Assembly (NCBI GenBank): GCA_030446465.1
Contig: JAUJNI010000002.1
Span: 235,895 to 299,894 of the forward strand
DNA from: Actinomycetota bacterium
GTDB lineage: Bacteria > Actinomycetota > CADDZG01 > WHSQ01
Length of the DNA: 64,000 bases
Direction of reading: 5' to 3'
Shown: piece after piece, positions 1 to 64,000 of the stretch
Numbering within the stretch: position 1 is the stretch's first letter
Layout: each line of letters starts with the position of its first letter
The notes under the pieces: model-generated
Told to the model about the DNA's origin: nothing
What the model saw: only the letters and a program-made list of their open reading frames with translations
Databases searched by the model: none
Position numbers and translations under genes: made by a program

Positions 1-212
1 TCCTGGAAGACCCCGCAACCGGTTCCGCCGCCGCTGCTCTTGGCCTCTATCTGGCCGATCGTCTGGGCGGCATCGATGCGGAGATCATGCAGGGGGTCGA
101 GATGGGACGACCGTCTCGCATCTTCCTAAGGGCACGTCCAACAGAGTCGGAAGTCGGGGGGCACTGTCACCTCGTGCTGACGGGGCGCCTCGAGCAAGAC
201 ACCTCTCGGTGA
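1..212 (+). CDS. PhzF-family isomerase/epimerase, C-terminal fragment
   Basis: The reading frame is already open at the window edge (frame from base 3) and ends at TGA 210-212, so only the last 69 residues are present. The fragment begins LEDPATGSAA, the strongly conserved motif near the C-terminal half of PhzF-family proteins, followed by GxEMGRPS, also typical of the family. PhzF-like proteins are pseudo-dimeric enzymes of the diaminopimelate-epimerase fold that catalyse isomerisations. The substrate of most family members is unknown, and this one cannot be assigned from the fragment. Its stop codon overlaps the GTG start of thrC by four bases, so the two genes are probably cotranscribed. 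Confidence 0.8.
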   Translation, partial: LEDPATGSAAAALGLYLADRLGGIDAEIMQGVEMGRPSRIFLRARPTESEVGGHCHLVLTGRLEQDTSR

Positions 213-1279
213 ATCGAAAGAGTGCGACGGTCCCGAGCCCCGGGGTTATTAACCGCTACTTCGACCGGCTCCCGGTCGGCGCGGCTACCCCCATAGTCAC
301 GCTCGGCGAGGGAGGGACGCCGTTGCTCTTGTCCGATCGGCTCTCCAAAGAAGCCGACGCGGAGGTCTGGCTGAAGTACGAGGGACTCAACCCCACGGGA
401 TCCTTCAAGGATCGCGGGATGACCGTGGCCGTCTCCAAAGCGGTCGAGGGGGATACCCGGCTCGTCGTATGTGCGTCGACGGGAAACACGAGTGCGTCGG
501 CAGCGGCCTACTCCGCCCGGGCGGGGATACCGTGCGCGGTCGTCGTTCCCAAAGGAGGCGTTGCGGCCGGAAAGCTGTCGCAAGCCGTCATGCACGGCGC
601 CCGGGTCTTCGAGATCGATGCCACCTTCGACAAGGCTCTGAGAATCGTCACCGAGCTCGCTGAGGGACGGCAGGTCACCCTCGTCAACTCCACCAACCCA
701 TTCCGCCTGGAGGGTCAGAAGACTGCGGCGTTCGAAGTGGTGGAGGACTTGGGGAGGACACCCGACATCCACATCATGCCGGTGGGCAATGCCGGCAACA
801 TCACCGCCTACTGGCGCGGCTACCGGGAAGCCGTGGAGCTTGGATGGTCGGTTGGACGCCCTCGGATGTATGGAGTTCAGGCCGACGGCGCCGCTCCCAT
901 AGTGCGCGGCCGGGTGGTGGACCAACCCCGCACTATTGCCAGCGCCATCCGCATCGGTGACCCTGCCTCCCGGAGTGGGGCCCTAGAGGCGGCCGGGGAC
1001 TCGGGGGGAAGCATCGTCTCGGTGCCCGATGACGCCATCGTCGAGGCCTATCACTCTGTGGCCCGAGAAGGGGTCTTCGTGGAGCCCGCGGCCGCTGCAA
1101 GCGTGGCCGGGTTGAGGCATCTCAGCCGTAGTGGCCTCGTGCCTCGTGGGTCGACCGTCGTGTGCGTGCTGACCGGGCACGGGCTCAAGGACCCGGAGGT
1201 GGCCCTTGTTCACGGCCTGCAACCCGAGCGGGTTGAGCCGCAAGTAGACGCGCTCCTCGAGCGGCTACAGTTGGCCTAA
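209..1279 (+). CDS. thrC: Threonine synthase
   Basis: Threonine synthase converts O-phospho-L-homoserine to L-threonine with pyridoxal phosphate in the cytosol. The 356-aa product has the normal length of the short bacterial class. The PLP lysine lies in NPTGSFKDRG (about residues 54-63), the Asn-containing STGNTSAS loop that holds the PLP ring follows at about residue 90, and the PLP phosphate-binding glycine loop is PVGNAGNITAYW (about residue 191). The GTG start overlaps the stop of the upstream PhzF gene (GTGA). The partner gene thrB, normally adjacent, lies 4.3 kb downstream behind a methyltransferase, an insertion sequence and an HNH gene. Confidence 0.96.
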   Translation: MNRKSATVPSPGVINRYFDRLPVGAATPIVTLGEGGTPLLLSDRLSKEADAEVWLKYEGLNPTGSFKDRGMTVAVSKAVEGDTRLVVCASTGNTSASAAAYSARAGIPCAVVVPKGGVAAGKLSQAVMHGARVFEIDATFDKALRIVTELAEGRQVTLVNSTNPFRLEGQKTAAFEVVEDLGRTPDIHIMPVGNAGNITAYWRGYREAVELGWSVGRPRMYGVQADGAAPIVRGRVVDQPRTIASAIRIGDPASRSGALEAAGDSGGSIVSVPDDAIVEAYHSVAREGVFVEPAAAASVAGLRHLSRSGLVPRGSTVVCVLTGHGLKDPEVALVHGLQPERVEPQVDALLERLQLA

Positions 1280-1303
1280 CGCGTACGGAAAGGGAACGGG
1301 CCT

Positions 1304-1783
1304 GTGGGCGGCGAGGAGAGAGACAGTCAGGAGTCCTCGGAGCAGGCCCCGTCGGGCTATCCGCCGGAACACTCAGGGCAGCCGCAATACCCGCCGCCCC
1401 AGCACTACCCACCGCAATACCCGCCGCCTTACTACCCACCTCCAGGCGGTTACCGGCCCCCTCACCCCCAGCCGCCCAACAACGGCTTCGCAATCGCCTC
1501 CATGATCTGCGGGATCTTGGGTCTGATCTTCGCTCTTCCCGTCGCCGGACCCATACTCGCAATCATCTTCGGGAGCATGGGAAAGAAGCAGATCGCCGCC
1601 TCCGAGGGCCGGGAGGGAGGCGAGTCGATGGCGTCCTCAGGCGTCATCATGGGATGGATCGGGCTGCCGCTGAACCTCATCGGCATCGCGTTGTTCTTCT
1701 TGGTGTTCAGGGCGGTGACCGACACCGCACGAGACGTCATCGAGAACCTTCCGAGCATCCTCCCGACGATCACACCAACCTAG
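1304..1783 (+). CDS. DUF4190-type membrane protein with Pro/Tyr-rich N-terminus
   Basis: The protein has 159 aa. Residues 1-60 form a low-complexity, cytosolic-looking tract of repeated YPPP units. Two hydrophobic segments follow (about 66-92 and 115-140) separated by a short basic/acidic loop containing GSMGKKQIAAS, the usual arrangement of DUF4190 proteins. GTG at 1304 is preceded by AAAGGGAACGG, an acceptable ribosome binding site. The family is common in actinobacteria and its function is unknown. The N-terminal tract resembles those of actinobacterial membrane proteins thought to interact with other proteins, but no partner can be named. It lies 24 bp after thrC and may be read from the same transcript. 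Confidence 0.75.
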   Translation: MGGEERDSQESSEQAPSGYPPEHSGQPQYPPPQHYPPQYPPPYYPPPGGYRPPHPQPPNNGFAIASMICGILGLIFALPVAGPILAIIFGSMGKKQIAASEGREGGESMASSGVIMGWIGLPLNLIGIALFFLVFRAVTDTARDVIENLPSILPTITPT

Positions 1784-1851
1784 GAAGGTCGCTGAAAAAC
1801 TTGAATATTTCTCCCACCATTTGCGGGTTCGGCCAACGCCCTCGGTGTTGA

Positions 1852-2013
1852 TTGCCGGGCACCAGCGCCGACGCTGTTGCAGCTCACGTCCGAGCTTCCC
1901 GCTCTGTGCTTGCTGACATGGTCAACCTCGCTCCTTCGACAACAGCCAATTGGATCGATTGGGCTGGGGGGAACTGGGACGAACTATGTGGTCGATCGCA
2001 TGCGTCCGGTGGG
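1852..2013 (+). pseudogene. Possible C-terminal remnant of a tyrosine recombinase
   Basis: Reading from just after an in-frame TGA (1849-1851), the frame encodes about 50 residues including SRSVLADMVNLAPSTTANWI and a WAGGNW element. From memory this resembles the C-terminal tail of actinobacterial site-specific integrases, which carry a similar LAPATAxxWxxLA stretch. No catalytic Arg/His/Tyr residues are present and no start is apparent, so it would be a decayed fragment. It runs in frame into the methyltransferase that follows and could be mistaken for its N-terminal extension. The assignment is tentative. Confidence 0.25.
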
Positions 2014-2031
2014 GGTGGAGGCGTGAGCAGG

Positions 2032-2787
2032 ATGGGCAAGCGAATCGACTACGATCGCATGGCTGCCTCCTACGATCTGGGTCGAGCTGTTCCGTCCGAA
2101 GCTCTCGATGAGTGGCGACTCGCACTTAAGAAACGCTTGCACCCGGTTCCTTCGAATCCGATGCTTGACCTCGGATCCGGGACCGGCATCTGGTCTGTGC
2201 TGCTCGCCGATTGGTTAGGCACCGATGTCGTGGCCATCGAACCCTCCGAAGGCATGCGTCGGCAGGCTGTCGACAAACGGGCACATCCCCGCGTCCTCTA
2301 TCTGGGCGGAAAGGGGGAACGCATTCCGATCAAAGACAACTCGTGCAGTCATGCGTGGCTGTCCACGGTGACCCATCACATCCCGGATCTCGGCAGGTGC
2401 GCGCGCGACCTTCGCCGCGTGCTGATGCCCAATGGACGCGTCCTCATTCGCCAGGCGTTCAGCGGACGGACCCAGGGCATCGTCTGGCCGCGATTCTTCC
2501 CCACTGCCCACCGATTGCTCGAAGCCAGATGGCACACCGTCGAGGGCACAGTTGAGGGGTTCTCCGTTGCTGGGTTCGAGAAGGAAAGTCTGCAAAGCGT
2601 CGGCGAGGTGTCGGCGCCCAACCTGCGCGCTTACTACGAAAGGATCAAGACCCGGGCCGATTCGTCGCTCACGTTGATCAGCGACGACGAGTTCGAGCTG
2701 GGCCTTGCTGCCCTCAAGCGAGCTGCGGAAGAAGAACCACCCGCTCCGGTGGTCAACCGTTTGGATCTCCTGGTCTTGCGTCAGTGA
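2032..2787 (+). CDS. Class I SAM-dependent methyltransferase
   Basis: The product is a 251-aa cytosolic methyltransferase of the UbiE/ArsM-like fold with unknown substrate. Motif I (SAM glycine loop) is MLDLGSGTGIW (about residues 44-54), motif II has the acidic VVAIEPSEGM, and motif post-I/III is followed by the LRRVLMPNGRVLIRQAF strand (about 130-146). The frame is open upstream to 1852, but GGAGG at 2017-2021 sits 10 nt before ATG 2032 and the protein aligns with the fold from MGKRIDYDRMAASYD onward, so ATG 2032 is preferred. GTG 2023 is a possible alternative. It sits between thrC and the insertion sequence and has no clear functional link to either. Confidence 0.8.
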   Translation: MGKRIDYDRMAASYDLGRAVPSEALDEWRLALKKRLHPVPSNPMLDLGSGTGIWSVLLADWLGTDVVAIEPSEGMRRQAVDKRAHPRVLYLGGKGERIPIKDNSCSHAWLSTVTHHIPDLGRCARDLRRVLMPNGRVLIRQAFSGRTQGIVWPRFFPTAHRLLEARWHTVEGTVEGFSVAGFEKESLQSVGEVSAPNLRAYYERIKTRADSSLTLISDDEFELGLAALKRAAEEEPPAPVVNRLDLLVLRQ

Positions 2788-2912
2788 GGAGGCGTCGGGG
2801 GTGAAATGTTTGAGGTAGGCGACCGTTGACGATGGCTGCGGCTCCAGGAATTCAGGGCAGTCGAATATTCCGGTCCACCATTAAAGCGATTTACCAAGGC
2901 CCCTGTTGCCTC
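2788..2912. other. Spacer between methyltransferase and insertion sequence
   Basis: This stretch has no gene. It includes a GAATATT...TCCACCATT stretch near 2862-2882 that loosely resembles GAATATTTCTCCCACCATT at 1803-1821, upstream of the methyltransferase, in the same orientation. The pair may be traces of an older mobile element that flanked the methyltransferase, but the match is imperfect. Confidence 0.3.
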
Positions 2913-4274
2913 ATGTCAAGAGGTCCTCTTGAGGTCGGTTCGTTGCCTCACTGAAAATGTCCTCCTGTCTGCTTTCCAGGGATGGTCCATGGTCCGGGCG
3001 TGAGGGGCCGCACCGACAGCCGGAACGGTGATGTCGATGAGCTTCCTCTGCAGCCGCCCGATCGCCTTGGTCACCGCGACCGGGTTGGTGTCGCGATAGA
3101 TCGCCATGAGATTTGCTTTGGTCGCCTCGTTCACGTCGTCCCGGGCCGTCAGCCGCTGCAGCGGGGTGGCAGCCCTGTCGTAGCGCCGGGTGACGCGTGC
3201 TCCCCGGCGGGTCTTGGAGACGAGCTTCTGCTGGGGAGAAAAGAAGTTCACCCACGGCCGCAGCACCCATACAGCTCGTTTAGGACGGCGACCGCCTCCT
3301 CGCCCTCGAAGCGCCCGTATCCGACCGATTGGCGCACCACCGTCCAGTTCTTCTGCTCGACAAAGCAGTTGTCGTTCTTGCGATAGGGCCGGGTCCTGGT
3401 GAAGGTGATCTCGTTCTCGTTGCAATAGCGGAAGAGCTGGTCGTTGATGAACTCCGAGCCGTTGTCGGAGTCGATGCCCCGCAGCGGGAACGGAAGACGG
3501 GCCTGGATGTCGACCAGCGCCTCGAACACCCAGCGCTGGGCCCGGTTCTTGACCGCGGCCGCCTCGGTCCATCCGGTGGCGATGTCGGTGAGGTTGAGCG
3601 TGTGGCAGAACTCGCCTCGGGGGTTGCCCCCGTCGTGGGCGACGAGGTCGATCTCGCAGAAGCCGGGCTCGGCCTCGTCCCACTCGGCAAAGGTCCGGAT
3701 CGGGATCTGAGCCTTCAGCAGGCTCCCCGGCTTGGTCCCGCTGCGGCCCTTGACCTGCAGGCGCTTTCTGTCGGGAGCCAGCACCCGGTCGATGGTCGCC
3801 GGCGAGATCGACATGAGCTTTCTCCGGACGGCGGGCGCCACCGTGAGCTCGCCGTGACGCTTGAGGGCGCCGACGATGTCGTCCATGAACGGCGCCAGGC
3901 GCTTGCCGCAGGCCCGCCTAGGACAATCCACACCTTCCGCAGCGCTTCTATGACCGCGGCGTCATAGACAACCGGGCGAGGCTTGGGCGGGACCTGCTTG
4001 CCCACTCCCGCGGAAGACAGGGCCCTACGGGCATGGCGGCGGGTCCAGCCGGTGAGGGCGCACAGCTCGTCCAGGATCGCTCCCTTGTCGGCCTTGGTCG
4101 CCGCCTCGTACCTCGCCGCCATCGCCCTCGTCACCGCCTTGCGCTCAGACATTGAAAGCCCCATCCCCGGTCTCCTCCCGCCGGCTGGAACGACCCGGCA
4201 AGCGGACATTTCGAGATGAGGCATCGACTGGATTTCGAGGACATTTCTGATGAGTCAAGTCGGGGCCTTGACAT
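2913..4274 (-). mobile_element. Insertion sequence, DDE integrase-type transposase, decayed
   Basis: The element is about 1.36 kb. Both ends carry the same outer tip, ATGTCAAG at 2913-2920 and its reverse complement at 4267-4274, and both have a subterminal AAATGTCCTC block (left about 2955-2965, right about 4237-4246, with a second related GGACATTT copy near 4202-4212). No target-site duplication was found next to the tips. The single gene inside runs on the minus strand and is frameshifted twice, so the element is probably no longer autonomous. It has landed between thrC and thrB. Both tips read TTGACAT outward, that is, they present an outward-facing -35-like hexamer. Confidence 0.75.
2916..4164 (-). 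pseudogene. Integrase-core (rve) transposase, two frameshifts
   Basis: The coding sequence is spread over three frames. The N-terminal part (about 3925-4164) begins MGLSMSERKAVTRAMAARYE after a GGAGGAG ribosome site and has the helix-turn-helix-like LCALTGWTRRHARRAL. The central part (about 3265-3925) carries the DDE core: EIDLVAHDGG (first Asp), IDSDNGSEF (second Asp) and VEQKNW (Glu). The C-terminal part (2916-3265) begins at WVNFFSPQQKLVSKTRRG. Shifts lie near 3910-3930 and near 3262-3270. The protein belongs to the retroviral-integrase fold transposases. With both frameshifts real it is inactive; programmed frameshifting at two places is unlikely. Confidence 0.8.
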
Positions 4275-4297
4275 AGCGAACACATGTTCGCTATAAT
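4268..4297 (+). promoter_or_regulatory. Consensus sigma-A promoter (TTGACA-18-TATAAT)
   Basis: TTGACA at 4268-4273 and TATAAT at 4292-4297 are both exact consensus hexamers with an 18-bp spacer, which stands out in GC-rich DNA. A start of transcription near 4304 would give a leader of about 40 nt to the ATG at 4346, with GAGG at 4335-4338 as ribosome site. The -35 hexamer lies inside the right tip of the insertion sequence, while the -10 lies outside it. Confidence 0.8.
4273..4294. promoter_or_regulatory. LexA-type SOS box in the spacer of the HNH promoter
   Basis: A perfect 9-bp inverted repeat, ATAGCGAAC - ACAT - GTTCGCTAT, fills the space between the -35 and -10 hexamers. The core CGAACACATGTTCG matches the Gram-positive/actinobacterial LexA box CGAACNNNNGTTCG exactly. 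Binding of LexA here would occlude RNA polymerase, so the downstream gene should be DNA-damage inducible. Confidence 0.8.
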
Positions 4298-4345
4298 CGC
4301 GGAGTCCAAACAGAGGAGGGCTCGGTTCTGGATTGAGGTTCACCG

Positions 4346-5539
4346 ATGTCCGCCACACCCTCTGTCGATCCCGAAGTCGTCGCACACATCGACCAGCTCC
4401 ACGCCGGCATCTCGGCGCGCCAACGTGACTTGCTGCGCAACGTGGCCTGCGCCGACCGCGCGGGCCGGTGGCGAGATGACGGGTGCAGGGACATGGCCCA
4501 GTGGCTCTGTGGCCGCCTCGGCATCTCGAACTGGACCGCCCGTCGCTGGGTCAGCGCGGCTCACGCCTTGGAGCAGTTGCCCCACATCTCCGACGCGCTC
4601 GAGACGGGCATCCTCAGCCTCGACAAGGTGGTGGAGCTGACTCGCTTCGCCACGCCAGAGAGCGAGTCCAGGTTGATCAAGTGGGCCCTGCGGGTGTCAC
4701 CCGCCGCCATCAGGCGTAAAGCAGATATCGCCAACCGCCCGTCCCTAGAAGAGACCCGCGACGCAGACGACGCTCGCTTTCTGCGGTGGTGGTGGTTCGA
4801 CGACGGCAGGCGCATGGGACTCGAAGGGCAGTTTGGTGCGGCCCAGGGCGCGGCCATCACCAAGGCGCTGAGGCGGGTCGCCGAGACCCTCCCCGAGCTG
4901 CCTACAGACACCGGGCTCGAGCCGACCGGACAGGACCTGGTCGAGCAACGCTGCGCCGACGCCCTCGAGCACCTCTGTCGTGCCGCCAGCGCGACCGACG
5001 CCGATCCCGAGATGGCCACCGTGGTGGTCCACACGACCCTGGGCGCCTGCCGCAGGGACGAGGACTGCGCGGTCATCGAGGACGGGCCGGTGATCCACCC
5101 CGAGGTCGCGCGACGCCTCTCCTGTGACGCCCGCCTCCAATTCGTGCTCCACGACCGCGCCGGCAACGCGCTCGGTATCGGCCGGGCGTCGCGCGACGTC
5201 CCCCGCTGGCTTAGGCGCCAGCTGCGCCACCGCGACCGCGACTGCTGCACCTTTCCGGGATGCGAGATGAGGGGCTACCTCCAAGCCCACCACATCATCC
5301 ACTGGGAGGACGGCGGCCTCACCGACTACTACAACCTCGTGCTCGTCTGCCCCTTCCACCACAAGCTCGTCCACGAGCTCGGCTGGGACGTCCGCTTGAA
5401 GGGATCGATGGCTCAGTGGTTTCGCCCCGGTGGGAAACGCTATGACCCCGGCCCGGATCCCCCGCAACGGCTCGCCCTTGATCTTTCGTCGAGCGAGGCC
5501 AGGGTGCTGGACCAGCGGAGGGCGGCCGTCGGGCTCTGA
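4346..5539 (+). CDS. DUF222 (13E12-type) protein with HNH endonuclease domain
   Basis: The 397-aa protein has an N-terminal helical DUF222 region (about residues 5-290) and a C-terminal HNH nuclease (about 300-350). The latter is seen as CTFPGCEMRG, QAHHIIHWEDGGLT, then YNLVLVCPFHHKLVHE, which supplies the His-His, Asn and His of the nuclease fold and a CxxxxC-type zinc pair. Such proteins are numerous in actinobacteria, often multi-copy as the mycobacterial 13E12 repeat family; several of those are reported to be in the LexA regulon. The consensus promoter with an SOS box directly upstream fits that regulation. It follows an insertion sequence and interrupts thrC-thrB, suggesting it arrived as accessory DNA. 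Its biological target is unknown. Confidence 0.88.
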   Translation: MSATPSVDPEVVAHIDQLHAGISARQRDLLRNVACADRAGRWRDDGCRDMAQWLCGRLGISNWTARRWVSAAHALEQLPHISDALETGILSLDKVVELTRFATPESESRLIKWALRVSPAAIRRKADIANRPSLEETRDADDARFLRWWWFDDGRRMGLEGQFGAAQGAAITKALRRVAETLPELPTDTGLEPTGQDLVEQRCADALEHLCRAASATDADPEMATVVVHTTLGACRRDEDCAVIEDGPVIHPEVARRLSCDARLQFVLHDRAGNALGIGRASRDVPRWLRRQLRHRDRDCCTFPGCEMRGYLQAHHIIHWEDGGLTDYYNLVLVCPFHHKLVHELGWDVRLKGSMAQWFRPGGKRYDPGPDPPQRLALDLSSSEARVLDQRRAAVGL

Positions 5540-5593
5540 GCCCACACGCCTGAAAGCCCGGCATCGGCCGGGGCATCGTGTCATCCTTCATTC

Positions 5594-6508
5594 ATGCCTG
5601 CTGCTGTGACGGTTCGAGTTCCCGCGACGGTTGCGAACCTCGGCCCCGGCTTCGACGCCTTGGGAGTTGCCATCAGGATGCACCTCGAGATCCACATCGA
5701 GCCGAGGCGGGATTCGGTCGACATCATGGTCGAGGGCGAAGGCGCCGACTTCCTGCCTGCGGACGAGAGCAACCTGGTGATCAGGTCGATGAACGCATTC
5801 TTCGATCACGTGGGCCGTCGGCCTCCCGGTTACGCCGTAGCAGTGAAGAACCCCATCCCCGTGGCATCGGGCCTCGGGGGGTCGGCGGCGGCGGTCGTTG
5901 GCGGCCTGCTCGCGGCCCGCTCGATCACCGGCCGCACCGTCCCTCAGGGGGAAACCGTGCAGATGGCGACCGATCTAGAGGGACATCCGGACAATGTCGT
6001 TCCGGCTTTGGTTGGCGGCCTGGTGGTCTGCTACAAGGGAGGAGCGGCCGAGGAGCTTCGGCACCTGCGTCTCGAGCCAAGTGATCGACTGGTGCCGCTC
6101 ATCGCCGTGCCGGGGGCCGGCTATCCGACCAAGAGAGCGCGCAAGGCGCTTCCCGAGGATGTCAGCTTCGCCGACGCGCAATTCACAGCCTCCAGAGCAG
6201 CTCTGTTGGTGGCGGCGATGACCTCGGGGTCGGGGACCGATGTGCTGGCGGAGGCGATGAACGACCGGCTCCACGAGCCACATCGCCTGAAGCTCATGCC
6301 GGAAACGCTCGCAGTCCACTCCGAGCTTCGCTCCGCCGGGCTGGCCGTGTCGCTAGCGGGGGCCGGACCCTCGCTGCTGATCGTCGTCCCTCGCCCCGAG
6401 GTGGCGACCCGCGCCGAGCAGGTAAGGCGGGTATGCAGAAGCCGCCAGGCCGGGTGGAGGGTGTTCGTCAGCGAGTGGGAGCCGGCCGGAGCCACCGCCA
6501 CGCCGTAG
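5594..6508 (+). CDS. thrB: Homoserine kinase
   Basis: Homoserine kinase phosphorylates L-homoserine with ATP to give O-phosphohomoserine, the substrate of ThrC. The 304-aa product is a GHMP-family kinase of normal length: the N-terminal VRVPATVANLGPGFDALGVA motif, the ATP phosphate-binding loop PVASGLGGSAAAVVGGLLAA (about residues 92-111), and a C-terminal AGLAVSLAGAGPSLLIVV glycine motif (about 250-267). No strong Shine-Dalgarno sequence precedes ATG 5594. It has been separated from thrC by inserted material and probably now depends on its own promoter or on read-through from the HNH gene 54 bp upstream. Confidence 0.95.
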   Translation: MPAAVTVRVPATVANLGPGFDALGVAIRMHLEIHIEPRRDSVDIMVEGEGADFLPADESNLVIRSMNAFFDHVGRRPPGYAVAVKNPIPVASGLGGSAAAVVGGLLAARSITGRTVPQGETVQMATDLEGHPDNVVPALVGGLVVCYKGGAAEELRHLRLEPSDRLVPLIAVPGAGYPTKRARKALPEDVSFADAQFTASRAALLVAAMTSGSGTDVLAEAMNDRLHEPHRLKLMPETLAVHSELRSAGLAVSLAGAGPSLLIVVPRPEVATRAEQVRRVCRSRQAGWRVFVSEWEPAGATATP

Positions 6509-6512
6509 CACT

Positions 6513-6626
6513 CCACTTGCAGGCTCTCTGGGTGGAGGGCGAGCGAGGCGAGGACGGAGGGTCCCGGAGCGAAGGCTGAAAAAAGGGGTGCCTGAGCGGA
6601 GCGGACCCTCCGCCGGAGCCAAGTGG
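6513..6626. terminator. Nested inverted repeat between convergent genes
   Basis: Between the stops of thrB (plus) and the membrane protein gene (minus) lie CCACTTG (6513-6519) with its complement CAAGTGG (6620-6626), and inside them CGGAGGGTCC (6555-6564) with GGACCCTCCG (6603-6612). The arrangement can form a long hairpin on either strand and probably acts as a bidirectional terminator. There is no clear U-tract, as is common in high-GC genomes. Confidence 0.5.
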
Positions 6627-6631
6627 CCCCG

Positions 6632-7366
6632 CTAGTGGCCGGTCAGGCGGTCCTTGATGCTCGGTTTTTGCTCCTGACGATCGTCGACCGTGTCCTGTCG
6701 AGTCACCACCGGCTCTCGGTCCCGGTCCCGGGCGTCGAGTCGCTCTCGCTCGGCCTCCGCTTGTTCTCGCTCGGCGGCCGAGCGCCCCCTGATCTCTGCG
6801 TCCCGCCGCTCGTCATCGGTGACCCGGTCCTCGACGGTCCGCCGCTCTAGCTTGTTGTGCCAGTTGGATCCGAGGACCCCACCGAGGATGGCGCCGAGGA
6901 AGATTGCCACCAGCGTAGCGATGCCGATAGGAATGCCGTAGTCGGCGGCGTTGTTCGCCGAGATCGGCAGTGGGTTCTGAAGGTTGAGCTCGTCTGCGCC
7001 GAGGGCCGCGGCGATGCCTCCCGCGATCAGGAGCAGGATGATTGCCACAATGGGCACGAGCAGACCGTTAAGCCAGCCGGCCCCTCGGGCCATCCGCCCC
7101 GCGGTGTACCCACCCCACAAGGCGGACAGGAACCACGCGACGCCGAGGACGATGGCGCCCACGATCCCCGCCTCCGCGAGGTCGCCGCGGGAAATGTCCT
7201 CGGTCGACGTACCGGTGGCTGCCAGGATTCCTGCAGCGATGGCGGAGAGCAGTACGAAGGCGCCGAGCGTCACAACCACACCTGTCAACACCGACCAGAT
7301 CGAGACCCCGCCCCTCGCCAACGGCATGCGGTTGTCGCGTCCCGACTGACTTCTTCTCGTGACCAT
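6632..7366 (-). CDS. Multi-span membrane protein with charged C-terminal tail
   Basis: The 244-aa protein has about four hydrophobic segments: WSVLTGVVVTLGAFVLLSAI, a segment around IVGAIVLGVAWFLSALWGGY, GLLVPIVAIILLLIAGGIAA, and IGIATLVAIFLGAILGGVLG. A highly charged cytosolic tail of about 65 residues follows, rich in Arg, Asp and Glu (AEREQAEAERERLDARDRDR). The start is taken at 7366, where GGGGGGAAGC lies just upstream; the frame extends to 7399. The glycine-rich membrane part with GGYTAGRMARG recalls small actinobacterial TIGR04086/YrzE-like membrane proteins, but no function is known. It is divergent from the cyclic diphosphoglycerate synthetase gene and convergent with thrB. Confidence 0.7.
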   Translation of the reverse strand: MVTRRSQSGRDNRMPLARGGVSIWSVLTGVVVTLGAFVLLSAIAAGILAATGTSTEDISRGDLAEAGIVGAIVLGVAWFLSALWGGYTAGRMARGAGWLNGLLVPIVAIILLLIAGGIAAALGADELNLQNPLPISANNAADYGIPIGIATLVAIFLGAILGGVLGSNWHNKLERRTVEDRVTDDERRDAEIRGRSAAEREQAEAERERLDARDRDREPVVTRQDTVDDRQEQKPSIKDRLTGH

Positions 7367-7453
7367 TGCTTCCCCCCCGACTAGTAAGGGCGTGAACATC
7401 TCTTAATGTCCCCATCCAGCGGGACTTCATAACCCTACGCCCTCGGGGGGATC

Positions 7454-8821
7454 CTGATCCGTTACATCGCCGTCGTCGACGGAGAGCATTACCCGCCGGT
7501 AATCCAGGCTGCCCTGGAGCAGCTCCGAGACGCCGGCCATCCAGTCCTGGCAGCCGTCATGGCCGGCGGCCGGGAAAAGCTGTCCGAAGACGATCTGAGC
7601 GATTTCGGTGGTATTGAGGTCCGTTCCGGAGAAGATCCTCGCGAGGTCCTGGCCAATTCCATCCTTGAGCTGTCACCCGACGCGGTGCTGGACCTGTCGG
7701 ACGAGCCCGTCCTCGGCTATCGCAGGCGCCACGAGCTCGCCGCGGTCGCGCTGTGGCACGAGGTGCCCTACGAAGGAGCGGATTTCCTATTCCAGCCTCC
7801 TCGTCGGGACGACCTCGCTACCAGGCCCTCTCTGGCCGTCATAGGCACCGGCAAGCGGACGGGGAAGACGGCCGTGATGGGCTTCGTCGCCCGGACGCTC
7901 GCGGAAGCGGGCAGGCAGCCGGTGATCGTCGCCATGGGACGCGGCGGGCCCCCCGAGCCGGAGGTCCTTCGAGGGGACCAGATCTCGCTCGAGCCACGCG
8001 ACCTGCTCGCGATGGCCGACGAGGGAAAGCACGCAGCGTCCGACTACGTCGAGGACGCCCTTCTCGGCCGGGTTCCAACGGTCGGGTGCCGCAGGTGTGG
8101 GGGCGGCCTCGCAGGGGGCGTCGAGATCAGCAACGTCGCCCAGGGCGTGGAGGTGGCGAACGGTCTCGACGGCGATGTGATGCTTCTGGAGGGCTCCGGC
8201 TCTGCCATCCCGCCGGTCAGGGCGGACGTTACGGGGCTCGTCGTTCCCGCCTCCATCCCCGAAGAGCACCTGGCCGGCTACATGGGCCCTTACAGACTGT
8301 TGCTGTCTGACTTCGTGGTGGTTACTATGTGCGAGGAGCCGTTCGCTTCCTCCTCCCAAATCTCCGTGATCACCTCTGTGGTCGCCGACTCATTCAGGTC
8401 CTCAGCGGCCGATCGAGGGGTACGGGAGGAGATCAGGGTGGTTCGCACGGTCTTTCGTCCCACTCCAACCAGTTCGGTCGAGGGGGCTCGGGTCTTTGTG
8501 GCCACCACGGCGCCTCGAGAGGCGGGGGAGCCAATCAGTCGCCACCTGGAGGAAGAGCACGGGTGCCGCGTCACCGGCATCTCTCACTCCTTGTCGGACA
8601 GAAAGAAGTTGCGTAACGAATTGAAAGCCATAGCGCAGGAGTCAGACATCCTTCTCTGCGAGATAAAGGCTGCCGGCATTGACGTCGCCACCCGCCAGGC
8701 CCTCGAAGAAGGTCTGGATGTGGTCTACATGGACAACGTCCCTATGGGGATAGAGGGTGACGATCCCGTGTCGGTCATCGAGTGGGCCGGCGACTTGGCA
8801 ATCGAGCGCTTTGGTGACTGA
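7454..8821 (+). CDS. cpgS: Cyclic 2,3-diphosphoglycerate synthetase
   Basis: This enzyme closes 2,3-diphosphoglycerate to cyclic 2,3-diphosphoglycerate with ATP and is best known from thermophilic methanogens. The ATP-binding loop IGTGKRTGKTAVMGFVAR lies around residues 132-150. MGRGGPPEPE, the Cys pair GCRRCGGG and LLEGSGSAIPPVRAD are further conserved-looking blocks. The first ATG is at 7559, but the frame continues upstream without a stop to 7433 and encodes RYIAVVDGEHYPPVIQAALE, which fits the start of the family. Starting at CTG 7454, 3 nt after GGGGGG, gives 455 aa, close to the roughly 460 aa of the archaeal enzyme; no ATG, GTG or TTG is available there. The stop overlaps the next gene. 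Confidence 0.82.
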   Translation: MIRYIAVVDGEHYPPVIQAALEQLRDAGHPVLAAVMAGGREKLSEDDLSDFGGIEVRSGEDPREVLANSILELSPDAVLDLSDEPVLGYRRRHELAAVALWHEVPYEGADFLFQPPRRDDLATRPSLAVIGTGKRTGKTAVMGFVARTLAEAGRQPVIVAMGRGGPPEPEVLRGDQISLEPRDLLAMADEGKHAASDYVEDALLGRVPTVGCRRCGGGLAGGVEISNVAQGVEVANGLDGDVMLLEGSGSAIPPVRADVTGLVVPASIPEEHLAGYMGPYRLLLSDFVVVTMCEEPFASSSQISVITSVVADSFRSSAADRGVREEIRVVRTVFRPTPTSSVEGARVFVATTAPREAGEPISRHLEEEHGCRVTGISHSLSDRKKLRNELKAIAQESDILLCEIKAAGIDVATRQALEEGLDVVYMDNVPMGIEGDDPVSVIEWAGDLAIERFGD

Positions 8822-9833
8822 CGTGCAAGAGAGGCGCAAGACGATCTTCATCGAGCAGAGTGAGCACGGTCTTCCTTATTCCAAGGGGCTGACGGCGTCG
8901 TCTTTGATGATGACCGGGCTCGGGCCGGCTCGCTCCTATGCCGTCGCCAACAAGATCGAGGAAGAGCTGATTGCCAACGGCAGAGAGGCTGTGTCGGAAG
9001 ACGCTCTCTTCGAGATCACGTTAAGAGCGCTACGAAAGGAAGCGGGGGACAAATACGCGGAGTCATTCGTCAAGCTGCAGTCCATTTCAGACCTCGACAT
9101 TCCGTTGATCGTCTTGATCGGCGGCGCAACCGGCGTCGGGAAGTCCACCATCGCCACGCAGCTGGCGTCCAGACTCGGCATCACGAGGGTCGTCTCGACC
9201 GATGCCGTGCGAGAGGTCCTGAGGAGCGCGTTGACGGCCGAGATGTTTCCAACCCTCTATGCCTCCTCCTTCGAGGCGGACAAGGCGGTGCGTCAACCGA
9301 TTCCTCATTCGGCAGATCGTCTGATCATTGGGTTCAGAGAGCAGGCGGCCGCGGTCGCCGTTGGGACGCGCGCACTGATCACCCGAGCCATAGAAGAGGG
9401 CACGGACATGATTCTCGAGGGAGCCCACCTCGTTCCCGGTTTCCTGGAGGGCGTTGACACGGATAGAGCAGTAATCGTCCCCTTGGTGGTCATGGTCGAG
9501 GACGAGAATTCGCACCGGAGCCACTTCTACCGCCGCACGCGTGATTCGCGTAACCGTCCCAGCTCACGCTATATAAACAACTTCAGAAAGATTCGAAGCC
9601 TCCAGAAATACATGGTGACTTCGGCTTTGGTGCGCGGCGTTCCCGTCATCTCGCACTACGATCTGGACGAGAGCCTCTCGCAGACCATCGATCAGGTACT
9701 CACCAAGACGCTCGAAGCCGTGGCTCGCGGCTCTGCAGCCGATGGGAATGAGGAACGTTTACTGGAGCGCGTTGCCGAGCCAGTCGATAACGACACCAAT
9801 GAAGGGAGTAACTCACGTGAAACTGTTTCTTGA
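8814..9833 (+). CDS. pgk2: 2-phosphoglycerate kinase
   Basis: The kinase phosphorylates 2-phosphoglycerate to 2,3-diphosphoglycerate, the step before cyclisation. The N-terminal 85 residues form an ATP-cone-like domain (IFIEQSEHGLPYSKGLTASS, then RSYAVANKIEEEL). The kinase domain follows with Walker A GGATGVGKST (about residues 101-110), VSTDAVREVLRS as the substrate/lid region, and LEGAHLVPG as Walker B-like strand. The 339-aa product is slightly longer than archaeal 2PGK. GTG 8814 overlaps the upstream stop by eight bases; GTG 8823 is an alternative. Its coupling to cpgS makes both assignments stronger. Its 3' end overlaps the transaldolase gene by 17 nt. Confidence 0.88.
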   Translation: MTDVQERRKTIFIEQSEHGLPYSKGLTASSLMMTGLGPARSYAVANKIEEELIANGREAVSEDALFEITLRALRKEAGDKYAESFVKLQSISDLDIPLIVLIGGATGVGKSTIATQLASRLGITRVVSTDAVREVLRSALTAEMFPTLYASSFEADKAVRQPIPHSADRLIIGFREQAAAVAVGTRALITRAIEEGTDMILEGAHLVPGFLEGVDTDRAVIVPLVVMVEDENSHRSHFYRRTRDSRNRPSSRYINNFRKIRSLQKYMVTSALVRGVPVISHYDLDESLSQTIDQVLTKTLEAVARGSAADGNEERLLERVAEPVDNDTNEGSNSRETVS

Positions 9834-10497
9834 CACCGCAAACCTCGACGAGATACGTGAGGGGGTTCGCTGGGGCGTCCTCAAGGGTGTCACCACGAAC
9901 CCGACTCTTATCGGCAAAGAGGAGCAGGACTTCCTGCCCCTCGTCAAAGAGATCTGCTCGATTGTCGAAGGAGAGGTCTCCATCGAGACGGCAAGTGACG
10001 ATCCGGACCTCTTGATTCGTCAAGGTCATGAGATCGCCCAGATCGCAGACAACGCCGTGGTGAAGATCTCGATTAGCCCGAACGGCCTTTCCGCGACTCG
10101 CAAGCTTTCTGACGAGGGCATCAAGGTCAACGTGACCCTCTGCTTCAGCCCGACCCAGGCTCTTCTCGCAGCCGAGGCGGGCGCGCACATCATCTCTCCG
10201 TTTTTGGGTAGGCTGGATGACATTGCGACGGACGGCCTTAGGTTGCTGTCCGATATCTGCGAGATCTACGCCACCCAGGGGTACCAGACTCAGGTCTTGG
10301 CGGCGAGCCTGCGGCACCCGGTTCATGTGGTGGAGGCGGCGCGAATGGGAGCAGACATCGGGACCATGCCATTCAAGGTCTTCGAGGCGTTGGTGAAGCA
10401 CCCACTCACCGACGCCGGCTTCAAGAAGTTTTCGGACGACTGGGACCAAGCGAAGCCGCATCTAGGCGAGCTTCTTCCCTCGATGCAGGAGGCATAG
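9817..10497 (+). CDS. Transaldolase / fructose-6-phosphate aldolase family protein
   Basis: The 226-aa protein is of the short MipB/TalC class that forms a Schiff base with a sugar phosphate. MKLFLDTANLDEIREG at the N-terminus, GVTTNPTLIGKE, the Lys-bearing strand VVKISISP (about residue 85), NVTLCFSPTQALLAAEAGA and ISPFLGRLDD are family hallmarks. GTG 9817 is chosen because AAGGGAG ends 8 nt upstream and the conserved N-terminus begins there; the frame is open further upstream inside the kinase gene. Sequence alone does not separate transaldolase from fructose-6-phosphate aldolase activity. It is placed between pgk2 and rho, directly abutting rho. Confidence 0.88.
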   Translation: MKLFLDTANLDEIREGVRWGVLKGVTTNPTLIGKEEQDFLPLVKEICSIVEGEVSIETASDDPDLLIRQGHEIAQIADNAVVKISISPNGLSATRKLSDEGIKVNVTLCFSPTQALLAAEAGAHIISPFLGRLDDIATDGLRLLSDICEIYATQGYQTQVLAASLRHPVHVVEAARMGADIGTMPFKVFEALVKHPLTDAGFKKFSDDWDQAKPHLGELLPSMQEA

Positions 10498-12171
10498 GTG
10501 GCAGAAACGTTGGACCGCTCGCTACTCGAGTCCAAGGCGATGACCGAGTTGAGACAGATAGCCAAGTCCCTCGACCTCAAGGTCGCGGGGCTGAAGAAGT
10601 CAGAGGTCATCGATCGGATCACGGGCGGTGGAAACGGCGTCTCGAGCTCTACCGCGCCATCGCCCACCCCTCCCCCCTCACAAGCGGAGCCCACAACCGT
10701 GCCGGTCGTTGCGAACAGTGCAAGGCCCCGGGAGCCCGCACCTCCTCTTCCCGACGCGGTTCCCACCGATTCAGGACGGGATGCCGCTCCTACGCCATCG
10801 GTTGTCGATGAAGGGGCGGTCCACGACTCGGAGCAGCGGCAGAACGATCGAAACGCAAGGCGGCGACCACAGGGACGTGACAATCGTCCACGCCCCCGTG
10901 AGAAAGCCGAGCCGCGCGACGGTCGAGACGGACGCGACCCCAGAGGTGGTCGGAGACGCCGCCGAGGACGCGGGAATGGGGCGGGCCCTCCGCACATACG
11001 CGAGGAGCATTGGGAGGACCTCGAGGCCGAAGACGACCCCAACGCGGAGATCCGAACCGGCATCCTGGATCTACTCCCCGAGGGCTACGGTTTCTTGCGC
11101 ACGACCGGCTATCTGCCCGGCGACAAGGACGTCTACGTCTCTGCAAGTCAGGTCCGAAGGTTCCACCTCCGCAAGGGTGACCAGGTAACCGGGTCGGTCC
11201 GGTCGCCCAAGGATTCGGAGAAGTACCAGGCCCTTCTCCGGATCCAGCAAATCAACGAGATGGCGCCTGAAAATGCTCAGCGCCGCCCGAGGTTCGGCGA
11301 TCTAACACCCCTGTACCCCCAGGACCGCTTGCCTCTGGAGAACCAAGACAACCCCCGCGGCATCACCGCCCGCATCATCGATCTTGTCGCTCCCATCGGG
11401 AAAGGCCAGCGGGGCATGATCGTCAGCCCGCCCAAGGCCGGAAAGACAACGGTCCTTCAGGAGATCGCCAACGCGGTGCGCAAGAACAATCCCGAGATGC
11501 ACCTGATCGTGTTGCTGGTCGACGAGCGGCCAGAAGAGGTCACCGACATGCAGCGCAACGTGACCGGTGCAGACGTCATCTACTCGACCTTCGACAGACC
11601 GTCAGACGACCACTTGCAAGTTACCGAGTTGACGCTGGAGCGGGCCAAGCGACTCGTCGAGATGGGCCGGGACGTGATGATCGTCCTGGATGGAATAACC
11701 CGCTTGTCCCGGGCTTACAACCTCGCGACGCCCGCGTCCGGGCGAATCCTTTCCGGAGGTGTGGACTCCACGGCCCTGTATCCGCCCAAGCGGTTCTTCG
11801 GCGCCGCCCGCAACATCGAGCACGGTGGGTCCTTGACCATCCTTGCCACGGCGTTGATCGATACCGGCTCTCGCATGGACGAGGTCATCTTCGAGGAGTT
11901 CAAGGGGACCGGCAACTGGGAGCTCAGGCTCGATAGAAGAATGTCCGAGAAGAGAATCTTTCCGGCCATCGACATCCAAGCCTCGGGAACGCGCAAGGAA
12001 GAACTGCTGTTGTCACCTGAGGAGCTGCAATTGGTGTGGCGTCTAAGACGGGTCTTGCATGCCCTCGAAGGGGGCGGCGCACTCGAGCTCTTGATCGACA
12101 AGATGAAGGCCACCCGGGGGAACTCGGAGTTCCTGAAAGAGATAGCGAAGGTGCCCGTCAAGGGGGATTGA
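10498..12171 (+). CDS. rho: Transcription termination factor Rho
   Basis: Rho is the hexameric RNA-dependent ATPase that ends transcription. The 557-aa product has an N-terminal Rho_N helix region ([20 protein letters not shown]), a basic, Arg/Gly/Asp-rich disordered insert of about 100 residues (about 110-165) typical of actinobacterial Rho, the RNA-binding OB-fold ([13 protein letters not shown]), Walker [10 protein letters not shown] (about residues 310-318), Walker [17 protein letters not shown] and the secondary RNA-binding loop region [20 protein letters not shown]. The GTG start immediately follows the TAG of the transaldolase gene, so translation is likely coupled. Confidence 0.97.
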
Positions 12172-12174
12172 GCT

Positions 12175-12336
12175 TTGCTGCTGGGTCTCGGCTTGCCGGA
12201 GTGGCTGACCATCATCGGTCTTGTGGGCGGTCTCGTCTTTACCTTTTACATAATGGCCAAGGCGTCCGTAGCCTACGAGCGCAAGCGAAGGCAGCGGGAG
12301 TCCACGACCGATCTGGTGGAACAGAAGGAGGAATGA
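12175..12336 (+). CDS. Small single-span membrane protein between rho and rpmE
   Basis: A 53-residue frame from TTG 12175 to TGA 12334-12336 fills the gap between rho and rpmE exactly. It encodes a hydrophobic segment [20 protein letters not shown] (about residues 11-30) followed by a basic then acidic tail ([10 protein letters not shown]...VEQKEE), so it would be a one-span protein with a cytosolic C-terminus. The start lies 3 nt after the rho stop and the end overlaps the neighbourhood of the rpmE start, as expected for a coupled gene. No family is recognised. The weak TTG start and small size leave some doubt. Confidence 0.55.
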
Positions 12337-12338
12337 CT

Positions 12339-12596
12339 ATGAGAACCGGTATCCACCCGGACTACGTCGAGACAAGGGTGACGTGCTCCTGCGGCAACAC
12401 CTTCACGACGCGCTCGACGAAACCCGAGATGCACGTCGAGCTGTGCAACCAATGCCACCCGTTTTACACGGGTAAGCAGAAGCTCGTAGACACCGGGGGA
12501 CGCGTCGAGCGTTTCCAACGGAAATACGCCAAGCATGCTCAGGCCACCTCTGAGACCCGGCAGGAGGAGCCTCGAGAGCCTTCGGAGCAGGGCTAG
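12339..12596 (+). CDS. rpmE: 50S ribosomal protein L31, zinc-binding type
   Basis: Ribosomal protein L31 bridges the subunits of the 70S ribosome. The 85-aa product has the usual N-terminus [20 protein letters not shown] and the four-Cys zinc ligand pattern (CSC near residue 16 and CNQC near residue 38, followed by HPFYTGKQK), so it is the zinc-containing, C+ form. ATG 12339 is chosen because GGAGG ends 7 nt upstream; ATG 12333 is in frame but too close. The C-terminal tail (about residues 65-85) is an acidic extension beyond the core. The position after rho is standard in actinobacteria. Confidence 0.95.
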
Positions 12597-12622
12597 GCAG
12601 CTGAGCTGCCGGGGCGCGGCCC

Positions 12623-13579
12623 ATGGCCGATAGCAGCAAAGGCACGGCTCGGCCGTCGATTGGGGGCCAGGCGGTTCTAGAGGGCGTCATGATGCGCGGC
12701 CCGGCGTCGTGGTCGGTCGCGTGTCGCAAGCCAGATGAATCCATAGCGGTGGAGCGACACCCTCTTCCCACCTTGGCCGACCGCCACAAATTCTTGCGGT
12801 GGCCCTTGCTGAGGGGATGTCTGGTCCTGGGCGAGTCGCTAGCGATTGGCATCAAGGCGTTGATGATCTCCGCCAATCACGCACTCGAGGACGAAGAGGA
12901 ACAGCTCTCCGACAAGCAGCTTGGCTGGAGCCTCGGCGTCGCAATGGTGATGTTCTCGGCGATCTTCATCGCACTGCCGGTCTTCGGAACAAGGCTGATC
13001 GGGAATCTGGGCGGGGGGGCCATCCAGCAACGGCCACTGCTCTTCAATCTGGTCGAGGGTGCGCTAAGGCTCACTATGTTCGTCGGCTACTTGTTTGTGA
13101 TCGGCCAGTTCAAGGACATCAAAAGGGTCTTCCAGTATCACGGGGCTGAGCACAAGACGATCTACGCCTATGAGAATGGCGACCCCTTGGAACCGGCGCT
13201 GATCGACAGCAAATACTCGACCCTGCACGTCCGTTGCGGGACGAACTTTCTGTTCATCGTGCTGTTCCTGACGATCCTGTCCCATTTCTTCATGGACCTG
13301 TTTCTGCCCGCAGCACTCGTTCCCCGGGTGTTGCTTCGGATTGCGGCTGTGCCCCTTCTGGCCGGCATCTCCTACGAGGTGATCAAACTTGCCTCCCGCA
13401 ACGAGACGTCGCTCTTCTTTAGGATCTCGATGCTGCCCGGCCTTGCATTGCAAAGGATCACGACGAAGCCCCCCTCGCACGACCAGATAGAGGTCGCCAT
13501 CGCCGCGATGCAAGCAGTGGCTCGCGACATAGAACCCTCGGCCCCCGCTTCTCCCGAGCGCGACACGCCGGTGTCCTAA
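12623..13579 (+). CDS. DUF1385 integral membrane protein (YqhQ-like)
   Basis: The 318-aa protein begins with the family signature SIGGQAVLEGVMMRGP (about residues 13-28). It has four to five predicted membrane segments, and YHGAEHKTIYAYENG followed by LHVRCGTNFLFIV (about 173-213), which are strongly conserved in DUF1385. The gene is regularly found between rpmE and prfA in Gram-positive and deep-branching bacteria. Its function is not established; the conserved His/Glu/Cys residues suggest a metal site or enzymatic role, which is inference. Confidence 0.88.
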   Translation: MADSSKGTARPSIGGQAVLEGVMMRGPASWSVACRKPDESIAVERHPLPTLADRHKFLRWPLLRGCLVLGESLAIGIKALMISANHALEDEEEQLSDKQLGWSLGVAMVMFSAIFIALPVFGTRLIGNLGGGAIQQRPLLFNLVEGALRLTMFVGYLFVIGQFKDIKRVFQYHGAEHKTIYAYENGDPLEPALIDSKYSTLHVRCGTNFLFIVLFLTILSHFFMDLFLPAALVPRVLLRIAAVPLLAGISYEVIKLASRNETSLFFRISMLPGLALQRITTKPPSHDQIEVAIAAMQAVARDIEPSAPASPERDTPVS

Positions 13580-13588
13580 GCCCTTCGG

Positions 13589-14404
13589 ATGGAGGAGGGC
13601 AGAAAGCACATCGAGTTACTCACTATCGAGTGGGCGCAACTCCACGACCTCTGTTCCTCGTTCACCGATGAGCAATGGAACACCGCCACGGAGTTGCCAG
13701 GATGGACGGTCAAGGACGTCATCTCCCACATCACCGGCACGGAAGCCTTCTTGCTCGGTAGACCTCCGCCCGATCACGTGGTGGATGCCGTAGCACACGT
13801 CAAGAACCCGATCGGCGAGCGCAACGAGCTAGAGGTCGACTTCCGTCGAGGCAAGTCCGGCAAAGAAGTGCTCGAGGAGTTCGCCGAAGTCACAGACGAA
13901 CGGGCAAAGGCGTTGCGCGCGATGACCGATGACGACCTGGGCCGCGACTCCTGGACTCCAGTCGGGCCGGGAACCGTCGCCGACTTGCTGGCCATCCGCA
14001 TCCTGGACGCATGGGTGCACGAGCAAGACATCAGGAGGGTGGTCCGCAGCCCGGGCCACCTCGAGGGTGACATCGCCGAACACTGCTGGCAGAGACTTGC
14101 GTCCGCCATGCCGTATGTAGTCGGCAAGAAGGTGGCGCCTCCAGACGGGAGCACCGTGATCTTTGACGTTGCCGGCCCGGCGGACGGGGAGTTTGCGGTG
14201 ACGGTGGAAGGCGGCAGGGCGAGAACGCTCGAAAGCATCCCGCGCCGAGCCGACGCGCGACTCGTCATGGACCTGCAGACCTTCACTTGCTTGTCGTGTG
14301 GTCGCTGGCCCCCCAAAGAGACTTTGCGCGCCGGCCTCGTTCAGCTCGACGGAGACGGCGAGCTGGGTGCGAGAGTGGTCGAAGCCATGAGCTTCATGTT
14401 CTAG
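13589..14404 (+). CDS. Maleylpyruvate isomerase-family (MDMPI/DinB-like) protein
   Basis: The 271-aa protein matches the actinobacterial family with an N-terminal mycothiol-dependent maleylpyruvate isomerase domain of the DinB-like four-helix fold (about residues 5-165). Conserved features are LPGWTVKDVISHITGTEAF, containing a metal-ligand His, and RILDAWVHEQDIRR, containing the second His cluster. The C-terminal part (about 180-271) resembles the SCP2-like domain attached in this family. Most members have no proven substrate; a role as a mycothiol-dependent thiol transferase is inferred. It lies within the rpmE-prfA series on the same strand. Confidence 0.8.
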   Translation: MEEGRKHIELLTIEWAQLHDLCSSFTDEQWNTATELPGWTVKDVISHITGTEAFLLGRPPPDHVVDAVAHVKNPIGERNELEVDFRRGKSGKEVLEEFAEVTDERAKALRAMTDDDLGRDSWTPVGPGTVADLLAIRILDAWVHEQDIRRVVRSPGHLEGDIAEHCWQRLASAMPYVVGKKVAPPDGSTVIFDVAGPADGEFAVTVEGGRARTLESIPRRADARLVMDLQTFTCLSCGRWPPKETLRAGLVQLDGDGELGARVVEAMSFMF

Positions 14405-14450
14405 AGGTTCGCTCTAGGCTTGGCTTGCTGCGCGGCCCCGGAGGAGAGCT

Positions 14451-15512
14451 ATGCAAGTCCCCGAGGAACAACTCAAGGAGATGGAAGCGAGGTTCGAGGA
14501 GGTCGAGCGCAGGCTCGCCGACCCCGATACTGCCGCGCGCCCCGATGATCTCAAGAGCCTCGGCAAGGAGCACGCCGAGCTGAGAAGCGTGGTCGAGGCA
14601 TGGCGGACCTACAGGCGGGCACAAGACGATCTCGCCGAGGCGAGATCCCTTCTCCATAACTCCACCGGGGACGAGCGCGCCTACCTCCAAGAAGAGATCG
14701 CGATGCAGGAAGCCACCATGGACGGTCTTCAAGGCCAGCTAGTGGACGCTCTGACGCCCAAGGATCCCAACGACGAGCGCGACGTCATCATGGAGATCAG
14801 AGCAGGCGCGGGAGGGGACGAGGCGGGCCTCTTTGCTGCAGAGCTCTTTCGTATGTACTCGCGCTACGCCGAGCGCCGCCGGTGGAAGATCGAGGAGCTG
14901 TCCTCGAACGAGAGCGGGATCGGCGGCTTCAAGGAGATCACCTTCGCAGTCAAGGGCAAGGACGCCTACTCTCGCCTCAAGTTCGAGGCGGGCACACACA
15001 GGGTCCAACGCGTCCCTTCAACCGAGTCCAGCGGTCGCATTCACACCTCGACCGCAGGTGTCGTCGTTCTTCCCGAAGCCGAAGACGTGGACGTCGAGAT
15101 CGATCCGGCAGATCTCAAGATCGACGTCTACAGGTCGAGCGGTCCTGGGGGCCAGTCGGTCAACACCACCGACTCCGCGGTCAGGATCAAGCATCTGCCC
15201 ACCGGCATCGAGGTGGCCTGCCAGGACGAGAAGTCTCAACTGCAGAACAAGGCGAAGGCCATGCGCATCCTTCGGGCACGACTGCTGCAAGTGAAGCAGG
15301 ACGAACAGATGCAGGCGCGCTCCGAAGAGCGGCGTTCGCAGGTCAGGACGGCGGACCGCTCCGAGAAGATCCGTACCTACAACTTCCACGACAATCGGGT
15401 GACCGACCATCGGATCGGGCGGACGGTGCACCGGCTGGGGGAGGTCCTCGAGGGAGACCTGGATGAGTTCATCGATGGGTTGGCCGCCGGCCAGAAACCT
15501 CAGCCGCAATGA
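14451..15512 (+). CDS. prfA: Peptide chain release factor 1
   Basis: RF1 recognises UAA and UAG stop codons and triggers peptidyl-tRNA hydrolysis. The 353-aa product has the normal length. It shows the methylatable GGQ loop in SSGPGGQSVNTTDSAVR (about residues 222-238), the class signature RIKHLPTGI, and the domain 2 anticodon-like loop near RVPSTESSGRIHTS. The ATG at 14451 follows GGAGAG. The 3' end overlaps prmC, whose product methylates the GGQ glutamine, by four bases (ATGA). Confidence 0.97.
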   Translation: MQVPEEQLKEMEARFEEVERRLADPDTAARPDDLKSLGKEHAELRSVVEAWRTYRRAQDDLAEARSLLHNSTGDERAYLQEEIAMQEATMDGLQGQLVDALTPKDPNDERDVIMEIRAGAGGDEAGLFAAELFRMYSRYAERRRWKIEELSSNESGIGGFKEITFAVKGKDAYSRLKFEAGTHRVQRVPSTESSGRIHTSTAGVVVLPEAEDVDVEIDPADLKIDVYRSSGPGGQSVNTTDSAVRIKHLPTGIEVACQDEKSQLQNKAKAMRILRARLLQVKQDEQMQARSEERRSQVRTADRSEKIRTYNFHDNRVTDHRIGRTVHRLGEVLEGDLDEFIDGLAAGQKPQPQ

Positions 15513-16345
15513 ACGAGAAGGCAATCGTCCTAGAGCGGGTTCGGCGAGTGCTTGGCTCGGCGACGGTCGAGTGCTCCCCTCGGGAGCCGGAATGGCTGCT
15601 GCAAGCGGCACGCGGGCCCGGCGAAAGCATGGGGGGCTGTGGAGTCCCGGAGGAGGTCGAAGCCAGGGCCCTCGAATTGGCGTGCAGGCGTGCCCGGGGG
15701 GAACCCCTGCAATACCTCACGGGTGTTGCAGGGTTCAGGCGCCTCGAGCTCGAGGTAGGCCCCGGCGTGCTCGTCCCGAGGCCAGAGACGGAGCTGGTAG
15801 CGGAGCGCGCCATGGAGCTTCTGCCTCGCTCGGGGACCATCGTCGATGTCGGAACCGGCTCGGGAGCGATTGCTCTTGCCATCGCAGACGAGCGCCCGGA
15901 CGCGACGGTGTGGGGAACCGATATCTCACCGCTGGCCCTCCGGTGGGCGCGGCGCAACTCGCAGGCATTGGGATTAGTTGTCCATCTCGCCCAGGGAGAT
16001 CTCCTGGATGCGTGTCCCCCACAGCTTCGGGGGTGGGTCGACGTCGTTGTTGCGAACCTCCCCTACATAGCAACCTGCGAACTGGCACAGCTTCCGGTGG
16101 ACGTGGCCGGCCACGAGCCACACGAAGCCCTCTGTGCCGGCGACGATGGACTCGGCCCCATCAGCGTTCTCGCTCGTCAGGCCCCCGGATGGCTTTTTCC
16201 AGGTGGATGGTTGGTCATGGAGATCGGGCACACCCAGGGCCCTCGGGTCCGGTCGACGCTCGAGGCCCTCGGGTATCTCGACGTCACGCTGCATCGAGAT
16301 CTAGCCGGACGCGAGCGGATCGTCCAAGGGAGGGCCCCCTCATGA
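15509..16345 (+). CDS. prmC: Release factor glutamine methyltransferase
   Basis: PrmC (HemK) N5-methylates the glutamine of the GGQ loop of release factors using SAM. The 278-aa protein has an N-terminal helical domain, the RPETELVAERAMELLPRSG linker, SAM motif I IVDVGTGSGAIALAIADE (about residues 111-128), and the substrate-glutamine loop. The catalytic motif usually reads NPPY; here it is NLPYIA (about residue 180), a variant also known in the family. The start overlaps prfA and the stop overlaps the Sua5 gene (both ATGA), so the three are translationally coupled. Confidence 0.94.
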   Translation: MNEKAIVLERVRRVLGSATVECSPREPEWLLQAARGPGESMGGCGVPEEVEARALELACRRARGEPLQYLTGVAGFRRLELEVGPGVLVPRPETELVAERAMELLPRSGTIVDVGTGSGAIALAIADERPDATVWGTDISPLALRWARRNSQALGLVVHLAQGDLLDACPPQLRGWVDVVVANLPYIATCELAQLPVDVAGHEPHEALCAGDDGLGPISVLARQAPGWLFPGGWLVMEIGHTQGPRVRSTLEALGYLDVTLHRDLAGRERIVQGRAPS

Positions 16346-16917
16346 GCGACGTGGACGCCGCCATTGCGGCGTTACGACTCGGACGTCTCGTCGTGATACC
16401 GACCGACACCGTCTACGGGGTCGCGGGGCTTCCCCGAGCCCACGGCGCGGTGGCGTCGATCTTCTACTCGAAGGGCAGGCCCCGGGAGAGCCCCGTCCCG
16501 ATCCTGGGGGCGTCGATAAGAGACCTGGAAGAGGTGGTGCGGTTCGACGATCGTGCCCGCCGGTTGGCGGAGCGCTTTTGGCCCGGCCCCCTCACCGTCG
16601 TGCTGCCGCGCGCGGCCCTTTTCGCTCACGACATCGGCGGCGACTCCACCACGGTCGGCGTGCGGATCCCCGATCACGAAGTGGCTCTAGAGCTGCTCGG
16701 GCGCTCGGGCCCCCTCGCAGTGAGCAGCGCCAACCGCTCGGGCTTCCCTCCTGCCACGACGGTTGAGGAGGCTCGGGCTGCCCTCGGCGACTCGATTCAG
16801 GTCTACGTCGACGGGGGCACCTGCGCCGGCGACGTTTCGTCGGTCGTGTCGTTGGTGGAAGAGATCGAGGTGCTGAGAGAGGGAGCCGTGCCGGCCGGTC
16901 AGATACTCAGGTCGTAG
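16342..16917 (+). CDS. L-threonylcarbamoyladenylate synthase (Sua5/YrdC)
   Basis: The enzyme makes threonylcarbamoyl-AMP from threonine, bicarbonate and ATP for t6A modification of ANN-decoding tRNAs. The 191-aa product has the KxR/SxN pattern of the family: RLVVIPTDTVYGVAGLP (about residues 13-29), YSKGRPRESPVPIL (about 42-55), FWPGPLTVVLPR (about 80-91), VGVRIPDHE and SSANRSGFPP (about 130-139). It is YrdC-only, without the Sua5 C-terminal domain. ATG 16342 overlaps the prmC stop. Its end crosses the stop of the convergent M32 peptidase gene by about 19 bp. Confidence 0.93.
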   Translation: MSDVDAAIAALRLGRLVVIPTDTVYGVAGLPRAHGAVASIFYSKGRPRESPVPILGASIRDLEEVVRFDDRARRLAERFWPGPLTVVLPRAALFAHDIGGDSTTVGVRIPDHEVALELLGRSGPLAVSSANRSGFPPATTVEEARAALGDSIQVYVDGGTCAGDVSSVVSLVEEIEVLREGAVPAGQILRS

Positions 16918-18398
16918 AGCTCCCGGTACTTGTCCTTCAGGTAATCGACGAACGGGGTGGCGCTGAAGGGCCCGCCCAGGACCTTCTCCGCCAGGTCCTT
17001 GGCCTCGTAGAGAGAGGCCTTCGAGTGAATGTTCGAGCGCAGCCACTCGAGCAGCCTCGAGGTGTCCCCCTTGCGAAAGTCGTCGGTCAACCCGTCGAGC
17101 TCCGACTCGGCCTTGGCGAAAAAGGCCGCGGCGTACAGCGTGCCGAGCGAGTAGGTCGGAAAGTAGCCCTGAATCCCTATCGACCAATGCATGTCCTGGA
17201 GCACTCCCTCGGCGTGGCTCTTCGGCCTCACCCCGAGGTGCTTCTCCATCCCCTCATCCCACGCGTCGGGCAGGTCTGCGACGGCAAGCTCGTCTCTGAA
17301 GAGCGCAAGCTCCAGCTCGAAACGCAAGGCGATGTGGAGGTTGTAGGTCAACTCGTCGGCCTCGACGCGAATCAGGGACCGCTGCGGCTGGTTGACCGCC
17401 CGGTGGAACTCCTCGGGTGTGGCGGTTCCGAGCTCGTTCTCGAACAGCTCCTTGAGGTGCGGGAGCAGCCAGTCGGTGAAGCATCGATTTCGGCCAACTT
17501 GGTTTTCCCACATCCGCGATTGCGACTCGTGCAGGCCGAAAGACGGGACCTGCCCTGCCGGGAGATCCCTCCATTCTGCCGGCAGCCCCTGCTCGTAGAG
17601 GGCATGCCCGGTCTCGTGGATGGCCGCATACAGCGACTCCATCAGGCCGACGTTCGCATAGCGAGTCGTTTGCCTTACGTCGCCCAGCCCGATCCCGGAG
17701 GTAAAGGGGTGCGGAGAGGTGTCCAGGCGCCCTCCTTCGGTGTCAAAGCCCAGTTGCTCCACGAGCCAGCGACAGAGCTGCTCCTTTGCGCCATCGTTGT
17801 ACTCGCCCCTGAGGAACTCATGGTCCTCGCGCGCACGCCCAAGAACCGCATCCACCACGGGGGCCAGGCCCTCGGTCAGCTGCGAGAACATGGCCTCGAC
17901 CTCTGTTGAGGTCATGCCCGGCTCGTACATGTCGAGCAGGGCGTCGTAGCGCTCCCTTTCGAACCCGATCGCGTCCGCCTGCTCTTTCTTCAACTCCACG
18001 ATCTTTTCCAGGTGTGGCTGGAAGGCGGCGAAATCGGAAATGGGCTTCGCCTCGGTCCAGGCCTGATAGGCGACGCCCGTGACCTGAGCCAGTTCCTTGA
18101 CGAGCTTGTCCGGCAGCTTGGTGGCCCTGTCGTACTCCCGCTTGAGGATGCGCACGGTCGCCCTCTGTGACTCTTCGAGCGAATCTTCTGCGGCCAGCTC
18201 GTTCAGCAGCTCGCCGATGGCCGGGTCGGTCAAGCGGTTGTGTGCGATGGACTCGAGCGTCGCGGTTGATCTGGCGCGGCCGGCCGCGCCCTTCGGCGGC
18301 ATCAACACCGCCTGATCCCAGTAGAGGAGGGCGGCGGTGCTGTTGAGATCCGCGAGCTCCTGAAGGCGGGGTAGCAACTGATTCCACGCGTGTGTCAT
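16899..18398 (-). CDS. Carboxypeptidase Taq, M32 metallopeptidase
   Basis: This is a cytosolic, metal-dependent carboxypeptidase with broad C-terminal specificity. The 499-aa product carries the zinc motif HETGH (within AAIHETGHALYEQGLP, about residue 267) and the downstream FGLHESQSRMWENQVGR block containing the third ligand Glu, as well as YNLHIALRFELE near residue 350. The start is ATG 18398 (MTHAWNQLLPRLQEL); the frame extends upstream but that part overlaps the divergent phosphatase gene. It lies on the opposite strand to its neighbours, converging on the Sua5 gene. Confidence 0.94.
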   Translation of the reverse strand: MTHAWNQLLPRLQELADLNSTAALLYWDQAVLMPPKGAAGRARSTATLESIAHNRLTDPAIGELLNELAAEDSLEESQRATVRILKREYDRATKLPDKLVKELAQVTGVAYQAWTEAKPISDFAAFQPHLEKIVELKKEQADAIGFERERYDALLDMYEPGMTSTEVEAMFSQLTEGLAPVVDAVLGRAREDHEFLRGEYNDGAKEQLCRWLVEQLGFDTEGGRLDTSPHPFTSGIGLGDVRQTTRYANVGLMESLYAAIHETGHALYEQGLPAEWRDLPAGQVPSFGLHESQSRMWENQVGRNRCFTDWLLPHLKELFENELGTATPEEFHRAVNQPQRSLIRVEADELTYNLHIALRFELELALFRDELAVADLPDAWDEGMEKHLGVRPKSHAEGVLQDMHWSIGIQGYFPTYSLGTLYAAAFFAKAESELDGLTDDFRKGDTSRLLEWLRSNIHSKASLYEAKDLAEKVLGGPFSATPFVDYLKDKYRELYDLSI

Positions 18399-18476
18399 GG
18401 GCGGTGACCTTATCGCTCCCGCCTGGTAGCTGTGTAGGGAGTTTGCCCAAGCGGGTAACGTTGTCCAACTCCACAC

Positions 18477-19007
18477 ATGAAGATCCTCTTCGTTTGTACC
18501 GGCAACTTGTGTCGCTCTCCCATGGCGGAGGGCGTCATGCGAGACGAGGTGAGCCGGCGCGGCTGCGATGGCATCGAGGTCGCCTCCGCCGGAACCTGGG
18601 CCGGTTTCGGCCACGCGGCCACTGCGGAAGCGACGAGTGCAGTCGGCAAGCTGGGCATCGACCTCTCGCGCCACAGGAGCCGCCCGCTCGATCAAGCCGA
18701 GTTGCGCCGCACCGACCTCATCGTTGCGATGACGAGTGTGCACGTCAACGAGGTCTTGAGCGTTGCTCCAGAGGCCGCCTCGAAGCTCGTTCTGCTCAAA
18801 CAGCTAGCCGACACGGAGGTCAGACCCTTGCCTGCCGACGCTTCCAGCCAAGACCGGCTGCGGGCACTCCTGAGGGCGCGCCGGCCGGAGCTGCGCCGGG
18901 CCCACGATCTCGACGATCCCATCGGCCTTCCCCACTCGGCGTACGAGCGATGCTTGTCTGAGCTAAGAATTGGAATCGACAAGCTCGCCGACATTCTCTG
19001 TGGTTGA
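18477..19007 (+). CDS. Low molecular weight protein-tyrosine phosphatase
   Basis: The 176-aa cytosolic phosphatase begins MKILFVCTGNLCRSPMAEGV. The P-loop C(X)5R is CTGNLCR (residues 7-13) with the following Ser, and the general-acid Asp lies in LDDPIGLP (about 145-152). It is about 20 residues longer than the classical LMW-PTP, with the extra sequence in the region around 115-140. The start is 78 bp from the divergent M32 gene; the intergenic space must hold both promoters but no clear hexamers are seen. Arsenate reductase of the same fold is less likely because the redox cysteines are missing. Confidence 0.88.
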   Translation: MKILFVCTGNLCRSPMAEGVMRDEVSRRGCDGIEVASAGTWAGFGHAATAEATSAVGKLGIDLSRHRSRPLDQAELRRTDLIVAMTSVHVNEVLSVAPEAASKLVLLKQLADTEVRPLPADASSQDRLRALLRARRPELRRAHDLDDPIGLPHSAYERCLSELRIGIDKLADILCG

Positions 19008-19080
19008 CTGCTGCCTCTTTGGCTGGGCGATGAGCCAAAGGTTCCCCGAGGTTCACGGCGGGTTCATCTAGGATGCCGGT

Positions 19081-19548
19081 GTGAGGATCGCCCTGGGAGC
19101 CGACCATGCCGGCTACGTCCTCAAGACTGCCGTTATCGAGCACCTCGCCGATTCGGGCCACGAGCTCATCGACTTCGGCACGGACTCAGAACAGTCGGTC
19201 GATTACCCGGTCTTTTGCGCCGACGCCGCCCGCGCCGTGGTCCATGGCCGGGCAGACTGCGCAATCGTCTTAGGCGGCAGCGGCCAGGGTGAGCAGATTG
19301 CTGCGAACAAGGTCCACGGGGCCCGCGCCGCTCTGTGCCAGAGCGAGTTCATGGCTCGCCTCGCTCGCCGGCACAACGACGCCAATGTCCTCGCGCTCGG
19401 CGGGCGCGTCCTCGGCGAGCCCTTCGCCCTTGCCATCGTCGACGCCTTCTTGAGCACCGAGTTCGAGGGCGGACGTCACGCTCGCCGTATCCACCAGATT
19501 GCTCGAATCGAGTTGGAGGAATGTTCGCGGGAGGGCCTGCCTTCGTGA
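19081..19548 (+). CDS. rpiB: Ribose-5-phosphate isomerase B
   Basis: RpiB interconverts ribose 5-phosphate and ribulose 5-phosphate. The 155-aa protein has MRIALGADHAGYVLK at the N-terminus with the phosphate-binding His, and VLGGSGQGEQIAANKVHGARAALC (about residues 63-86), where the Ser-containing active-site loop of the actinobacterial (Mycobacterium-like) form replaces the Cys of E. coli RpiB. HNDANVLALGGR follows at about 100. GTG 19081 is the start. The stop overlaps a GTG that probably is the original start of glyA. Confidence 0.93.
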   Translation: MRIALGADHAGYVLKTAVIEHLADSGHELIDFGTDSEQSVDYPVFCADAARAVVHGRADCAIVLGGSGQGEQIAANKVHGARAALCQSEFMARLARRHNDANVLALGGRVLGEPFALAIVDAFLSTEFEGGRHARRIHQIARIELEECSREGLPS

Positions 19549-19620
19549 CCAATCCGGGATGGGCGGACTGGGCGGCTGTCGAGAAGCGACCCCGAGGGGG
19601 CAGAGGCCATCCTCGCCGAG

Positions 19621-20808
19621 GTGGACCGCGAGAACTCGGTGATCGAACTCATCGCATCCGAGAACTTCTCGTCGCCGGCGGTCCTTGCGGCGCTCGGAAC
19701 CCCACTGACGAACAAGTACGCAGAGGGGTATCCGGGCAGGCGCTATTACGGAGGCTGCGAACACGTCGACGTCGTGGAGAACCTCGCTATCGCGCGAGCC
19801 AAGTCGCTGTTCGGGGCCGAGCACGTAAACGTGCAACCCCACGCCGGGGCTCAGGCCAATGCCGCTGCCTATTTCGCCTTCCTTCAGCCGGGGGACACCT
19901 TCATGGGCATGGAGCTGGCCCACGGGGGCCACCTCACGCATGGATCCCCGGTCAACTTCACAGGGCGGATGTTCAACGTGGTCTCCTACGGGGTCCGCAA
20001 GGAAGACGAGTTGATCGATTACGACGAAGTCCGGGACATAGCGAGACAACACCGTCCGAAGATGCTCGTCGCCGGGGCGACTGCTTACTCACGCTTATGG
20101 GACTTCGCCGCGTTTAGAGACATCGCCGATGAGGTCGGTGCCATCTTTCTCGTCGATGCCGCTCACTTCATCGGCCTGGTCGCAGGAGGGGCTCACCCGA
20201 ATCCCGTCCCGTACGCGGACGTCGTGACGTGCACGACGCACAAGACCCTGAGGGGCCCGCGCGGCGCCATGATCATGTGCAAAGAGCAGTTCGCCAAGGC
20301 GATCGACAAGAGTGTGTTCCCCGGTTGGCAGGGGGGCCCTCTGATGCACTCGATAGCGGCCAAGGCGGTGGCGTTCGCCGAGGCGCAGAGCGATGAGTTC
20401 CGCTCCTACGCGAGGCAGGTAGTCGACAACGCGCGGGCGATGGCCGACGTCTTCGAGGAAGAGGGCCTGCGAGTTGTCTCCGGGGGGACCGACAACCATC
20501 TGATGCTCGTCGACTTGCGATCGACGGGGTTGACCGGGAAGGAAGCCGAGGCCAGGCTGGACGACGTCGGCATCACCGTAAACAAGAACGCAATTCCGTT
20601 CGATCCAGAAAAGCCGTTCGTCGCCTCAGGCATTCGTGTGGGCGCCCCCGCGATCACAACCTGCGGGATGAGACAAGAAGATGCGGGCAGTGTCGCGCAC
20701 CTGGTCGCCAGAGTGGTTAAAGACGACACCCCGGAGGCTCGGCAAGAAGTAGGCAAACAAGTCAAGGAGCTGACCGACCGCTTTCGACCCTATCCGGACG
20801 TGGACTAG
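19621..20808 (+). CDS. glyA: Serine hydroxymethyltransferase (apparent N-terminal frameshift)
   Basis: GlyA interconverts serine and glycine with tetrahydrofolate and PLP. From GTG 19621 the 395-aa frame includes [35 protein letters not shown], the PLP lysine in [15 protein letters not shown] (about residue 211) and the usual C-terminal substrate region. The family normally has about 25 more residues before IELIASENF. Those residues are encoded upstream, partly in this frame ([14 protein letters not shown] from 19585) and partly in the +1 frame from GTG 19545 ([13 protein letters not shown]), which overlaps the rpiB stop. One extra base near 19580-19588 would explain it. Either the assembly has an indel or the gene starts at 19621 and is slightly short. 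Confidence 0.92.
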
Positions 20809-21924
20809 ATGCTCCCTTATCTCGTGGTCGGCCTCGCCGCTCTGGTCATCACCTTCGTGACCACTCCGCTCGTGAGATGGGCCGTCATGCGGCTCGGAGT
20901 GATAGATCAGCCGAGCGACCGCAAGGTCCATGCCAATCCGACTCCGACTCTTGGCGGCCTGGCCTTGATCCTCGGCATCCTGGGGGCCGGTGCGGTGGCC
21001 TTTTTCATGCCCGAGTTCCGCCAGGTCTTCTCGCAGAACTCCGAGCTTCTAGGCACCGCGGCCGGAGGGGTGGTGATCTTCTTCCTCGGTGCGGTGGACG
21101 ATCTTCACGCCCTGCCCGCGCCGGTGAAGCTTGCCGGCCAGGTCTTCGCTGCCGGCATCCTCTTCCTCGCGGGGGTGCAGATCCGCTTCCTGCTGATTCC
21201 GGGAGAGACAACCGTCTACCTAAGCGACGACATCTCCGCGCTCCTCACGATCCTGTGGGTGGTCGCCATGGTGAACGCGGTGAATCTGGTCGATGGGCTC
21301 GACGGGCTCGCGGCCGGGATCGTCGCCATCGCGGCCTCGGCATTCTTTGTCTATGCGTTCAACCAGAGTCAGGAGGGACTGCTCGGTGGCTTTCCCTCGG
21401 CCCCCTTGATGACGATCATCATCGTCGGCGCCGCACTGGGATTCCTTCGTCACAACTTTCATCCCGCCCGAATCTTCATGGGTGACTCAGGCGCAATGTT
21501 GCTGGGACTCGTGCTGGGAGCGGCAACCGTCGTGGGGATCGGCGGCCAGGGCGGGGGCGCGGGGTCTGAGACGGCGGATGTCTTCCTCGCTTATTTCCCG
21601 CTGTTGATCCCGCTGGCCGTCATCGCGATCCCGCTGCTCGACGGCTTGCTTGCGATCCTGCGGCGCGCTCGCCGGCGCGTGAGCGTCTTCCAGGCAGACA
21701 AGGAGCACCTCCACCACCGGCTGATGGATCTCGGCCACGGGCACCGTCAAGCCGTGATCGTGATGTACGTGTGGTCCGCCCTGGCTGCGGGGGCGGGTCT
21801 GGCGTTCTCGTTCCTCAACCGGTCGCAGGTAGTCTTTGCGTTGCCGATAGCGGTTGCCGCCATCGTTCTCTACACCCTGTTCCCCGTGTTGACAAAGGCG
21901 ATCCAGGACCGCTTGTCGGGCTGA
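20809..21924 (+). CDS. Undecaprenyl-phosphate sugar-1-phosphate transferase (WecA/MraY family)
   Basis: This polytopic membrane enzyme transfers a sugar-1-phosphate (GlcNAc-1-P in WecA/Rfe) from UDP-sugar to undecaprenyl phosphate, starting cell-envelope glycan or linkage-unit synthesis. The 371-aa product has about ten membrane segments, the VIDQPSDRKVHANPTPTLGG loop, the catalytic Asp pair in AVDDLHALPA, VNLVDGLDGLAAG (about residues 160-172), GDSGAMLLGLVLG and the HxH-type loop KEHLHHRLMDLGHGHRQ near 303-319. Location between glyA and the atp operon corresponds to rfe in mycobacteria. The ATG directly follows the glyA stop. Confidence 0.9.
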   Translation: MLPYLVVGLAALVITFVTTPLVRWAVMRLGVIDQPSDRKVHANPTPTLGGLALILGILGAGAVAFFMPEFRQVFSQNSELLGTAAGGVVIFFLGAVDDLHALPAPVKLAGQVFAAGILFLAGVQIRFLLIPGETTVYLSDDISALLTILWVVAMVNAVNLVDGLDGLAAGIVAIAASAFFVYAFNQSQEGLLGGFPSAPLMTIIIVGAALGFLRHNFHPARIFMGDSGAMLLGLVLGAATVVGIGGQGGGAGSETADVFLAYFPLLIPLAVIAIPLLDGLLAILRRARRRVSVFQADKEHLHHRLMDLGHGHRQAVIVMYVWSALAAGAGLAFSFLNRSQVVFALPIAVAAIVLYTLFPVLTKAIQDRLSG

Positions 21925-21966
21925 TCCCGTCCATCGCCGAGTTGCGGCCCGACCCTATTTGGGATA

Positions 21967-21988
21967 GCTTGTGAAAGAATTCACAAGC
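21967..21988. promoter_or_regulatory. Rex-type redox operator upstream of the ATP synthase operon
   Basis: GCTTGTGAA - AGAA - TTCACAAGC is a perfect 9-bp inverted repeat with a 4-bp centre. Its core TTGTGAANNNNTTCACAA is the consensus site of the NAD+/NADH-sensing repressor Rex. It ends 17 bp before the ATG of the first operon gene, where TAGGGT/TAGGAT (21997-22007) could serve as a -10 element and give a nearly leaderless transcript. In Streptomyces, Rex is known to control respiratory genes and the atp operon. Confidence 0.75.
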
Positions 21989-22005
21989 GTCTGCCGTAGG
22001 GTAGG

Positions 22006-22368
22006 ATGCCCTCGAATTCAGCCCGTGAGGTCAGCCGTGACGCTCTGTCGGGCGGCGGCTTCCGGCAAGCTCCTTCAAAGGTCGTGGGCCTGCCGCTTCG
22101 GAAGGCGGGCGGGGCGAAGAGGAAGGCCACCCGATTGAGCAAGAGGCAGGCCGCGGGCTCGGACTATGCAAGGGGCATGGCGCAGGCCTCGTGGGGACTC
22201 GCACTTGCCTTCGGCTTCGTGGCGATCATGATGGGCTGTTTCTGGGTCGGCCGGCGACTCGACCTATGGCTCGGAACGGAACCGGTGATTCAGATCATCG
22301 GAGCGATAGCGGGGTTCGTGTTCGGTTCGTTGACCGTCTATTACGGCGCTCAGAGGAGAGAGTCTTGA
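22006..22368 (+). CDS. AtpZ/AtpI family membrane protein
   Basis: The first gene of the ATP synthase operon encodes a 120-aa protein with a basic N-terminal half (residues 1-55, rich in Lys, Arg and Ser) and two membrane segments: ASWGLALAFGFVAIMMGCFWVG and IIGAIAGFVFGSLTVYYGAQ, joined by RRLDLWLGTEP. This is the AtpZ/AtpI (F1Fo assembly factor or Mg2+-transport-like) pattern. An internal start at the MAQASWG methionine would give only the membrane part. The TGA overlaps the TTG start of the next gene. Confidence 0.8.
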   Translation: MPSNSAREVSRDALSGGGFRQAPSKVVGLPLRKAGGAKRKATRLSKRQAAGSDYARGMAQASWGLALAFGFVAIMMGCFWVGRRLDLWLGTEPVIQIIGAIAGFVFGSLTVYYGAQRRES

Positions 22369-22775
22369 TCGAGCTGCAGATGGTCCGGCGGATGATGGTG
22401 CGGGGCCTCTTGGTGGCGCCGTTTCTCATCGGTGTTCTCGGGCTGGCCGGCGGATCCGAGTATGCGATCTCGGCGGGGGCCGGGCTTGCGATGACGCTCG
22501 GGAACCTCCACCTCTCGGCGCGGATCATTGGAGGGGTCGCCGAGCGGACACCGCAGCTATTGGTGGCCGCCGCAATGATTGCGCTCGCTCTCGGCCTTGG
22601 CCTGCTCACCGCGGTGGCGGTCGGGTTGCGGGCCCTCGGGCTCGTCTACTTCCCCGTTACCGGTTTCGTGCTGATCGCCTCCCATCTGATCCTGGTGCTG
22701 TGGGAAGCCCCCGGCGCCTACCGCCGGCTCGACAAATCGACTCGCCTGCCCAACGCGGTCCACACAAGGAGCTGA
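22365..22775 (+). CDS. ATP synthase subunit I-like membrane protein
   Basis: The 136-aa hydrophobic protein has four predicted membrane segments (about residues 10-30, 33-52, 65-88 and 94-118), in the position of the AtpI/ATP synthase subunit I protein, ahead of atpB. Translation is taken from TTG 22365, which overlaps the upstream TGA and is preceded by AGGAGAG at a suitable distance. Members of this group help assemble the c-ring. The assignment is by topology and position. Confidence 0.7.
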   Translation: MIELQMVRRMMVRGLLVAPFLIGVLGLAGGSEYAISAGAGLAMTLGNLHLSARIIGGVAERTPQLLVAAAMIALALGLGLLTAVAVGLRALGLVYFPVTGFVLIASHLILVLWEAPGAYRRLDKSTRLPNAVHTRS

Positions 22776-22778
22776 TGC

Positions 22779-23618
22779 ATGGAACTGGACATCAACGAGC
22801 TGTTCTTCTGGGAGCCAATTGCCTTCGCGGGAACTCCGTTCGAGATCAACCGCGTGGTCCTGTTGATGATGTTCGCTTCTCTTCTGTGCATCGGGTTCTT
22901 CCTGCTTGGCTCCCGCAAGAAGGCGTTGGTGCCTCGAGGGCTGCAGAACATGGCGGAGAACGCCTACCTCTTGGTCCGCAACAACATCGCGATCGACGTC
23001 ATCGGGCCCGAGGGCGTCAAGTACGCGGGCTACCTGGCGGGCCTCTTCTACTTCATCTTCTTTATGAACCTGCTCGAGGTCGTTCCCGGCATCAACTTCC
23101 CCGTGACGTCGCGGATGGCAATACCTGCGCTGCTGGCACTGCTCACCTGGATCATCTTCAACGCCGTCGGCCTCAAGAAGCAGGGTCTGCGCTACTTCAA
23201 GGACACGCTGTTCCCGCCGGGAGTCCCCTTGCCCATCAAGCCACTTCTGGCGATCATCGAGCTGTTCTCGGTGTTCGTCATTCGGCCCCTTACGCTTGCG
23301 ATTCGATTGCTGGCCAACTTGATGGCCGGACACGTCCTCTTGACCATCTTCTTTCTGTTCACTCACGGCTTCTTGGTCGAGGACGTAAGGCCGTTGACGA
23401 TCCCGTTGGGCATCGTTACGGCGATCGTGGCGACGGCCCTCATTCTTTTCGAGCTCCTAGTCATCGCCATCCAGGCCTACATCTTCACGATGCTCACGGC
23501 GTTCTACATCTCGGAAGCGATCCACGGCCACGGCGACACGGCCGAGACCGACCATCACGTCCAGGCAGCCGATTCACCAGTTCCACACGAGACAGAGGGA
23601 ATAACGGCCGCCGCATAG
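22779..23618 (+). CDS. atpB: F1Fo ATP synthase subunit a
   Basis: Subunit a forms the two proton half-channels against the c-ring. The 279-aa product has five to six membrane segments. The essential stator arginine lies in LAIRLLANLMAGHVLL (about residue 176), and the last helix has LLVIAIQAYIFTMLTAFYI with the Gln/Tyr pattern of proton-translocating subunits. The C-terminus is a hydrophilic, His/Asp-rich tail of about 30 residues. The spacing to the preceding gene is 3 nt. Confidence 0.96.
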   Translation: MELDINELFFWEPIAFAGTPFEINRVVLLMMFASLLCIGFFLLGSRKKALVPRGLQNMAENAYLLVRNNIAIDVIGPEGVKYAGYLAGLFYFIFFMNLLEVVPGINFPVTSRMAIPALLALLTWIIFNAVGLKKQGLRYFKDTLFPPGVPLPIKPLLAIIELFSVFVIRPLTLAIRLLANLMAGHVLLTIFFLFTHGFLVEDVRPLTIPLGIVTAIVATALILFELLVIAIQAYIFTMLTAFYISEAIHGHGDTAETDHHVQAADSPVPHETEGITAAA

Positions 23619-23912
<294 letters not shown>

Positions 23913-23923
23913 GGGGCGGGCTC

Positions 23924-24499
23924 ATGACGAGAAACCTGATTTGGTTGGCGGAGGAGGCCCACGAACGGGAGGGCATCGATCTGATCCTCCCCGCGCTGCC
24001 CGAGCTGCTGTGGGGGGCAATCTGCTTCGGACTCGTCCTTTTCGTGTTGATGAAGTACGCATTCCCGCGTATCCGTCAGGGGATCGAGGCGCGTGAGAGC
24101 GCGATTCGATCGAACCTCGAGCAGTCCGAAGCGGCCAAGAACGAGGCACAGCGAACCCTCGACGACTACAAGAGGCAGCTCGCCGAGGCGCGGGGGGATG
24201 CCAACAAGATCATCGAGGAGTCACGACAGCAGGCCGAGCAGGTTCGCCAAGACATCATCGCGAGGGCCGAGAGCGACGCACATCAGATCGTGGAGCGAGC
24301 CCAGGAGCAGCTCCAGGCGGAGCGCAGCCGCACGATCCAGGACCTCCAGACAACGATCTCCGACCTTTCGCTGAACCTGGCCGAGAAGGTCGTGGGCCGG
24401 GCTATTGATCCGACGACGCAGCGAGACCTCGTCGATGCCTACATCCGCGACGTCAGCGCGATGAGCTCGGGCGACGGAAGCAACGGGTCCAGGGGCTGA
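23924..24499 (+). CDS. atpF: F1Fo ATP synthase subunit b
   Basis: Subunit b is the peripheral stalk. The 191-aa product has an N-terminal membrane span LPELLWGAICFGLVLFVLMK (about residues 25-44) and then a long charged amphipathic helix (about 55-165) rich in Glu, Gln, Arg and Ala, forming the coiled-coil stalk. The C-terminus (KVVGRAIDP) contacts delta. ATG 23924 is chosen; the frame is open upstream through atpB/E but that is non-coding in this frame. Confidence 0.94.
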   Translation: MTRNLIWLAEEAHEREGIDLILPALPELLWGAICFGLVLFVLMKYAFPRIRQGIEARESAIRSNLEQSEAAKNEAQRTLDDYKRQLAEARGDANKIIEESRQQAEQVRQDIIARAESDAHQIVERAQEQLQAERSRTIQDLQTTISDLSLNLAEKVVGRAIDPTTQRDLVDAYIRDVSAMSSGDGSNGSRG

Positions 24500-24501
24500 C
24501 G

Positions 24502-25041
24502 ATGGCAACGGGGCAGCTCGTTCACGGATACGCGGAGGCGCTCTTCCGGGTAGTTCAAGCCGAAGGCCAGCTCGACCAGGTCGAGGATGAGCTGTACCGC
24601 TTCGGCAAGCTGCTCGAGACCGAATATGAGCTGAGGCAGATGCTCTCGGACCAAGCCATCGATCGGGCCCAGCGTACGAAAGTGCTCGAGGAGCTCCTTG
24701 GGGACAAGGTCTCGCCGCATACCCTCGGGTTGCTGAGCTTCATCGTGACCCAGGGCCGCGGTCGTCAGCTCCCCCAAATACTGCAGGAGCTCAGCGACAT
24801 CGCGGCGGAGGCCCGCAACACCGTGGTAGCCGAGGTCCGCAGCGCGGTTCCGCTCGACGACCGTCAGCGCAGTGAGCTGGCCCTGGCCCTCAGCAAAGCT
24901 ACGGGCAAGACGGTCGAGATCAAGGTCCTGGTCGACCCCACCATATTGGGCGGGGTGGTTGCAAAGGTAGGAGACACAGTCATCGATGGAAGCGTCAGGC
25001 ACAAGCTGCAGCAACTCAGAGAGCAGGTGAGAGCTAGCTAG
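24502..25041 (+). CDS. atpH: F1Fo ATP synthase subunit delta
   Basis: Delta links the peripheral stalk to the top of F1. The 179-aa product has the normal length of the free-standing delta (OSCP) rather than the b-delta fusion of mycobacteria. The helical N-terminal domain (residues 1-105) is followed by the C-terminal signature VLVDPTILGGVVAKVGDTVIDGS (about 145-168). The start is 2 nt after atpF. Confidence 0.95.
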   Translation: MATGQLVHGYAEALFRVVQAEGQLDQVEDELYRFGKLLETEYELRQMLSDQAIDRAQRTKVLEELLGDKVSPHTLGLLSFIVTQGRGRQLPQILQELSDIAAEARNTVVAEVRSAVPLDDRQRSELALALSKATGKTVEIKVLVDPTILGGVVAKVGDTVIDGSVRHKLQQLREQVRAS

Positions 25042-26655
25042 ATGGCACAGGAATCGGTACTCACGATCAGCCCAGAGGATGTCTCCTCGGTACTCAGGCG
25101 GCACGTCCAGGAGTTCAGCCCTTCCCTCGAGCGCGAGGAAGTGGGGCGTGTCAAGGAGGTCGGCGACGGCATCGCACGAGTGAGTGGGCTCCCGCGGGCG
25201 ATGGCGAACGAGATGCTCGAGTTTCCCGGCGGCATCGTCGGGCTCGCGATGAACCTCGAAGAGGAGGAGATCGGTTGCGTCGTCTTGGGCGACGTCGCCC
25301 ACATCCAGGAGGGCGACCCGGTGAAGCAGTCCGGTCAGATCCTCTCCGTCGGTGTAGGCGACGAGCTCCTCGGGCGTGTCGTCGACGGGCTCGGCAATCC
25401 CATCGACGGAAAGGGCCCGATCCAGACGAGCAACCGGCGGCAGCTCGAGGTCCAGGCCCCCGGCGTCACGGCTCGTCAGCCGGTCAAGGAGCCGCTTCAG
25501 ACCGGCATCAAGGCGGTCGACGCGATGACCCCCATCGGCCGCGGGCAGCGCCAGCTCATCATTGGCGACCGCCAGACCGGCCGCACGGCCATCGCCATCG
25601 ACGCGATCATCAACCAGCGCTTGCTGTGGGGCACCGACAGGCAAGTGAAGTGCATCTACGTTGCTGTGGGTCAGAAGGCGTCCACGGTCGCCGAGGTCGT
25701 GGCGTCGCTCGAGGAAGCCGGTGCCCTCGAGTACACCGTCGTGGTCAATGCCCCTGCGTCCGATCCCGCGCCCTTCCAGTACCTCGCGCCCTATTCCGGC
25801 TGCGCCATGGGCCAGTACTGGATGGAGAACGGCGAGCACGCGCTCATCGTCTACGACGACCTGTCCAAGCAGGCGATCGCATACCGCCAGCTGTCGCTGC
25901 TGCTGCGTCGGCCCCCTGGACGAGAGGCCTACCCGGGCGACGTCTTCTATCTGCACTCCCGCTTGCTCGAGCGGGCCGCGAAGCTTTCGGACGAAAACGG
26001 CGGAGGATCGCTCACCGCGCTTCCCATCATCGAAACCAAGGGCGGTGACGTGTCTGCCTACATTCCGACCAATGTCATCTCGATCACCGACGGCCAGATC
26101 TATCTCGAAAGCGATCTCTTCTTCTCGGGGGTCCGGCCGGCGATCAACGTCGGCATCTCGGTTAGCCGGGTAGGTGGCAACGCGCAGATCAAGGCGATGA
26201 AGCAGGTGGCGGGAAGGTTGCGTCTTGACCTCGCGCAGTTCCGCGAGCTCGAGGCCTTTGCGGAGTTCGGATCCGAGCTCGACAAGGCGTCTCAGGCCCA
26301 GCTCGAGCGCGGTGCCAGGGTCGTCGAGATCCTCAAGCAAAAGCAGTACACGCCATACCCGGTCGAGGACCAGGTGATCTCTATCTGGGCCGTTACCAAC
26401 GGCTACCTTGACGACCTTCCGGTCGATCAGGTCCAGGCGTTCGAGCGCGGCTTTCTCGACCACGTCAAGACGCGGCACTCCGAGGTCGGTCAGACCATCG
26501 CCTCCACCGGCAAGCTGGAGGACGAGACCATTGAGACGCTCAAGAGGGCCGCCGACGACTTCAAGGGCACCTTCACGGACCAGGTCGACACGGTCGACAC
26601 CGTCGCGTCGCAAGAGGGAGTCCCCGAGCCGACGCAGACTCCGGCGGACCACTAA
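25042..26655 (+). CDS. atpA: F1Fo ATP synthase subunit alpha
   Basis: The alpha subunit provides the regulatory nucleotide sites and the arginine finger. The 537-aa product shows [20 protein letters not shown], the P-loop (25564-25587) and the arginine-finger motif [13 protein letters not shown] (about residue 375). The P-loop reads GDRQTGRT: the usually invariant lysine is Arg (codon CGC, 25582-25584, residue 181). Everything else is standard, so this is a substitution at a non-catalytic site, not a decayed gene. The C-terminus has a Thr/Asp-rich extension of about 30 residues. Confidence 0.96.
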
Positions 26656-26659
26656 ACCA

Positions 26660-29075
<2,416 letters not shown>

Positions 29076-29102
29076 TGTCTTCAGGACCCCGCAGGTAAAG
29101 AG

Positions 29103-29501
29103 ATGGACGTCTCGATCGTCTCTCCAGAGGAAAAAGTCTGGCAGGGGGAAGCCGACAGGGTCGTGGCTCGCTCGCCAGAAGGCGAGTTTGCCATCCTGCG
29201 CGGTCACATCCCTTTCCTGGCGGCGTTGGTCCCCGGCCGCGTCGCAGTCGTAAGCGGGGATGACCGCAAGGAGTTCTTCGTTCCTGGTGGGTTCCTAGAG
29301 GCGTCTGGATCAATGGACGACTATCACGTCATCATCCTTGCCGATGACGCCGAGGACATTGCCGGTATTGATTTGGAGGACGCGCGAAAGCGTTATGAGG
29401 AGGCGCAGCGAAGGCGGCAAGAGGACGCCGATGATCGCTCCGAGGCCATGATGAGAATAGAGATGGCGCGGGTGGAGATCGCCGAGAGCCGCGGGCAGTA
29501 G
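29103..29501 (+). CDS. atpC: F1Fo ATP synthase subunit epsilon
   Basis: Epsilon caps the central stalk and can inhibit ATP hydrolysis. The 132-aa product has the beta-sandwich N-terminus (DVSIVSPEEKVWQGEADRVV, then EGEFAILRGHIPFLAAL) and a C-terminal two-helix region (about residues 85-132) rich in Glu, Arg and Ala. It is the last structural subunit of the operon. Confidence 0.94.
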   Translation: MDVSIVSPEEKVWQGEADRVVARSPEGEFAILRGHIPFLAALVPGRVAVVSGDDRKEFFVPGGFLEASGSMDDYHVIILADDAEDIAGIDLEDARKRYEEAQRRRQEDADDRSEAMMRIEMARVEIAESRGQ

Positions 29502-29504
29502 CTG

Positions 29505-29714
29505 TTGGAGGAGCCGGCCACCGACCTCAGGAACCGAGTGTTCTGTTCCTCGTGCGGGACCAGCTCCAAACGTCATCAGGGTCTGGTCCCACTTGGGTGG
29601 CAGGAGATGCCCGATGCGAGTGGTCGCAGGCTTGCCCTATGTCCGGAATGCGTGCGAAGGAACCTGTGGATGATAGAGGCGCGCCTCGACATCGACCCGG
29701 GTTCCGGTTTTTGA
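29505..29714 (+). CDS. Small zinc-ribbon protein
   Basis: The 69-aa frame starts at TTG 29505, 3 nt after atpC, and contains two Cys pairs: CSSC (about residues 14-17) and CPEC (about 46-49), with a GWQEMPDASGRR stretch between them. This is the geometry of a zinc ribbon. The C-terminus is RRNLWMIEARLDIDPGSGF. The start is uncertain: there is no good ribosome site, and a GTG at 29538 is too close to the first Cys pair. A regulatory or nucleic-acid-binding role is possible but not shown. Confidence 0.6.
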   Translation: MEEPATDLRNRVFCSSCGTSSKRHQGLVPLGWQEMPDASGRRLALCPECVRRNLWMIEARLDIDPGSGF

Positions 29715-29792
29715 ATGGAGCGCACCGTTTGACCTTGCGCAGATCGGAAATCCAAGGTACGGATTGAGTAATCAGACGAACGGGAGGGATGC

Positions 29793-30776
29793 ATGGCCGA
29801 CGAAGAAAAAGGACTCATTGACAAAGCGCGCGAGACGGTCGCAGGCGCGGGTGATCTAGCAGCGGGTGTTGTGGCGCCGCAGCCCGACGATGCCGGGGTC
29901 GTGGCGGTGACGCGCAGGGTGGCCGCGGGAGCCGTTGGTCTGGGTGCGGACGTCGCTCGACCGTCATCTGCAACGGGCGTGAGCGACGCAGCCCGCATCG
30001 CAACCGACACAGCCACGGATCTGCCCCCTATCCCTGCGCCCCCAGAGCCGGTGGCGACGTCGACCGGAGGAACAAAGAGCACTAGCCGGAGAAAGTCAAC
30101 GGGGCGTAAGAAGACCACGGCACGGAAATCGACGGGCCGCAAGAAGTCGACAGGACGCAAGAAGACCACGGCGCGCAAGTCAACCGGGGGCAGGAAGAAG
30201 TCAACCGGCAGGAAGACGACCTCCAGGAAGAAGTCGACGGCGCGCAAGTCAACCGGAGGCAGAAAGAAGACCACGGGCCGCAAGTCGACAGGCCGGAAGT
30301 CGACAGGGCGCAAGTCGACAGGGCGCAAGTCGACAGGGCGTAAGAAGTCCACCGCTCGCAAGTCGACCGGGGGCAGGAAGAAGACCACGGCAAGGAAATC
30401 GACCGGCAGGAAGAAGTCGACCGCTCGCAAGTCGACCGGGGGCCGGAGGAAGGCGACGGCACGCAAGTCGACAGGGCGCAAGAAGACCACGGCGCGTAAG
30501 TCAACTAGAGGCCGGAAGAAGTCCACGGGCAGGAAGAAGACGACGGCGCGTAAGTCAACCGGCGGCAGGAAGAAGGCCACGGGCAGGAAGAAGACGACGG
30601 CGCGTAAGTCAACCGGCGGCAGAAAGAAGGCCACGGGCCGCAAGTCGACCGGTCGGAAATCGACGGGCCGCAAGAAGTCGACCGCGCGCAAGTCAACCGG
30701 GGGTAGGAAGACAACAGCCAAGAAGACAACCGGCAGGAAGAAGTCCACTGCGCGTAAATCGAGCCGCCGTCGGTGA
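29793..30776 (+). CDS. Histone H1-like Lys/Arg/Ser/Thr-repeat protein
   Basis: The 327-aa protein has two parts. Residues 1-90 are mildly acidic and Ala/Val-rich, with a predicted helix KARETVAGAGDLAAGVVAP. Residues 91-327 are made almost only of Lys, Arg, Ser, Thr and Gly in short repeats such as KKSTGRK, KKTTARK and STGGRKK. The tail resembles histone H1 and the tails of actinobacterial HupB-type proteins, but no HU domain is present. It should bind DNA or RNA electrostatically; the N-terminal part could be a dimerisation or anchoring unit. GGGAGGG precedes the ATG. The repetitive DNA also gives long reverse-strand reading frames that are not genes. Confidence 0.85.
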   Translation: MADEEKGLIDKARETVAGAGDLAAGVVAPQPDDAGVVAVTRRVAAGAVGLGADVARPSSATGVSDAARIATDTATDLPPIPAPPEPVATSTGGTKSTSRRKSTGRKKTTARKSTGRKKSTGRKKTTARKSTGGRKKSTGRKTTSRKKSTARKSTGGRKKTTGRKSTGRKSTGRKSTGRKSTGRKKSTARKSTGGRKKTTARKSTGRKKSTARKSTGGRRKATARKSTGRKKTTARKSTRGRKKSTGRKKTTARKSTGGRKKATGRKKTTARKSTGGRKKATGRKSTGRKSTGRKKSTARKSTGGRKTTAKKTTGRKKSTARKSSRRR

Positions 30777-30797
30777 GAACAGGACGCTAGGCAAACT

Positions 30798-30826
30798 ACG
30801 GGGGGCGGCCGAGAGCCGCCCCCCGT
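30798..30826 (+). terminator. Strong GC hairpin after the histone-like gene
   Basis: ACGGGGGGCGGC (30798-30809) and its exact complement (30815-30826) form a 12-bp perfect stem with a 5-nt loop, 21 bp after the stop codon. No U-tract follows. It separates the histone-like gene from murA. Confidence 0.75.
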
Positions 30827-30869
30827 TCGTGGCGATGCGGTTCGCTTCCGGTCGCGCTAGGAGCAACTC

Positions 30870-32123
30870 ATGAATGCTTTCGTGGTCAACGGCCCCACGC
30901 CACTCGAGGGCGAAGTGCGCATAAGCGGCGCCAAGAATTCGGCCCTCAAGGCCATGGCGGCTTCTCTGTTGGTCCCGGCGAAGGTGACGCTTGATCGGGT
31001 CCCTCGGATCACGGACGTGACGCTAATGGCTCAGGTGCTCCAGCACCTCGGAGCGCGGGTGGAGTTCGAGCAGAACCGTCTGACCATCGACGCATCCGGG
31101 GACCTATTGGACGAGACGCCCTACGAGCTGGTGAAGAAGATGCGGGCGTCGATACAGGTGCTTGGCCCCCTGCTGGCCCGGCTCGGTCGCGCAAGACTGG
31201 CGATGCCCGGGGGCGACGCAATTGGCTCCCGGCCGATCGACCTTCATCTTCAGGGCCTGGAGCGCATGGGCGCAAAGTTCACCTCGCAGCACGGGTACGT
31301 CGAGGGCGTGGCCGACAGGTTGAAGGGCGTCCGGGTCCTCTTGGAATTCCCTTCCGTCGGTGCGACCGAGAACTTGTTGATGGCGGGGGTGCTGGCCGAG
31401 GGCACGACGACTATCGAGAACGCCGCCCGGGAGCCCGAGATCCAAGACCTCGTGGCGTTCCTGGTGGGCGCGGGGGCCCGGATAACCGGCGCTGGGACGC
31501 CAACAATCACCGTGGAAGGCGTCGACCAGCTCGGCGAGGTGCGGCACGAGATCATCCCCGACAGGATCGAGGCGGGGACCTATGGAATTGCTGCCGTCGC
31601 TACCCAAGGCGACGTGAGCCTGATCGATCTGCGGCCGGAGCATCTGGAGCTTCCATTCATCAAGCTCGAGGACGCGGGAGCGGAGGTCATCCGGTCGGAC
31701 GGGGAGGTTCGCATCCGTATGTCAAGACGCCCCAGTACTCTCGATCTGGTCACGCTTCCCTATCCGGGATTCCCGACCGACCTGCAACCTCCGATGATGG
31801 TCTTGCTCAGCCAGGCCGAAGGTCCCTCGATACTGACGGAAAACGTCTTCGAGGCTCGCTTCATGTTTGTCGACGAGCTGAATCGAATGGGGGCGCGCAT
31901 CCGCGTCGAAGGTCACCATGCCGTTATTCGCGGGGTGGAACGACTGTCGGGAGCACCCGTGAGGGCACCCGACATCCGGGCGGGCGCGGCTCTCGTCTTG
32001 GGAGGGCTGTGCGCCGAGGGCCGGACCGAGGTGTACGACCCCGGTCACGTTGGACGGGGCTATGAGGACTTCGCCGGGAAGCTACGAAGCCTCGGTGCCG
32101 ACGTCTCTGTCGAAGAGCGCTGA
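30870..32123 (+). CDS. murA: UDP-N-acetylglucosamine 1-carboxyvinyltransferase
   Basis: MurA transfers enolpyruvate from PEP to UDP-GlcNAc, the first committed step of peptidoglycan synthesis. The 417-aa product has the normal EPSP-synthase fold and starts NAFVVNGPTPLEGEVRISGAKNS, with the substrate Lys-Asn pair. The active-site loop reads PGGDAIGSRPIDLH: Asp (residue 116, codon 31215-31217) replaces the cysteine that fosfomycin alkylates in E. coli (C115). The same change makes mycobacterial MurA fosfomycin-insensitive, so intrinsic resistance is expected. TAGGAG precedes the ATG. Confidence 0.96.
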   Translation: MNAFVVNGPTPLEGEVRISGAKNSALKAMAASLLVPAKVTLDRVPRITDVTLMAQVLQHLGARVEFEQNRLTIDASGDLLDETPYELVKKMRASIQVLGPLLARLGRARLAMPGGDAIGSRPIDLHLQGLERMGAKFTSQHGYVEGVADRLKGVRVLLEFPSVGATENLLMAGVLAEGTTTIENAAREPEIQDLVAFLVGAGARITGAGTPTITVEGVDQLGEVRHEIIPDRIEAGTYGIAAVATQGDVSLIDLRPEHLELPFIKLEDAGAEVIRSDGEVRIRMSRRPSTLDLVTLPYPGFPTDLQPPMMVLLSQAEGPSILTENVFEARFMFVDELNRMGARIRVEGHHAVIRGVERLSGAPVRAPDIRAGAALVLGGLCAEGRTEVYDPGHVGRGYEDFAGKLRSLGADVSVEER

Positions 32124-32180
32124 GACGAGGTAGACGCGCACCCGATTCCCTAGCTCCGGGGGAGGGGTGACAATGTCTTG

Positions 32181-33899
32181 ATGAGTGGGTCGAGCCGGCT
32201 GCCGGCGGTTTTCGTTGTGATGCTCCTGTCGATCACGTCCGTCATGGCGTGGTCTGCCTCCTCATCGGCGGGTGCTGAGCAACCGGACAAGAAGGATCTG
32301 GGGGCTGCCGTCGCCCCCCTGAGGCTGGTTCCCACCGGTGTCAAGACCACCTCGGTTCGAGGCCTTCATTCCTATTTCGGCACGGTGGAGCTGAACGCCG
32401 CGAGTGACGGCATCGTCGTCATCAATCGCCTTCCGCTCGAGTTCTACTTGCTCGGTCTCAATGAGGTCCCTCCGGATTGGCCCACGGAAGCGCTGCGCGC
32501 CCAAGCGGTCGCGGCTCGGACATATGCCCTGTTCACTCTGGGCCGGCCCGCCGCCGGCAGCGCTGCGACCTACGGCTTCGACATCTGCGCGACGGTCCAG
32601 TGTCAGGTCTTCTCGGGGGCCGATGTGGTCAGGACTCCCGACGGACAGCGATGGGTCGAAGCCGTGAGAGACACCTCCGGGGAGGCGGTTCTCTACGACG
32701 GCGAGCCGATACTGGCTCGCTACCACTCCACCTCTGGCGGACGAACGCTCGACAACCTCGAGGCCTTCCCCGATGAGGAGGCCTATCCCTACTTGCGTTC
32801 GGTGACGAGCACGACGGAGGAGGCCGCGCCGCTCTACCGCTGGCGCGTGGAGTTCTCCCTGAGCGATCTGCAGACCATCGTGGAACGGGCGGGATGGTGG
32901 CCGGCCGACAAGGGAAAGCTGCGCGAGGTCAGGACCGTCCCCTCAAGGAAGGACCTTCACTACCCGGACGTCTTGCTGAGGGGCGAAAAGGGACGAGTCG
33001 TCAAGACGGCGGAGGAGCTAAGAACAGTCGTGCGCGATTTGGCCCCCGCGCTGGATCCCTTGAGCTACCCGTCGTTCGCGTTCACCAGCTCGGGCCGCCT
33101 CCCTGAGACGTTTCCCTCCAATCGCCTCACCATCGGCACTCGGAAGAACGAAGTCGTGGTGCGGGGGAGGGGCTGGGGGCACGGAGTGGGCATGTCTCAG
33201 TGGGGCGCGCACGGCCTCGCCGAGGAAGGCGTGAGTTACCGCGACATCCTGGCCCACTACTACACCGGTACCACGGTCGGCTTGGTCGACGACTCGGGTC
33301 CCATAGAAGTGGGCGTTGCGTGGGCGCAGCCCAAGGTGGTGGCTACCGGCTCCTTCCGTATTGTCGACGGGCGCGGGAGGACGGTGGTCGATCGTGCCAT
33401 CGGCTCGTGGACCTTCGATTGGGAATCGGCCGGTGTCGTGTCCATCGATCCTCCGGCTGGTTACCGGCTCCCCCTCAGAGTTGGCATCGTGGACGCCCCA
33501 CCACGAGCGGAGGCCGGCGAGCCGATACCGTTCGAGATCACTCTCTCGAGGCCCGCGGAGGTAAAGACCATCACGGAGTCCGAAGGTGACTCGGCAGGAT
33601 CGCAGACCGAGATCCGAGACGCAGGTAGCCGGAAGATCACGTGGCAAGCACCGAGAGAGCCCGGCGAATACAAGGTGAAGATCAGCGCTTCGTCGGGCGA
33701 TGTCGTCCGCAACAGTGAAGAGGTGCGAATCGTCGTCAGCCAGAGGGAGCCGGCCGGGCCCGGTGCCGGTGCCGCAGAAGCGGATACTGCGCCGCCCGAG
33801 CAACCCGAGCCCTCGGCGACCGTGCCCTTGATCGTCGTTGGGATAACCCTCGCAATGGCCCTAGTCGTCATTTTCCGAACGGTTAGCATGAAGAGGTGA
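32181..33899 (+). CDS. SpoIID/LytB-domain exported protein
   Basis: The 572-aa protein starts with a signal peptide (LPAVFVVMLLSITSVMAWSA, about residues 6-25). The SpoIID/LytB domain (about 60-370) includes YLLGLNEVPPDWPTEALRAQ, AVAARTYALF, ARYHSTSGGRTLDN and GRGWGHGVGMSQWGAHGLAE. A beta-rich region (about 400-520) and a C-terminal membrane helix VPLIVVGITLAMALVVIF follow. SpoIID of endospore formers is a lytic transglycosylase that acts on denuded peptidoglycan; in non-spore formers the domain is presumed to act on cell-wall glycan. ATG 32181 is preceded by an in-frame TTG 32178. The TGA overlaps the next gene. Confidence 0.9.
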   Translation: MSGSSRLPAVFVVMLLSITSVMAWSASSSAGAEQPDKKDLGAAVAPLRLVPTGVKTTSVRGLHSYFGTVELNAASDGIVVINRLPLEFYLLGLNEVPPDWPTEALRAQAVAARTYALFTLGRPAAGSAATYGFDICATVQCQVFSGADVVRTPDGQRWVEAVRDTSGEAVLYDGEPILARYHSTSGGRTLDNLEAFPDEEAYPYLRSVTSTTEEAAPLYRWRVEFSLSDLQTIVERAGWWPADKGKLREVRTVPSRKDLHYPDVLLRGEKGRVVKTAEELRTVVRDLAPALDPLSYPSFAFTSSGRLPETFPSNRLTIGTRKNEVVVRGRGWGHGVGMSQWGAHGLAEEGVSYRDILAHYYTGTTVGLVDDSGPIEVGVAWAQPKVVATGSFRIVDGRGRTVVDRAIGSWTFDWESAGVVSIDPPAGYRLPLRVGIVDAPPRAEAGEPIPFEITLSRPAEVKTITESEGDSAGSQTEIRDAGSRKITWQAPREPGEYKVKISASSGDVVRNSEEVRIVVSQREPAGPGAGAAEADTAPPEQPEPSATVPLIVVGITLAMALVVIFRTVSMKR

Positions 33900-34138
33900 G
33901 AAGCGAAGTGGCGGCCCTCGAAGCGCAGGTTCAGGAAGCCCTGCAGGTGATCCGGCCTGCGATTCAGATGGATGGAGGGGACATCCAGCTGGTCGGCGTC
34001 GTTGGGGGCCGCGCGACGGTGCGGCTATTCGGGACGTGCGAGAGCTGTCCCATCTCCCCGGTCACTCTCAAGGGTGGGGTCGAGCGCATCTTGAAAGAGC
34101 GAGTCCCCGGCATCGTCGAAGTCGTAGCGATCGATTGA
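33896..34138 (+). CDS. NifU C-terminal domain (NfuA-type) Fe-S protein
   Basis: The 80-aa protein is a stand-alone NifU C-terminal domain. VIRPAIQMDGGDIQLVGV is the family N-terminal signature and FGTCESCPISPVTLKGGVE holds the CxxC pair (residues 47-50) that binds a [4Fe-4S] cluster at a dimer interface. Such proteins deliver clusters to apoproteins. The GTG start overlaps the SpoIID stop, and the stop overlaps the meaB TTG start. Confidence 0.9.
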   Translation: MRSEVAALEAQVQEALQVIRPAIQMDGGDIQLVGVVGGRATVRLFGTCESCPISPVTLKGGVERILKERVPGIVEVVAID

Positions 34139-35064
34139 ACCTTGCTCATACCGTCGAGCGCGCTCTCAAGGGCGAGCGGCGGGCGATTGCACGCCTCATC
34201 TCGCTTGTCGAGGGAGGCGGAGCCGATCTCGTCGAGGTCATGAACGCGTTGCACCCCCACACCGGTGGTGCTTATTCAATTGGAGTCACCGGTGCACCCG
34301 GGGCCGGCAAGTCCACGCTGACCGAGAAGATGGTGGCCCGGGCGCGGGCCGACGGTCGGACCGTCGGCGTCCTCGCAATCGACCCATCGAGTCCTTTTTC
34401 GGGAGGAGCTCTGCTCGGCGATCGGGTGCGCATGCAGAGCCACGCGCTCGATCCCGAGGTCTTCATTCGTTCGATGGCGACGAGGGGCCACCTCGGGGGC
34501 CTGTCTCTCGCAACACCGGAAGCGGTGAGGGTTCTGGATGCGGTGGGGAAGGACCTCGTGGTTATCGAAACCGTCGGGGTGGGCCAGGCCGAGGTCGAGA
34601 TAACGGACGCCTGTGACACAACGCTCGTCGTTCTCAATCCCGGGTGGGGGGACGCGGTCCAGACCGCAAAGGCGGGCCTCCTTGAGATCGCCGACGTCTT
34701 CGTGGTGAACAAAGCCGATCGCCAAGGCGCCCGCGAGACTGTAAGGGAGCTTCGTCAGATGCTCGACATGTCGGAGCTTCCGTGGAAGCCGGCAATCGTC
34801 TCGACCGTGGCGACCAAAGACGAGGGCATCGATGACCTGTGGGCTGCAATAGAGAAGCACCGCGCTTATCAAGAAGAGAACGGCCTGCTGCAGGATCGAC
34901 GCCGCCGGCGCATCGAGCGTGAGATACGAGAGATCGTCGCTGAGCGCCTACGTCGCAGGGTCGAGACGGAGAAGACGGAGTTGCTGAGGCGCGTGACCGA
35001 TGAGGTCGTAAAGCGCGAACGCAACCCCTATCAGGCAGCCGACGAGATCATCTCGGCTCTGTAG
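34135..35064 (+). CDS. meaB: MeaB/ArgK-type G3E GTPase, methylmalonyl-CoA mutase chaperone
   Basis: MeaB gates loading of adenosylcobalamin into methylmalonyl-CoA mutase and protects the enzyme from inactivation. The 309-aa product has Walker A GAPGAGKST (about residues 52-60), the switch region IDPSSPFSGGALLGDRVRM, ETVGVGQAEVEI (Walker B/switch II) and the base motif NKAD (about 190). TTG 34135 overlaps the upstream stop; no better start exists because the extension would lie inside the NifU gene. The mutase subunit is 56 bp downstream, which supports this assignment over generic ArgK. Confidence 0.93.
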   Translation: MNLAHTVERALKGERRAIARLISLVEGGGADLVEVMNALHPHTGGAYSIGVTGAPGAGKSTLTEKMVARARADGRTVGVLAIDPSSPFSGGALLGDRVRMQSHALDPEVFIRSMATRGHLGGLSLATPEAVRVLDAVGKDLVVIETVGVGQAEVEITDACDTTLVVLNPGWGDAVQTAKAGLLEIADVFVVNKADRQGARETVRELRQMLDMSELPWKPAIVSTVATKDEGIDDLWAAIEKHRAYQEENGLLQDRRRRRIEREIREIVAERLRRRVETEKTELLRRVTDEVVKRERNPYQAADEIISAL

Positions 35065-35120
35065 CGCGTCCTCACGGGCGGATGAAGAGAGCTGGCGCGT
35101 CTGGTGGGTAGACTGCCGTG

Positions 35121-36773
35121 ATGGCCGACGACCTTTACAAGCGGTGGCGTGAGCGTTACGACGCGGCCAAGCTCAGGGATGACACCGACTTCGACACCCT
35201 CTCGAGCGTTGCCTTAGAGCCCCTCTACGGCCCCCAGGAAGACATCGATCCCGAGATCGGCGTTCCGGGTGAGTACCCCTTCACCCGCGGGATCTATCCA
35301 ACCGGCTACCGGGGGCGCCTGTGGACGATGCGTCAGTTTGCCGGCTTCGGCTCCCCATCACAGACCAATGAGCGTTACAAGTTCCTTCTCGATCAAGGTC
35401 AAACGGGATTGTCGGTGGCCTTCGACATGCCCACCTTGATGGGGCGAGACTCGGACGACCCCTTCTCGGAAGGAGAGGTCGGTCGCTGCGGAGTTGCGGT
35501 CAACTCGCTGGCCGATATGGAGATCCTGTTCGAGGGCATCGACCTCGAGGCCATCTCCACGTCGATGACCATCTCCGGGCCTGCCCCCATGATCTTCGCG
35601 ATGTACATCGCGGCCGCCGAGAAGCAAGGCGCGGACGTCTCACGTCTCGGGGGCACCTGCCAGACGGACATTCTGAAGGAGTACATCGCTCAGAAGGAAT
35701 GGTTGTTCCCGCCGGACCCCCACCTCAGGCTGACCGCCGACATGATGGAGTTCTGCACGAAGGAAGTGCCGAAGTACCACCCCCTGTCTATCTCCGGCTA
35801 CCACATTCGCGAAGCCGGATCCACCGCCGTGCAGGAGCTTGCCTTCACCATCGCATCAGGGTTCGCCCACGTCGAGCTAGGCATCCGCCGAGGGCTCGAT
35901 GTGGACGAGTTCGCTCCCGGTTTGAGCTTCTTCTTCAATTCCCACATCGACTTTTTCGAGGAGATAGCGAAGTTCCGCGCGGCGAGAAAGATCTGGGCTC
36001 GCTGGATGAAGGAGCGCTACGGGGCCAAGAAGGATCGCTCGTGGATGCTCAAGTTCCATACGCAGACGGCCGGCGTGTCCCTCACAGGGCAACAGCCATA
36101 CAACAACGTGATTCGGACCACGACGGAGGCGCTTGCGGCGGTGCTTGGGGGGACGCAGAGCCTCCACACCAACTCACTGGATGAGGTGCTGGCACTTCCG
36201 ACCGAAGAGGCGGTGGAGATCGCTCTCCGCACGCAGCAGGTCATAGCTCACGAGACTGGCGCAACGAATGTGGCCGATCCACTCGGGGGCTCTTGGTTTG
36301 TGGAGGACCTGACCAAGCGAACCGAAGACGCCGCAGAGGAGTACTTCGCACGTATAGACGAGATGGGCAACGGATCGATTCTCGATGGGATGCTCGCCGG
36401 GATAGAGGAGGGCTATTTCCAGCAAGAGATCGCCGACGCCGCGTTCAGGTATCAACAGCTCCTCGAAAAGGGCAGGAAAGTGATTGTCGGCGTCAACCGT
36501 TTCACGAAGTCTGCCCAGGAGATGCCGGAGGTGCTTCTGATCACTACCGAGATCGAGGAGCGCCAAAAGAAAGCGGTGGCCGAAGTGCGCGCTAACCGCG
36601 ACCAGCGCCAGGCCGACGAGGCGATCGAGTCCTTGAAAGACATGGCGCACGACGCCTCGCAGAACTCAGTGCCCGTGCTGGTGGAGGCTGCGAAGGCCTA
36701 CGTCACCCTGGGCGAGATGGTCGACACCTTGAAGAAGGAGTGGGGCGTCTACACCGAGCCCCCGATGTTCTAA
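35121..36773 (+). CDS. Methylmalonyl-CoA mutase, catalytic (large) subunit without B12 domain
   Basis: The enzyme rearranges (R)-methylmalonyl-CoA and succinyl-CoA in propionate and odd-chain/branched-chain breakdown. The 550-aa TIM-barrel subunit has the substrate motif FTRGIYPTGYRGRLWTMRQF, SVAFDMPTLMGRDSDDP, ISGPAPMIFAMYIAAAE, and KFHTQTAGVSLTGQQPYNN (about residues 305-325). It ends at about residue 550 after a helical tail, so the cobalamin-binding domain (DxHxxG) is missing and must come from a separate small subunit, not found in this window. GTG 35118 lies directly before ATG 35121. The pairing with meaB is classical. Confidence 0.94.
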   Translation: MADDLYKRWRERYDAAKLRDDTDFDTLSSVALEPLYGPQEDIDPEIGVPGEYPFTRGIYPTGYRGRLWTMRQFAGFGSPSQTNERYKFLLDQGQTGLSVAFDMPTLMGRDSDDPFSEGEVGRCGVAVNSLADMEILFEGIDLEAISTSMTISGPAPMIFAMYIAAAEKQGADVSRLGGTCQTDILKEYIAQKEWLFPPDPHLRLTADMMEFCTKEVPKYHPLSISGYHIREAGSTAVQELAFTIASGFAHVELGIRRGLDVDEFAPGLSFFFNSHIDFFEEIAKFRAARKIWARWMKERYGAKKDRSWMLKFHTQTAGVSLTGQQPYNNVIRTTTEALAAVLGGTQSLHTNSLDEVLALPTEEAVEIALRTQQVIAHETGATNVADPLGGSWFVEDLTKRTEDAAEEYFARIDEMGNGSILDGMLAGIEEGYFQQEIADAAFRYQQLLEKGRKVIVGVNRFTKSAQEMPEVLLITTEIEERQKKAVAEVRANRDQRQADEAIESLKDMAHDASQNSVPVLVEAAKAYVTLGEMVDTLKKEWGVYTEPPMF

Positions 36774-36785
36774 CCCCGACCTTCC

Positions 36786-37808
36786 TCAGGTACGCAGCTC
36801 CGTCGGCGTCACTTGAAGCGTCACTAGATCGCCGTTCCGATAGACGGTCAGTGTCAGCGAACGTTCAACTGCTGCTCCATCGGCCAGACGTTGGAGGTCG
36901 TCCATGCCGCCCACCGGCTCTCCGGCGACCTCGAGGATGAGGTCCTCCGAGCGCAAGCCGGCGCGATCCGCGGGGCTTCCAGGCATCACCTCGACGATCT
37001 CGATGCCGCTCGACCTACCCGTTTCTCGCTCTACCCGCGGGGGCGCAGGACGCGGCCCCCCCACGATGCCGAAGTAGGCGCGTCTGACTCTTCCGTGGGT
37101 CATGAGCGCCGCAACGATCCTCCTGGTGGCGGCGTTGATCGGGACGGCGAGGCCGAGCCCCTGACCCGTGCCGGGACCGACGAGAGCGGTGTTGATCCCG
37201 ACCAGCCTTCCTTTGCTGTCGGCCAGCGCCCCTCCGGAGTTGCCGGGATGCAGAGCCGCGTCGGTCTGGATGACGTTCTCCACGAGCCGGGTGACTGCGC
37301 CGGCCCGCGTGGCGAAAGAGCGGCCCAGCGCGCTGACAACGCCCGCGGTCACCGAGCCTGCAAAGCCCAGCGGGTTGCCGATCGCAACGACAAGCTGCCC
37401 CACCTTCAGCTCCGAAGCATCGGCAAGCGTAGCCGGAAGGAGTTCAGATCCGGTTGCTCTCACGACCGCGAGGTCGGACAGAGGGTCTGTGCCCACGATC
37501 TCGAGCATCAGCTCACGGCCGTCCGAGAAGGTGGCCTCGCCGCGGTCTGCTCCCTCGACCACATGTGCAGAAGTGAGGATGAAGCCGTCGGGAGTTATGG
37601 CGACGCCGCTGCCGCTGCCCTCGTGCCGTCTCCCGCCGGTGCGCCGGTAGACGCGCAGGTCCGCAACCGAAGGCCCGACCAGCTCGGCTACTTTAACGAC
37701 GATGCTCGAGTAGGCGTCGAGCGCCTCGCTCTCGCTTGGCCTTTCATGGGACCGCCGGGAGGGCTGGTCGGCGCCGACAAACGACTCGAGCCATTGCAGG
37801 TCCGGCAT
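36786..37808 (-). CDS. HtrA/DegP-type serine protease with PDZ domain
   Basis: The 340-aa protein has a trypsin-like domain (about residues 35-245) with the triad His in ILTSAHVVEG, Asp in DPLSDLAVVR and Ser in HPGNSGGALAD, followed by a PDZ domain (about 250-338; GIEIVEVMPGSPADRAGLRSEDLIL). Unlike most HtrA proteins it lacks a signal peptide or membrane anchor at the predicted start (MPDLQWLESFVG), so it may act in the cytosol. The frame extends to 37874, but that part overlaps the 60-bp dyad repeat. Its 3' end converges on the mutase gene with only 12 bp between stops. Confidence 0.9.
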   Translation of the reverse strand: MPDLQWLESFVGADQPSRRSHERPSESEALDAYSSIVVKVAELVGPSVADLRVYRRTGGRRHEGSGSGVAITPDGFILTSAHVVEGADRGEATFSDGRELMLEIVGTDPLSDLAVVRATGSELLPATLADASELKVGQLVVAIGNPLGFAGSVTAGVVSALGRSFATRAGAVTRLVENVIQTDAALHPGNSGGALADSKGRLVGINTALVGPGTGQGLGLAVPINAATRRIVAALMTHGRVRRAYFGIVGGPRPAPPRVERETGRSSGIEIVEVMPGSPADRAGLRSEDLILEVAGEPVGGMDDLQRLADGAAVERSLTLTVYRNGDLVTLQVTPTELRT

Positions 37809-37846
37809 ACGCGCGACCAACCCGCGCGGCTTACTTCTATTCCCCC

Positions 37847-37906
37847 GGCCCGTTCTTTCTGAATGCAGCCACACCTGGCGTTGCCATTCTCAGAAAGAAA
37901 GCACGG
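37847..37906. repeat. 60-bp dyad repeat, copy A
   Basis: This copy matches the copy at 38387-38446 in 54 of 60 positions, exactly 540 bp away and in the same orientation. Its arms TTCTTTCTGA (37853-37862) and TCAGAAAGAA (37890-37899) form a 10-bp perfect stem with a 27-nt loop containing AGCCACACCT. It lies directly after the stop codon of the minus-strand lipoprotein gene, where it could act as terminator or RNA-stabilising structure. Confidence 0.85.
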
Positions 37907-37907
37907 G

Positions 37908-38369
37908 TCAAGCTTTGGCGTCCTCCATCAAGGTCGTGCAGATCACAGCCTCCGTTACGTACCAGGTGTCTCCATACCTGGAGAGCTGGACATTGGCCCG
38001 CTTGATTCCCTGCTTCGAGAACTCCAGGACCGCACGTTTGTCATTCCCCGCCGACGTGTTGGCGCGGGTGAAACCAAGAGATTGCATGTGGTCCAGCCCC
38101 TCGTCGTTTCGGAAATACCGATCGAGTGCCTGCTGAGGTGTGGAGGGACCACTCGGAACGTCCTCGGCGATGAAGTCGACGCTGTCGACCATGAGAAAGG
38201 CCTCTTCCTCGCATTGGACGCCGGTCTGAGAATCAGTCTTCAACTGAGACCCTGCGCTTCGCCGTTGAGCTTCATCTGACCGGTTGGTGTCGTGAGGCAA
38301 CCCACAGGAGGAAATAAGAACCGCGAGCCCCATCCCGAGGGTGCTCAGCCGAACTGCACGAAGAAGCAC
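37908..38369 (-). CDS. Putative lipoprotein of unknown function
   Basis: The 153-aa protein starts at GTG 38369 with a signal peptide of lipoprotein type, MLLRAVRLSTLGMGLAVLIS, ending in the lipobox ISSC-G (Cys at about residue 22). The mature part has a conserved-looking VDSVDFIAEDVPSGPSTPQQ and YGDTWYVTEAVICTT with two further Cys. The first in-frame ATG upstream would add the dyad repeat sequence and is rejected. No family is recognised. It should be anchored on the outer face of the cytoplasmic membrane. Confidence 0.7.
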   Translation of the reverse strand: MLLRAVRLSTLGMGLAVLISSCGLPHDTNRSDEAQRRSAGSQLKTDSQTGVQCEEEAFLMVDSVDFIAEDVPSGPSTPQQALDRYFRNDEGLDHMQSLGFTRANTSAGNDKRAVLEFSKQGIKRANVQLSRYGDTWYVTEAVICTTLMEDAKA

Positions 38370-38386
38370 AGGGGCCAGCGTACCCG

Positions 38387-38446
38387 GGCCCGTTCTTTCT
38401 GAGCACAGCCACACCTTGGGTTGCCGTTCTCAGAAAGAAAGCACGG
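38387..38446. repeat. 60-bp dyad repeat, copy B
   Basis: This is the second copy of the element at 37847-37906. The arms are at 38393-38402 and 38430-38439; here one extra G-C pair extends the stem. It begins at the base directly next to the stop codon of the minus-strand gene ending at 38447. Both copies therefore occupy the same position relative to a gene 3' end. Confidence 0.85.
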
Positions 38447-38662
38447 TTAGAGGCCTCGGCCCCCTCGGATGATCCTGTAGCCGAGCAACGCAGCGGCTAG
38501 GGCGAGCGCGATGGCCACGAGCGCGCCGGCGACCTCCAGGCCGCTCGCAGAGGGAGCATCCACGATCGTGGGGCTGGGCCGGGGGGTGGAGCTGGTAGCG
38601 CCCGGCGTGGGCGCCGCCTTCACACCCGCCACCCGGGACTGGAAGTGGGCAGATTCGACCAA
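38447..38662 (-). CDS. Small protein with C-terminal membrane anchor
   Basis: The frame from TTG 38662 encodes 71 residues: a Pro/Thr/Ser/Ala-rich stretch (about residues 10-40), then a hydrophobic helix LEVAGALVAIALALAAALLG and a short basic end YRIIRGGRGL, the pattern of a protein exported and anchored by its C-terminus or of a tail-anchored protein. It overlaps the last 43 bp of the NUDIX gene. The start is uncertain and no family is recognised; it may instead be part of a longer product reading over the NUDIX tail. Confidence 0.4.
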   Translation of the reverse strand: MVESAHFQSRVAGVKAAPTPGATSSTPRPSPTIVDAPSASGLEVAGALVAIALALAAALLGYRIIRGGRGL

Positions 38663-39255
38663 GGGTCGCCTCCGGGCCGCTCGACCAGCCCCACGGCTGC
38701 CAGACGGAGCAGCAGCAACCTGATGATGCGAGCGGTCACTCCCCAGATGACGTGGTCGTTCCAGACCCACGCCTCCGTTGGATAGGTCCGGTCACCATGT
38801 GAGAAGCCGGGCTCCGCTCTGACGGACTCTCTCAGCTCTGCGAGCGGGACCCAGAGCACGTCGGCCACCTCTGCAGGGTTTGGCCGCAGCTTGGGCGCGT
38901 CGTCGAGCCAGCCGACGAAGGGAGTCACCAGGTAGCCGGTCACGTAGGTAGGAAAGGTGTCGAGCTCTCCGATGATCTCCACTCGCCGCGGGTCGAGTCC
39001 GATCTCCTCTTCGGTCTCGCGCAGAGCCGCGACTTGCGGAGAGCGGTCGGTGGGATCGATTGATCCTCCGGGAAAAGAGATCTGGCCCTTGTGGCTCGAG
39101 AGTGTCTCGGTCCTCAAGGTGAAGATGAGCGTCGGCTCGGCGCCGGCAACAATAGGGATCAAGACTGCTGCTTCGCGCGCTCCGGGTTGGGACGTCCTGC
39201 TTGGAGACTGTGCGGCGAGGGCCTGCGCGACTCGCGCCTTTAACTCCAAAGACAT
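38620..39255 (-). CDS. NUDIX hydrolase, CoA pyrophosphatase (NudL-like)
   Basis: The 211-aa cytosolic hydrolase has the NUDIX helix AALRETEEEIGLD (about residues 77-89) preceded by SSHKGQISFPGGSIDPTD, the extended signature of CoA-specific NUDIX enzymes of the NudL/PCD1 type. These cleave CoA or its derivatives into 3',5'-ADP and 4'-phosphopantetheine. PTYVTGYLVTPFVGWLDD follows at about 102-119. It sits next to acyl-CoA genes (enoyl-CoA hydratase, EtfAB), which fits a role in CoA turnover. Confidence 0.88.
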   Translation of the reverse strand: MSLELKARVAQALAAQSPSRTSQPGAREAAVLIPIVAGAEPTLIFTLRTETLSSHKGQISFPGGSIDPTDRSPQVAALRETEEEIGLDPRRVEIIGELDTFPTYVTGYLVTPFVGWLDDAPKLRPNPAEVADVLWVPLAELRESVRAEPGFSHGDRTYPTEAWVWNDHVIWGVTARIIRLLLLRLAAVGLVERPGGDPWSNLPTSSPGWRV

Positions 39256-39337
39256 GGGCGCGCCATCGTAGCCTTGGCAACAGAGTGTCGTTCGCCGGCT
39301 CGGCGACTAAGCAACCATCGAGAGTGGGGGAGGCGCA

Positions 39338-40120
39338 GTGGGCGAGTTCGTGAACTTCCAGGTGGCCGCCAGCGGTGTCGCCACGGTCAGGCTGGATCGG
39401 CCGAAGGTCAACGCGCTGAATCAGATCGTGGCTAAGGAGATCGGGGAAGCTGTCGATGCGCTCGCAGCAGATCCCGCTGCGAAGGCGGTCATCGTCTGGG
39501 GAGGAGACAAGGTCTTTGCCGCCGGGGCGGACATCAAAGAGATGGCCGAGCTCGATGCAACCACGATGTTCCGCTACATCGGAGGGTTCCAGGACGTCTT
39601 TACGAGGCTCGAGAACCTTCCCCAGATCACGATCGCGGCAATCTCCGGGTACGCGCTGGGGGGTGGGTGCGAGCTGGCGCTTGCATGCGACCTGAGAATC
39701 TGTGCGGAGGACTCGAGGCTCGGACAGCCCGAGATCTTGCTCGGAGTCATCCCTGGGGCTGGAGGCACCCAGCGCCTGCCCCGGCTCGTGGGCGCGGGCC
39801 GCGCCAAAGAGATCGTCTACTCGGGCCGGTTCGTGGACGCCGGCGAGGCGAAGGCCATAGGGCTGGTCAACGAGGTCGTCCCGACGGATCAGGTTCTGGC
39901 TCGGGCCACAGAGGTGGCCGAGCGCCTGGCTCGGGGGCCGACCGTCGCCCTCATGGCCGCAAAGCAAGCCATTCAAAAGGGCATCGACGTCGACATGGCA
40001 ACGGGCCTTCTGCTCGAGCGCCAAGCCTTCGCGGCCCTCTTCGCGACCGAGGACCAACAGATAGGTATGACTTCCTTTGCGGAGCAGGGGCCGGGCAAGG
40101 CCAACTTCGTGGGACGCTGA
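39338..40120 (+). CDS. Enoyl-CoA hydratase/isomerase family protein
   Basis: The 260-aa crotonase-fold enzyme probably hydrates trans-2-enoyl-CoA in beta-oxidation. [13 protein letters not shown] supplies the first oxyanion strand (about residues 66-78). [13 protein letters not shown] holds the first catalytic Glu (about residue 114). [20 protein letters not shown] holds the second Glu (about 133-152). Both Glu residues are present, which supports hydratase rather than isomerase activity. GTG 39338 follows GGGGGAGG. The etf genes follow 78 bp downstream on the same strand. Confidence 0.92.
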
Positions 40121-40198
40121 CCCTGGGGTAGAGTCACTCTGCTTGCTATTGCAAGCACCCAAAGGACTTACTCTGAGGCGCAACGCTAGGAGGCCGTT

Positions 40199-40966
40199 TT
40201 GAACATCGTGGTGTGCGTAAAACACATCCCGGATCCGAACATCCCAGGCGAGCTCGAAGGCGGCCGGCTCAAGCGCTCGGGCGTCCAGGGGGTGCTCGAT
40301 CCAGGAGACGAGTTTGGGGTGGAGACGGGGCTTCAGCTGAAGGAGGCCCACGGAGGCGAGGTAACCCTTGTCTCCATGGGACCGCCCACTGCGATGGAGG
40401 CGATCCGCCGCGGCCTCTCGATGGGCGCGGACAAAGGGCTGCTGGTGAGCGACGACGCCCTCCAAGGGGCGTGTGCTCTGGTCACGGCCCGAGTCCTGGC
40501 GGCCGCTATCAAGAAGAGCGGCCCCTTCGACCTCGTCATCGCAGGAGTCGAGTCGACGGACGGGTACACGGGCACGATGCCATCCACGCTGGCAGAGCTT
40601 CTCGACGTTCCTCAGGTCACTTTCGTGAAGAGGCTGGACAGTGCCGACGGCACGATCAGGGCGGATCGCCAGACCGCCGAGGGCTATCAGGTGGTGGAGT
40701 CCCCACTTCCGGCCCTCATCACAGTGACGGCGGGGGTCAACTCGCCCCGGTACGCGTCCTTCAAGGGGATCATGGCTGCGAAGAAGAAGCCGGTCGACAA
40801 CCTTTCCATAGGAGATCTCGGGCTTTCCAGCGAGGAAGTCACGAGCATGCAGCAGATCGCAAGCGTCGGGAGCGCGGAGGCGCGCAAGGCTGGAGAGGTG
40901 ATCGAGGACGACGGCACCGGTGCCCAGCGGGTGGCCGAGTTCCTCAAGGAAGCAAAGGTGATCTAG
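40199..40966 (+). CDS. etfB: Electron transfer flavoprotein subunit beta
   Basis: EtfB binds AMP and, with EtfA, carries electrons from acyl-CoA dehydrogenases to the quinone pool. The 255-aa product starts MNIVVCVKHIPDP and contains GVESTDGYTGTMPSTLAELL (about residues 118-137), typical of group I ETF, and AAKKKPVDNLSIGDLGL near the C-terminus. TTG 40199 is preceded by AGGAGG at good distance. The stop TAG shares one base with the GTG of etfA. Confidence 0.95.
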   Translation: MNIVVCVKHIPDPNIPGELEGGRLKRSGVQGVLDPGDEFGVETGLQLKEAHGGEVTLVSMGPPTAMEAIRRGLSMGADKGLLVSDDALQGACALVTARVLAAAIKKSGPFDLVIAGVESTDGYTGTMPSTLAELLDVPQVTFVKRLDSADGTIRADRQTAEGYQVVESPLPALITVTAGVNSPRYASFKGIMAAKKKPVDNLSIGDLGLSSEEVTSMQQIASVGSAEARKAGEVIEDDGTGAQRVAEFLKEAKVI

Positions 40967-41922
40967 TGTCGAAGATCTGGGTCTATGCAGAGGTAAGCAA
41001 CGGCAAGGTCGATCCCACGGCGCTCGAGATACTGACCAAGGCGCGGGACCTCGCGGAAGACGTCGAGGGAGTTGTCTTGGGCCCGGGCGCAACCGAGGCA
41101 GCCTCCGTGCTTGGTGAGTATGGAGCCACGACCGTCTACGCCAGTGACGACCCCGTTTATGCGGATTACGTCGCGCAGCCGGCGGCCCACGCTCTCTACC
41201 AGCTGATTCAGCAACATTCGCCCGACGTCGTCCTGTTCGCGATGAACTACGACTCCCGGGATATCGCCGGCCGGTTGTCTGCAAAGACAGGATCGACGTT
41301 GATGAGCAATGTCTTCGAGATCTTGGGAAGCGACAGGGCTCAGACCGGGATCTTCGGAGGGGCAACGCTTGTCGACGTCGATCTCCAGGGTTCGCCCAAG
41401 TTGCTGCTCGTGCGGCCGAAATCCTTCGAGCCAGAGCCGAGTGGCGGGTCGGCGAAGGTCGTGCCGGTTGACATCGACATCCCGGACGAGCTGAAGAAAT
41501 CGAGGCGTCTCGAGCGGCACGAGGAGGCGGCGAGCGGTCCGCGGTTGGAGGAGGCTCCCATCGTCCTGGCGGGGGGCCGCGGCCTGCAGGATCCGTCGAA
41601 CTTCAAGCTGCTCGACGAGCTGGCCTCAGAGATCGGAGATGCCGCGGTGGGAGCGACTCGTGCAGTCGTGGATGCAGGCTGGGTCCCTTACGCGATGCAG
41701 ATCGGGCAGACCGGCACGACTGTGAAACCGGGCGTGTATCTCGCCTTCGGCATCAGCGGCGCGACCCAGCACATCGTCGGCATGAAGGGGGCCAAGAAGA
41801 TCGTCGCCATAAATAAGGACGAGGAGGCGCCGATCTTCCAGATCGCCGATCTCGGGATAGTGGGGGATGCTCTTAAGATTCTTCCACAGCTCATCGAAGA
41901 GGTGAGATCCCGGAAGGGTTAG
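40966..41922 (+). CDS. etfA: Electron transfer flavoprotein subunit alpha
   Basis: EtfA holds the FAD. The 318-aa product has the N-terminal domain (residues 1-190) and the C-terminal FAD domain with [43 protein letters not shown] (about residues 225-247), [38 protein letters not shown] and ADLGIVGD. The final helix is [12 protein letters not shown]. The start at GTG 40966 overlaps the etfB stop by one base, so translation is coupled. Confidence 0.95.
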
Positions 41923-41923
41923 C

Positions 41924-42304
41924 GTGTCCCTCGGCGACAGCATCAGGAACTTCTTCAGTAAAAAGCGGAATCCGGAGCTTCCGGGCCTCGAGTCGTTCGC
42001 GGCCGAACGGAGAGGCGTCGAGGGCTACATCGAGCCCCAGACGGCGACCAACCCGACCACATTGCTTCTGGTCGACCGGGATGGCGATCATGTCCGTGCC
42101 GCGGTCAGAGACCCAGCCGATGCAGCAGCGTTCTGCGAGAAGCTCGGGCTCCCCGTTTACGATGCCGCCGTCATCGGCTACCCCGAGCGCATGCGGACGT
42201 TCGACAGGCGAAGGAACGCCGCAGAATCCGCGTTCGTGGACAAGGAGATCGCCGAGATCGAGCGCAGGCTGGCCGAGCCCGGGCCCGAGACGCCCAACAA
42301 CTAA
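41924..42304 (+). CDS. Conserved-looking hypothetical protein, 126 aa
   Basis: The small soluble protein starts at GTG 41924, 1 nt after etfA. The N-terminus is basic (SIRNFFSKKRNPELPG), the middle (TTLLLVDRDGDHVRAAVRD) looks like a beta-alpha fold, and the end is a charged helix (KEIAEIERRLAEPGPE). No family is recognised. Being fused to the etf operon, it may be linked to ETF function, but nothing in the sequence shows how. Confidence 0.7.
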   Translation: MSLGDSIRNFFSKKRNPELPGLESFAAERRGVEGYIEPQTATNPTTLLLVDRDGDHVRAAVRDPADAAAFCEKLGLPVYDAAVIGYPERMRTFDRRRNAAESAFVDKEIAEIERRLAEPGPETPNN

Positions 42305-42357
42305 CGTTCCTTCGCCCGTGGGCGGGGTGATTCGGTACCCCTAGGGCGAAAGAACGT
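42304..42357 (+). terminator. Hairpin terminator after the etf operon
   Basis: ACGTTCCTTCGCCC (42304-42317) and GGGCGAAAGAACGT (42344-42357) pair with a single mismatch. Inside them GGGG and CCCC can extend the structure. It begins in the stop codon of the 126-aa gene and ends 25 bp before nifS. Confidence 0.65.
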
Positions 42358-42382
42358 CTGGCGCCCCCCTTATCCTGGTCAC

Positions 42383-43528
42383 ATGCACTATCTCGATCAC
42401 GCTGCGACCACGCCGGTGCTTGATGAGGTCAGGGAAGTCATGTCATCGGTCCTCGACGACAACTTCGGCAATCCCTCTTCGGTGCACGCCTTCGGCCGGA
42501 GGGCTCGCGAGGTAGTGGAGGACGGTCGGGACCGGGTGGCAGGTGCAATCGGCGCCAGCCCCTCCGAGATCGTCTTCACTGGGGGAGGCACCGAGGCCGA
42601 CAACCTCGCCCTGAAGGGAGCCACGCTCAAGCTGAGGGGCAACGGTAATCACGTGATCGTCACTGCGTTCGAGCACCACGCGGTCCTCGACTCGGCTCAC
42701 TGGTTGGCCCGTCAGGGCTTCGAGGTGACGACGCTGCCGGTGGGACCGAGCGGTGTCGTCGAGCCCGAGGTCGTGGCCGGCGCGGTGAAGCCTTCGACCA
42801 TCCTTGTATCGGTGATGGCCGTCAACAACGAGATCGGGACCATCCAGCCGGTTGAGCAAATCGTGGCAGCGGTCAAGGCCAAGAGCCCCTCGACGCTCGT
42901 TCACACCGACGCGGTACAGGCCCTCGGCAACATCCCCGTGGACGTTCACAGATGGGGCGTCGACTTCGCTGCGTTCGCGGCCCACAAGCTGGGGGGGCCG
43001 AAGGGGACAGGTGCGCTGTTCGTCAGGGCCCACGTCCCGGCGGAGCCGGTGATCCACGGCGGCGGGCAGGAGCGCGGGCTGAGGTCGGGGACTCTTAACG
43101 TCGCGGGCATAGCGGGTTTTGGAGTCGCCGCCGAGATCGCTGCCAAAGAGGTCCACGAGAAGACCGAGCGCATCGGCGCGCTGCGCGATCGTCTCTGGGC
43201 CGGCATTCAAGGTGCCGTGCCCGACGCCGTGCTGAACGGCGACCAGGGCGCGAGGGTTGCGGGAAACCTAAATCTTTGTGTTCCCGGGGCCGACGGCGAG
43301 ACCATGCTCTTGCTGCTCGACGGGGCGGGGATCGCCGCCTCCTCAGGATCAGCTTGTCAGTCCGGAGCGCTCGATCCGTCTCACGTTCTCTTGGCGATTG
43401 GGGTCTCACGCGACCTCGCCAATGGGAGCTTGCGCTTCTCTCTCGGACGCAGCTCGACAGAAGAAGATGTGGATGCTGTTCTCGACGCGTTGCCAGAGGT
43501 CGTCGGTCGTGCCCGAAGGGTTGCGTGA
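42383..43528 (+). CDS. Cysteine desulfurase (NifS/IscS family)
   Basis: The PLP enzyme removes sulfur from cysteine as a persulfide. The 381-aa product shows MHYLDHAATTPV, the PLP lysine in FAAHKLGGPKGTGALF (about residue 198), SVMAVNNEIGTIQP, HTDAVQALG (PLP Asp) and the mobile catalytic loop SSGSACQSGALDPSHV with its Cys (about residue 324). The short loop is of group I (IscS-like). mnmA starts in its stop codon, so its sulfur very likely goes to tRNA 2-thiouridine. An Fe-S role is also possible, as an NfuA-type gene is 8 kb upstream. Confidence 0.94.
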   Translation: MHYLDHAATTPVLDEVREVMSSVLDDNFGNPSSVHAFGRRAREVVEDGRDRVAGAIGASPSEIVFTGGGTEADNLALKGATLKLRGNGNHVIVTAFEHHAVLDSAHWLARQGFEVTTLPVGPSGVVEPEVVAGAVKPSTILVSVMAVNNEIGTIQPVEQIVAAVKAKSPSTLVHTDAVQALGNIPVDVHRWGVDFAAFAAHKLGGPKGTGALFVRAHVPAEPVIHGGGQERGLRSGTLNVAGIAGFGVAAEIAAKEVHEKTERIGALRDRLWAGIQGAVPDAVLNGDQGARVAGNLNLCVPGADGETMLLLLDGAGIAASSGSACQSGALDPSHVLLAIGVSRDLANGSLRFSLGRSSTEEDVDAVLDALPEVVGRARRVA

Positions 43529-44625
43529 TGGGTCGCGAGAAGGCAGTGGTGGCGATGTCCGGCGGCGTCGACTCATCCGTTGCTGCTGCGCTTCTGGTCG
43601 AGCAGGGCTACGACGTCACGGGGATCATGTTGAAGCTATGGCGAGGCGAGGCCGCCAACACCGATTCAGGATGTTGCAACGCGGGGGCCGCGGAAGACGC
43701 CCGAAGGGTGGCGGATCTGCTCGGAATCCCCTTCTATGTCCTCAACTTCGCGGAGCGATTTGAGAGCACCGTCATCGCCAATTTCCACGCCGACTACTCG
43801 GCGGGCCGGACACCCAACCCTTGCGTCCGTTGCAATCAGTGGATCAAGTTTGATGCATTGCTCGATCGGGCCGCGGCCCTGGGCGCGGACTTCCTCGCCA
43901 CCGGTCACTACGCGCGCGTGGTGCAGGACCGCCGTGGTCACCGCCTCTTTAGAGGAATGGATGTGCGCAAGGACCAGTCCTACGTCCTGTGGATGCTGTC
44001 GCAGGACAAGCTTGCTCGTGCCCGTTTCCCGGTCGGCGAGATGACCAAGAGTGAGACCCGAAGGGTTGCCGCCGATCTCGGGCTTCGCACTGCAGCTAAG
44101 CCGGACTCACAAGAAATCTGCTTCGTGAAGGGCGGCGATCTCGGGGCTTATGTCGAGCACCACATGACCGAAGGCGGCAGATCCGGTCCCATCCTCGATG
44201 CCTCGGGTGCTGTGGTCGGCAAGCACAAAGGGATCGCTCGCTACACGGTGGGCCAGCGCAAGGGACTCGGCATCTCACTCGGGCTCCCCGTCTTCGTTAC
44301 TTCTATCGACGCTGCTTCGAACACGGTAGTGGTCGGCGACCGCAAGGACTTGGCGGTCGGAGGGTTGATTGCCGGTGAATCCAGCTTCATTGGGGGTGAG
44401 CCGGTCGACGGGTCCCGCGTCTTGGTTCAACACCGAGCTCATGGAGAGGTCCATCCGGCAGTTGTCGCATCTGCGCGGCCCGGATGCTTCCAGATCCACT
44501 TCGACGAGCCGGTGGAGGCGGTGGCCCCCGGCCAGTCGGCCGCGCTCTACTCGGGCGACGATCCGGACGAGTTGCTCGGTGGGGGAGTGATCCACTCCAC
44601 GGTTCCAACTCCCGCGCGTGTCTGA
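43528..44625 (+). CDS. mnmA: tRNA-specific 2-thiouridylase
   Basis: MnmA adds sulfur to U34 of tRNA Glu, Gln and Lys. The 365-aa product has the PP-loop SGGVDSSVAAALL (residues 11-23), the catalytic Cys in PNPCVRCNQWIKFD (about residue 97), the second, persulfide-bearing Cys in DSQEICFV (about 196), and the beta-barrel tRNA-binding C-terminus (YTVGQRKGLGI, about 237). The ATG shares one base with the stop of the desulfurase gene. In many actinobacteria ligA follows close by; here an 18-kb stretch intervenes. Confidence 0.96.
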   Translation: MGREKAVVAMSGGVDSSVAAALLVEQGYDVTGIMLKLWRGEAANTDSGCCNAGAAEDARRVADLLGIPFYVLNFAERFESTVIANFHADYSAGRTPNPCVRCNQWIKFDALLDRAAALGADFLATGHYARVVQDRRGHRLFRGMDVRKDQSYVLWMLSQDKLARARFPVGEMTKSETRRVAADLGLRTAAKPDSQEICFVKGGDLGAYVEHHMTEGGRSGPILDASGAVVGKHKGIARYTVGQRKGLGISLGLPVFVTSIDAASNTVVVGDRKDLAVGGLIAGESSFIGGEPVDGSRVLVQHRAHGEVHPAVVASARPGCFQIHFDEPVEAVAPGQSAALYSGDDPDELLGGGVIHSTVPTPARV

Positions 44626-45367
44626 CTCACAACACACCCAAACCATCCGATCGGAGTTCGAGCGCGCCGCCAAGACCTTCGTGGAGCGAACCAGGGGCCG
44701 CTTCGACGACCTTGGAATCGTCGAGTTCTCGCGGCTTGGCCCTGATGAGACGGTACTGGAGGTAGGGGCCGGCACCGGCAACTTCCTTCAGTTGTTTGCG
44801 GGGGCGGCTGCAGAGTTGATTGCGGTCGATCTCACGAAGGGCATGTTGCTCCAAGCCCGGAAACAGTTCCCCGACATGCGCCTCGTCATGGCGGACGGCG
44901 GCAATCTTCCACTACCCGCGGGATCGATAGATCTAGTGACGACCGCTCAGGCTTTGCACCATATCTGGAAACCGCTTCCCATTTTCAAAGAGATGCGTCG
45001 AGTCATGCGCAAGGACGGGCGTCTGCTGATCGTCGATCAGGTTGCGACCGAGCGCTACGAAGAGGTGGTTGCCATGAACCAGCTCGAGTTGATCCGCGAC
45101 CCATCACACGCAGTCTCGCGGCCCCCGTCTGCGTTGAGGATGCTGGTGCGGGCCGTGGGACTCGAGATCCTCGACGAGCGGGTGGTCGAAGGCGAGCAGA
45201 GGATGTCGCGCTGGATGTGGCCCGGGGAGTTCCCGACGGAGCGAATCGAACGAGTCGCTGCCTACATCGACGAGCACGGTCACGAGACCGGCATGGACTT
45301 CTGGCGGGACGGCGACGACTATGTCTTCACCCGCCGGCGGATGATGCTTCTGGCCAAGCGAGCGTGA
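44618..45367 (+). CDS. Class I SAM-dependent methyltransferase
   Basis: The 249-aa UbiE-like methyltransferase shows motif I VLEVGAGTGNFLQLFAG (about residues 46-62), the acidic AELIAVDLTKGMLLQAR, IDLVTTAQALHHIWKP and MRKDGRLLIVDQVA. The substrate is unknown; the general layout resembles methyltransferases acting on small molecules or quinones. GTG 44618 overlaps the end of mnmA by eight bases. It converges on the SARP regulator gene with 24 bp between stops. Confidence 0.87.
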   Translation: MSDSQHTQTIRSEFERAAKTFVERTRGRFDDLGIVEFSRLGPDETVLEVGAGTGNFLQLFAGAAAELIAVDLTKGMLLQARKQFPDMRLVMADGGNLPLPAGSIDLVTTAQALHHIWKPLPIFKEMRRVMRKDGRLLIVDQVATERYEEVVAMNQLELIRDPSHAVSRPPSALRMLVRAVGLEILDERVVEGEQRMSRWMWPGEFPTERIERVAAYIDEHGHETGMDFWRDGDDYVFTRRRMMLLAKRA

Positions 45368-45391
45368 GTTGACGCCGTGCGCGGGAGCCTC

Positions 45392-48283
45392 TCACCACTC
45401 CACCAGCTTCCAGATCTGGGGCTCGAGATCACCTGCGTCCGCTCCGATCTCGGCGAAGATCTTGACGGCCTCCCGCAGGTAATTCATCGATTCATCACTA
45501 CGCCCGGCCGCGTGCAGCAAGTCGGCGAGATTGTTGTTCAGTGCGGCCTCCCGGTGTCTATCCCTATGCTTTTTACACAGCTCGAGCGCAGTTTGTGCGA
45601 GAGCGATGGCTCTGTCGTAGTCACCCTGCGACCCTATTGTCAGCGCCAGGTTGTTCAAGGCTGCGGCGCGGGCGTTTTCGTCGCCCAAGCTCTCGGCAAG
45701 GTTCAGGCTCTCTTCGAGGTGCCGACGCCCGTCCTCCAGCCGATCGCGTCTGCTCGAGAGGATCCCGAGGATGTTGTGAGCCTGAGCAAGGGATCGCTCG
45801 TCTGCCACATGGACGGCTAGCTCGAGAGCCTGCTCGGCGACTTCAAAGGCTTGGTCGCTGCGACGCCGATGATGAAGCGTCAGGCTCTTGTCCGCCAGCA
45901 GGCGCGGGGTTCTCGGGTCGAGCTCGTTTTCCAAAGCGGTGAGGGCGGCGTCGAAGTGGCTCTCCGCCGCGTCCCAGTCTCCCCGTCTGTCGTGGACGTT
46001 GCCCAGCTTGTGCTCGAGGTCGATTAGAGCCTCGACGCTGGATAATGCCGCCGCGGTCTCATAGCTAGTAACTGCGAGCTTGTATTCGCCTCGCAGCGTG
46101 TGCAGGTCTCCTATCGCCTCGTGAAGCCTTCCCGGCTCCGGATGGTCGAGAGCAAGCGCAGCTCCGAAGTGCTCGAGAGCCTCTCCATACGCGAAGAGGG
46201 ACCGCGCGTGACGACCGGCGGTCTCGTAGAAGGCGGCGGCGTCTTGCTCGCGGCCTGCCAGCTCGTAGTGTCGAGCGATGGCGCCGGCCATTGCATCGGG
46301 CCTTCCCCTGGATCTTGCCAACGCGTCCCCGACACGCCCGTGCAGAAGCCTGCGCCTCGCTGCGTTGATTTCTTGGTAAGCGAACTCACGAAGCAGCGAA
46401 TGGCTGAAGTCGTATGACGGTGGCGTCGACCTGTCGGTGTCGAGCTCCATCACGAGGTTGAGGTTGACAAGCTCCTCTAGTGCAGACACCACCTCGTCTT
46501 CGCTTCTTCCGGCGGATCGCTTTAAAACATCGAAATCGAACGATCCGCCGATGACGGCTGCTGCAGCCAGGACTTGACGTGCGGTTTGACTCGAGGCTGC
46601 GATGCGGGCGGTCAAGAGATCCCGCACCCCGGAGGGGGGCTCCCACGGTTCGTCAATCGAGGTGCCCTCGCTCGTTAGCGCGCGGAGGTATTCGACGACG
46701 AACATCGGTAGACCGTCCGTCTCCCGGTAGAGGCGCGAGCCCAGCTCGTCATCGAAGTGATCGCCTGGGCCAACATGTCCAACTAGCTCACGCACTGCCC
46801 CCTCATCAAGGCGGTTCAGTTTGATGGAGGTAATCGTGTTGCCGCTCTGCAATTGCGGGAGCAAGCGGATGAGCCGGTCGTGACCCCGGACTTGCTCGCT
46901 TCTCCAGGCGAGCACAAGCAAGAGGGGCCGCCCCGTGAGGCGCATGCACATGAAGGCGAGGAGCTCCGCCGAAGCTTCATCGATCCACTGGACGTCGTCT
47001 ACGAAAAGGACCCCGTGAGGCGGACCCTCGCACGCCGTTGACAACAAGTGAGCCAGTCCCTCATAGAAACGACTCTTTGCCCCCGGGTCTGTCAGGTCGG
47101 GGGCGTCGGGGAGACCCAGTGAGTGGCGCAACTCGGGGACCAAGCGGGCAACTTCAACCAGATGCTGCTGTCCCACGGTTCCCAGCCAGGACTTATCGTC
47201 TCTGGACTCCAGCGCTCCGCGGAGGAGATCGATGACCGGCCCGTAAGTCAGATCCGTCTCACCCTCGTGACAGCGGGCGGTGACCGCAACTGCGCCCTTG
47301 GTGCGCACCTCCTCCAGGAAGTCGTTGCATAACCGCGTCTTGCCGATGCCCGCCTCGCCCTGAATCGCCGCCACATGCCCATTGGCGCCAACGCGCTCAT
47401 ACGCGTCGAGGAGCGCAGTCCATTCGATCGCACGTCCCGTCAGCGGATAGAGGTCCAGGCCTGTCTCGACCGGCTTGCCGTTCCCCGCAACAACGGCGAC
47501 GTCAGGCCCGGCTTCCAGTGGAGGCGCCCGGTTCTCCATGATGGCTTGGTAAAGCTCGGCGGTCTGGTCAAGAGGAGCTACACCTAGCTCTCGGTCAAGG
47601 ACCGCGACGCAGTCCCGGTACTGCTTGATGGCCGCGGATCGATCACCCGCCCACGCATGCAGCAGCATCAGTTGGCGATGGGCCGGCTCGTGCAAAGGCT
47701 CTAGCGCCAGCCACCGCCGCGCGTACTCGATTGCTGGGGAGAGGTCGCGCTTGATGGCGACACAGCGGACGAGTCGCTCGAGGGCACCCGATGCGAGACG
47801 ACGGAAGTGTTCTGCTTGAAGGAGTTGCCAGTCGTCGAACTCGACGCTGTCTCGGAGCGAGAAGCCGGTCATGAAGTCACCGCGATACAGGCCCACCGCA
47901 GCCACCAAGGGGGCCTCACAACGATTGCAAACTGCAGAGGATGCATGGCCATGGCCCTGGCAGTCATCCAGGGCGCAGTGAAGCTGTGCCACGTCCTTGA
48001 ACGTTTCCTTCTCCGCGAGGGCGACGGTCGCTCGATCGACCTCGAGCCACTTGCCTCCAAGGGCCTTCTTGAGCGTCGAAAGGGTGCGCCGAAGGGCGCC
48101 CCGAGCGCTGTCGTTGTCGTGTTCTGGCCACAGTAGTGCGGCGAGGGAATCCCTCCTGGAGGCTTCGCTGCAGGTAGCCAGATAGGCGAGTAGCGCGATC
48201 GCCTTGCGTGTGTCGACCTGAAGGGGGCGACCGTCGACTTCGATCCTGGGGGGGCCGAGCAGCAAGACCCTCAATTCGGACAT
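45392..48283 (-). CDS. SARP/BTAD-AAA-TPR transcriptional regulator
   Basis: This 963-aa regulator combines an N-terminal winged-helix OmpR-like DNA-binding domain (about residues 5-95: SELRVLLLGPPRIEV, ALLWPEHDNDSARGALRRTL), the bacterial transcriptional activation domain (about 100-250; YRDCVAVLDRELGVAP), an AAA/NB-ARC-like ATPase with Walker A GEAGIGKT (about 309-316) and Walker B VLFVDDVQWID (about 425), and C-terminal TPR repeats (about 680-960; LAQAHNILGILSSRRDRLED). It belongs to the AfsR/SARP class of pathway activators. ATG 48283 follows GAGGGAG. The gene is divergent from the eight-gene receptor array, which makes the array a likely target; that is inference. Confidence 0.92.
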   Translation of the reverse strand: MSELRVLLLGPPRIEVDGRPLQVDTRKAIALLAYLATCSEASRRDSLAALLWPEHDNDSARGALRRTLSTLKKALGGKWLEVDRATVALAEKETFKDVAQLHCALDDCQGHGHASSAVCNRCEAPLVAAVGLYRGDFMTGFSLRDSVEFDDWQLLQAEHFRRLASGALERLVRCVAIKRDLSPAIEYARRWLALEPLHEPAHRQLMLLHAWAGDRSAAIKQYRDCVAVLDRELGVAPLDQTAELYQAIMENRAPPLEAGPDVAVVAGNGKPVETGLDLYPLTGRAIEWTALLDAYERVGANGHVAAIQGEAGIGKTRLCNDFLEEVRTKGAVAVTARCHEGETDLTYGPVIDLLRGALESRDDKSWLGTVGQQHLVEVARLVPELRHSLGLPDAPDLTDPGAKSRFYEGLAHLLSTACEGPPHGVLFVDDVQWIDEASAELLAFMCMRLTGRPLLLVLAWRSEQVRGHDRLIRLLPQLQSGNTITSIKLNRLDEGAVRELVGHVGPGDHFDDELGSRLYRETDGLPMFVVEYLRALTSEGTSIDEPWEPPSGVRDLLTARIAASSQTARQVLAAAAVIGGSFDFDVLKRSAGRSEDEVVSALEELVNLNLVMELDTDRSTPPSYDFSHSLLREFAYQEINAARRRLLHGRVGDALARSRGRPDAMAGAIARHYELAGREQDAAAFYETAGRHARSLFAYGEALEHFGAALALDHPEPGRLHEAIGDLHTLRGEYKLAVTSYETAAALSSVEALIDLEHKLGNVHDRRGDWDAAESHFDAALTALENELDPRTPRLLADKSLTLHHRRRSDQAFEVAEQALELAVHVADERSLAQAHNILGILSSRRDRLEDGRRHLEESLNLAESLGDENARAAALNNLALTIGSQGDYDRAIALAQTALELCKKHRDRHREAALNNNLADLLHAAGRSDESMNYLREAVKIFAEIGADAGDLEPQIWKLVEW

Positions 48284-48584
48284 AACTCCCTCTTGTTCCT
48301 CCCGGGTGGCGTAGTCAATCTCCAGTTTCGCAACGAGGTGAGCGCTTGCAAATGGTTCCGTAACGATTTCCAGACGATATTCCTCCACGATCCTTGCGGA
48401 TGGGAGCCGAAATCTTTGTTTGGGACCGATTGCGGTTGATACGCGGCGAGGAGCACAAGCACAATCTGGACGAGGCATGGTGACCGGAACGACGGCATGG
48501 TGAGGGCGGGGGATCCCCGGTGAGTAGGCGCGCTGCGAGCCGCCTGGCGTGGTCCATCTGCGCAGCAACGGAGGGACCTCCCCT
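48284..48584. promoter_or_regulatory. Divergent control region between regulator and receptor array
   Basis: This 301-bp stretch holds no gene. It is less GC-rich around 48340-48420, where promoters for both directions may lie, but no convincing -35/-10 pair was found. A 10-bp direct repeat, GGCATGGTGA, occurs at 48474-48483 and 48494-48503, that is with a 20-bp period (about two helical turns). SARP proteins bind direct heptamer repeats on one DNA face, so this is a candidate operator for the divergent regulator. Confidence 0.4.
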
Positions 48585-49796
48585 ATGACTGCCGTTTGGA
48601 AGAGACGGATAGCGTGGGGGCTGACCACCCTTTGCGTCGTCGCCTTTGCGGTGACCCTCTTCATCGCGTGGCTGACGACTCGTGCAGGGCTCGACGATGA
48701 GGGCACCTGGCGTTTTGACGGCATCATCGGGCTCGTGTTCCCTCTGGTCGGGGCCCTGATCGTCTCCCGCCAACCCGGAAACCGGATCGCCTGGTTGTTC
48801 TCTGCCATAGGTCTAAGCGCGACGCTTGGCGCTTTGCTCCCTGAGTACGCTCATTACGCGACGCGCGTAGACAGCTCTTGGCCCGGTGGGGAGGTGGCGG
48901 CTTGGGCCGGAGGATGGGTCTGGTTGCCGTTCTTCATGCTCGTTCCCACCTTTCTTTTTCTCCTTTTTCCGGGTGGCCACCTGCCTTCTAGGGGCTGGAA
49001 GCCGATCGCCTACCTGGCCGGGATCTCGCTTATCGGGTTGATCCTTACGTTCATGGTGTTGCCCTATGGCGCCGGTGAGGAGGGCGTCGGCGCGGACCCG
49101 TTTGGGATCGACTCGTTGGAGGCACCGTTGAACGTGGTCGCCGTTGTGTTTGGCGTGGGGCTGGGTGTATCGGCAATAGCCAGCATCTACTCCCTGTTCT
49201 GGAGGCGCCGCCGGGCAAGTGCTCGGGAGCGCCAGCAGCTCAAGTGGTTTGCCTACACGGCAGCACTCACCCCGGTCCTGTTCATGACCGGTGACCCGAT
49301 TGGGCAGGCGTTGTCGGGCGACGACGTTTCCGACTTGCCGGTTGACCCTTCGGTAATCTCTTTCCTCGTCCTTCCTGTGGCGCTCGGCATTGCGATAACG
49401 CGTTACCGGCTCTATGACATCGACCGGATCATCAGCAGGACATTGGTCTACGGTGCAGTCACGGCGCTGTTGGTGCTCGCCTATGCGGGAGGCGTTGTCG
49501 TCATCCAGACGCTGCTCCCCGTGTCTAATGATTCCCCGGTCGTAGTCGCAGCCTCCACGCTCGCCGTCGTGGCGCTGTTCAGACCATTGCGGAATCGTGT
49601 CCAGGGTTTGGTCGATCGTCGGTTCTACCGGCGCCGCTATGACGCCGCAAGGACCATCGAGTCCTTTGGTTCGCGCCTGCGCCAAGAGACCGACCTCGAT
49701 TCACTCAGCACAGAACTGATCGCGCTTGTCAGGGACACCATGCAGCCCGCGCATGCGTCGCTGTGGTTGCGGAGTTTCCAGGAGCCCGCCTCATGA
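48585..49796 (+). CDS. Receptor-array paralog 1: polytopic membrane protein
   Basis: The first of eight tandem paralogs encodes a 403-aa protein with about ten predicted membrane segments. Landmarks shared with the others are NRIAWLFSAIG (about residue 60), LFLLFPGGHLPSRGW (about 123), RYRLYDIDRIISRTLVYGAV (about 276-295) and the cytosolic C-terminal module VDRRFYRRRYDAARTIES...MQPAHASLWL. The RYRLYDIDRII motif is known from membrane parts of actinobacterial histidine kinases and phosphatases, but no kinase domain is present. ATG 48585 is chosen over GTG 48549 because GGAGGG precedes it. This copy is more diverged in its last 120 residues than copies 2-7. Confidence 0.85.
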   Translation: MTAVWKRRIAWGLTTLCVVAFAVTLFIAWLTTRAGLDDEGTWRFDGIIGLVFPLVGALIVSRQPGNRIAWLFSAIGLSATLGALLPEYAHYATRVDSSWPGGEVAAWAGGWVWLPFFMLVPTFLFLLFPGGHLPSRGWKPIAYLAGISLIGLILTFMVLPYGAGEEGVGADPFGIDSLEAPLNVVAVVFGVGLGVSAIASIYSLFWRRRRASARERQQLKWFAYTAALTPVLFMTGDPIGQALSGDDVSDLPVDPSVISFLVLPVALGIAITRYRLYDIDRIISRTLVYGAVTALLVLAYAGGVVVIQTLLPVSNDSPVVVAASTLAVVALFRPLRNRVQGLVDRRFYRRRYDAARTIESFGSRLRQETDLDSLSTELIALVRDTMQPAHASLWLRSFQEPAS

Positions 49797-50986
49797 CGAG
49801 GCATATCGCGCCCATCGCGGTAATCGCCCTTTACACGGCCTGTGCTGCGGCGACCTGGTGGCTCCAGACTCTTAACGGCGAGAGCGTCGCATCGGAGTCC
49901 GCGATCCTGTTTGGAGTCGCCCCTTACGCGGCTGTGGGCGCCCTGATCTTGAGACGGCGGCACGGGAATCCGATCGGCTGGATCTTCTCGGCTATCGGGA
50001 TCCTGTGGGCGATGGGCGCGCTGGCGGAAGAGTACGCGCTGCGCGGCTTAGTCGTGCGGCCTGGATCCGTCGTCGCACCTGCGTGGGCCGCTTGGTACGG
50101 CGAATGGTACTGGCTCGCCTTCTGGGGGCTCGTGCTTGTCTTCATGCCCTTGCTCTTTCCTACGGGGAGCGTTCCCTCCAAGCGATGGCGTCCGGTCTTG
50201 TGGATCGCGGTTTTGACGGTTGGTGGATTTACCGCGCTGGCCGCCCTCGAGTCGGAGCTGCAACTGCCCAACAGCAGCGTCGCCGTAGTCAATCCTGTGG
50301 GCATCCCGGGGCTCCGGGACGTGGAGAGCGGATTTCTGGGCGGGCTGCTTGCGGTGCTCATGCTGGTCTCTGTGTGGTCGGCGGTGGTCTCGTTGGTTGT
50401 CCGGTTCAGGCGATCCGCGGGGACCGAGCGACTGCAGCTCAAGTGGTTCACCTACAGCAGCCTGATGTTCGTCGCGGGCTTCATTGGCATGGCGTTGGTC
50501 GACGCCGTGAGTGGTGAGCGAGGGGGGTTCGCCGATGTGCTGCTGGTGGCCCTCATACCGACGCCGGCCGTGGGCGCCGGCGTAGCCATCCTCAAGTACC
50601 ACCTCTACGACATCGACCGCATCATCAACAGGACGCTCGTCTACGGTGCCGTCACCGTCTTGCTGGCCCTGGGATATGCGGGAGGAGTGCTTCTCGCGCA
50701 AGCGGTCCTCCCGGTAAGTGATGACTCCCCGGCGCTGGTCGCAATCACGACCCTGGCAGTGGTTGCCCTTTTCCGCCCGCTGAGAAGCCGCGTACAAGGC
50801 TTCGTCGACCGCCGCTTCTACCGGCGTCGCTACGACGCGGCCCGGACCATCGAGTCGTTCGGCTCCCGCCTCCGCCAGGAGACGGATCTCGACTCCCTCA
50901 GGGGCGAGCTGCTCATGCTCGTTCAGGACACGATGCAGCCGGCCCACGCCTCGCTGTGGCTCCGGCAGCAGGAGGCACCGCAATGA
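49793..50986 (+). CDS. Receptor-array paralog 2
   Basis: The 397-aa membrane protein's ATG overlaps the stop of copy 1 (ATGA). Its extracytosolic-facing loops differ from those of copy 1, for example the YALRGLVVRPGSVVAP stretch after the third span. Past about residue 265 it carries the common HLYDIDRIINRTLVYGAV and C-terminal module. A 44-nt tract (50672-50715) is identical, including wobble bases, to copy 4 but not to its neighbour copy 3, which points to gene conversion. It ends with LWLRQQEAPQ. Confidence 0.85.
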   Translation: MTRHIAPIAVIALYTACAAATWWLQTLNGESVASESAILFGVAPYAAVGALILRRRHGNPIGWIFSAIGILWAMGALAEEYALRGLVVRPGSVVAPAWAAWYGEWYWLAFWGLVLVFMPLLFPTGSVPSKRWRPVLWIAVLTVGGFTALAALESELQLPNSSVAVVNPVGIPGLRDVESGFLGGLLAVLMLVSVWSAVVSLVVRFRRSAGTERLQLKWFTYSSLMFVAGFIGMALVDAVSGERGGFADVLLVALIPTPAVGAGVAILKYHLYDIDRIINRTLVYGAVTVLLALGYAGGVLLAQAVLPVSDDSPALVAITTLAVVALFRPLRSRVQGFVDRRFYRRRYDAARTIESFGSRLRQETDLDSLRGELLMLVQDTMQPAHASLWLRQQEAPQ

Positions 50987-52164
50987 GACGACGCGCGAGC
51001 AAGGTAGCCGCCGCCATGATTGCCGTGTTCTTTACCGCGATGGTGCCGGCCGTGGTTCTTGCTGAGATCAACGGCAACTTCCACGCGGACACCGTCTCGC
51101 TCCTACTTGCCTTCGCGGCGTTCATGGGGGTGGGAGCCCTAGTCGTTGGTCGTCATCCGAGCAATGCGGTTGGATGGGTCTTCTCAGCCATCGGTCTACT
51201 GGCGAGCACGGGGGTCGCGGCCCAGGAGTATGCCGAGTACGCGTACGTAACACGGCCCGGTTCCCTTCCAGGGGCGATCGGAGCCGCCTGGTATGCAAGC
51301 TGGTACTGGCTCCCCCTGATTATTCTGACGCTCCTCTTCACCGTCCTGCTGTTTCCGACCGGACGACCGCTGTCTCCCCGCTGGACGCCCGTCCTATGGG
51401 TGGCGGCGACCGCAACGGCAAGCATGACGGTGCTCGCAGCGCTGAACCCGACGATCGACCTTCAGGACGAGGATTACTCCGTCCCGAATCCGATCGGAGT
51501 CAAGGCGGTGGGAGACGTCGAGGAGAATGCCGTCGGCGGGGTCCTCTCCGGCATCGTCCTGTTGTGCTCAGTCGCCTCAATTGTGTCGCTCGTGATTCGT
51601 TTTCGCCGCTCGAGGCGCGACGAGCGCCAGCAGCTCAAATGGTTCACCTACGCGGCCACTCTCGTCGTGTTTCTTGCCGTGGCCGAGGAACTGCTTCCCT
51701 TCACCGAGCTAGGAGACTGGGTCTTTGGAGTGGTTGTTGCTCTGTTGCCTGTTGCCGCGGGGATCGCCATCCTCAAGTACCGGCTCTACGACATCGACCG
51801 CATCATCAACAAGACGCTGGTCTACGGGGCCGTCACCGCACTGCTGGGCCTCGGATACGCGGGGGGAGTGCTCCTGGCTCAGGCCGTTCTGCCGGTAAGC
51901 GACGACTCGCCGGCGGTAGTTGCGATCACGACCCTCGCAGTGGTTGCTCTCTTCCGCCCTTTGAGAAGCAGGGTCCAGAGCTTCGTCGACCGCCGTTTCT
52001 ACCGCCGCCGCTACGACGCGGCGAGGACCATCGAGTCGTTCGGCTCCCGCCTCCGCCAGGAGACCGACCTCGACTCACTCAGCACCGAGCTGCTGGGTCT
52101 CGTCAAGGACACAATGCAACCGGCCCACGCCTCGCTGTGGCTACGCAAGCAGGAGACGGCATGA
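50983..52164 (+). CDS. Receptor-array paralog 3
   Basis: At 393 aa this is the shortest member. Its start is ATG 50983, overlapping the previous stop. The predicted spans include AAAMIAVFFTAMVPAVVLAE, VSLLLAFAAFMGVGALVVG, WYWLPLIILTLLFTVLLFPT and GVLSGIVLLCSVASIVSLVI, then YRLYDIDRIINKTLVYGAVT. The loop after span 3 (EYAEYAYVTRPGSLPG) is again unlike those of its neighbours. The C-terminal 110 residues are nearly identical to those of copies 2 and 4-7. Confidence 0.85.
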   Translation: MRRRASKVAAAMIAVFFTAMVPAVVLAEINGNFHADTVSLLLAFAAFMGVGALVVGRHPSNAVGWVFSAIGLLASTGVAAQEYAEYAYVTRPGSLPGAIGAAWYASWYWLPLIILTLLFTVLLFPTGRPLSPRWTPVLWVAATATASMTVLAALNPTIDLQDEDYSVPNPIGVKAVGDVEENAVGGVLSGIVLLCSVASIVSLVIRFRRSRRDERQQLKWFTYAATLVVFLAVAEELLPFTELGDWVFGVVVALLPVAAGIAILKYRLYDIDRIINKTLVYGAVTALLGLGYAGGVLLAQAVLPVSDDSPAVVAITTLAVVALFRPLRSRVQSFVDRRFYRRRYDAARTIESFGSRLRQETDLDSLSTELLGLVKDTMQPAHASLWLRKQETA

Positions 52165-53354
52165 GCCGGCGAGCCGCTGGCCTTCTGGCCTGGGCACTGT
52201 GCGCGGTGGCGATCGTTGCGGCTGGGGCGCTGATCTGGCTCAGGGCAACCGCTCCTTCTGAGCCGGGGGCATCCGAGTCAGAGGACTTGACCTTCGCACT
52301 TTCGTTTCTGGCCTTCGCACCGGTTGGTGCCTTGATCGCGTCACGCCGGCCCGAGAGCCCTATCGGGTGGTTGGCCTGTGGCGTGGGCCTCTTCACAGTC
52401 GTTGCGACCCTTGGCCGCGGGTACGCGGTGTGGGCGTTGATCCTGGAACCTGGCTCTTTGCCGGCCGGAGGTGCGGCTGCGATGGTGGCATGGTCCGTCT
52501 CCCCCCTTGGGTTCGCTTGCTTTGCGTTCCTCATTCTGCTGTTCCCCGATGCCCGGCTGCCTTCTCGTCGCTGGAGGTGGCTACCACCGCTAATGGTTGG
52601 GTCGCTCGTCGCAATCCTTGCTGTAGGTGTGTCTGTCGGATCCACAGATGCTCCCTCGCTCCTTGCCGATCAGCCACCAGGGGGTGGACCGGTCGAGCTT
52701 GTCCTCAACATCGCCACCGGTGTGTTCTTTGCCTCACTCGTTGTTTGTCTCAGCTCCATGTTGTTTCGGTTCAGGCGCTCCCGGGGGATCGAGCGCCAGC
52801 AACTGAAGTGGTTGGCCTACGTGGCCTCGATCGTCGCCGCTCTTCTCGCCTTCGAGATCCTGTCCGGGGGTGCTGTTCGCGTTGCCCAGCAAATGTTGGA
52901 CTTCACCGTTCTGGGATTGCCGATTGCCGTGGGCATCGCCATCCTGAAATACCGGCTGTACGACATCGACAGCATCATCAACAAGACGCTGGTCTACGGC
53001 GGGGTCACCGCGCTTCTGGCCCTTGGATATGCGGGAGGAGTGCTTCTCGCGCAAGCGGTCCTCCCGGTGACGGATGACTCGCCCGCGCTGGTCGCCATAA
53101 CAACACTGGCAGTCGTTGCGCTCTTCCGCCCGCTTAGAAGCCGCGTCCAGGGCTTCGTCGACCGCCGTTTCTATCGCCGACGCTACGACGCGGCCAGGAC
53201 CATCGAGTCGTTCGGCTCCCGCCTTCGCCAGGAGACCGACATCGACTCATTGAGGAGAGAGCTGCTAGCACTGATCGGAGAGACCATGCAGCCGGCCCAC
53301 GCCTCGCTATGGCTGGCTTCTCACTCTTCCACTCAGCGTGAGGAGACGGGGTGA
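52161..53354 (+). CDS. Receptor-array paralog 4
   Basis: The 397-aa member is again in ATGA overlap. It has a longer first extracytosolic loop (RATAPSEPGASESEDL, about residues 26-41) and a second acidic loop GSTDAPSLLADQPPGGGPVE (about 162-181), neither found in the other copies. The motif reads YRLYDIDSIINKTL, with Ser for the usual Arg, and the C-terminal module has TDIDSLRRELLALIGETMQP. The tail after MQPAHASLWL is SerThr-rich (ASHSSTQREETG), instead of the LR... ending of the other copies. Confidence 0.85.
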   Translation: MSRRAAGLLAWALCAVAIVAAGALIWLRATAPSEPGASESEDLTFALSFLAFAPVGALIASRRPESPIGWLACGVGLFTVVATLGRGYAVWALILEPGSLPAGGAAAMVAWSVSPLGFACFAFLILLFPDARLPSRRWRWLPPLMVGSLVAILAVGVSVGSTDAPSLLADQPPGGGPVELVLNIATGVFFASLVVCLSSMLFRFRRSRGIERQQLKWLAYVASIVAALLAFEILSGGAVRVAQQMLDFTVLGLPIAVGIAILKYRLYDIDSIINKTLVYGGVTALLALGYAGGVLLAQAVLPVTDDSPALVAITTLAVVALFRPLRSRVQGFVDRRFYRRRYDAARTIESFGSRLRQETDIDSLRRELLALIGETMQPAHASLWLASHSSTQREETG

Positions 53355-54565
53355 CTAGGAGAGGCGCGTCGCGACTGGCGTGGTCCCTGTTCGTATTTGC
53401 GGTTGCGTTCGCGGTCGTCGGGACAGTGTGGGGCATGACGCGTGCGGAAGTCCCTGGGATCTCGCCCGTGCGACCCGTCGACCTGCTGTGGATGGCCGCG
53501 GTGCTCTCCGTACCCTTCGTGGGGGCGGTGGTCGCCTCGCGCCGGTCGGAGAACGCGGTTGGATGGATTCTTTGCTCGATAGGGGCCAGCACATCGCTGG
53601 GGATCGCCTCGCAGGAGTACGCGATTCGAGCACTCGTTCTCGATGGATCACTTGCGGGCGGAACACTAGCGGCTTGGCTTTCGACGTGGCTCTTTACCCC
53701 CGGATTCGGCTTGTTCACGACGCTCGTTCTTCTCCTGTTCCCGGATGGGAAGCTTCCTTCTTCGAGATGGCGATCGGTCGCTCGAGCCGGAGCCGCCAAT
53801 GTCGCGATTGCTACGCTTGTGTCTGCCTTGAGGCCGGGGCCGATCGAGGGATTGGCTGGGACGCGCAATCCAGTGGGTATCGACTCTTTGGGGACCGCTT
53901 TAGAGCTCTTGTCGCAGGTGACCGGCTTTTTGTTCTTGGTATTCCTAGTCGTCTCCGTGTCGTCTTTGGTTGTCCGATTTCGCCGTTCTCGCGGTGAGCG
54001 GAGACAGCAATTGAAGTGCCTTACTTATGCAGCATCGGTGGCGGCCACGACCATCGTGCTCGGCGCGATCGGTGAGGCAGTCGGCTTGCGGGAAAAGGCG
54101 CCGGAATTCATCGGAGCTCTCATAGTCGTCCTCGCGATCGTGACCGTACCGGCTGGCATCGGAATCGCCATCCTCAAATACCACCTCTACGACATCGATC
54201 GCATCATCAACAAGACGCTCGTTTACGGTGCGGTCTCAGTCCTGCTGGCGCTCGGATACGCCGGGGGAGTCCTTCTTGCCCAGGCCGTCCTGCCGGTGAC
54301 CGACGACTCCCCTGCGGTGGTCGCCATCACGACGCTCGCAGTCGTCGCCCTCTTCCGCCCGCTTAGGAACCGCGTCCAGGGCTTCGTCGATCGGCGCTTC
54401 TACCGTCGCCGCTACGACGCAGCCAGGACCATCGAGTCGTTCGGCTCCCGCCTGCGCCATGAGACCGACCTCGACTCCCTGAGCCGCGAGCTACTCGGGC
54501 TGGTCAACGACACGATGCAGCCGGCCCACGCATCCCTGTGGCTGCGCGCCGAGGCCACCAGATGA
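53351..54565 (+). CDS. Receptor-array paralog 5
   Basis: The 404-aa member starts at GTG 53351 (GTGA overlap), the only overlap start in the array that is not ATG apart from copy 8. Characteristic variable parts are TRAEVPGISPVRPVD (loop 1) and the region RPGPIEGLAGTRNPVGIDSL. QLKCLTYAASVAATTIVLGA replaces the usual QLKWF. The constant part begins at YHLYDIDRIINKTLVYGAVS, and the module has a single His variant (LRHETDLDSLSRELLGLV). Confidence 0.85.
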   Translation: MTRRGASRLAWSLFVFAVAFAVVGTVWGMTRAEVPGISPVRPVDLLWMAAVLSVPFVGAVVASRRSENAVGWILCSIGASTSLGIASQEYAIRALVLDGSLAGGTLAAWLSTWLFTPGFGLFTTLVLLLFPDGKLPSSRWRSVARAGAANVAIATLVSALRPGPIEGLAGTRNPVGIDSLGTALELLSQVTGFLFLVFLVVSVSSLVVRFRRSRGERRQQLKCLTYAASVAATTIVLGAIGEAVGLREKAPEFIGALIVVLAIVTVPAGIGIAILKYHLYDIDRIINKTLVYGAVSVLLALGYAGGVLLAQAVLPVTDDSPAVVAITTLAVVALFRPLRNRVQGFVDRRFYRRRYDAARTIESFGSRLRHETDLDSLSRELLGLVNDTMQPAHASLWLRAEATR

Positions 54566-55797
54566 ACGCTCCCGCTCCGGGCCCGAGCAGAACGACGACG
54601 ACGCCGATGGCCTGGTGTCTGTGCGTGCTCTCCGTGGCGTTATGGGCTCTTTCTGTGACACTCCAGGTTGCGACCGCGTCTACCCCCGTAACCGGGGTGT
54701 TCGGCTCGCGCGGCGGGACCGGGGTCGTTGGCATGGCTTTTTCTTTCCTGGGGGTGCTGCTCGCAACGCGCCGATCTCTCAACCCGATCGGCTGGATCTT
54801 CCTTGCAGCGGGCCTACTAGCCAGTCTCCAACGGGCGAGCCTCGAGTATGCCGTGTATGGGCTCATCGCGAGGCGCGCCTCGCTCGTGGGTGAAGAGTTC
54901 GCGGCATGGATGTCTAATTGGATGTGGGTACCGCTCGTGGGACTGGTGGGAGTCTTCGTCATCCATCTCTTCCCCAACGGAACCTTTCTATCGCCTCGCT
55001 GGCGAATGGTGGGTTGGATCAGCGCCGTTGGCATGACTTTGACCACGTTCGCAGAGGCGACGACCCCCGGGCCGATGCAGAGTGGCGCTGGGATCGTCAA
55101 CCCCTTCGGCATCGAAGAGGCGCACAGGCTGGTGGCCGTGATGATCGTCGCTTACGGGTTCGGTTTCCTCGGTTCGATTGCTGCGGCGCTGACGTCCTTG
55201 GTGGTGCGTTTCCGTCGCGCCGGAGGCATCGAGAGGGCCCAGATCAAGTGGATCGCTTACGCGGCCGGACTGCTCGCAGCCGCCCTCGCCGCGGGCAGTA
55301 TGGTGTTCCCAACGTCGGCCCCGGACTCGCTTGCGTATCGAGTGTTTGCCAACTTGACGGTGTTCTTTCTGGGAGGTCTTCCGGTGGCAATGGCGATCGC
55401 AATCCTGCGCTACCGGCTCTACGACATCGACCGCCTCATCAACAGGACGCTCGTCTACGGTGTCGTGACCGTCCTGCTGGCGCTCGGATACGCCGGGGGC
55501 GTGCTGCTGGCTCAGGCGGTGCTTCCGGTGCCCAATGACTCTCCGGCGGTCGTGGCGATCACGACGCTCGCAGTCGTCGCCCTCTTTCGCCCGCTCAGGA
55601 ACCGCGTCCAGGGCTTCGTCGATCGCCGTTTCTACCGCCGGCGCTACGACGCCGCCAGGACCATCGAGTCGTTCGGCTCCCGCCTGCGCCAGGAGACCGA
55701 CCTCGATTCACTGAGAGGTGAGCTATTGGGATTGGTCAAGGACACGATGCAACCGGCTCACGCGTCGTTGTGGCTGCGTTCAGGACTCGAGCGATGA
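54562..55797 (+). CDS. Receptor-array paralog 6
   Basis: The 411-aa member has a cytosolic N-terminal extension rich in Pro, Ser and Thr (NAPAPGPSRTTTTP) before the first span. ATG 54562 overlaps the previous stop. The variable region contains VTGVFGSRGGTGVVGMAFSF and STWM-like WMSNWMWVPLVGLVGVFVIH. In place of RQQLKW it has RAQIKWIAYAAG. The motif reads YRLYDIDRLINRTLVYGVVT. The 3' part shares a 28-nt identical stretch with copy 5 (ATCACGACGCTCGCAGTCGT and on). Confidence 0.85.
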   Translation: MNAPAPGPSRTTTTPMAWCLCVLSVALWALSVTLQVATASTPVTGVFGSRGGTGVVGMAFSFLGVLLATRRSLNPIGWIFLAAGLLASLQRASLEYAVYGLIARRASLVGEEFAAWMSNWMWVPLVGLVGVFVIHLFPNGTFLSPRWRMVGWISAVGMTLTTFAEATTPGPMQSGAGIVNPFGIEEAHRLVAVMIVAYGFGFLGSIAAALTSLVVRFRRAGGIERAQIKWIAYAAGLLAAALAAGSMVFPTSAPDSLAYRVFANLTVFFLGGLPVAMAIAILRYRLYDIDRLINRTLVYGVVTVLLALGYAGGVLLAQAVLPVPNDSPAVVAITTLAVVALFRPLRNRVQGFVDRRFYRRRYDAARTIESFGSRLRQETDLDSLRGELLGLVKDTMQPAHASLWLRSGLER

Positions 55798-57080
55798 CAG
55801 GACGCGTCGCCACGAGAGTGGCGTGGTCGCTATGTGCGGTGAGCGTGGCGATGGCGGTCGCCGGTCTTTTGTTCAGCTTCGCGAACCGCTCCATACCAAG
55901 CCCATTCGACTACGGGACGAAAGGCGGCGCCGCTGCGGGAATCGTGGCATTGCTCGCGTTTCCCGTCGTCGGCGCTCTGATCGCATCCCGTCAGCCGGAC
56001 AACTCCATCGGATGGATCTGCCTCGTGTCGGGGATGATCATGCAGCTCTCGAGCTTGTCGCGTGAGTACGCAAGCCTCGCCCTAGACACGGGTCCTAACT
56101 TGCCCCCGGGCGCTGTTGCGATGGGGTGGGTGGGGAATTGGACGTGGCCGTCCTCCTTCGGCCTCTCCGCGACTTTCTTGGTTCTCCTGTTTCCCGACGG
56201 GCGACTCCCCAGCAAGCGGTGGCTCCCCGTGGCCTGGCTGAGCGCTGTTGGGATCGTCGCCGTAAGCGTCACCCTCGCGTTCGCGCCCGGGCGCATGGAG
56301 AACCTGCCTCTCCAGAATCCTTTCGCTTTAGAGTCGGCCAAACCCCTGCTGGATTTCCTGTCTCTCGGCATCGTTCTGCTACCGCTTACCTTCGCTGCTT
56401 CGGCGGTCGCCATGGCAGGGCGCTTCCGGCGATCACGGGGCCGGGAACGGCAGCAGCTCAAGTGGTTCTCGAGTGCAGCCTCGGTCGTCGCCTCCCTGTT
56501 CCTCCTCCAGATAACGCTGTCTTTCCTGACCGGATCGATCGAAGATTTCAGAAACACCTCCTTTCCCCAGAGAGTGCTGCAAGACGTAGTGACCGTATCC
56601 TTCGCAGCTATACCGATTGCTACGGGCATAGCGATACTTCGCTACCGTCTCTACAACATCGACCGCATCATCAACAAGACGCTGGTCTACGGTGTCGTCA
56701 CCGTTCTGCTGGCCCTCGGATACGCGGGGGGAGTGCTACTTGCGCAGGCCGTTCTGCCGGTAACCGACGACTCACCCGCGCTGGTGGCGATCACGACCCT
56801 CGCAGTGGTTGCCCTCTTCCGTCCTCTCAGGAATCGGGTTCAGGGGTTCGTCGATCGCCGCTTCTACCGCCGCCGCTACGACGCGGCCAGGACCATCGAG
56901 TCGTTCGGCTCCCGCCTGCGCCAGGAGACCGACCTCGATTCGCTGAGGAGAGAGCTTCTGGGACTGGTCAACGACACGATGCAACCGGCCCACGCCTCGG
57001 TGTGGCTTCGGGGCATTTCGACTGAACGCTCAACAAGCGCAGGATTCTCGGGTGGGAGTGGAGCGGGTGGAGTTCGCTAG
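55794..57080 (+). CDS. Receptor-array paralog 7
   Basis: At 428 aa this is the longest member. It is extended at the C-terminus by about 20 residues after LWLR (GISTERSTSAGFSGGSGAGG), where the gene overlaps the start of copy 8 by 29 nt. The variable part contains FANRSIPSPFDYGTKGGAAA in loop 1 and an extra loop LTGSIEDFRNTSFPQRVLQD before the eighth span. The conserved motif is YRLYNIDRIINKTLVYGVVT, with Asn for Asp in YDID. ATG 55794 overlaps the stop of copy 6. Confidence 0.85.
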   Translation: MTGRVATRVAWSLCAVSVAMAVAGLLFSFANRSIPSPFDYGTKGGAAAGIVALLAFPVVGALIASRQPDNSIGWICLVSGMIMQLSSLSREYASLALDTGPNLPPGAVAMGWVGNWTWPSSFGLSATFLVLLFPDGRLPSKRWLPVAWLSAVGIVAVSVTLAFAPGRMENLPLQNPFALESAKPLLDFLSLGIVLLPLTFAASAVAMAGRFRRSRGRERQQLKWFSSAASVVASLFLLQITLSFLTGSIEDFRNTSFPQRVLQDVVTVSFAAIPIATGIAILRYRLYNIDRIINKTLVYGVVTVLLALGYAGGVLLAQAVLPVTDDSPALVAITTLAVVALFRPLRNRVQGFVDRRFYRRRYDAARTIESFGSRLRQETDLDSLRRELLGLVNDTMQPAHASVWLRGISTERSTSAGFSGGSGAGGVR

Positions 57081-58272
57081 GAGGACCTGGCGGGTGCTCC
57101 TCGCCCTCACGCTCAGCCTGTTTGCAGCGGCCGTGCCATCGCGCTACAACGAGCTCGCGACGCTGTGCCGGGAGGCACGGGCACAGGGAGTCCTTCCCGA
57201 TGCCGGCGATGGCTTGGGAGCGACCGTTCTATCACCGAGTGTCTACCCCTTCATCGTGCTGGCGGTCGAGGTGATCTTCGTGGCTGCCTTCGCGGTGACC
57301 TCATGGGGGATCGCCTGGGGTAAGACCCAGGACTGGCGTGCGCTGTTCTTCTCGGCCGTGTTCATCGGCTACCCGGTGTGGGTAACGCCCACTCTCGACA
57401 GCTTGGAGCTTCCCGCCGGCGCGCAGCCCGTCGTCAGCCTGGTCCAGGCCGCCGGCCTCCTCCTTGCGATCTTCTTCTTCCTGCTCTTTCCCGACGGCCG
57501 GTTCATCCCTCGTTGGACTCGCTGGAGTGGTCTTGCCTGGACGATCTACACGCTGGCGTGGGGCTTATACCCGAGCGCGTGGTTCAGCCTGATCGACCCC
57601 TTTCACGTCCCGGTGGCGATCTTCATAGCTCTCATGATTGGGTGGACCACCGGGTTGATCGCGCAAGCGGTGCGCTACCATCGCCATGCAAGTCCCCGGC
57701 AGCAGATGCAGACCAAGCTGGTCGTCTTGGCCGTCTCCGGTGCGGTTGCAGGATATGCAGCGGTTTACATCACGGGCGGGCTGATCCCCGGCTCCCCCCT
57801 GGTCTACGACCTCTTCGTGCTCCCCACCTTTTGGTTTCTCGCCATTCCGATCGCAATTGCACTCGGTGTCGCGATGCTGCGGCACAGCCTGTTCGACTTC
57901 TCCGCAGCGATTAAGCGCACGCTCGTCTACGGGGTCGTGACCGGGGTGCTCGCGCTTGGGTACTTCTCCTTGGTGCTGGTGATCCAGGCGACCCTACCGG
58001 TGAGGGATGACTCGCCGGTCGTCGTCACCACCTCGACACTAGCTGTGCTATCTCTCTTTCGGCCGCTGAGGAGCCGCGTCCAGGAGTTCGTGGACCGTCG
58101 CTTCTACCGCCGCCGCTACGATGCCGCAAGAACCATCGAGTCCTTCAGTAACCGTTGCCGAGCGGAGATGGACCTCGATTCACTGAGTACGGAGCTGCTC
58201 ACGGTGGTCATGGACACGATGCAGCCGGCTCATGCATCGCTGTGGCTTCGAGCTCCTGAGGGCCGCGGATGA
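57052..58272 (+). CDS. Receptor-array paralog 8, divergent
   Basis: The last and most divergent member has 406 aa. The first extracytosolic loop is much longer and contains a Cys (SRYNELATLCREARAQGVLP, about residues 27-46, and on to about 60). The YDIDRII motif is replaced by LFDFSAAIKRTLVYGVVTG, yet the constant module VDRRFYRRRYDAARTIESFS is kept, with NRCRAEMDLDSLSTELLTVV. GTG 57052 lies inside the end of copy 7. It may be the oldest copy, or one drawn from elsewhere; it lies directly before the phosphatase. Confidence 0.85.
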   Translation: MGVERVEFARRTWRVLLALTLSLFAAAVPSRYNELATLCREARAQGVLPDAGDGLGATVLSPSVYPFIVLAVEVIFVAAFAVTSWGIAWGKTQDWRALFFSAVFIGYPVWVTPTLDSLELPAGAQPVVSLVQAAGLLLAIFFFLLFPDGRFIPRWTRWSGLAWTIYTLAWGLYPSAWFSLIDPFHVPVAIFIALMIGWTTGLIAQAVRYHRHASPRQQMQTKLVVLAVSGAVAGYAAVYITGGLIPGSPLVYDLFVLPTFWFLAIPIAIALGVAMLRHSLFDFSAAIKRTLVYGVVTGVLALGYFSLVLVIQATLPVRDDSPVVVTTSTLAVLSLFRPLRSRVQEFVDRRFYRRRYDAARTIESFSNRCRAEMDLDSLSTELLTVVMDTMQPAHASLWLRAPEGRG

Positions 58273-58387
58273 CCGGCCCACGCCTCGTTGTGGCTGCGCC
58301 AAAGCAGCGCTTCGAGCCCAGAAAGTTCTCCAGCTACTCGATCTCGTAACGATTCTCGGACGATGGGCACGTAAAAGGGAGGGTGAG
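58273..58387 (+). pseudogene. Remnant of a ninth receptor copy: isolated 3' tail
   Basis: Directly after the stop of copy 8 the DNA reads GGCCCACGCCTCGTTGTGGC (from 58277), which in frame gives PAHASLWLRQ, the last residues of the conserved module, without anything before it. It continues with QSSASSPESS and soon stops. This is best read as the scar of a recombination or deletion that removed most of a further array member. The strong ribosome site GGGAGGGTGAG of the next gene follows. Confidence 0.6.
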
Positions 58388-60034
58388 ATGGCCACCAGGA
58401 CAAGATCGTTGAGGGCAATCAGGCGCCGTAAGGGCGCCGAGCCCGGTGCCGTGGTGGAGTCCGCCTCCGCCCCCCAGTCCGAACAAGCTCCGGTCGACAT
58501 CTCGCCGGGCGACCCCCTGCTCGCCTACCTCGAGAGTGCGGGGGGACCGGTGGACCTCGATTCGCTCGAGCTCGAATCACCCGCCAAGGAGGAGCTCCGT
58601 AGCGCCGGCGTCCAGGTGGTCGTCCCGCTGGTCAGCCAGGGTGAGCTCATTGGCCTTCTCAATCTCGGCCCCCGCCTTAGCGAGCAGGAGTATTCCGCCG
58701 ATGACCGCAAGCTGCTCGACACCCTAGCCGGCCAGGCAGCACCTGCGGTGAGAGTGGCACAACTCGTGCGTGAGCAGGAGGCGGAGGCTCGCGAGCGTGA
58801 GCGCGTGGAACAGGAGCTGAAGGTTGCGACGCTCATCCAGCAGCAGTTCTTGCCGAGAGAGCTCCCCGATCTGCCTGCGTGGCACATTGCGGCCTTCTAC
58901 CGACCCGCCCGGGAAGTGGGCGGCGACTTCTACGACTTTATCGAGCTGCCCGAAGGAAAGCTCGGCATCGTGGTTGGCGACGTCACGGACAAGGGCGTGC
59001 CCGCCGCCCTGGTGATGGCGATGACGCAGAGCCTTCTCGGCGCCGAGGCACCGAGACTGGTGTCCCCCTCTGAGGTGATGGAGCGTGTGAACGACCTGCT
59101 CGTCGCCGACATGCCCCCCAAGATGTTCGTAACCTGCCTCTACGCAGTCCTCGACCCTTCCTCGGGCAAACTCCAGTACGCGAACGCGGGCCACAACGTG
59201 CCCTATGTGGCGACGGACGATGCGGTCGTCGAGTTCCGAGCGACGGGCATGCCGCTAGGGCTACTGCCGGGCATGAAATACGAGGAAAAAGAGGGTGTCC
59301 TCGGCCCGGGCGACACCATTTTGTTGCACAGCGACGGTTTGGCCGAGGCTCACAACGGCGATCGAGAGATGTTCGGGTTTCCGCGGCTTATGAAGCACAT
59401 GGAGCATCGAAGCACGGGCGAGGCCGTGATCGACGACCTTTTAAAAGAGCTTGATGCCTTCACCGGCCGCGACTGGGAGCAGGAGGACGACATCACTCTC
59501 GTGACCTTGCAGCGGTCCCGCCATGCTCCGCTGTTCGCCGAGGTTCTGGGTGCGAGGTCCAGCGCTTCGTCGTCGCAGGACGGTTCCCCAGAGAAAGATC
59601 GGACTCTGGCGGAGTTCGAGGTTGCAAGCCGGCCCGGCAACGAACGTACTGCGATGGCGCGGATCACGGAGGCCGTCGAGGAGCTCGACATTCCATCCGC
59701 TCGCCTCGAGCGCCTAAAGACGGCGGTGGCCGAGGCGACGATGAACGCGATCGAGCACGGCAACAACAACCAGGCAGACATCCCCGTGGGGATAAGTGCC
59801 GTCGTTGAAGGAAACGACTTGGTCATCCGGGTGACGGATCAAGGCGGAGAGAAGGCACTGGCCGAGGTCGAGCAGCCGGACCTCGAGGCGAAGCTTGCCG
59901 GGGAGCAAAAAGCTCGGGGATGGGGCTTGTTTCTCATCAAGAACATGGTCGACGAGATGAATGTCGACAGTGACGCCACCCTTCACACCATCGAGCTCAA
60001 GTTCCACCTGAAAGGGGACGGCCATGGAAGCTAG
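58388..60034 (+). CDS. GAF - SpoIIE phosphatase - RsbW-type kinase fusion
   Basis: The 548-aa cytosolic protein has four parts. Residues 1-45 are basic and disordered. A GAF-like domain follows (about 45-122; VVVPLVSQGELIGLLNLGPR). A coiled coil spans about 125-152. The PP2C/SpoIIE phosphatase (about 160-377) has metal sites in REVGGDFYDF, VVGDVTDKGVPAAL and EQEDDITLV. A GHKL ATPase of anti-sigma type (about 405-545) has the N-box EATMNAIEHGNNNQ, VTDQGG and RGWGLFLIKNM. It thus joins the opposing activities of partner switching, dephosphorylation and phosphorylation of an STAS antagonist. Two STAS genes follow directly, the first overlapping it by 11 nt. Confidence 0.93.
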   Translation: MATRTRSLRAIRRRKGAEPGAVVESASAPQSEQAPVDISPGDPLLAYLESAGGPVDLDSLELESPAKEELRSAGVQVVVPLVSQGELIGLLNLGPRLSEQEYSADDRKLLDTLAGQAAPAVRVAQLVREQEAEARERERVEQELKVATLIQQQFLPRELPDLPAWHIAAFYRPAREVGGDFYDFIELPEGKLGIVVGDVTDKGVPAALVMAMTQSLLGAEAPRLVSPSEVMERVNDLLVADMPPKMFVTCLYAVLDPSSGKLQYANAGHNVPYVATDDAVVEFRATGMPLGLLPGMKYEEKEGVLGPGDTILLHSDGLAEAHNGDREMFGFPRLMKHMEHRSTGEAVIDDLLKELDAFTGRDWEQEDDITLVTLQRSRHAPLFAEVLGARSSASSSQDGSPEKDRTLAEFEVASRPGNERTAMARITEAVEELDIPSARLERLKTAVAEATMNAIEHGNNNQADIPVGISAVVEGNDLVIRVTDQGGEKALAEVEQPDLEAKLAGEQKARGWGLFLIKNMVDEMNVDSDATLHTIELKFHLKGDGHGS

Positions 60035-60377
60035 GGACCTGGCAACAGATGTCCGCCGTCAAGGCGACGCCGCCATCGTCCACTTGAGTGGCGAGCTCAA
60101 CAGCTCTGCCGAAGGCCCGCTGAACGACGCCTACGACGAGATCACGGACGTCAGCACGGTGATCCTCAACTTCGGCGACGTCCAGTACATCAACAGCACG
60201 GGAATCGCCGTGATCGTGGGTGTGCTCGGCAGAGCGCGTCGGGAGGGCAAGTCCATCGTGGCCTGTGGGCTGATGGATCACTACAAGGAGATCTTCCAGA
60301 TCACGCGCCTCGCAGACTTCATGAACATCTATCCCGACGAGGCCAGTGCAGTGGCCGGCATGCCGGCCGCGAGTTGA
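60024..60377 (+). CDS. STAS-domain anti-sigma factor antagonist 1
   Basis: This 117-aa SpoIIAA/RsbV-like protein has the phosphorylatable Ser in YINSTGIAVIVGVLG (about residue 57), in the normal DSxG-like position, with Asn instead of Asp before the Ser. The C-terminal helix is DHYKEIFQITRLADFMNIYP. ATG 60024 lies inside the end of the phosphatase-kinase gene, so both proteins should be made together. It is the likely substrate of the fused kinase and phosphatase. Confidence 0.9.
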   Translation: MEARDLATDVRRQGDAAIVHLSGELNSSAEGPLNDAYDEITDVSTVILNFGDVQYINSTGIAVIVGVLGRARREGKSIVACGLMDHYKEIFQITRLADFMNIYPDEASAVAGMPAAS

Positions 60378-60411
60378 GAAGGTTGGACAGACGGACCTAA
60401 AGGGAGGGCAG

Positions 60412-60768
60412 ATGTCACAAACGGCAACCATGGATGTTCGCCAGGCCGGTAGAAGCGCCAGCATCGTCGACGTCAAAGGGGACGTCACGGCGAATTCAGA
60501 GGACGTGCTGATGGATGCCTACAACCGGGCTAGCGAGTCCGGTGTTCGTTCGATCGTGCTGAACTTCGAAGGCCTCGACTACATGAACAGTGGCGGCATC
60601 GGCCTCCTCGTCACACTTCTGGTCCGCGCCAATCGTCAGAGACAGCAGTTGTTTGCGTACGGGCTCACCGACCACTATCGCCAGATCTTCGAGCTCACCC
60701 GGCTCGATGAAGCGGTGGGGATCTACGACAACGAAAGGGACGCGCTGGCGGCGGCCGGCGCGCGGTAA
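60412..60768 (+). CDS. STAS-domain anti-sigma factor antagonist 2
   Basis: The second STAS protein, 118 aa, is similar in layout to the first but clearly different in sequence. The Ser site is YMNSGGIGLLVTLLVR (about residue 59) and the helix is DHYRQIFELTRLDEAVGIYD. AGGGAGGGCAG precedes the ATG. Two antagonists in one operon, both with NS before Gly, suggest two outputs or a stepwise titration of the kinase. Confidence 0.9.
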   Translation: MSQTATMDVRQAGRSASIVDVKGDVTANSEDVLMDAYNRASESGVRSIVLNFEGLDYMNSGGIGLLVTLLVRANRQRQQLFAYGLTDHYRQIFELTRLDEAVGIYDNERDALAAAGAR

Positions 60769-60789
60769 AGGGTTCAGGAGAGGAGAGGT

Positions 60790-61620
60790 ATGGACGGGGC
60801 GCCGCAAAGGCCAGAGGAGATAATCGAACCAACGAACCAGGAAGCAACACCAGAGGCGATTGCGCGCGACGCCGCCAACTGGGCAAAGCTGACCCCTTCT
60901 CTGACGGTCGGGGAGGTCCCCGCCGACGCCGTGAACATCAACGTCACCGGCCGTCGCCAGGTAAGCCCCATCCAAGGCTTCGGGAAGATGTGGCAAAAGA
61001 CCTACAAGGTGACGCTCACCGGGGGATCCGCCACTCCGCAGGAAGTGATCAGCGAGTGGAAGGCAAACTTCCCCAAGTTCTGGCCCCCGAGGAACTCCTT
61101 CTACGGTCCCCTAACCGGGATCGCTCCCGGTGACGTCGCGCTCCTGAACCTGACCATGCCGGGCCGGCTGAAGCTCTCGACCGGCGTCCTGGTCATGTAT
61201 GCCGACGATGAGTCCTTCACGCTGATGACTCCTCAAGGGCACATGTTCGCCGGGTGGATCACCTTCAGCGCCTACGACAAGGGCGGTGAGACCGTGGCTC
61301 AGGCTCAGGTCCTCATGAGGGCCAACGACCCGATGTACGAGGTGGGGCTCACCATGGGCGGGCACAGAAGCGAGGACCGCTTCTGGGAACACACGCTCAC
61401 GGCTCTCGCAGCTCACTTCGGAGTCGATGGCGAGGTCGACACGCAGGTCGTGTGCGTGGACAAGAAGCGGCAATGGCGCAACGCAAGAAACATCCGCTAC
61501 AACGCGGCGATCCGCTCCAGCCTCTACTCCATGGGGGCGCCTTTTCGTGCTGTGTCACGCTCGAAGCCCACGGCGACAGAGACGACGCCGCCGGACGACG
61601 CCAACAAGCCCACTGCCTAA
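60790..61620 (+). CDS. Protein of unknown function, possible lipid- or ligand-binding fold
   Basis: The 276-aa soluble protein lies 21 bp after the STAS genes, with AGGAGAGG before the ATG. The middle (about residues 70-215) is rich in beta strands: NFPKFWPPRNSFYGPLTG, VALLNLTMPGRLKLSTGVLV, FTLMTPQGHMFAGWITFSA, then TMGGHRSEDRFWEHTLTALA near residue 195. The alternation, and a large hydrophobic pocket-type composition, resemble SRPBCC/DUF1990-like proteins, but this is an impression. There is no signal peptide. It may be the last gene of the island or an effector of the STAS pathway. Confidence 0.6.
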   Translation: MDGAPQRPEEIIEPTNQEATPEAIARDAANWAKLTPSLTVGEVPADAVNINVTGRRQVSPIQGFGKMWQKTYKVTLTGGSATPQEVISEWKANFPKFWPPRNSFYGPLTGIAPGDVALLNLTMPGRLKLSTGVLVMYADDESFTLMTPQGHMFAGWITFSAYDKGGETVAQAQVLMRANDPMYEVGLTMGGHRSEDRFWEHTLTALAAHFGVDGEVDTQVVCVDKKRQWRNARNIRYNAAIRSSLYSMGAPFRAVSRSKPTATETTPPDDANKPTA

Positions 61621-61657
61621 CCCCTCGCTTTTGCCCAGCTTGGGTGAGACTTGAGGC

Positions 61658-63085
61658 GTGTCTCGTGACCCCGTCTACGACGCGATAGTCATCGGTTCCG
61701 GTCCCAACGGCCTCGCCGCCGCCATCGAGCTGGCGCGCGCCCACAAGTCGGTGTTGGTCGTCGAGGCCGCAAGCACCATAGGCGGAGGCTGCCGATCGGC
61801 CGAGCTCACCCTTCCGGGGTTCGTGCACGACGTCTGCTCCGCGATTCATCCGCTCGCGGTCGCGTCGCCCTTCATGAGCTCTCTGCCTCTCGAGGAGCAC
61901 GGCCTCGACATGATCCATCCCGGCCTGCCGCTCGCCCATCCCCTCGACGACGGGACGGCGGTGGTCCTGGACCGGTCCGTCGAGGAGACCGCCAATGGCC
62001 TTGTCGACGATGCAGCGGCCTATCGCGGGCTCATGGGCCCCTTGGTGCGAAGAGCCGGCGATTTGGTCGGGGATGTACTCGGCCCCCTGCGTCTTCCGCG
62101 TCATCCGCTGGTTCTTGCACGCTTTGGTCTAGGAGCCGTCCGATCCACGTCCGGTTTTGCCAAGGCCAAGTTCGACGGTCCCCGTGCGAAGGCTCTGTTC
62201 GCGGGAATAGCGGCTCATTCGATGATGTCGCTCGGGCGGCCCCTTACGGCGGCGTACGGGTTGATGCTCGGCGTTATCGCGCATTGGGCCGGCTGGCCGA
62301 TCCCGAAGGGAGGCTCCCAGAGCATCGTCGATGCGATGGCCGCCTACCTGCGGTCTCTGGGCGGCGTCATAACGACGGGGACGGAGGTCACCTCAGTTGA
62401 GGAGCTGCCTTCGTCGCGAGCAGTGTTGTTCGACCTGGGGCCGCAGCAAGTCGCTCGCATTGCGGGAGAGCAACTTCCATCGAGCTATAGGCGTCGCTTG
62501 CGCAAGTTTCGTTATGGGATGGGTGTGTTCAAGCTGGACCTCGCTTTGGACGGACCGATCCCGTGGAAGGCCGAGGCGTGCATGCAGGCGGGCACGCTTC
62601 ATCTAGGGGGCACGCTTGAGGAGATAGCGGCTTCTGAAGACGAGATTCTTCGGGGGGTGCCTCCACGAAGGCCCTACGTCTTGCTGGCACAGCAGAGCCT
62701 CTTCGACGACTCCCGGGCCCCCGCGGGCAAGCACACGGTGTGGGCCTACTGCCATGTCCCCAACGGCTCCACGGTCGACATGACGGAGCCGATCGAGGAC
62801 CAGATCGAGCGCTTCGCTCCGGGCTTCCGGGACAAGGTCGTCGCCCGCAACACCATCACTGCCGCCGAGTACGAGACCTACAACGCCAACTACATCGGGG
62901 GCGACATCAACGGCGGCGTGCAGGACCTGCGCCAGCTGTTCACGAGGCCGGTGGCCCGTGTCAGCCCCTACACGACTCCCAATCGGCGCCTCTACATCTG
63001 CTCCTCGTCGACCCCTCCGGGCGGAGGAGTCCACGGCATGTGCGGCTACTTCGCCGCCCGAGCTGCTCTACGCCGGGCCTTTTGA
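61658..63085 (+). CDS. Phytoene desaturase-like NAD(P)/FAD-dependent oxidoreductase
   Basis: The 475-aa flavoprotein starts with the dinucleotide fold DAIVIGSGPNGLAAAIELAR (about residues 6-25) and VVEAASTIGGGCRSAELTLPG (about 35-55). The C-terminal FAD motif is STPPGGGVHGMCGYFAARAAL (about 450-470). This is the CrtI/amine-oxidase superfamily form common in actinobacteria. No carotenoid genes lie nearby, so carotenoid desaturation is not implied. GTG 61658 follows TTGAGGCGT. It is followed by ligA on the same strand. Confidence 0.85.
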   Translation: MSRDPVYDAIVIGSGPNGLAAAIELARAHKSVLVVEAASTIGGGCRSAELTLPGFVHDVCSAIHPLAVASPFMSSLPLEEHGLDMIHPGLPLAHPLDDGTAVVLDRSVEETANGLVDDAAAYRGLMGPLVRRAGDLVGDVLGPLRLPRHPLVLARFGLGAVRSTSGFAKAKFDGPRAKALFAGIAAHSMMSLGRPLTAAYGLMLGVIAHWAGWPIPKGGSQSIVDAMAAYLRSLGGVITTGTEVTSVEELPSSRAVLFDLGPQQVARIAGEQLPSSYRRRLRKFRYGMGVFKLDLALDGPIPWKAEACMQAGTLHLGGTLEEIAASEDEILRGVPPRRPYVLLAQQSLFDDSRAPAGKHTVWAYCHVPNGSTVDMTEPIEDQIERFAPGFRDKVVARNTITAAEYETYNANYIGGDINGGVQDLRQLFTRPVARVSPYTTPNRRLYICSSSTPPGGGVHGMCGYFAARAALRRAF

Positions 63086-63136
63086 TCCGACTGTTCATGA
63101 GATTGCGGCCCAGCGCACCGGCAACGCTCGGTGTGA

Positions 63137-64000
<864 letters not shown>

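Follow-up and report, generated by a model that had tools for sequence, protein, structure and literature searches.

A probable many-to-one sensory hub: tandem membrane receptors beside a SpoIIE-type phosphatase with a divided GAF domain

Our analysis of a 64,000-nucleotide stretch of an Actinomycetota genome (the window) points to a many-to-one sensory hub, in which any of several membrane receptors probably completes the GAF domain of a single effector and thereby controls its partner-switching output. The gene cluster is conserved in Actinomycetota and Chloroflexota. A preliminary description of this DNA had proposed an eight-gene array on one strand, and the following eight intact, co-oriented open reading frames agree with it:

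48585-49796, + strand: receptor 1, 403 aa
49793-50986, + strand: receptor 2, 397 aa
50983-52164, + strand: receptor 3, 393 aa; residues 313-391 match positions 270-348 of the PrsK model (TIGR02916)
52161-53354, + strand: receptor 4, 397 aa
53351-54565, + strand: receptor 5, 404 aa, GTG start
54562-55797, + strand: receptor 6, 411 aa
55794-57080, + strand: receptor 7, 428 aa
57052-58272, + strand: receptor 8, 406 aa, with a divergent sensor class and a tail as in the other seven
58273-58386, + strand: spacer after the array, containing what is left of another receptor tail (PAHASLWLRQSSASS..., then a stop)

Overlaps of 4 nt (ATGA or GTGA) join the genes at six of the seven junctions, and the last, between receptors 7 and 8, is an overlap of 29 nt. 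Hydropathy gives 7-10 membrane spans for each of the eight proteins and the AlphaFold model of receptor 3 contains about ten membrane helices (pLDDT 84), in keeping with the earlier estimate of some ten spans each. A Pfam scan of the eight receptors returned zero domains above cut-off: HisKA and HATPase are absent from all eight chains, STAS gave no match and no catalytic domain was found; the receptors are kinase-less, as first described. PDB matches to the membrane domain as a GPCR-like or rhodopsin-like fold were weak (best E 0.01, TM 0.3), and that identity was not used.

The array is followed, 115 nt downstream, by the ATG start of the effector gene at 58388.

58388-60034, + strand: effector, with a basic N-terminus, a partial GAF domain, a SpoIIE (PPM) phosphatase domain and an RsbW-like HATPase_c_2 domain

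The phosphatase domain matches PF07228 (1e-52) and the RsbW-like kinase domain PF13581 (8e-21), the latter being the sole HATPase_c domain among the genes scanned; TIGR01925 and RsbW models also match, below cut-off. The GAF match covers only positions 41-132 of the 133 in the profile, with the first ~40 missing, and the effector GAF profile matches only the C-terminal half of solved GAF domains. The model of the effector N-terminus is weak (pLDDT 62), its fold matches being GAF domains at E 0.1-1. The receptor tails, in turn, end inside a GAF domain, past its first helix and strand, which lie at the following positions:

49686-49771, + strand: receptor 1 tail, GAF helix 1 and strand 1 (repeat family D2; the GAF start was identified through a fusion in genome G002 and the fused kinase L060)
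50879-50964, 52060-52145 and 53232-53317, + strand: the same elements in the tails of receptors 2-4
54461-54546, 55693-55778, 56925-57010 and 58165-58250, + strand: the same elements in the tails of receptors 5-8

A complete GAF domain within one chain is found only in the natural fusion of the relative G002, not in the effector. In this fusion a complete Pfam GAF (1-133) spans residues 469-614, the receptor-tail match stopping at 494 and the effector-like part beginning at 541, so that, as judged from these matches, its one whole GAF domain corresponds to a receptor tail plus the effector half. On the PrsK model the receptor tail aligns to positions 270-348, the effector to 405-473 and the fusion to 97-457 in one stretch. 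In the fused kinase L060, GAF_3 begins at residue 353 and the receptor match runs to 378; domain matches of such single-chain proteins bear out the earlier statement that the C-terminal stretch leads into a GAF domain. Among 90 solo receptors the median distance from the strand-1 motif to the C-terminus is 8 residues, whereas fused kinases continue without a break. A second fusion (L135, 960 aa) was set aside, as its middle looks frame-shifted. The docking module proposed for the receptors can be refined to GAF helix 1 and strand 1, the part that is absent from the effector.

An unlikely alternative is that the tail serves purely as a dimerisation helix close to the membrane, and that the receptors act on the effector indirectly or by helix-helix contact, with no completion of a GAF domain. 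The tail is indeed mostly helical, its last strand is unformed in the isolated model (pLDDT about 50), and neither chain contains the strand-2 segment that would lie between strand 1 and the effector half; a rebuilt GAF domain would therefore be incomplete. This reading leaves aside that the point of breakage is internal to one GAF domain, that precisely the receptor-borne part is absent from the effector, and that solo receptors stop shortly past strand 1, leaving a strand that has no partner in its own chain.

The two parts of the receptors have evolved differently. At the DNA level the tails are marked by eight copies each of a 300-nt and an 86-nt unit, spaced about 1.17-1.24 kb apart. Across the eight array genes the tails have a dN of about 0.076, a dS of about 1.0 (pS 0.30-0.70) and a dN/dS of about 0.08; dN of the sensor parts is about 0.80. 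Because tail dS is about 1.0 at so low a dN, tail conservation is a property of the protein and does not reflect recent copying only. Recent gene conversion as its sole cause is ruled out by the same dS, members 1 and 8 being near saturation, and genes 2-7 appear to have undergone a degree of tail homogenisation, as their pS is lower. Receptor 8 is the most divergent member of the array in sensor and tail alike. The eight tails of this genome form one clade (support 99.6), while the sensors are not monophyletic (p-AU 5e-70). The near-invariance reported for the tails is in part particular to this genome: identity among the tails of genomes G113 and G201 is only about 61-68%, and they are not homogenised there.

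The effector and receptors have the following neighbours:

45392-48283, - strand: AfsR-like large SARP regulator, divergent from the array (BTAD at 124-248, AAA_16 at 281-457, and TPR_12)
60024-60377, + strand: STAS protein 1, of anti-sigma antagonist type (PF01740, 4.5e-14), kept in the cluster
60412-60768, + strand: STAS protein 2 (PF01740, 1.2e-12), kept in the cluster
60790-61620, + strand: conserved protein without a Pfam or NCBIfam match, a cluster member in both phyla
61658-63085, + strand: FAD oxidoreductase, CrtI/CrtO-like, far below NCBIfam cut-offs and conserved in the cluster

The longer reading frame of the regulator, starting at 48808, is probably wrong, as relatives align from about residue 176 of that long frame; an ATG lies at 48283. 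The effector and nearby genes share three features with a SpoIIE/RsbW module, namely a PPM phosphatase, an RsbW-like kinase and STAS genes. None of the genes examined at 58388-63085 was recognised as encoding a sigma factor, and none of those examined as encoding an RsbT-like protein. In homologous loci the effector is usually accompanied by two STAS genes and by an AfsR-like regulator. The preliminary description was silent on the two STAS genes, the regulator and the promoter element that follows:

48359-48376, + strand: SARP-type direct repeat CGTAACG-N7-GACG (exact match), putative array promoter, between the regulator and the array
58345-58362, + strand: SARP-type direct repeat followed by TAAAAG, putative effector promoter

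The first of these is one of only four exact matches to CGTAACG-N7-GACG in the genome. In general form the element reads CGTAACG-N4-nnnGACG, then about 9 nt to TAnnnT, with imperfect repeats. It lies upstream of 25 of 29 effector loci. Only about a third of the receptors that stand first in their unit have it (17 of 57); for internal receptors the count is 1 of 32, and for random windows the share is 2.1%. Operators of AfsR and other large SARPs consist of direct repeats with an 11-bp spacing near the -10 region (PMC10936776; PMC5930380). The putative element fits the AfsR-type layout, in which the 3' repeat lies about 8 bp away from that region.

Receptors lie within 10 kb of the effector gene in 26 of 30 effector loci, the opposite of arrays that never adjoin a SpoIIE/RsbW gene; at the other four (L096, L115, L132 and L136) no receptor is nearby within the stretch read. 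Among 396 genomes, which are related and thus not independent, 28 have solo receptors and the effector, 3 the effector only, 5 receptors only and 360 neither, so that 28 of 31 effector genomes contain receptors. The five receptor-only genomes, in which no effector was detected (G011, G013, G172, G308 and G386), are fragmented, but G011 is 98% complete. In a typical genome a single effector is accompanied by several to about 20 receptors. The mirror-tree signal between tail and effector is modest (partial r 0.41 versus 0.30 for sensors). Adjacency and co-occurrence support the earlier proposal of alternative receptors sharing a putative docking module for one effector.

It is quite improbable that the receptors have other signalling partners, for example single-chain kinases in mixed dimers, with the effector being a separate, merely co-localised stress module. 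The tails do resemble kinase tails, and the receptor genomes and effector loci named above that are without the other component fit such an arrangement; against it stand co-occurrence, adjacency, fusion and the common promoter-like element, and a search of the organism's own genome outside the array, which found a single frame-disrupted receptor locus, a single short remnant and nothing else. That the receptors are decaying or accessory histidine kinases without a catalytic half, serving as decoys or inactive, we regard as scarcely credible: single-chain kinases with matching sensor and tail exist and remnants occur in the spacer at 58273-58386 and at L010 and L009, but all eight reading frames are intact, tail dN/dS is low, solo receptors with an identical end point are found repeatedly beside the effector in two phyla, and the promoter-like element precedes many of them.

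In the hub that we favour, each receptor would sense its own signal through its membrane domain, and its cytosolic tail brings only helix 1 and strand 1 of the GAF domain. The single effector holds the remainder, together with a long helix linking it to the SpoIIE (PPM) phosphatase and the RsbW-like kinase, and the tail would dock on it by fragment complementation. A signal would then change the GAF domain and coiled-coil helix and hence the phosphatase dimer, in the presumed direction of control; sensor domains are known to control PPM phosphatases via coiled-coil linkers (PMC12143880). The altered dimer would change the phosphorylation of STAS proteins 1 and 2, whose genes follow the effector gene, as in partner switching. 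The AfsR-like regulator, as the presumed binding protein, probably drives the array, effector and scattered receptors via the common element. The wider proposal, which we regard as evenly poised, is a new architecture: a signalling domain split over two proteins, with interchangeable receptors completing one phosphatase, in which receptors are gained and shuffled, concerted evolution keeps the half-domain compatible and a SARP-type promoter marks membership.

Several known systems share parts of this layout. The stressosome (RsbR paralogs, RsbS, RsbT and RsbU; Bacillus and others) likewise combines variable N-terminal sensors with a conserved C-terminal module, and several of its paralogs converge on one SpoIIE-type phosphatase with STAS/RsbW partner switching. 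RsbR proteins are cytoplasmic, have a STAS domain in common and assemble into a large shell from which RsbT is released; here, in contrast, the receptors are membrane proteins and the common module is the GAF part missing from the effector, not STAS. The closest single-chain relatives are PrsK (TIGR02916, the XrtA/PEP-CTERM histidine kinase), in which receptor tail and effector half match consecutive parts of a single chain, and actinobacterial single-chain kinases with the receptor membrane domain. Their output is a histidine kinase, whereas the array and effector have a chain interrupted within the GAF domain and a PPM phosphatase as output. GAF-SpoIIE phosphatases such as RsbZ and OsaC, and the fusion Rv1364c, join a GAF or PAS sensor through a coiled-coil linker to a PPM phosphatase, Rv1364c also having an anti-sigma factor domain (PMC12143880); unlike the GAF domain here, their sensor domains are complete and in one chain. 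The regulator resembles AfsR and other large SARPs in combining BTAD with AAA/NOD and TPR and in the direct repeats 11 bp apart, but here the regulator and putative element accompany a sensory hub in two phyla.

A literature search for split GAF receptors and for receptor arrays with SpoIIE, with subscription papers and preprints outside its scope, returned nothing relevant, and the layout recurring in two phyla seems to be undescribed. Bacterial sensors usually have their output in their own chain or reach it via a soluble partner. In this cluster the division runs through one small domain, and a single output enzyme apparently serves several to about 20 receptors. If docking occurs as we propose, it would explain how a pathway already in place can gain new sensors when a tail of about 30 residues is copied. 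The hub would then also supply engineers with a naturally split domain, and unannotated membrane proteins, a large class in Actinomycetota and Chloroflexota, would acquire a likely function.

The receptor genes, the SpoIIE/RsbW-like effector gene and their neighbours are arranged in the window as follows.

Features of the window
45392 to 48283, − strand: AfsR-like regulator gene
48585 to 58272, + strand: array of eight consecutive receptor genes
58273 to 58386: spacer with a receptor-tail remnant in frame with gene 8
58388 (ATG) to 60034, + strand: effector gene
60790 to 61620: conserved protein

The array encodes related membrane proteins of 393–428 aa, and its junctions comprise six 4-nt stop/start overlaps and one 29-nt overlap. 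Hydropathy predicts 7–10 membrane spans per receptor, and an AlphaFold model of receptor 3, built on a 26-sequence alignment, contains about ten membrane helices (mean pLDDT 84). None of the eight proteins reached the cut-off of any family in a Pfam search. In the model the last helix before the C-terminus is formed and the final strand motif is unsupported (pLDDT about 50), as expected when the partners of this strand sit in another chain.

The effector contains a SpoIIE phosphatase and an RsbW-like HATPase_c_2 domain. Its GAF match misses the first part of the profile, beginning at position 41 of 133 (84 of 136 for GAF_2), and a profile built from this N-terminus and those of ten relatives aligned with solved GAF domains over their C-terminal half alone. 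The model of this N-terminus consists of two strands and a 51-residue helix, with the first helix and strand absent; GAF domains make up nearly all of its fold matches, which are weak. The receptor chains stop where a GAF domain starts. In a single-chain kinase (locus L060), GAF_3 begins at residue 353 and the receptor-tail match extends to residue 378, while on the NCBIfam PrsK model receptor 3 covers positions 270–348 and the effector positions 405–473. Solo receptors (n = 90), which carry no catalytic half, end a median of 8 residues past an LWLR motif; fused kinases, with the same membrane domain, run past the motif straight into the next strand. The relative G002 encodes a natural 896-aa fusion of receptor and SpoIIE, in which a complete Pfam GAF (1–133) occupies residues 469–614, the receptor-tail match reaches residue 494 and the effector-like part begins at 541. 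We count the gene layout, the domain split and the natural fusion as demonstrated, and likewise the co-occurrence of receptors and effector and the shared DNA element described below.

Effector orthologs with 56–68% identity were found in 14 genomes, including the window's own, among 61 relatives, with about one copy per genome and about 3 to 28 receptor matches, a tally that includes some fragments and fused kinases. Across 396 Actinomycetota genomes the effector occurs in 31, strong solo receptors in 33 and both in 28; the Fisher value for these counts is purely descriptive, given the non-independence of related genomes. Five receptor genomes had no detected effector. The near-complete genomes G201 and G229 each hold five solo receptors and one full effector of this type, and in G113 a single effector accompanies 12 receptor matches. 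G201 also carries an additional SpoIIE paralog whose N-terminus differs from that of the effector. A genome scan with named contigs located the cluster both in MAGs of Actinomycetota and in Chloroflexota (Anaerolineae, Promineifilum); one Chloroflexota contig holds a seven-receptor tandem array with some partial or frame-disrupted members. In G057, six single-chain histidine kinases of 672–746 aa with the same membrane-domain type lie in tandem (L041:5156-17834), and thus the sensor family forms arrays in fused form too.

The recurring neighbours of the effector are an AfsR-like BTAD regulator, receptors, two STAS proteins, an unknown protein and an FAD oxidoreductase, often with extra receptors. 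Receptors lie within 10 kb of the effector at 26 of 30 loci, and at no fewer than 18 of the 30 they are found on its strand, no more than 2.5 kb upstream. The protein at 60790–61620, conserved in the cluster of both phyla and at times present in two copies (L118, L127, L129), matched no Pfam or NCBIfam model. The longest regulator ORF (45392–48808) extends into receptor 1; judged from relatives and a likely ribosome site, its true start lies near 48283. In one Actinomycetota family (L125, L127, L131, L132) two genes encode the effector, one for GAF-SpoIIE and the other for the RsbW-like part. SpoIIE paralogs with a different membrane domain in place of the GAF half occur at L092:625-1875 and L133:7540-9309; the L133 paralog comes with an RsbW gene and a STAS pair of its own.

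Upstream of the effector, CGTAACG-N7-GACG was found in 25 of 29 loci, in both phyla, often preceded by a second CGTAACG at a distance of 12 nt and followed after about 9 nt by TAnnnT. SARP operators are built from direct repeats spaced 11 bp apart, the 3' one lying about 8 bp from the −10 (PMC10936776; PMC5930380). The putative promoter element is consistent with such operators, and the AfsR-like SARP gene adjoins it. Trained on the regions upstream of effectors, a matrix detected the element ahead of 17 of 57 first-in-unit receptors and 1 of 32 internal receptors, and in 2.1% of random windows. The one-mismatch form showed no excess in the window's genome (45 versus 61 for a reversed control pattern), so the exact form alone was used for the genome count, which gave four copies.

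Exact element copies in the window's genome
48359: before the array
58345: before the effector
Same contig: before a receptor remnant
C4:887917 (L139): before a small lipoprotein gene

The L139 gene, which lies outside the cluster, may belong to the regulon; its 171-aa product is a predicted lipoprotein without a match in Pfam. Elsewhere in this genome are an internally deleted 45-aa receptor remnant with its own element copy (L010, C6:649730-649888) and a further receptor broken by a frameshift (L009, C2:59395-60563).

Tail DNA repeats are 69–83% identical to the reference copy. By the Nei–Gojobori method the sensor part is near saturation (dS about 1.8, dN about 0.80), and the cytosolic tail has dS of about 1.0 and dN of only about 0.076, indicating that the tails are under selection at the protein level. 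Tail pS is 0.30–0.60 among genes 2–7 and 0.55–0.70 in pairs with genes 1 and 8, which we read as some homogenisation among genes 2–7 alongside this selection. The spacer after gene 8 encodes, in frame with that gene, what is left of a further receptor tail (PAHASLWLRQSSASS...), which points to loss or recombination at the array's 3' end; a similar tail-only ORF of 86 aa lies at L044:4572-4832.

All eight window tails are nearest each other (0.72–0.94 inside, 0.59–0.64 outside) and form one clade with support of 99.6 in a tree of 50 receptors. Seven of the eight sensors are nearer to another genome's sensor than to one another, and grouping all eight sensors together was rejected (p-AU 5e-70). 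These trees, in our judgement, demonstrate a chimeric history of tails and sensors in this genome. Among 86 receptors from 29 genomes, the nearest tail lies within the same genome for 38 and the nearest sensor for 11, against 3.2 expected from label shuffling. Tail likeness of this kind would follow from a need to fit a single local partner; it could also arise by conversion in tandem arrays. Within-genome tail identity is high in G229 (0.83), unlike in G113 and G201.

To our knowledge, no system has been described in which one effector lacks part of a sensor domain and each of several interchangeable membrane receptors provides that part. Searches of an open-access library returned none; closed-journal work could exist. 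Closest in working is stressosome input, where many variable sensors feed one phosphatase pathway, but stressosome sensors share a STAS domain as their defining feature and the array receptors have none. SpoIIE/RsbW/STAS sets work by partner switching, and on the features tested the output side is a partner-switching module. PPM phosphatases are controlled by dimeric sensor domains via coiled-coil linkers (PMC12143880). In the mechanism we propose, the receptor helix and strand would complete the effector GAF domain, and the signal would pass via the effector helix (residues 104–154) to the phosphatase.
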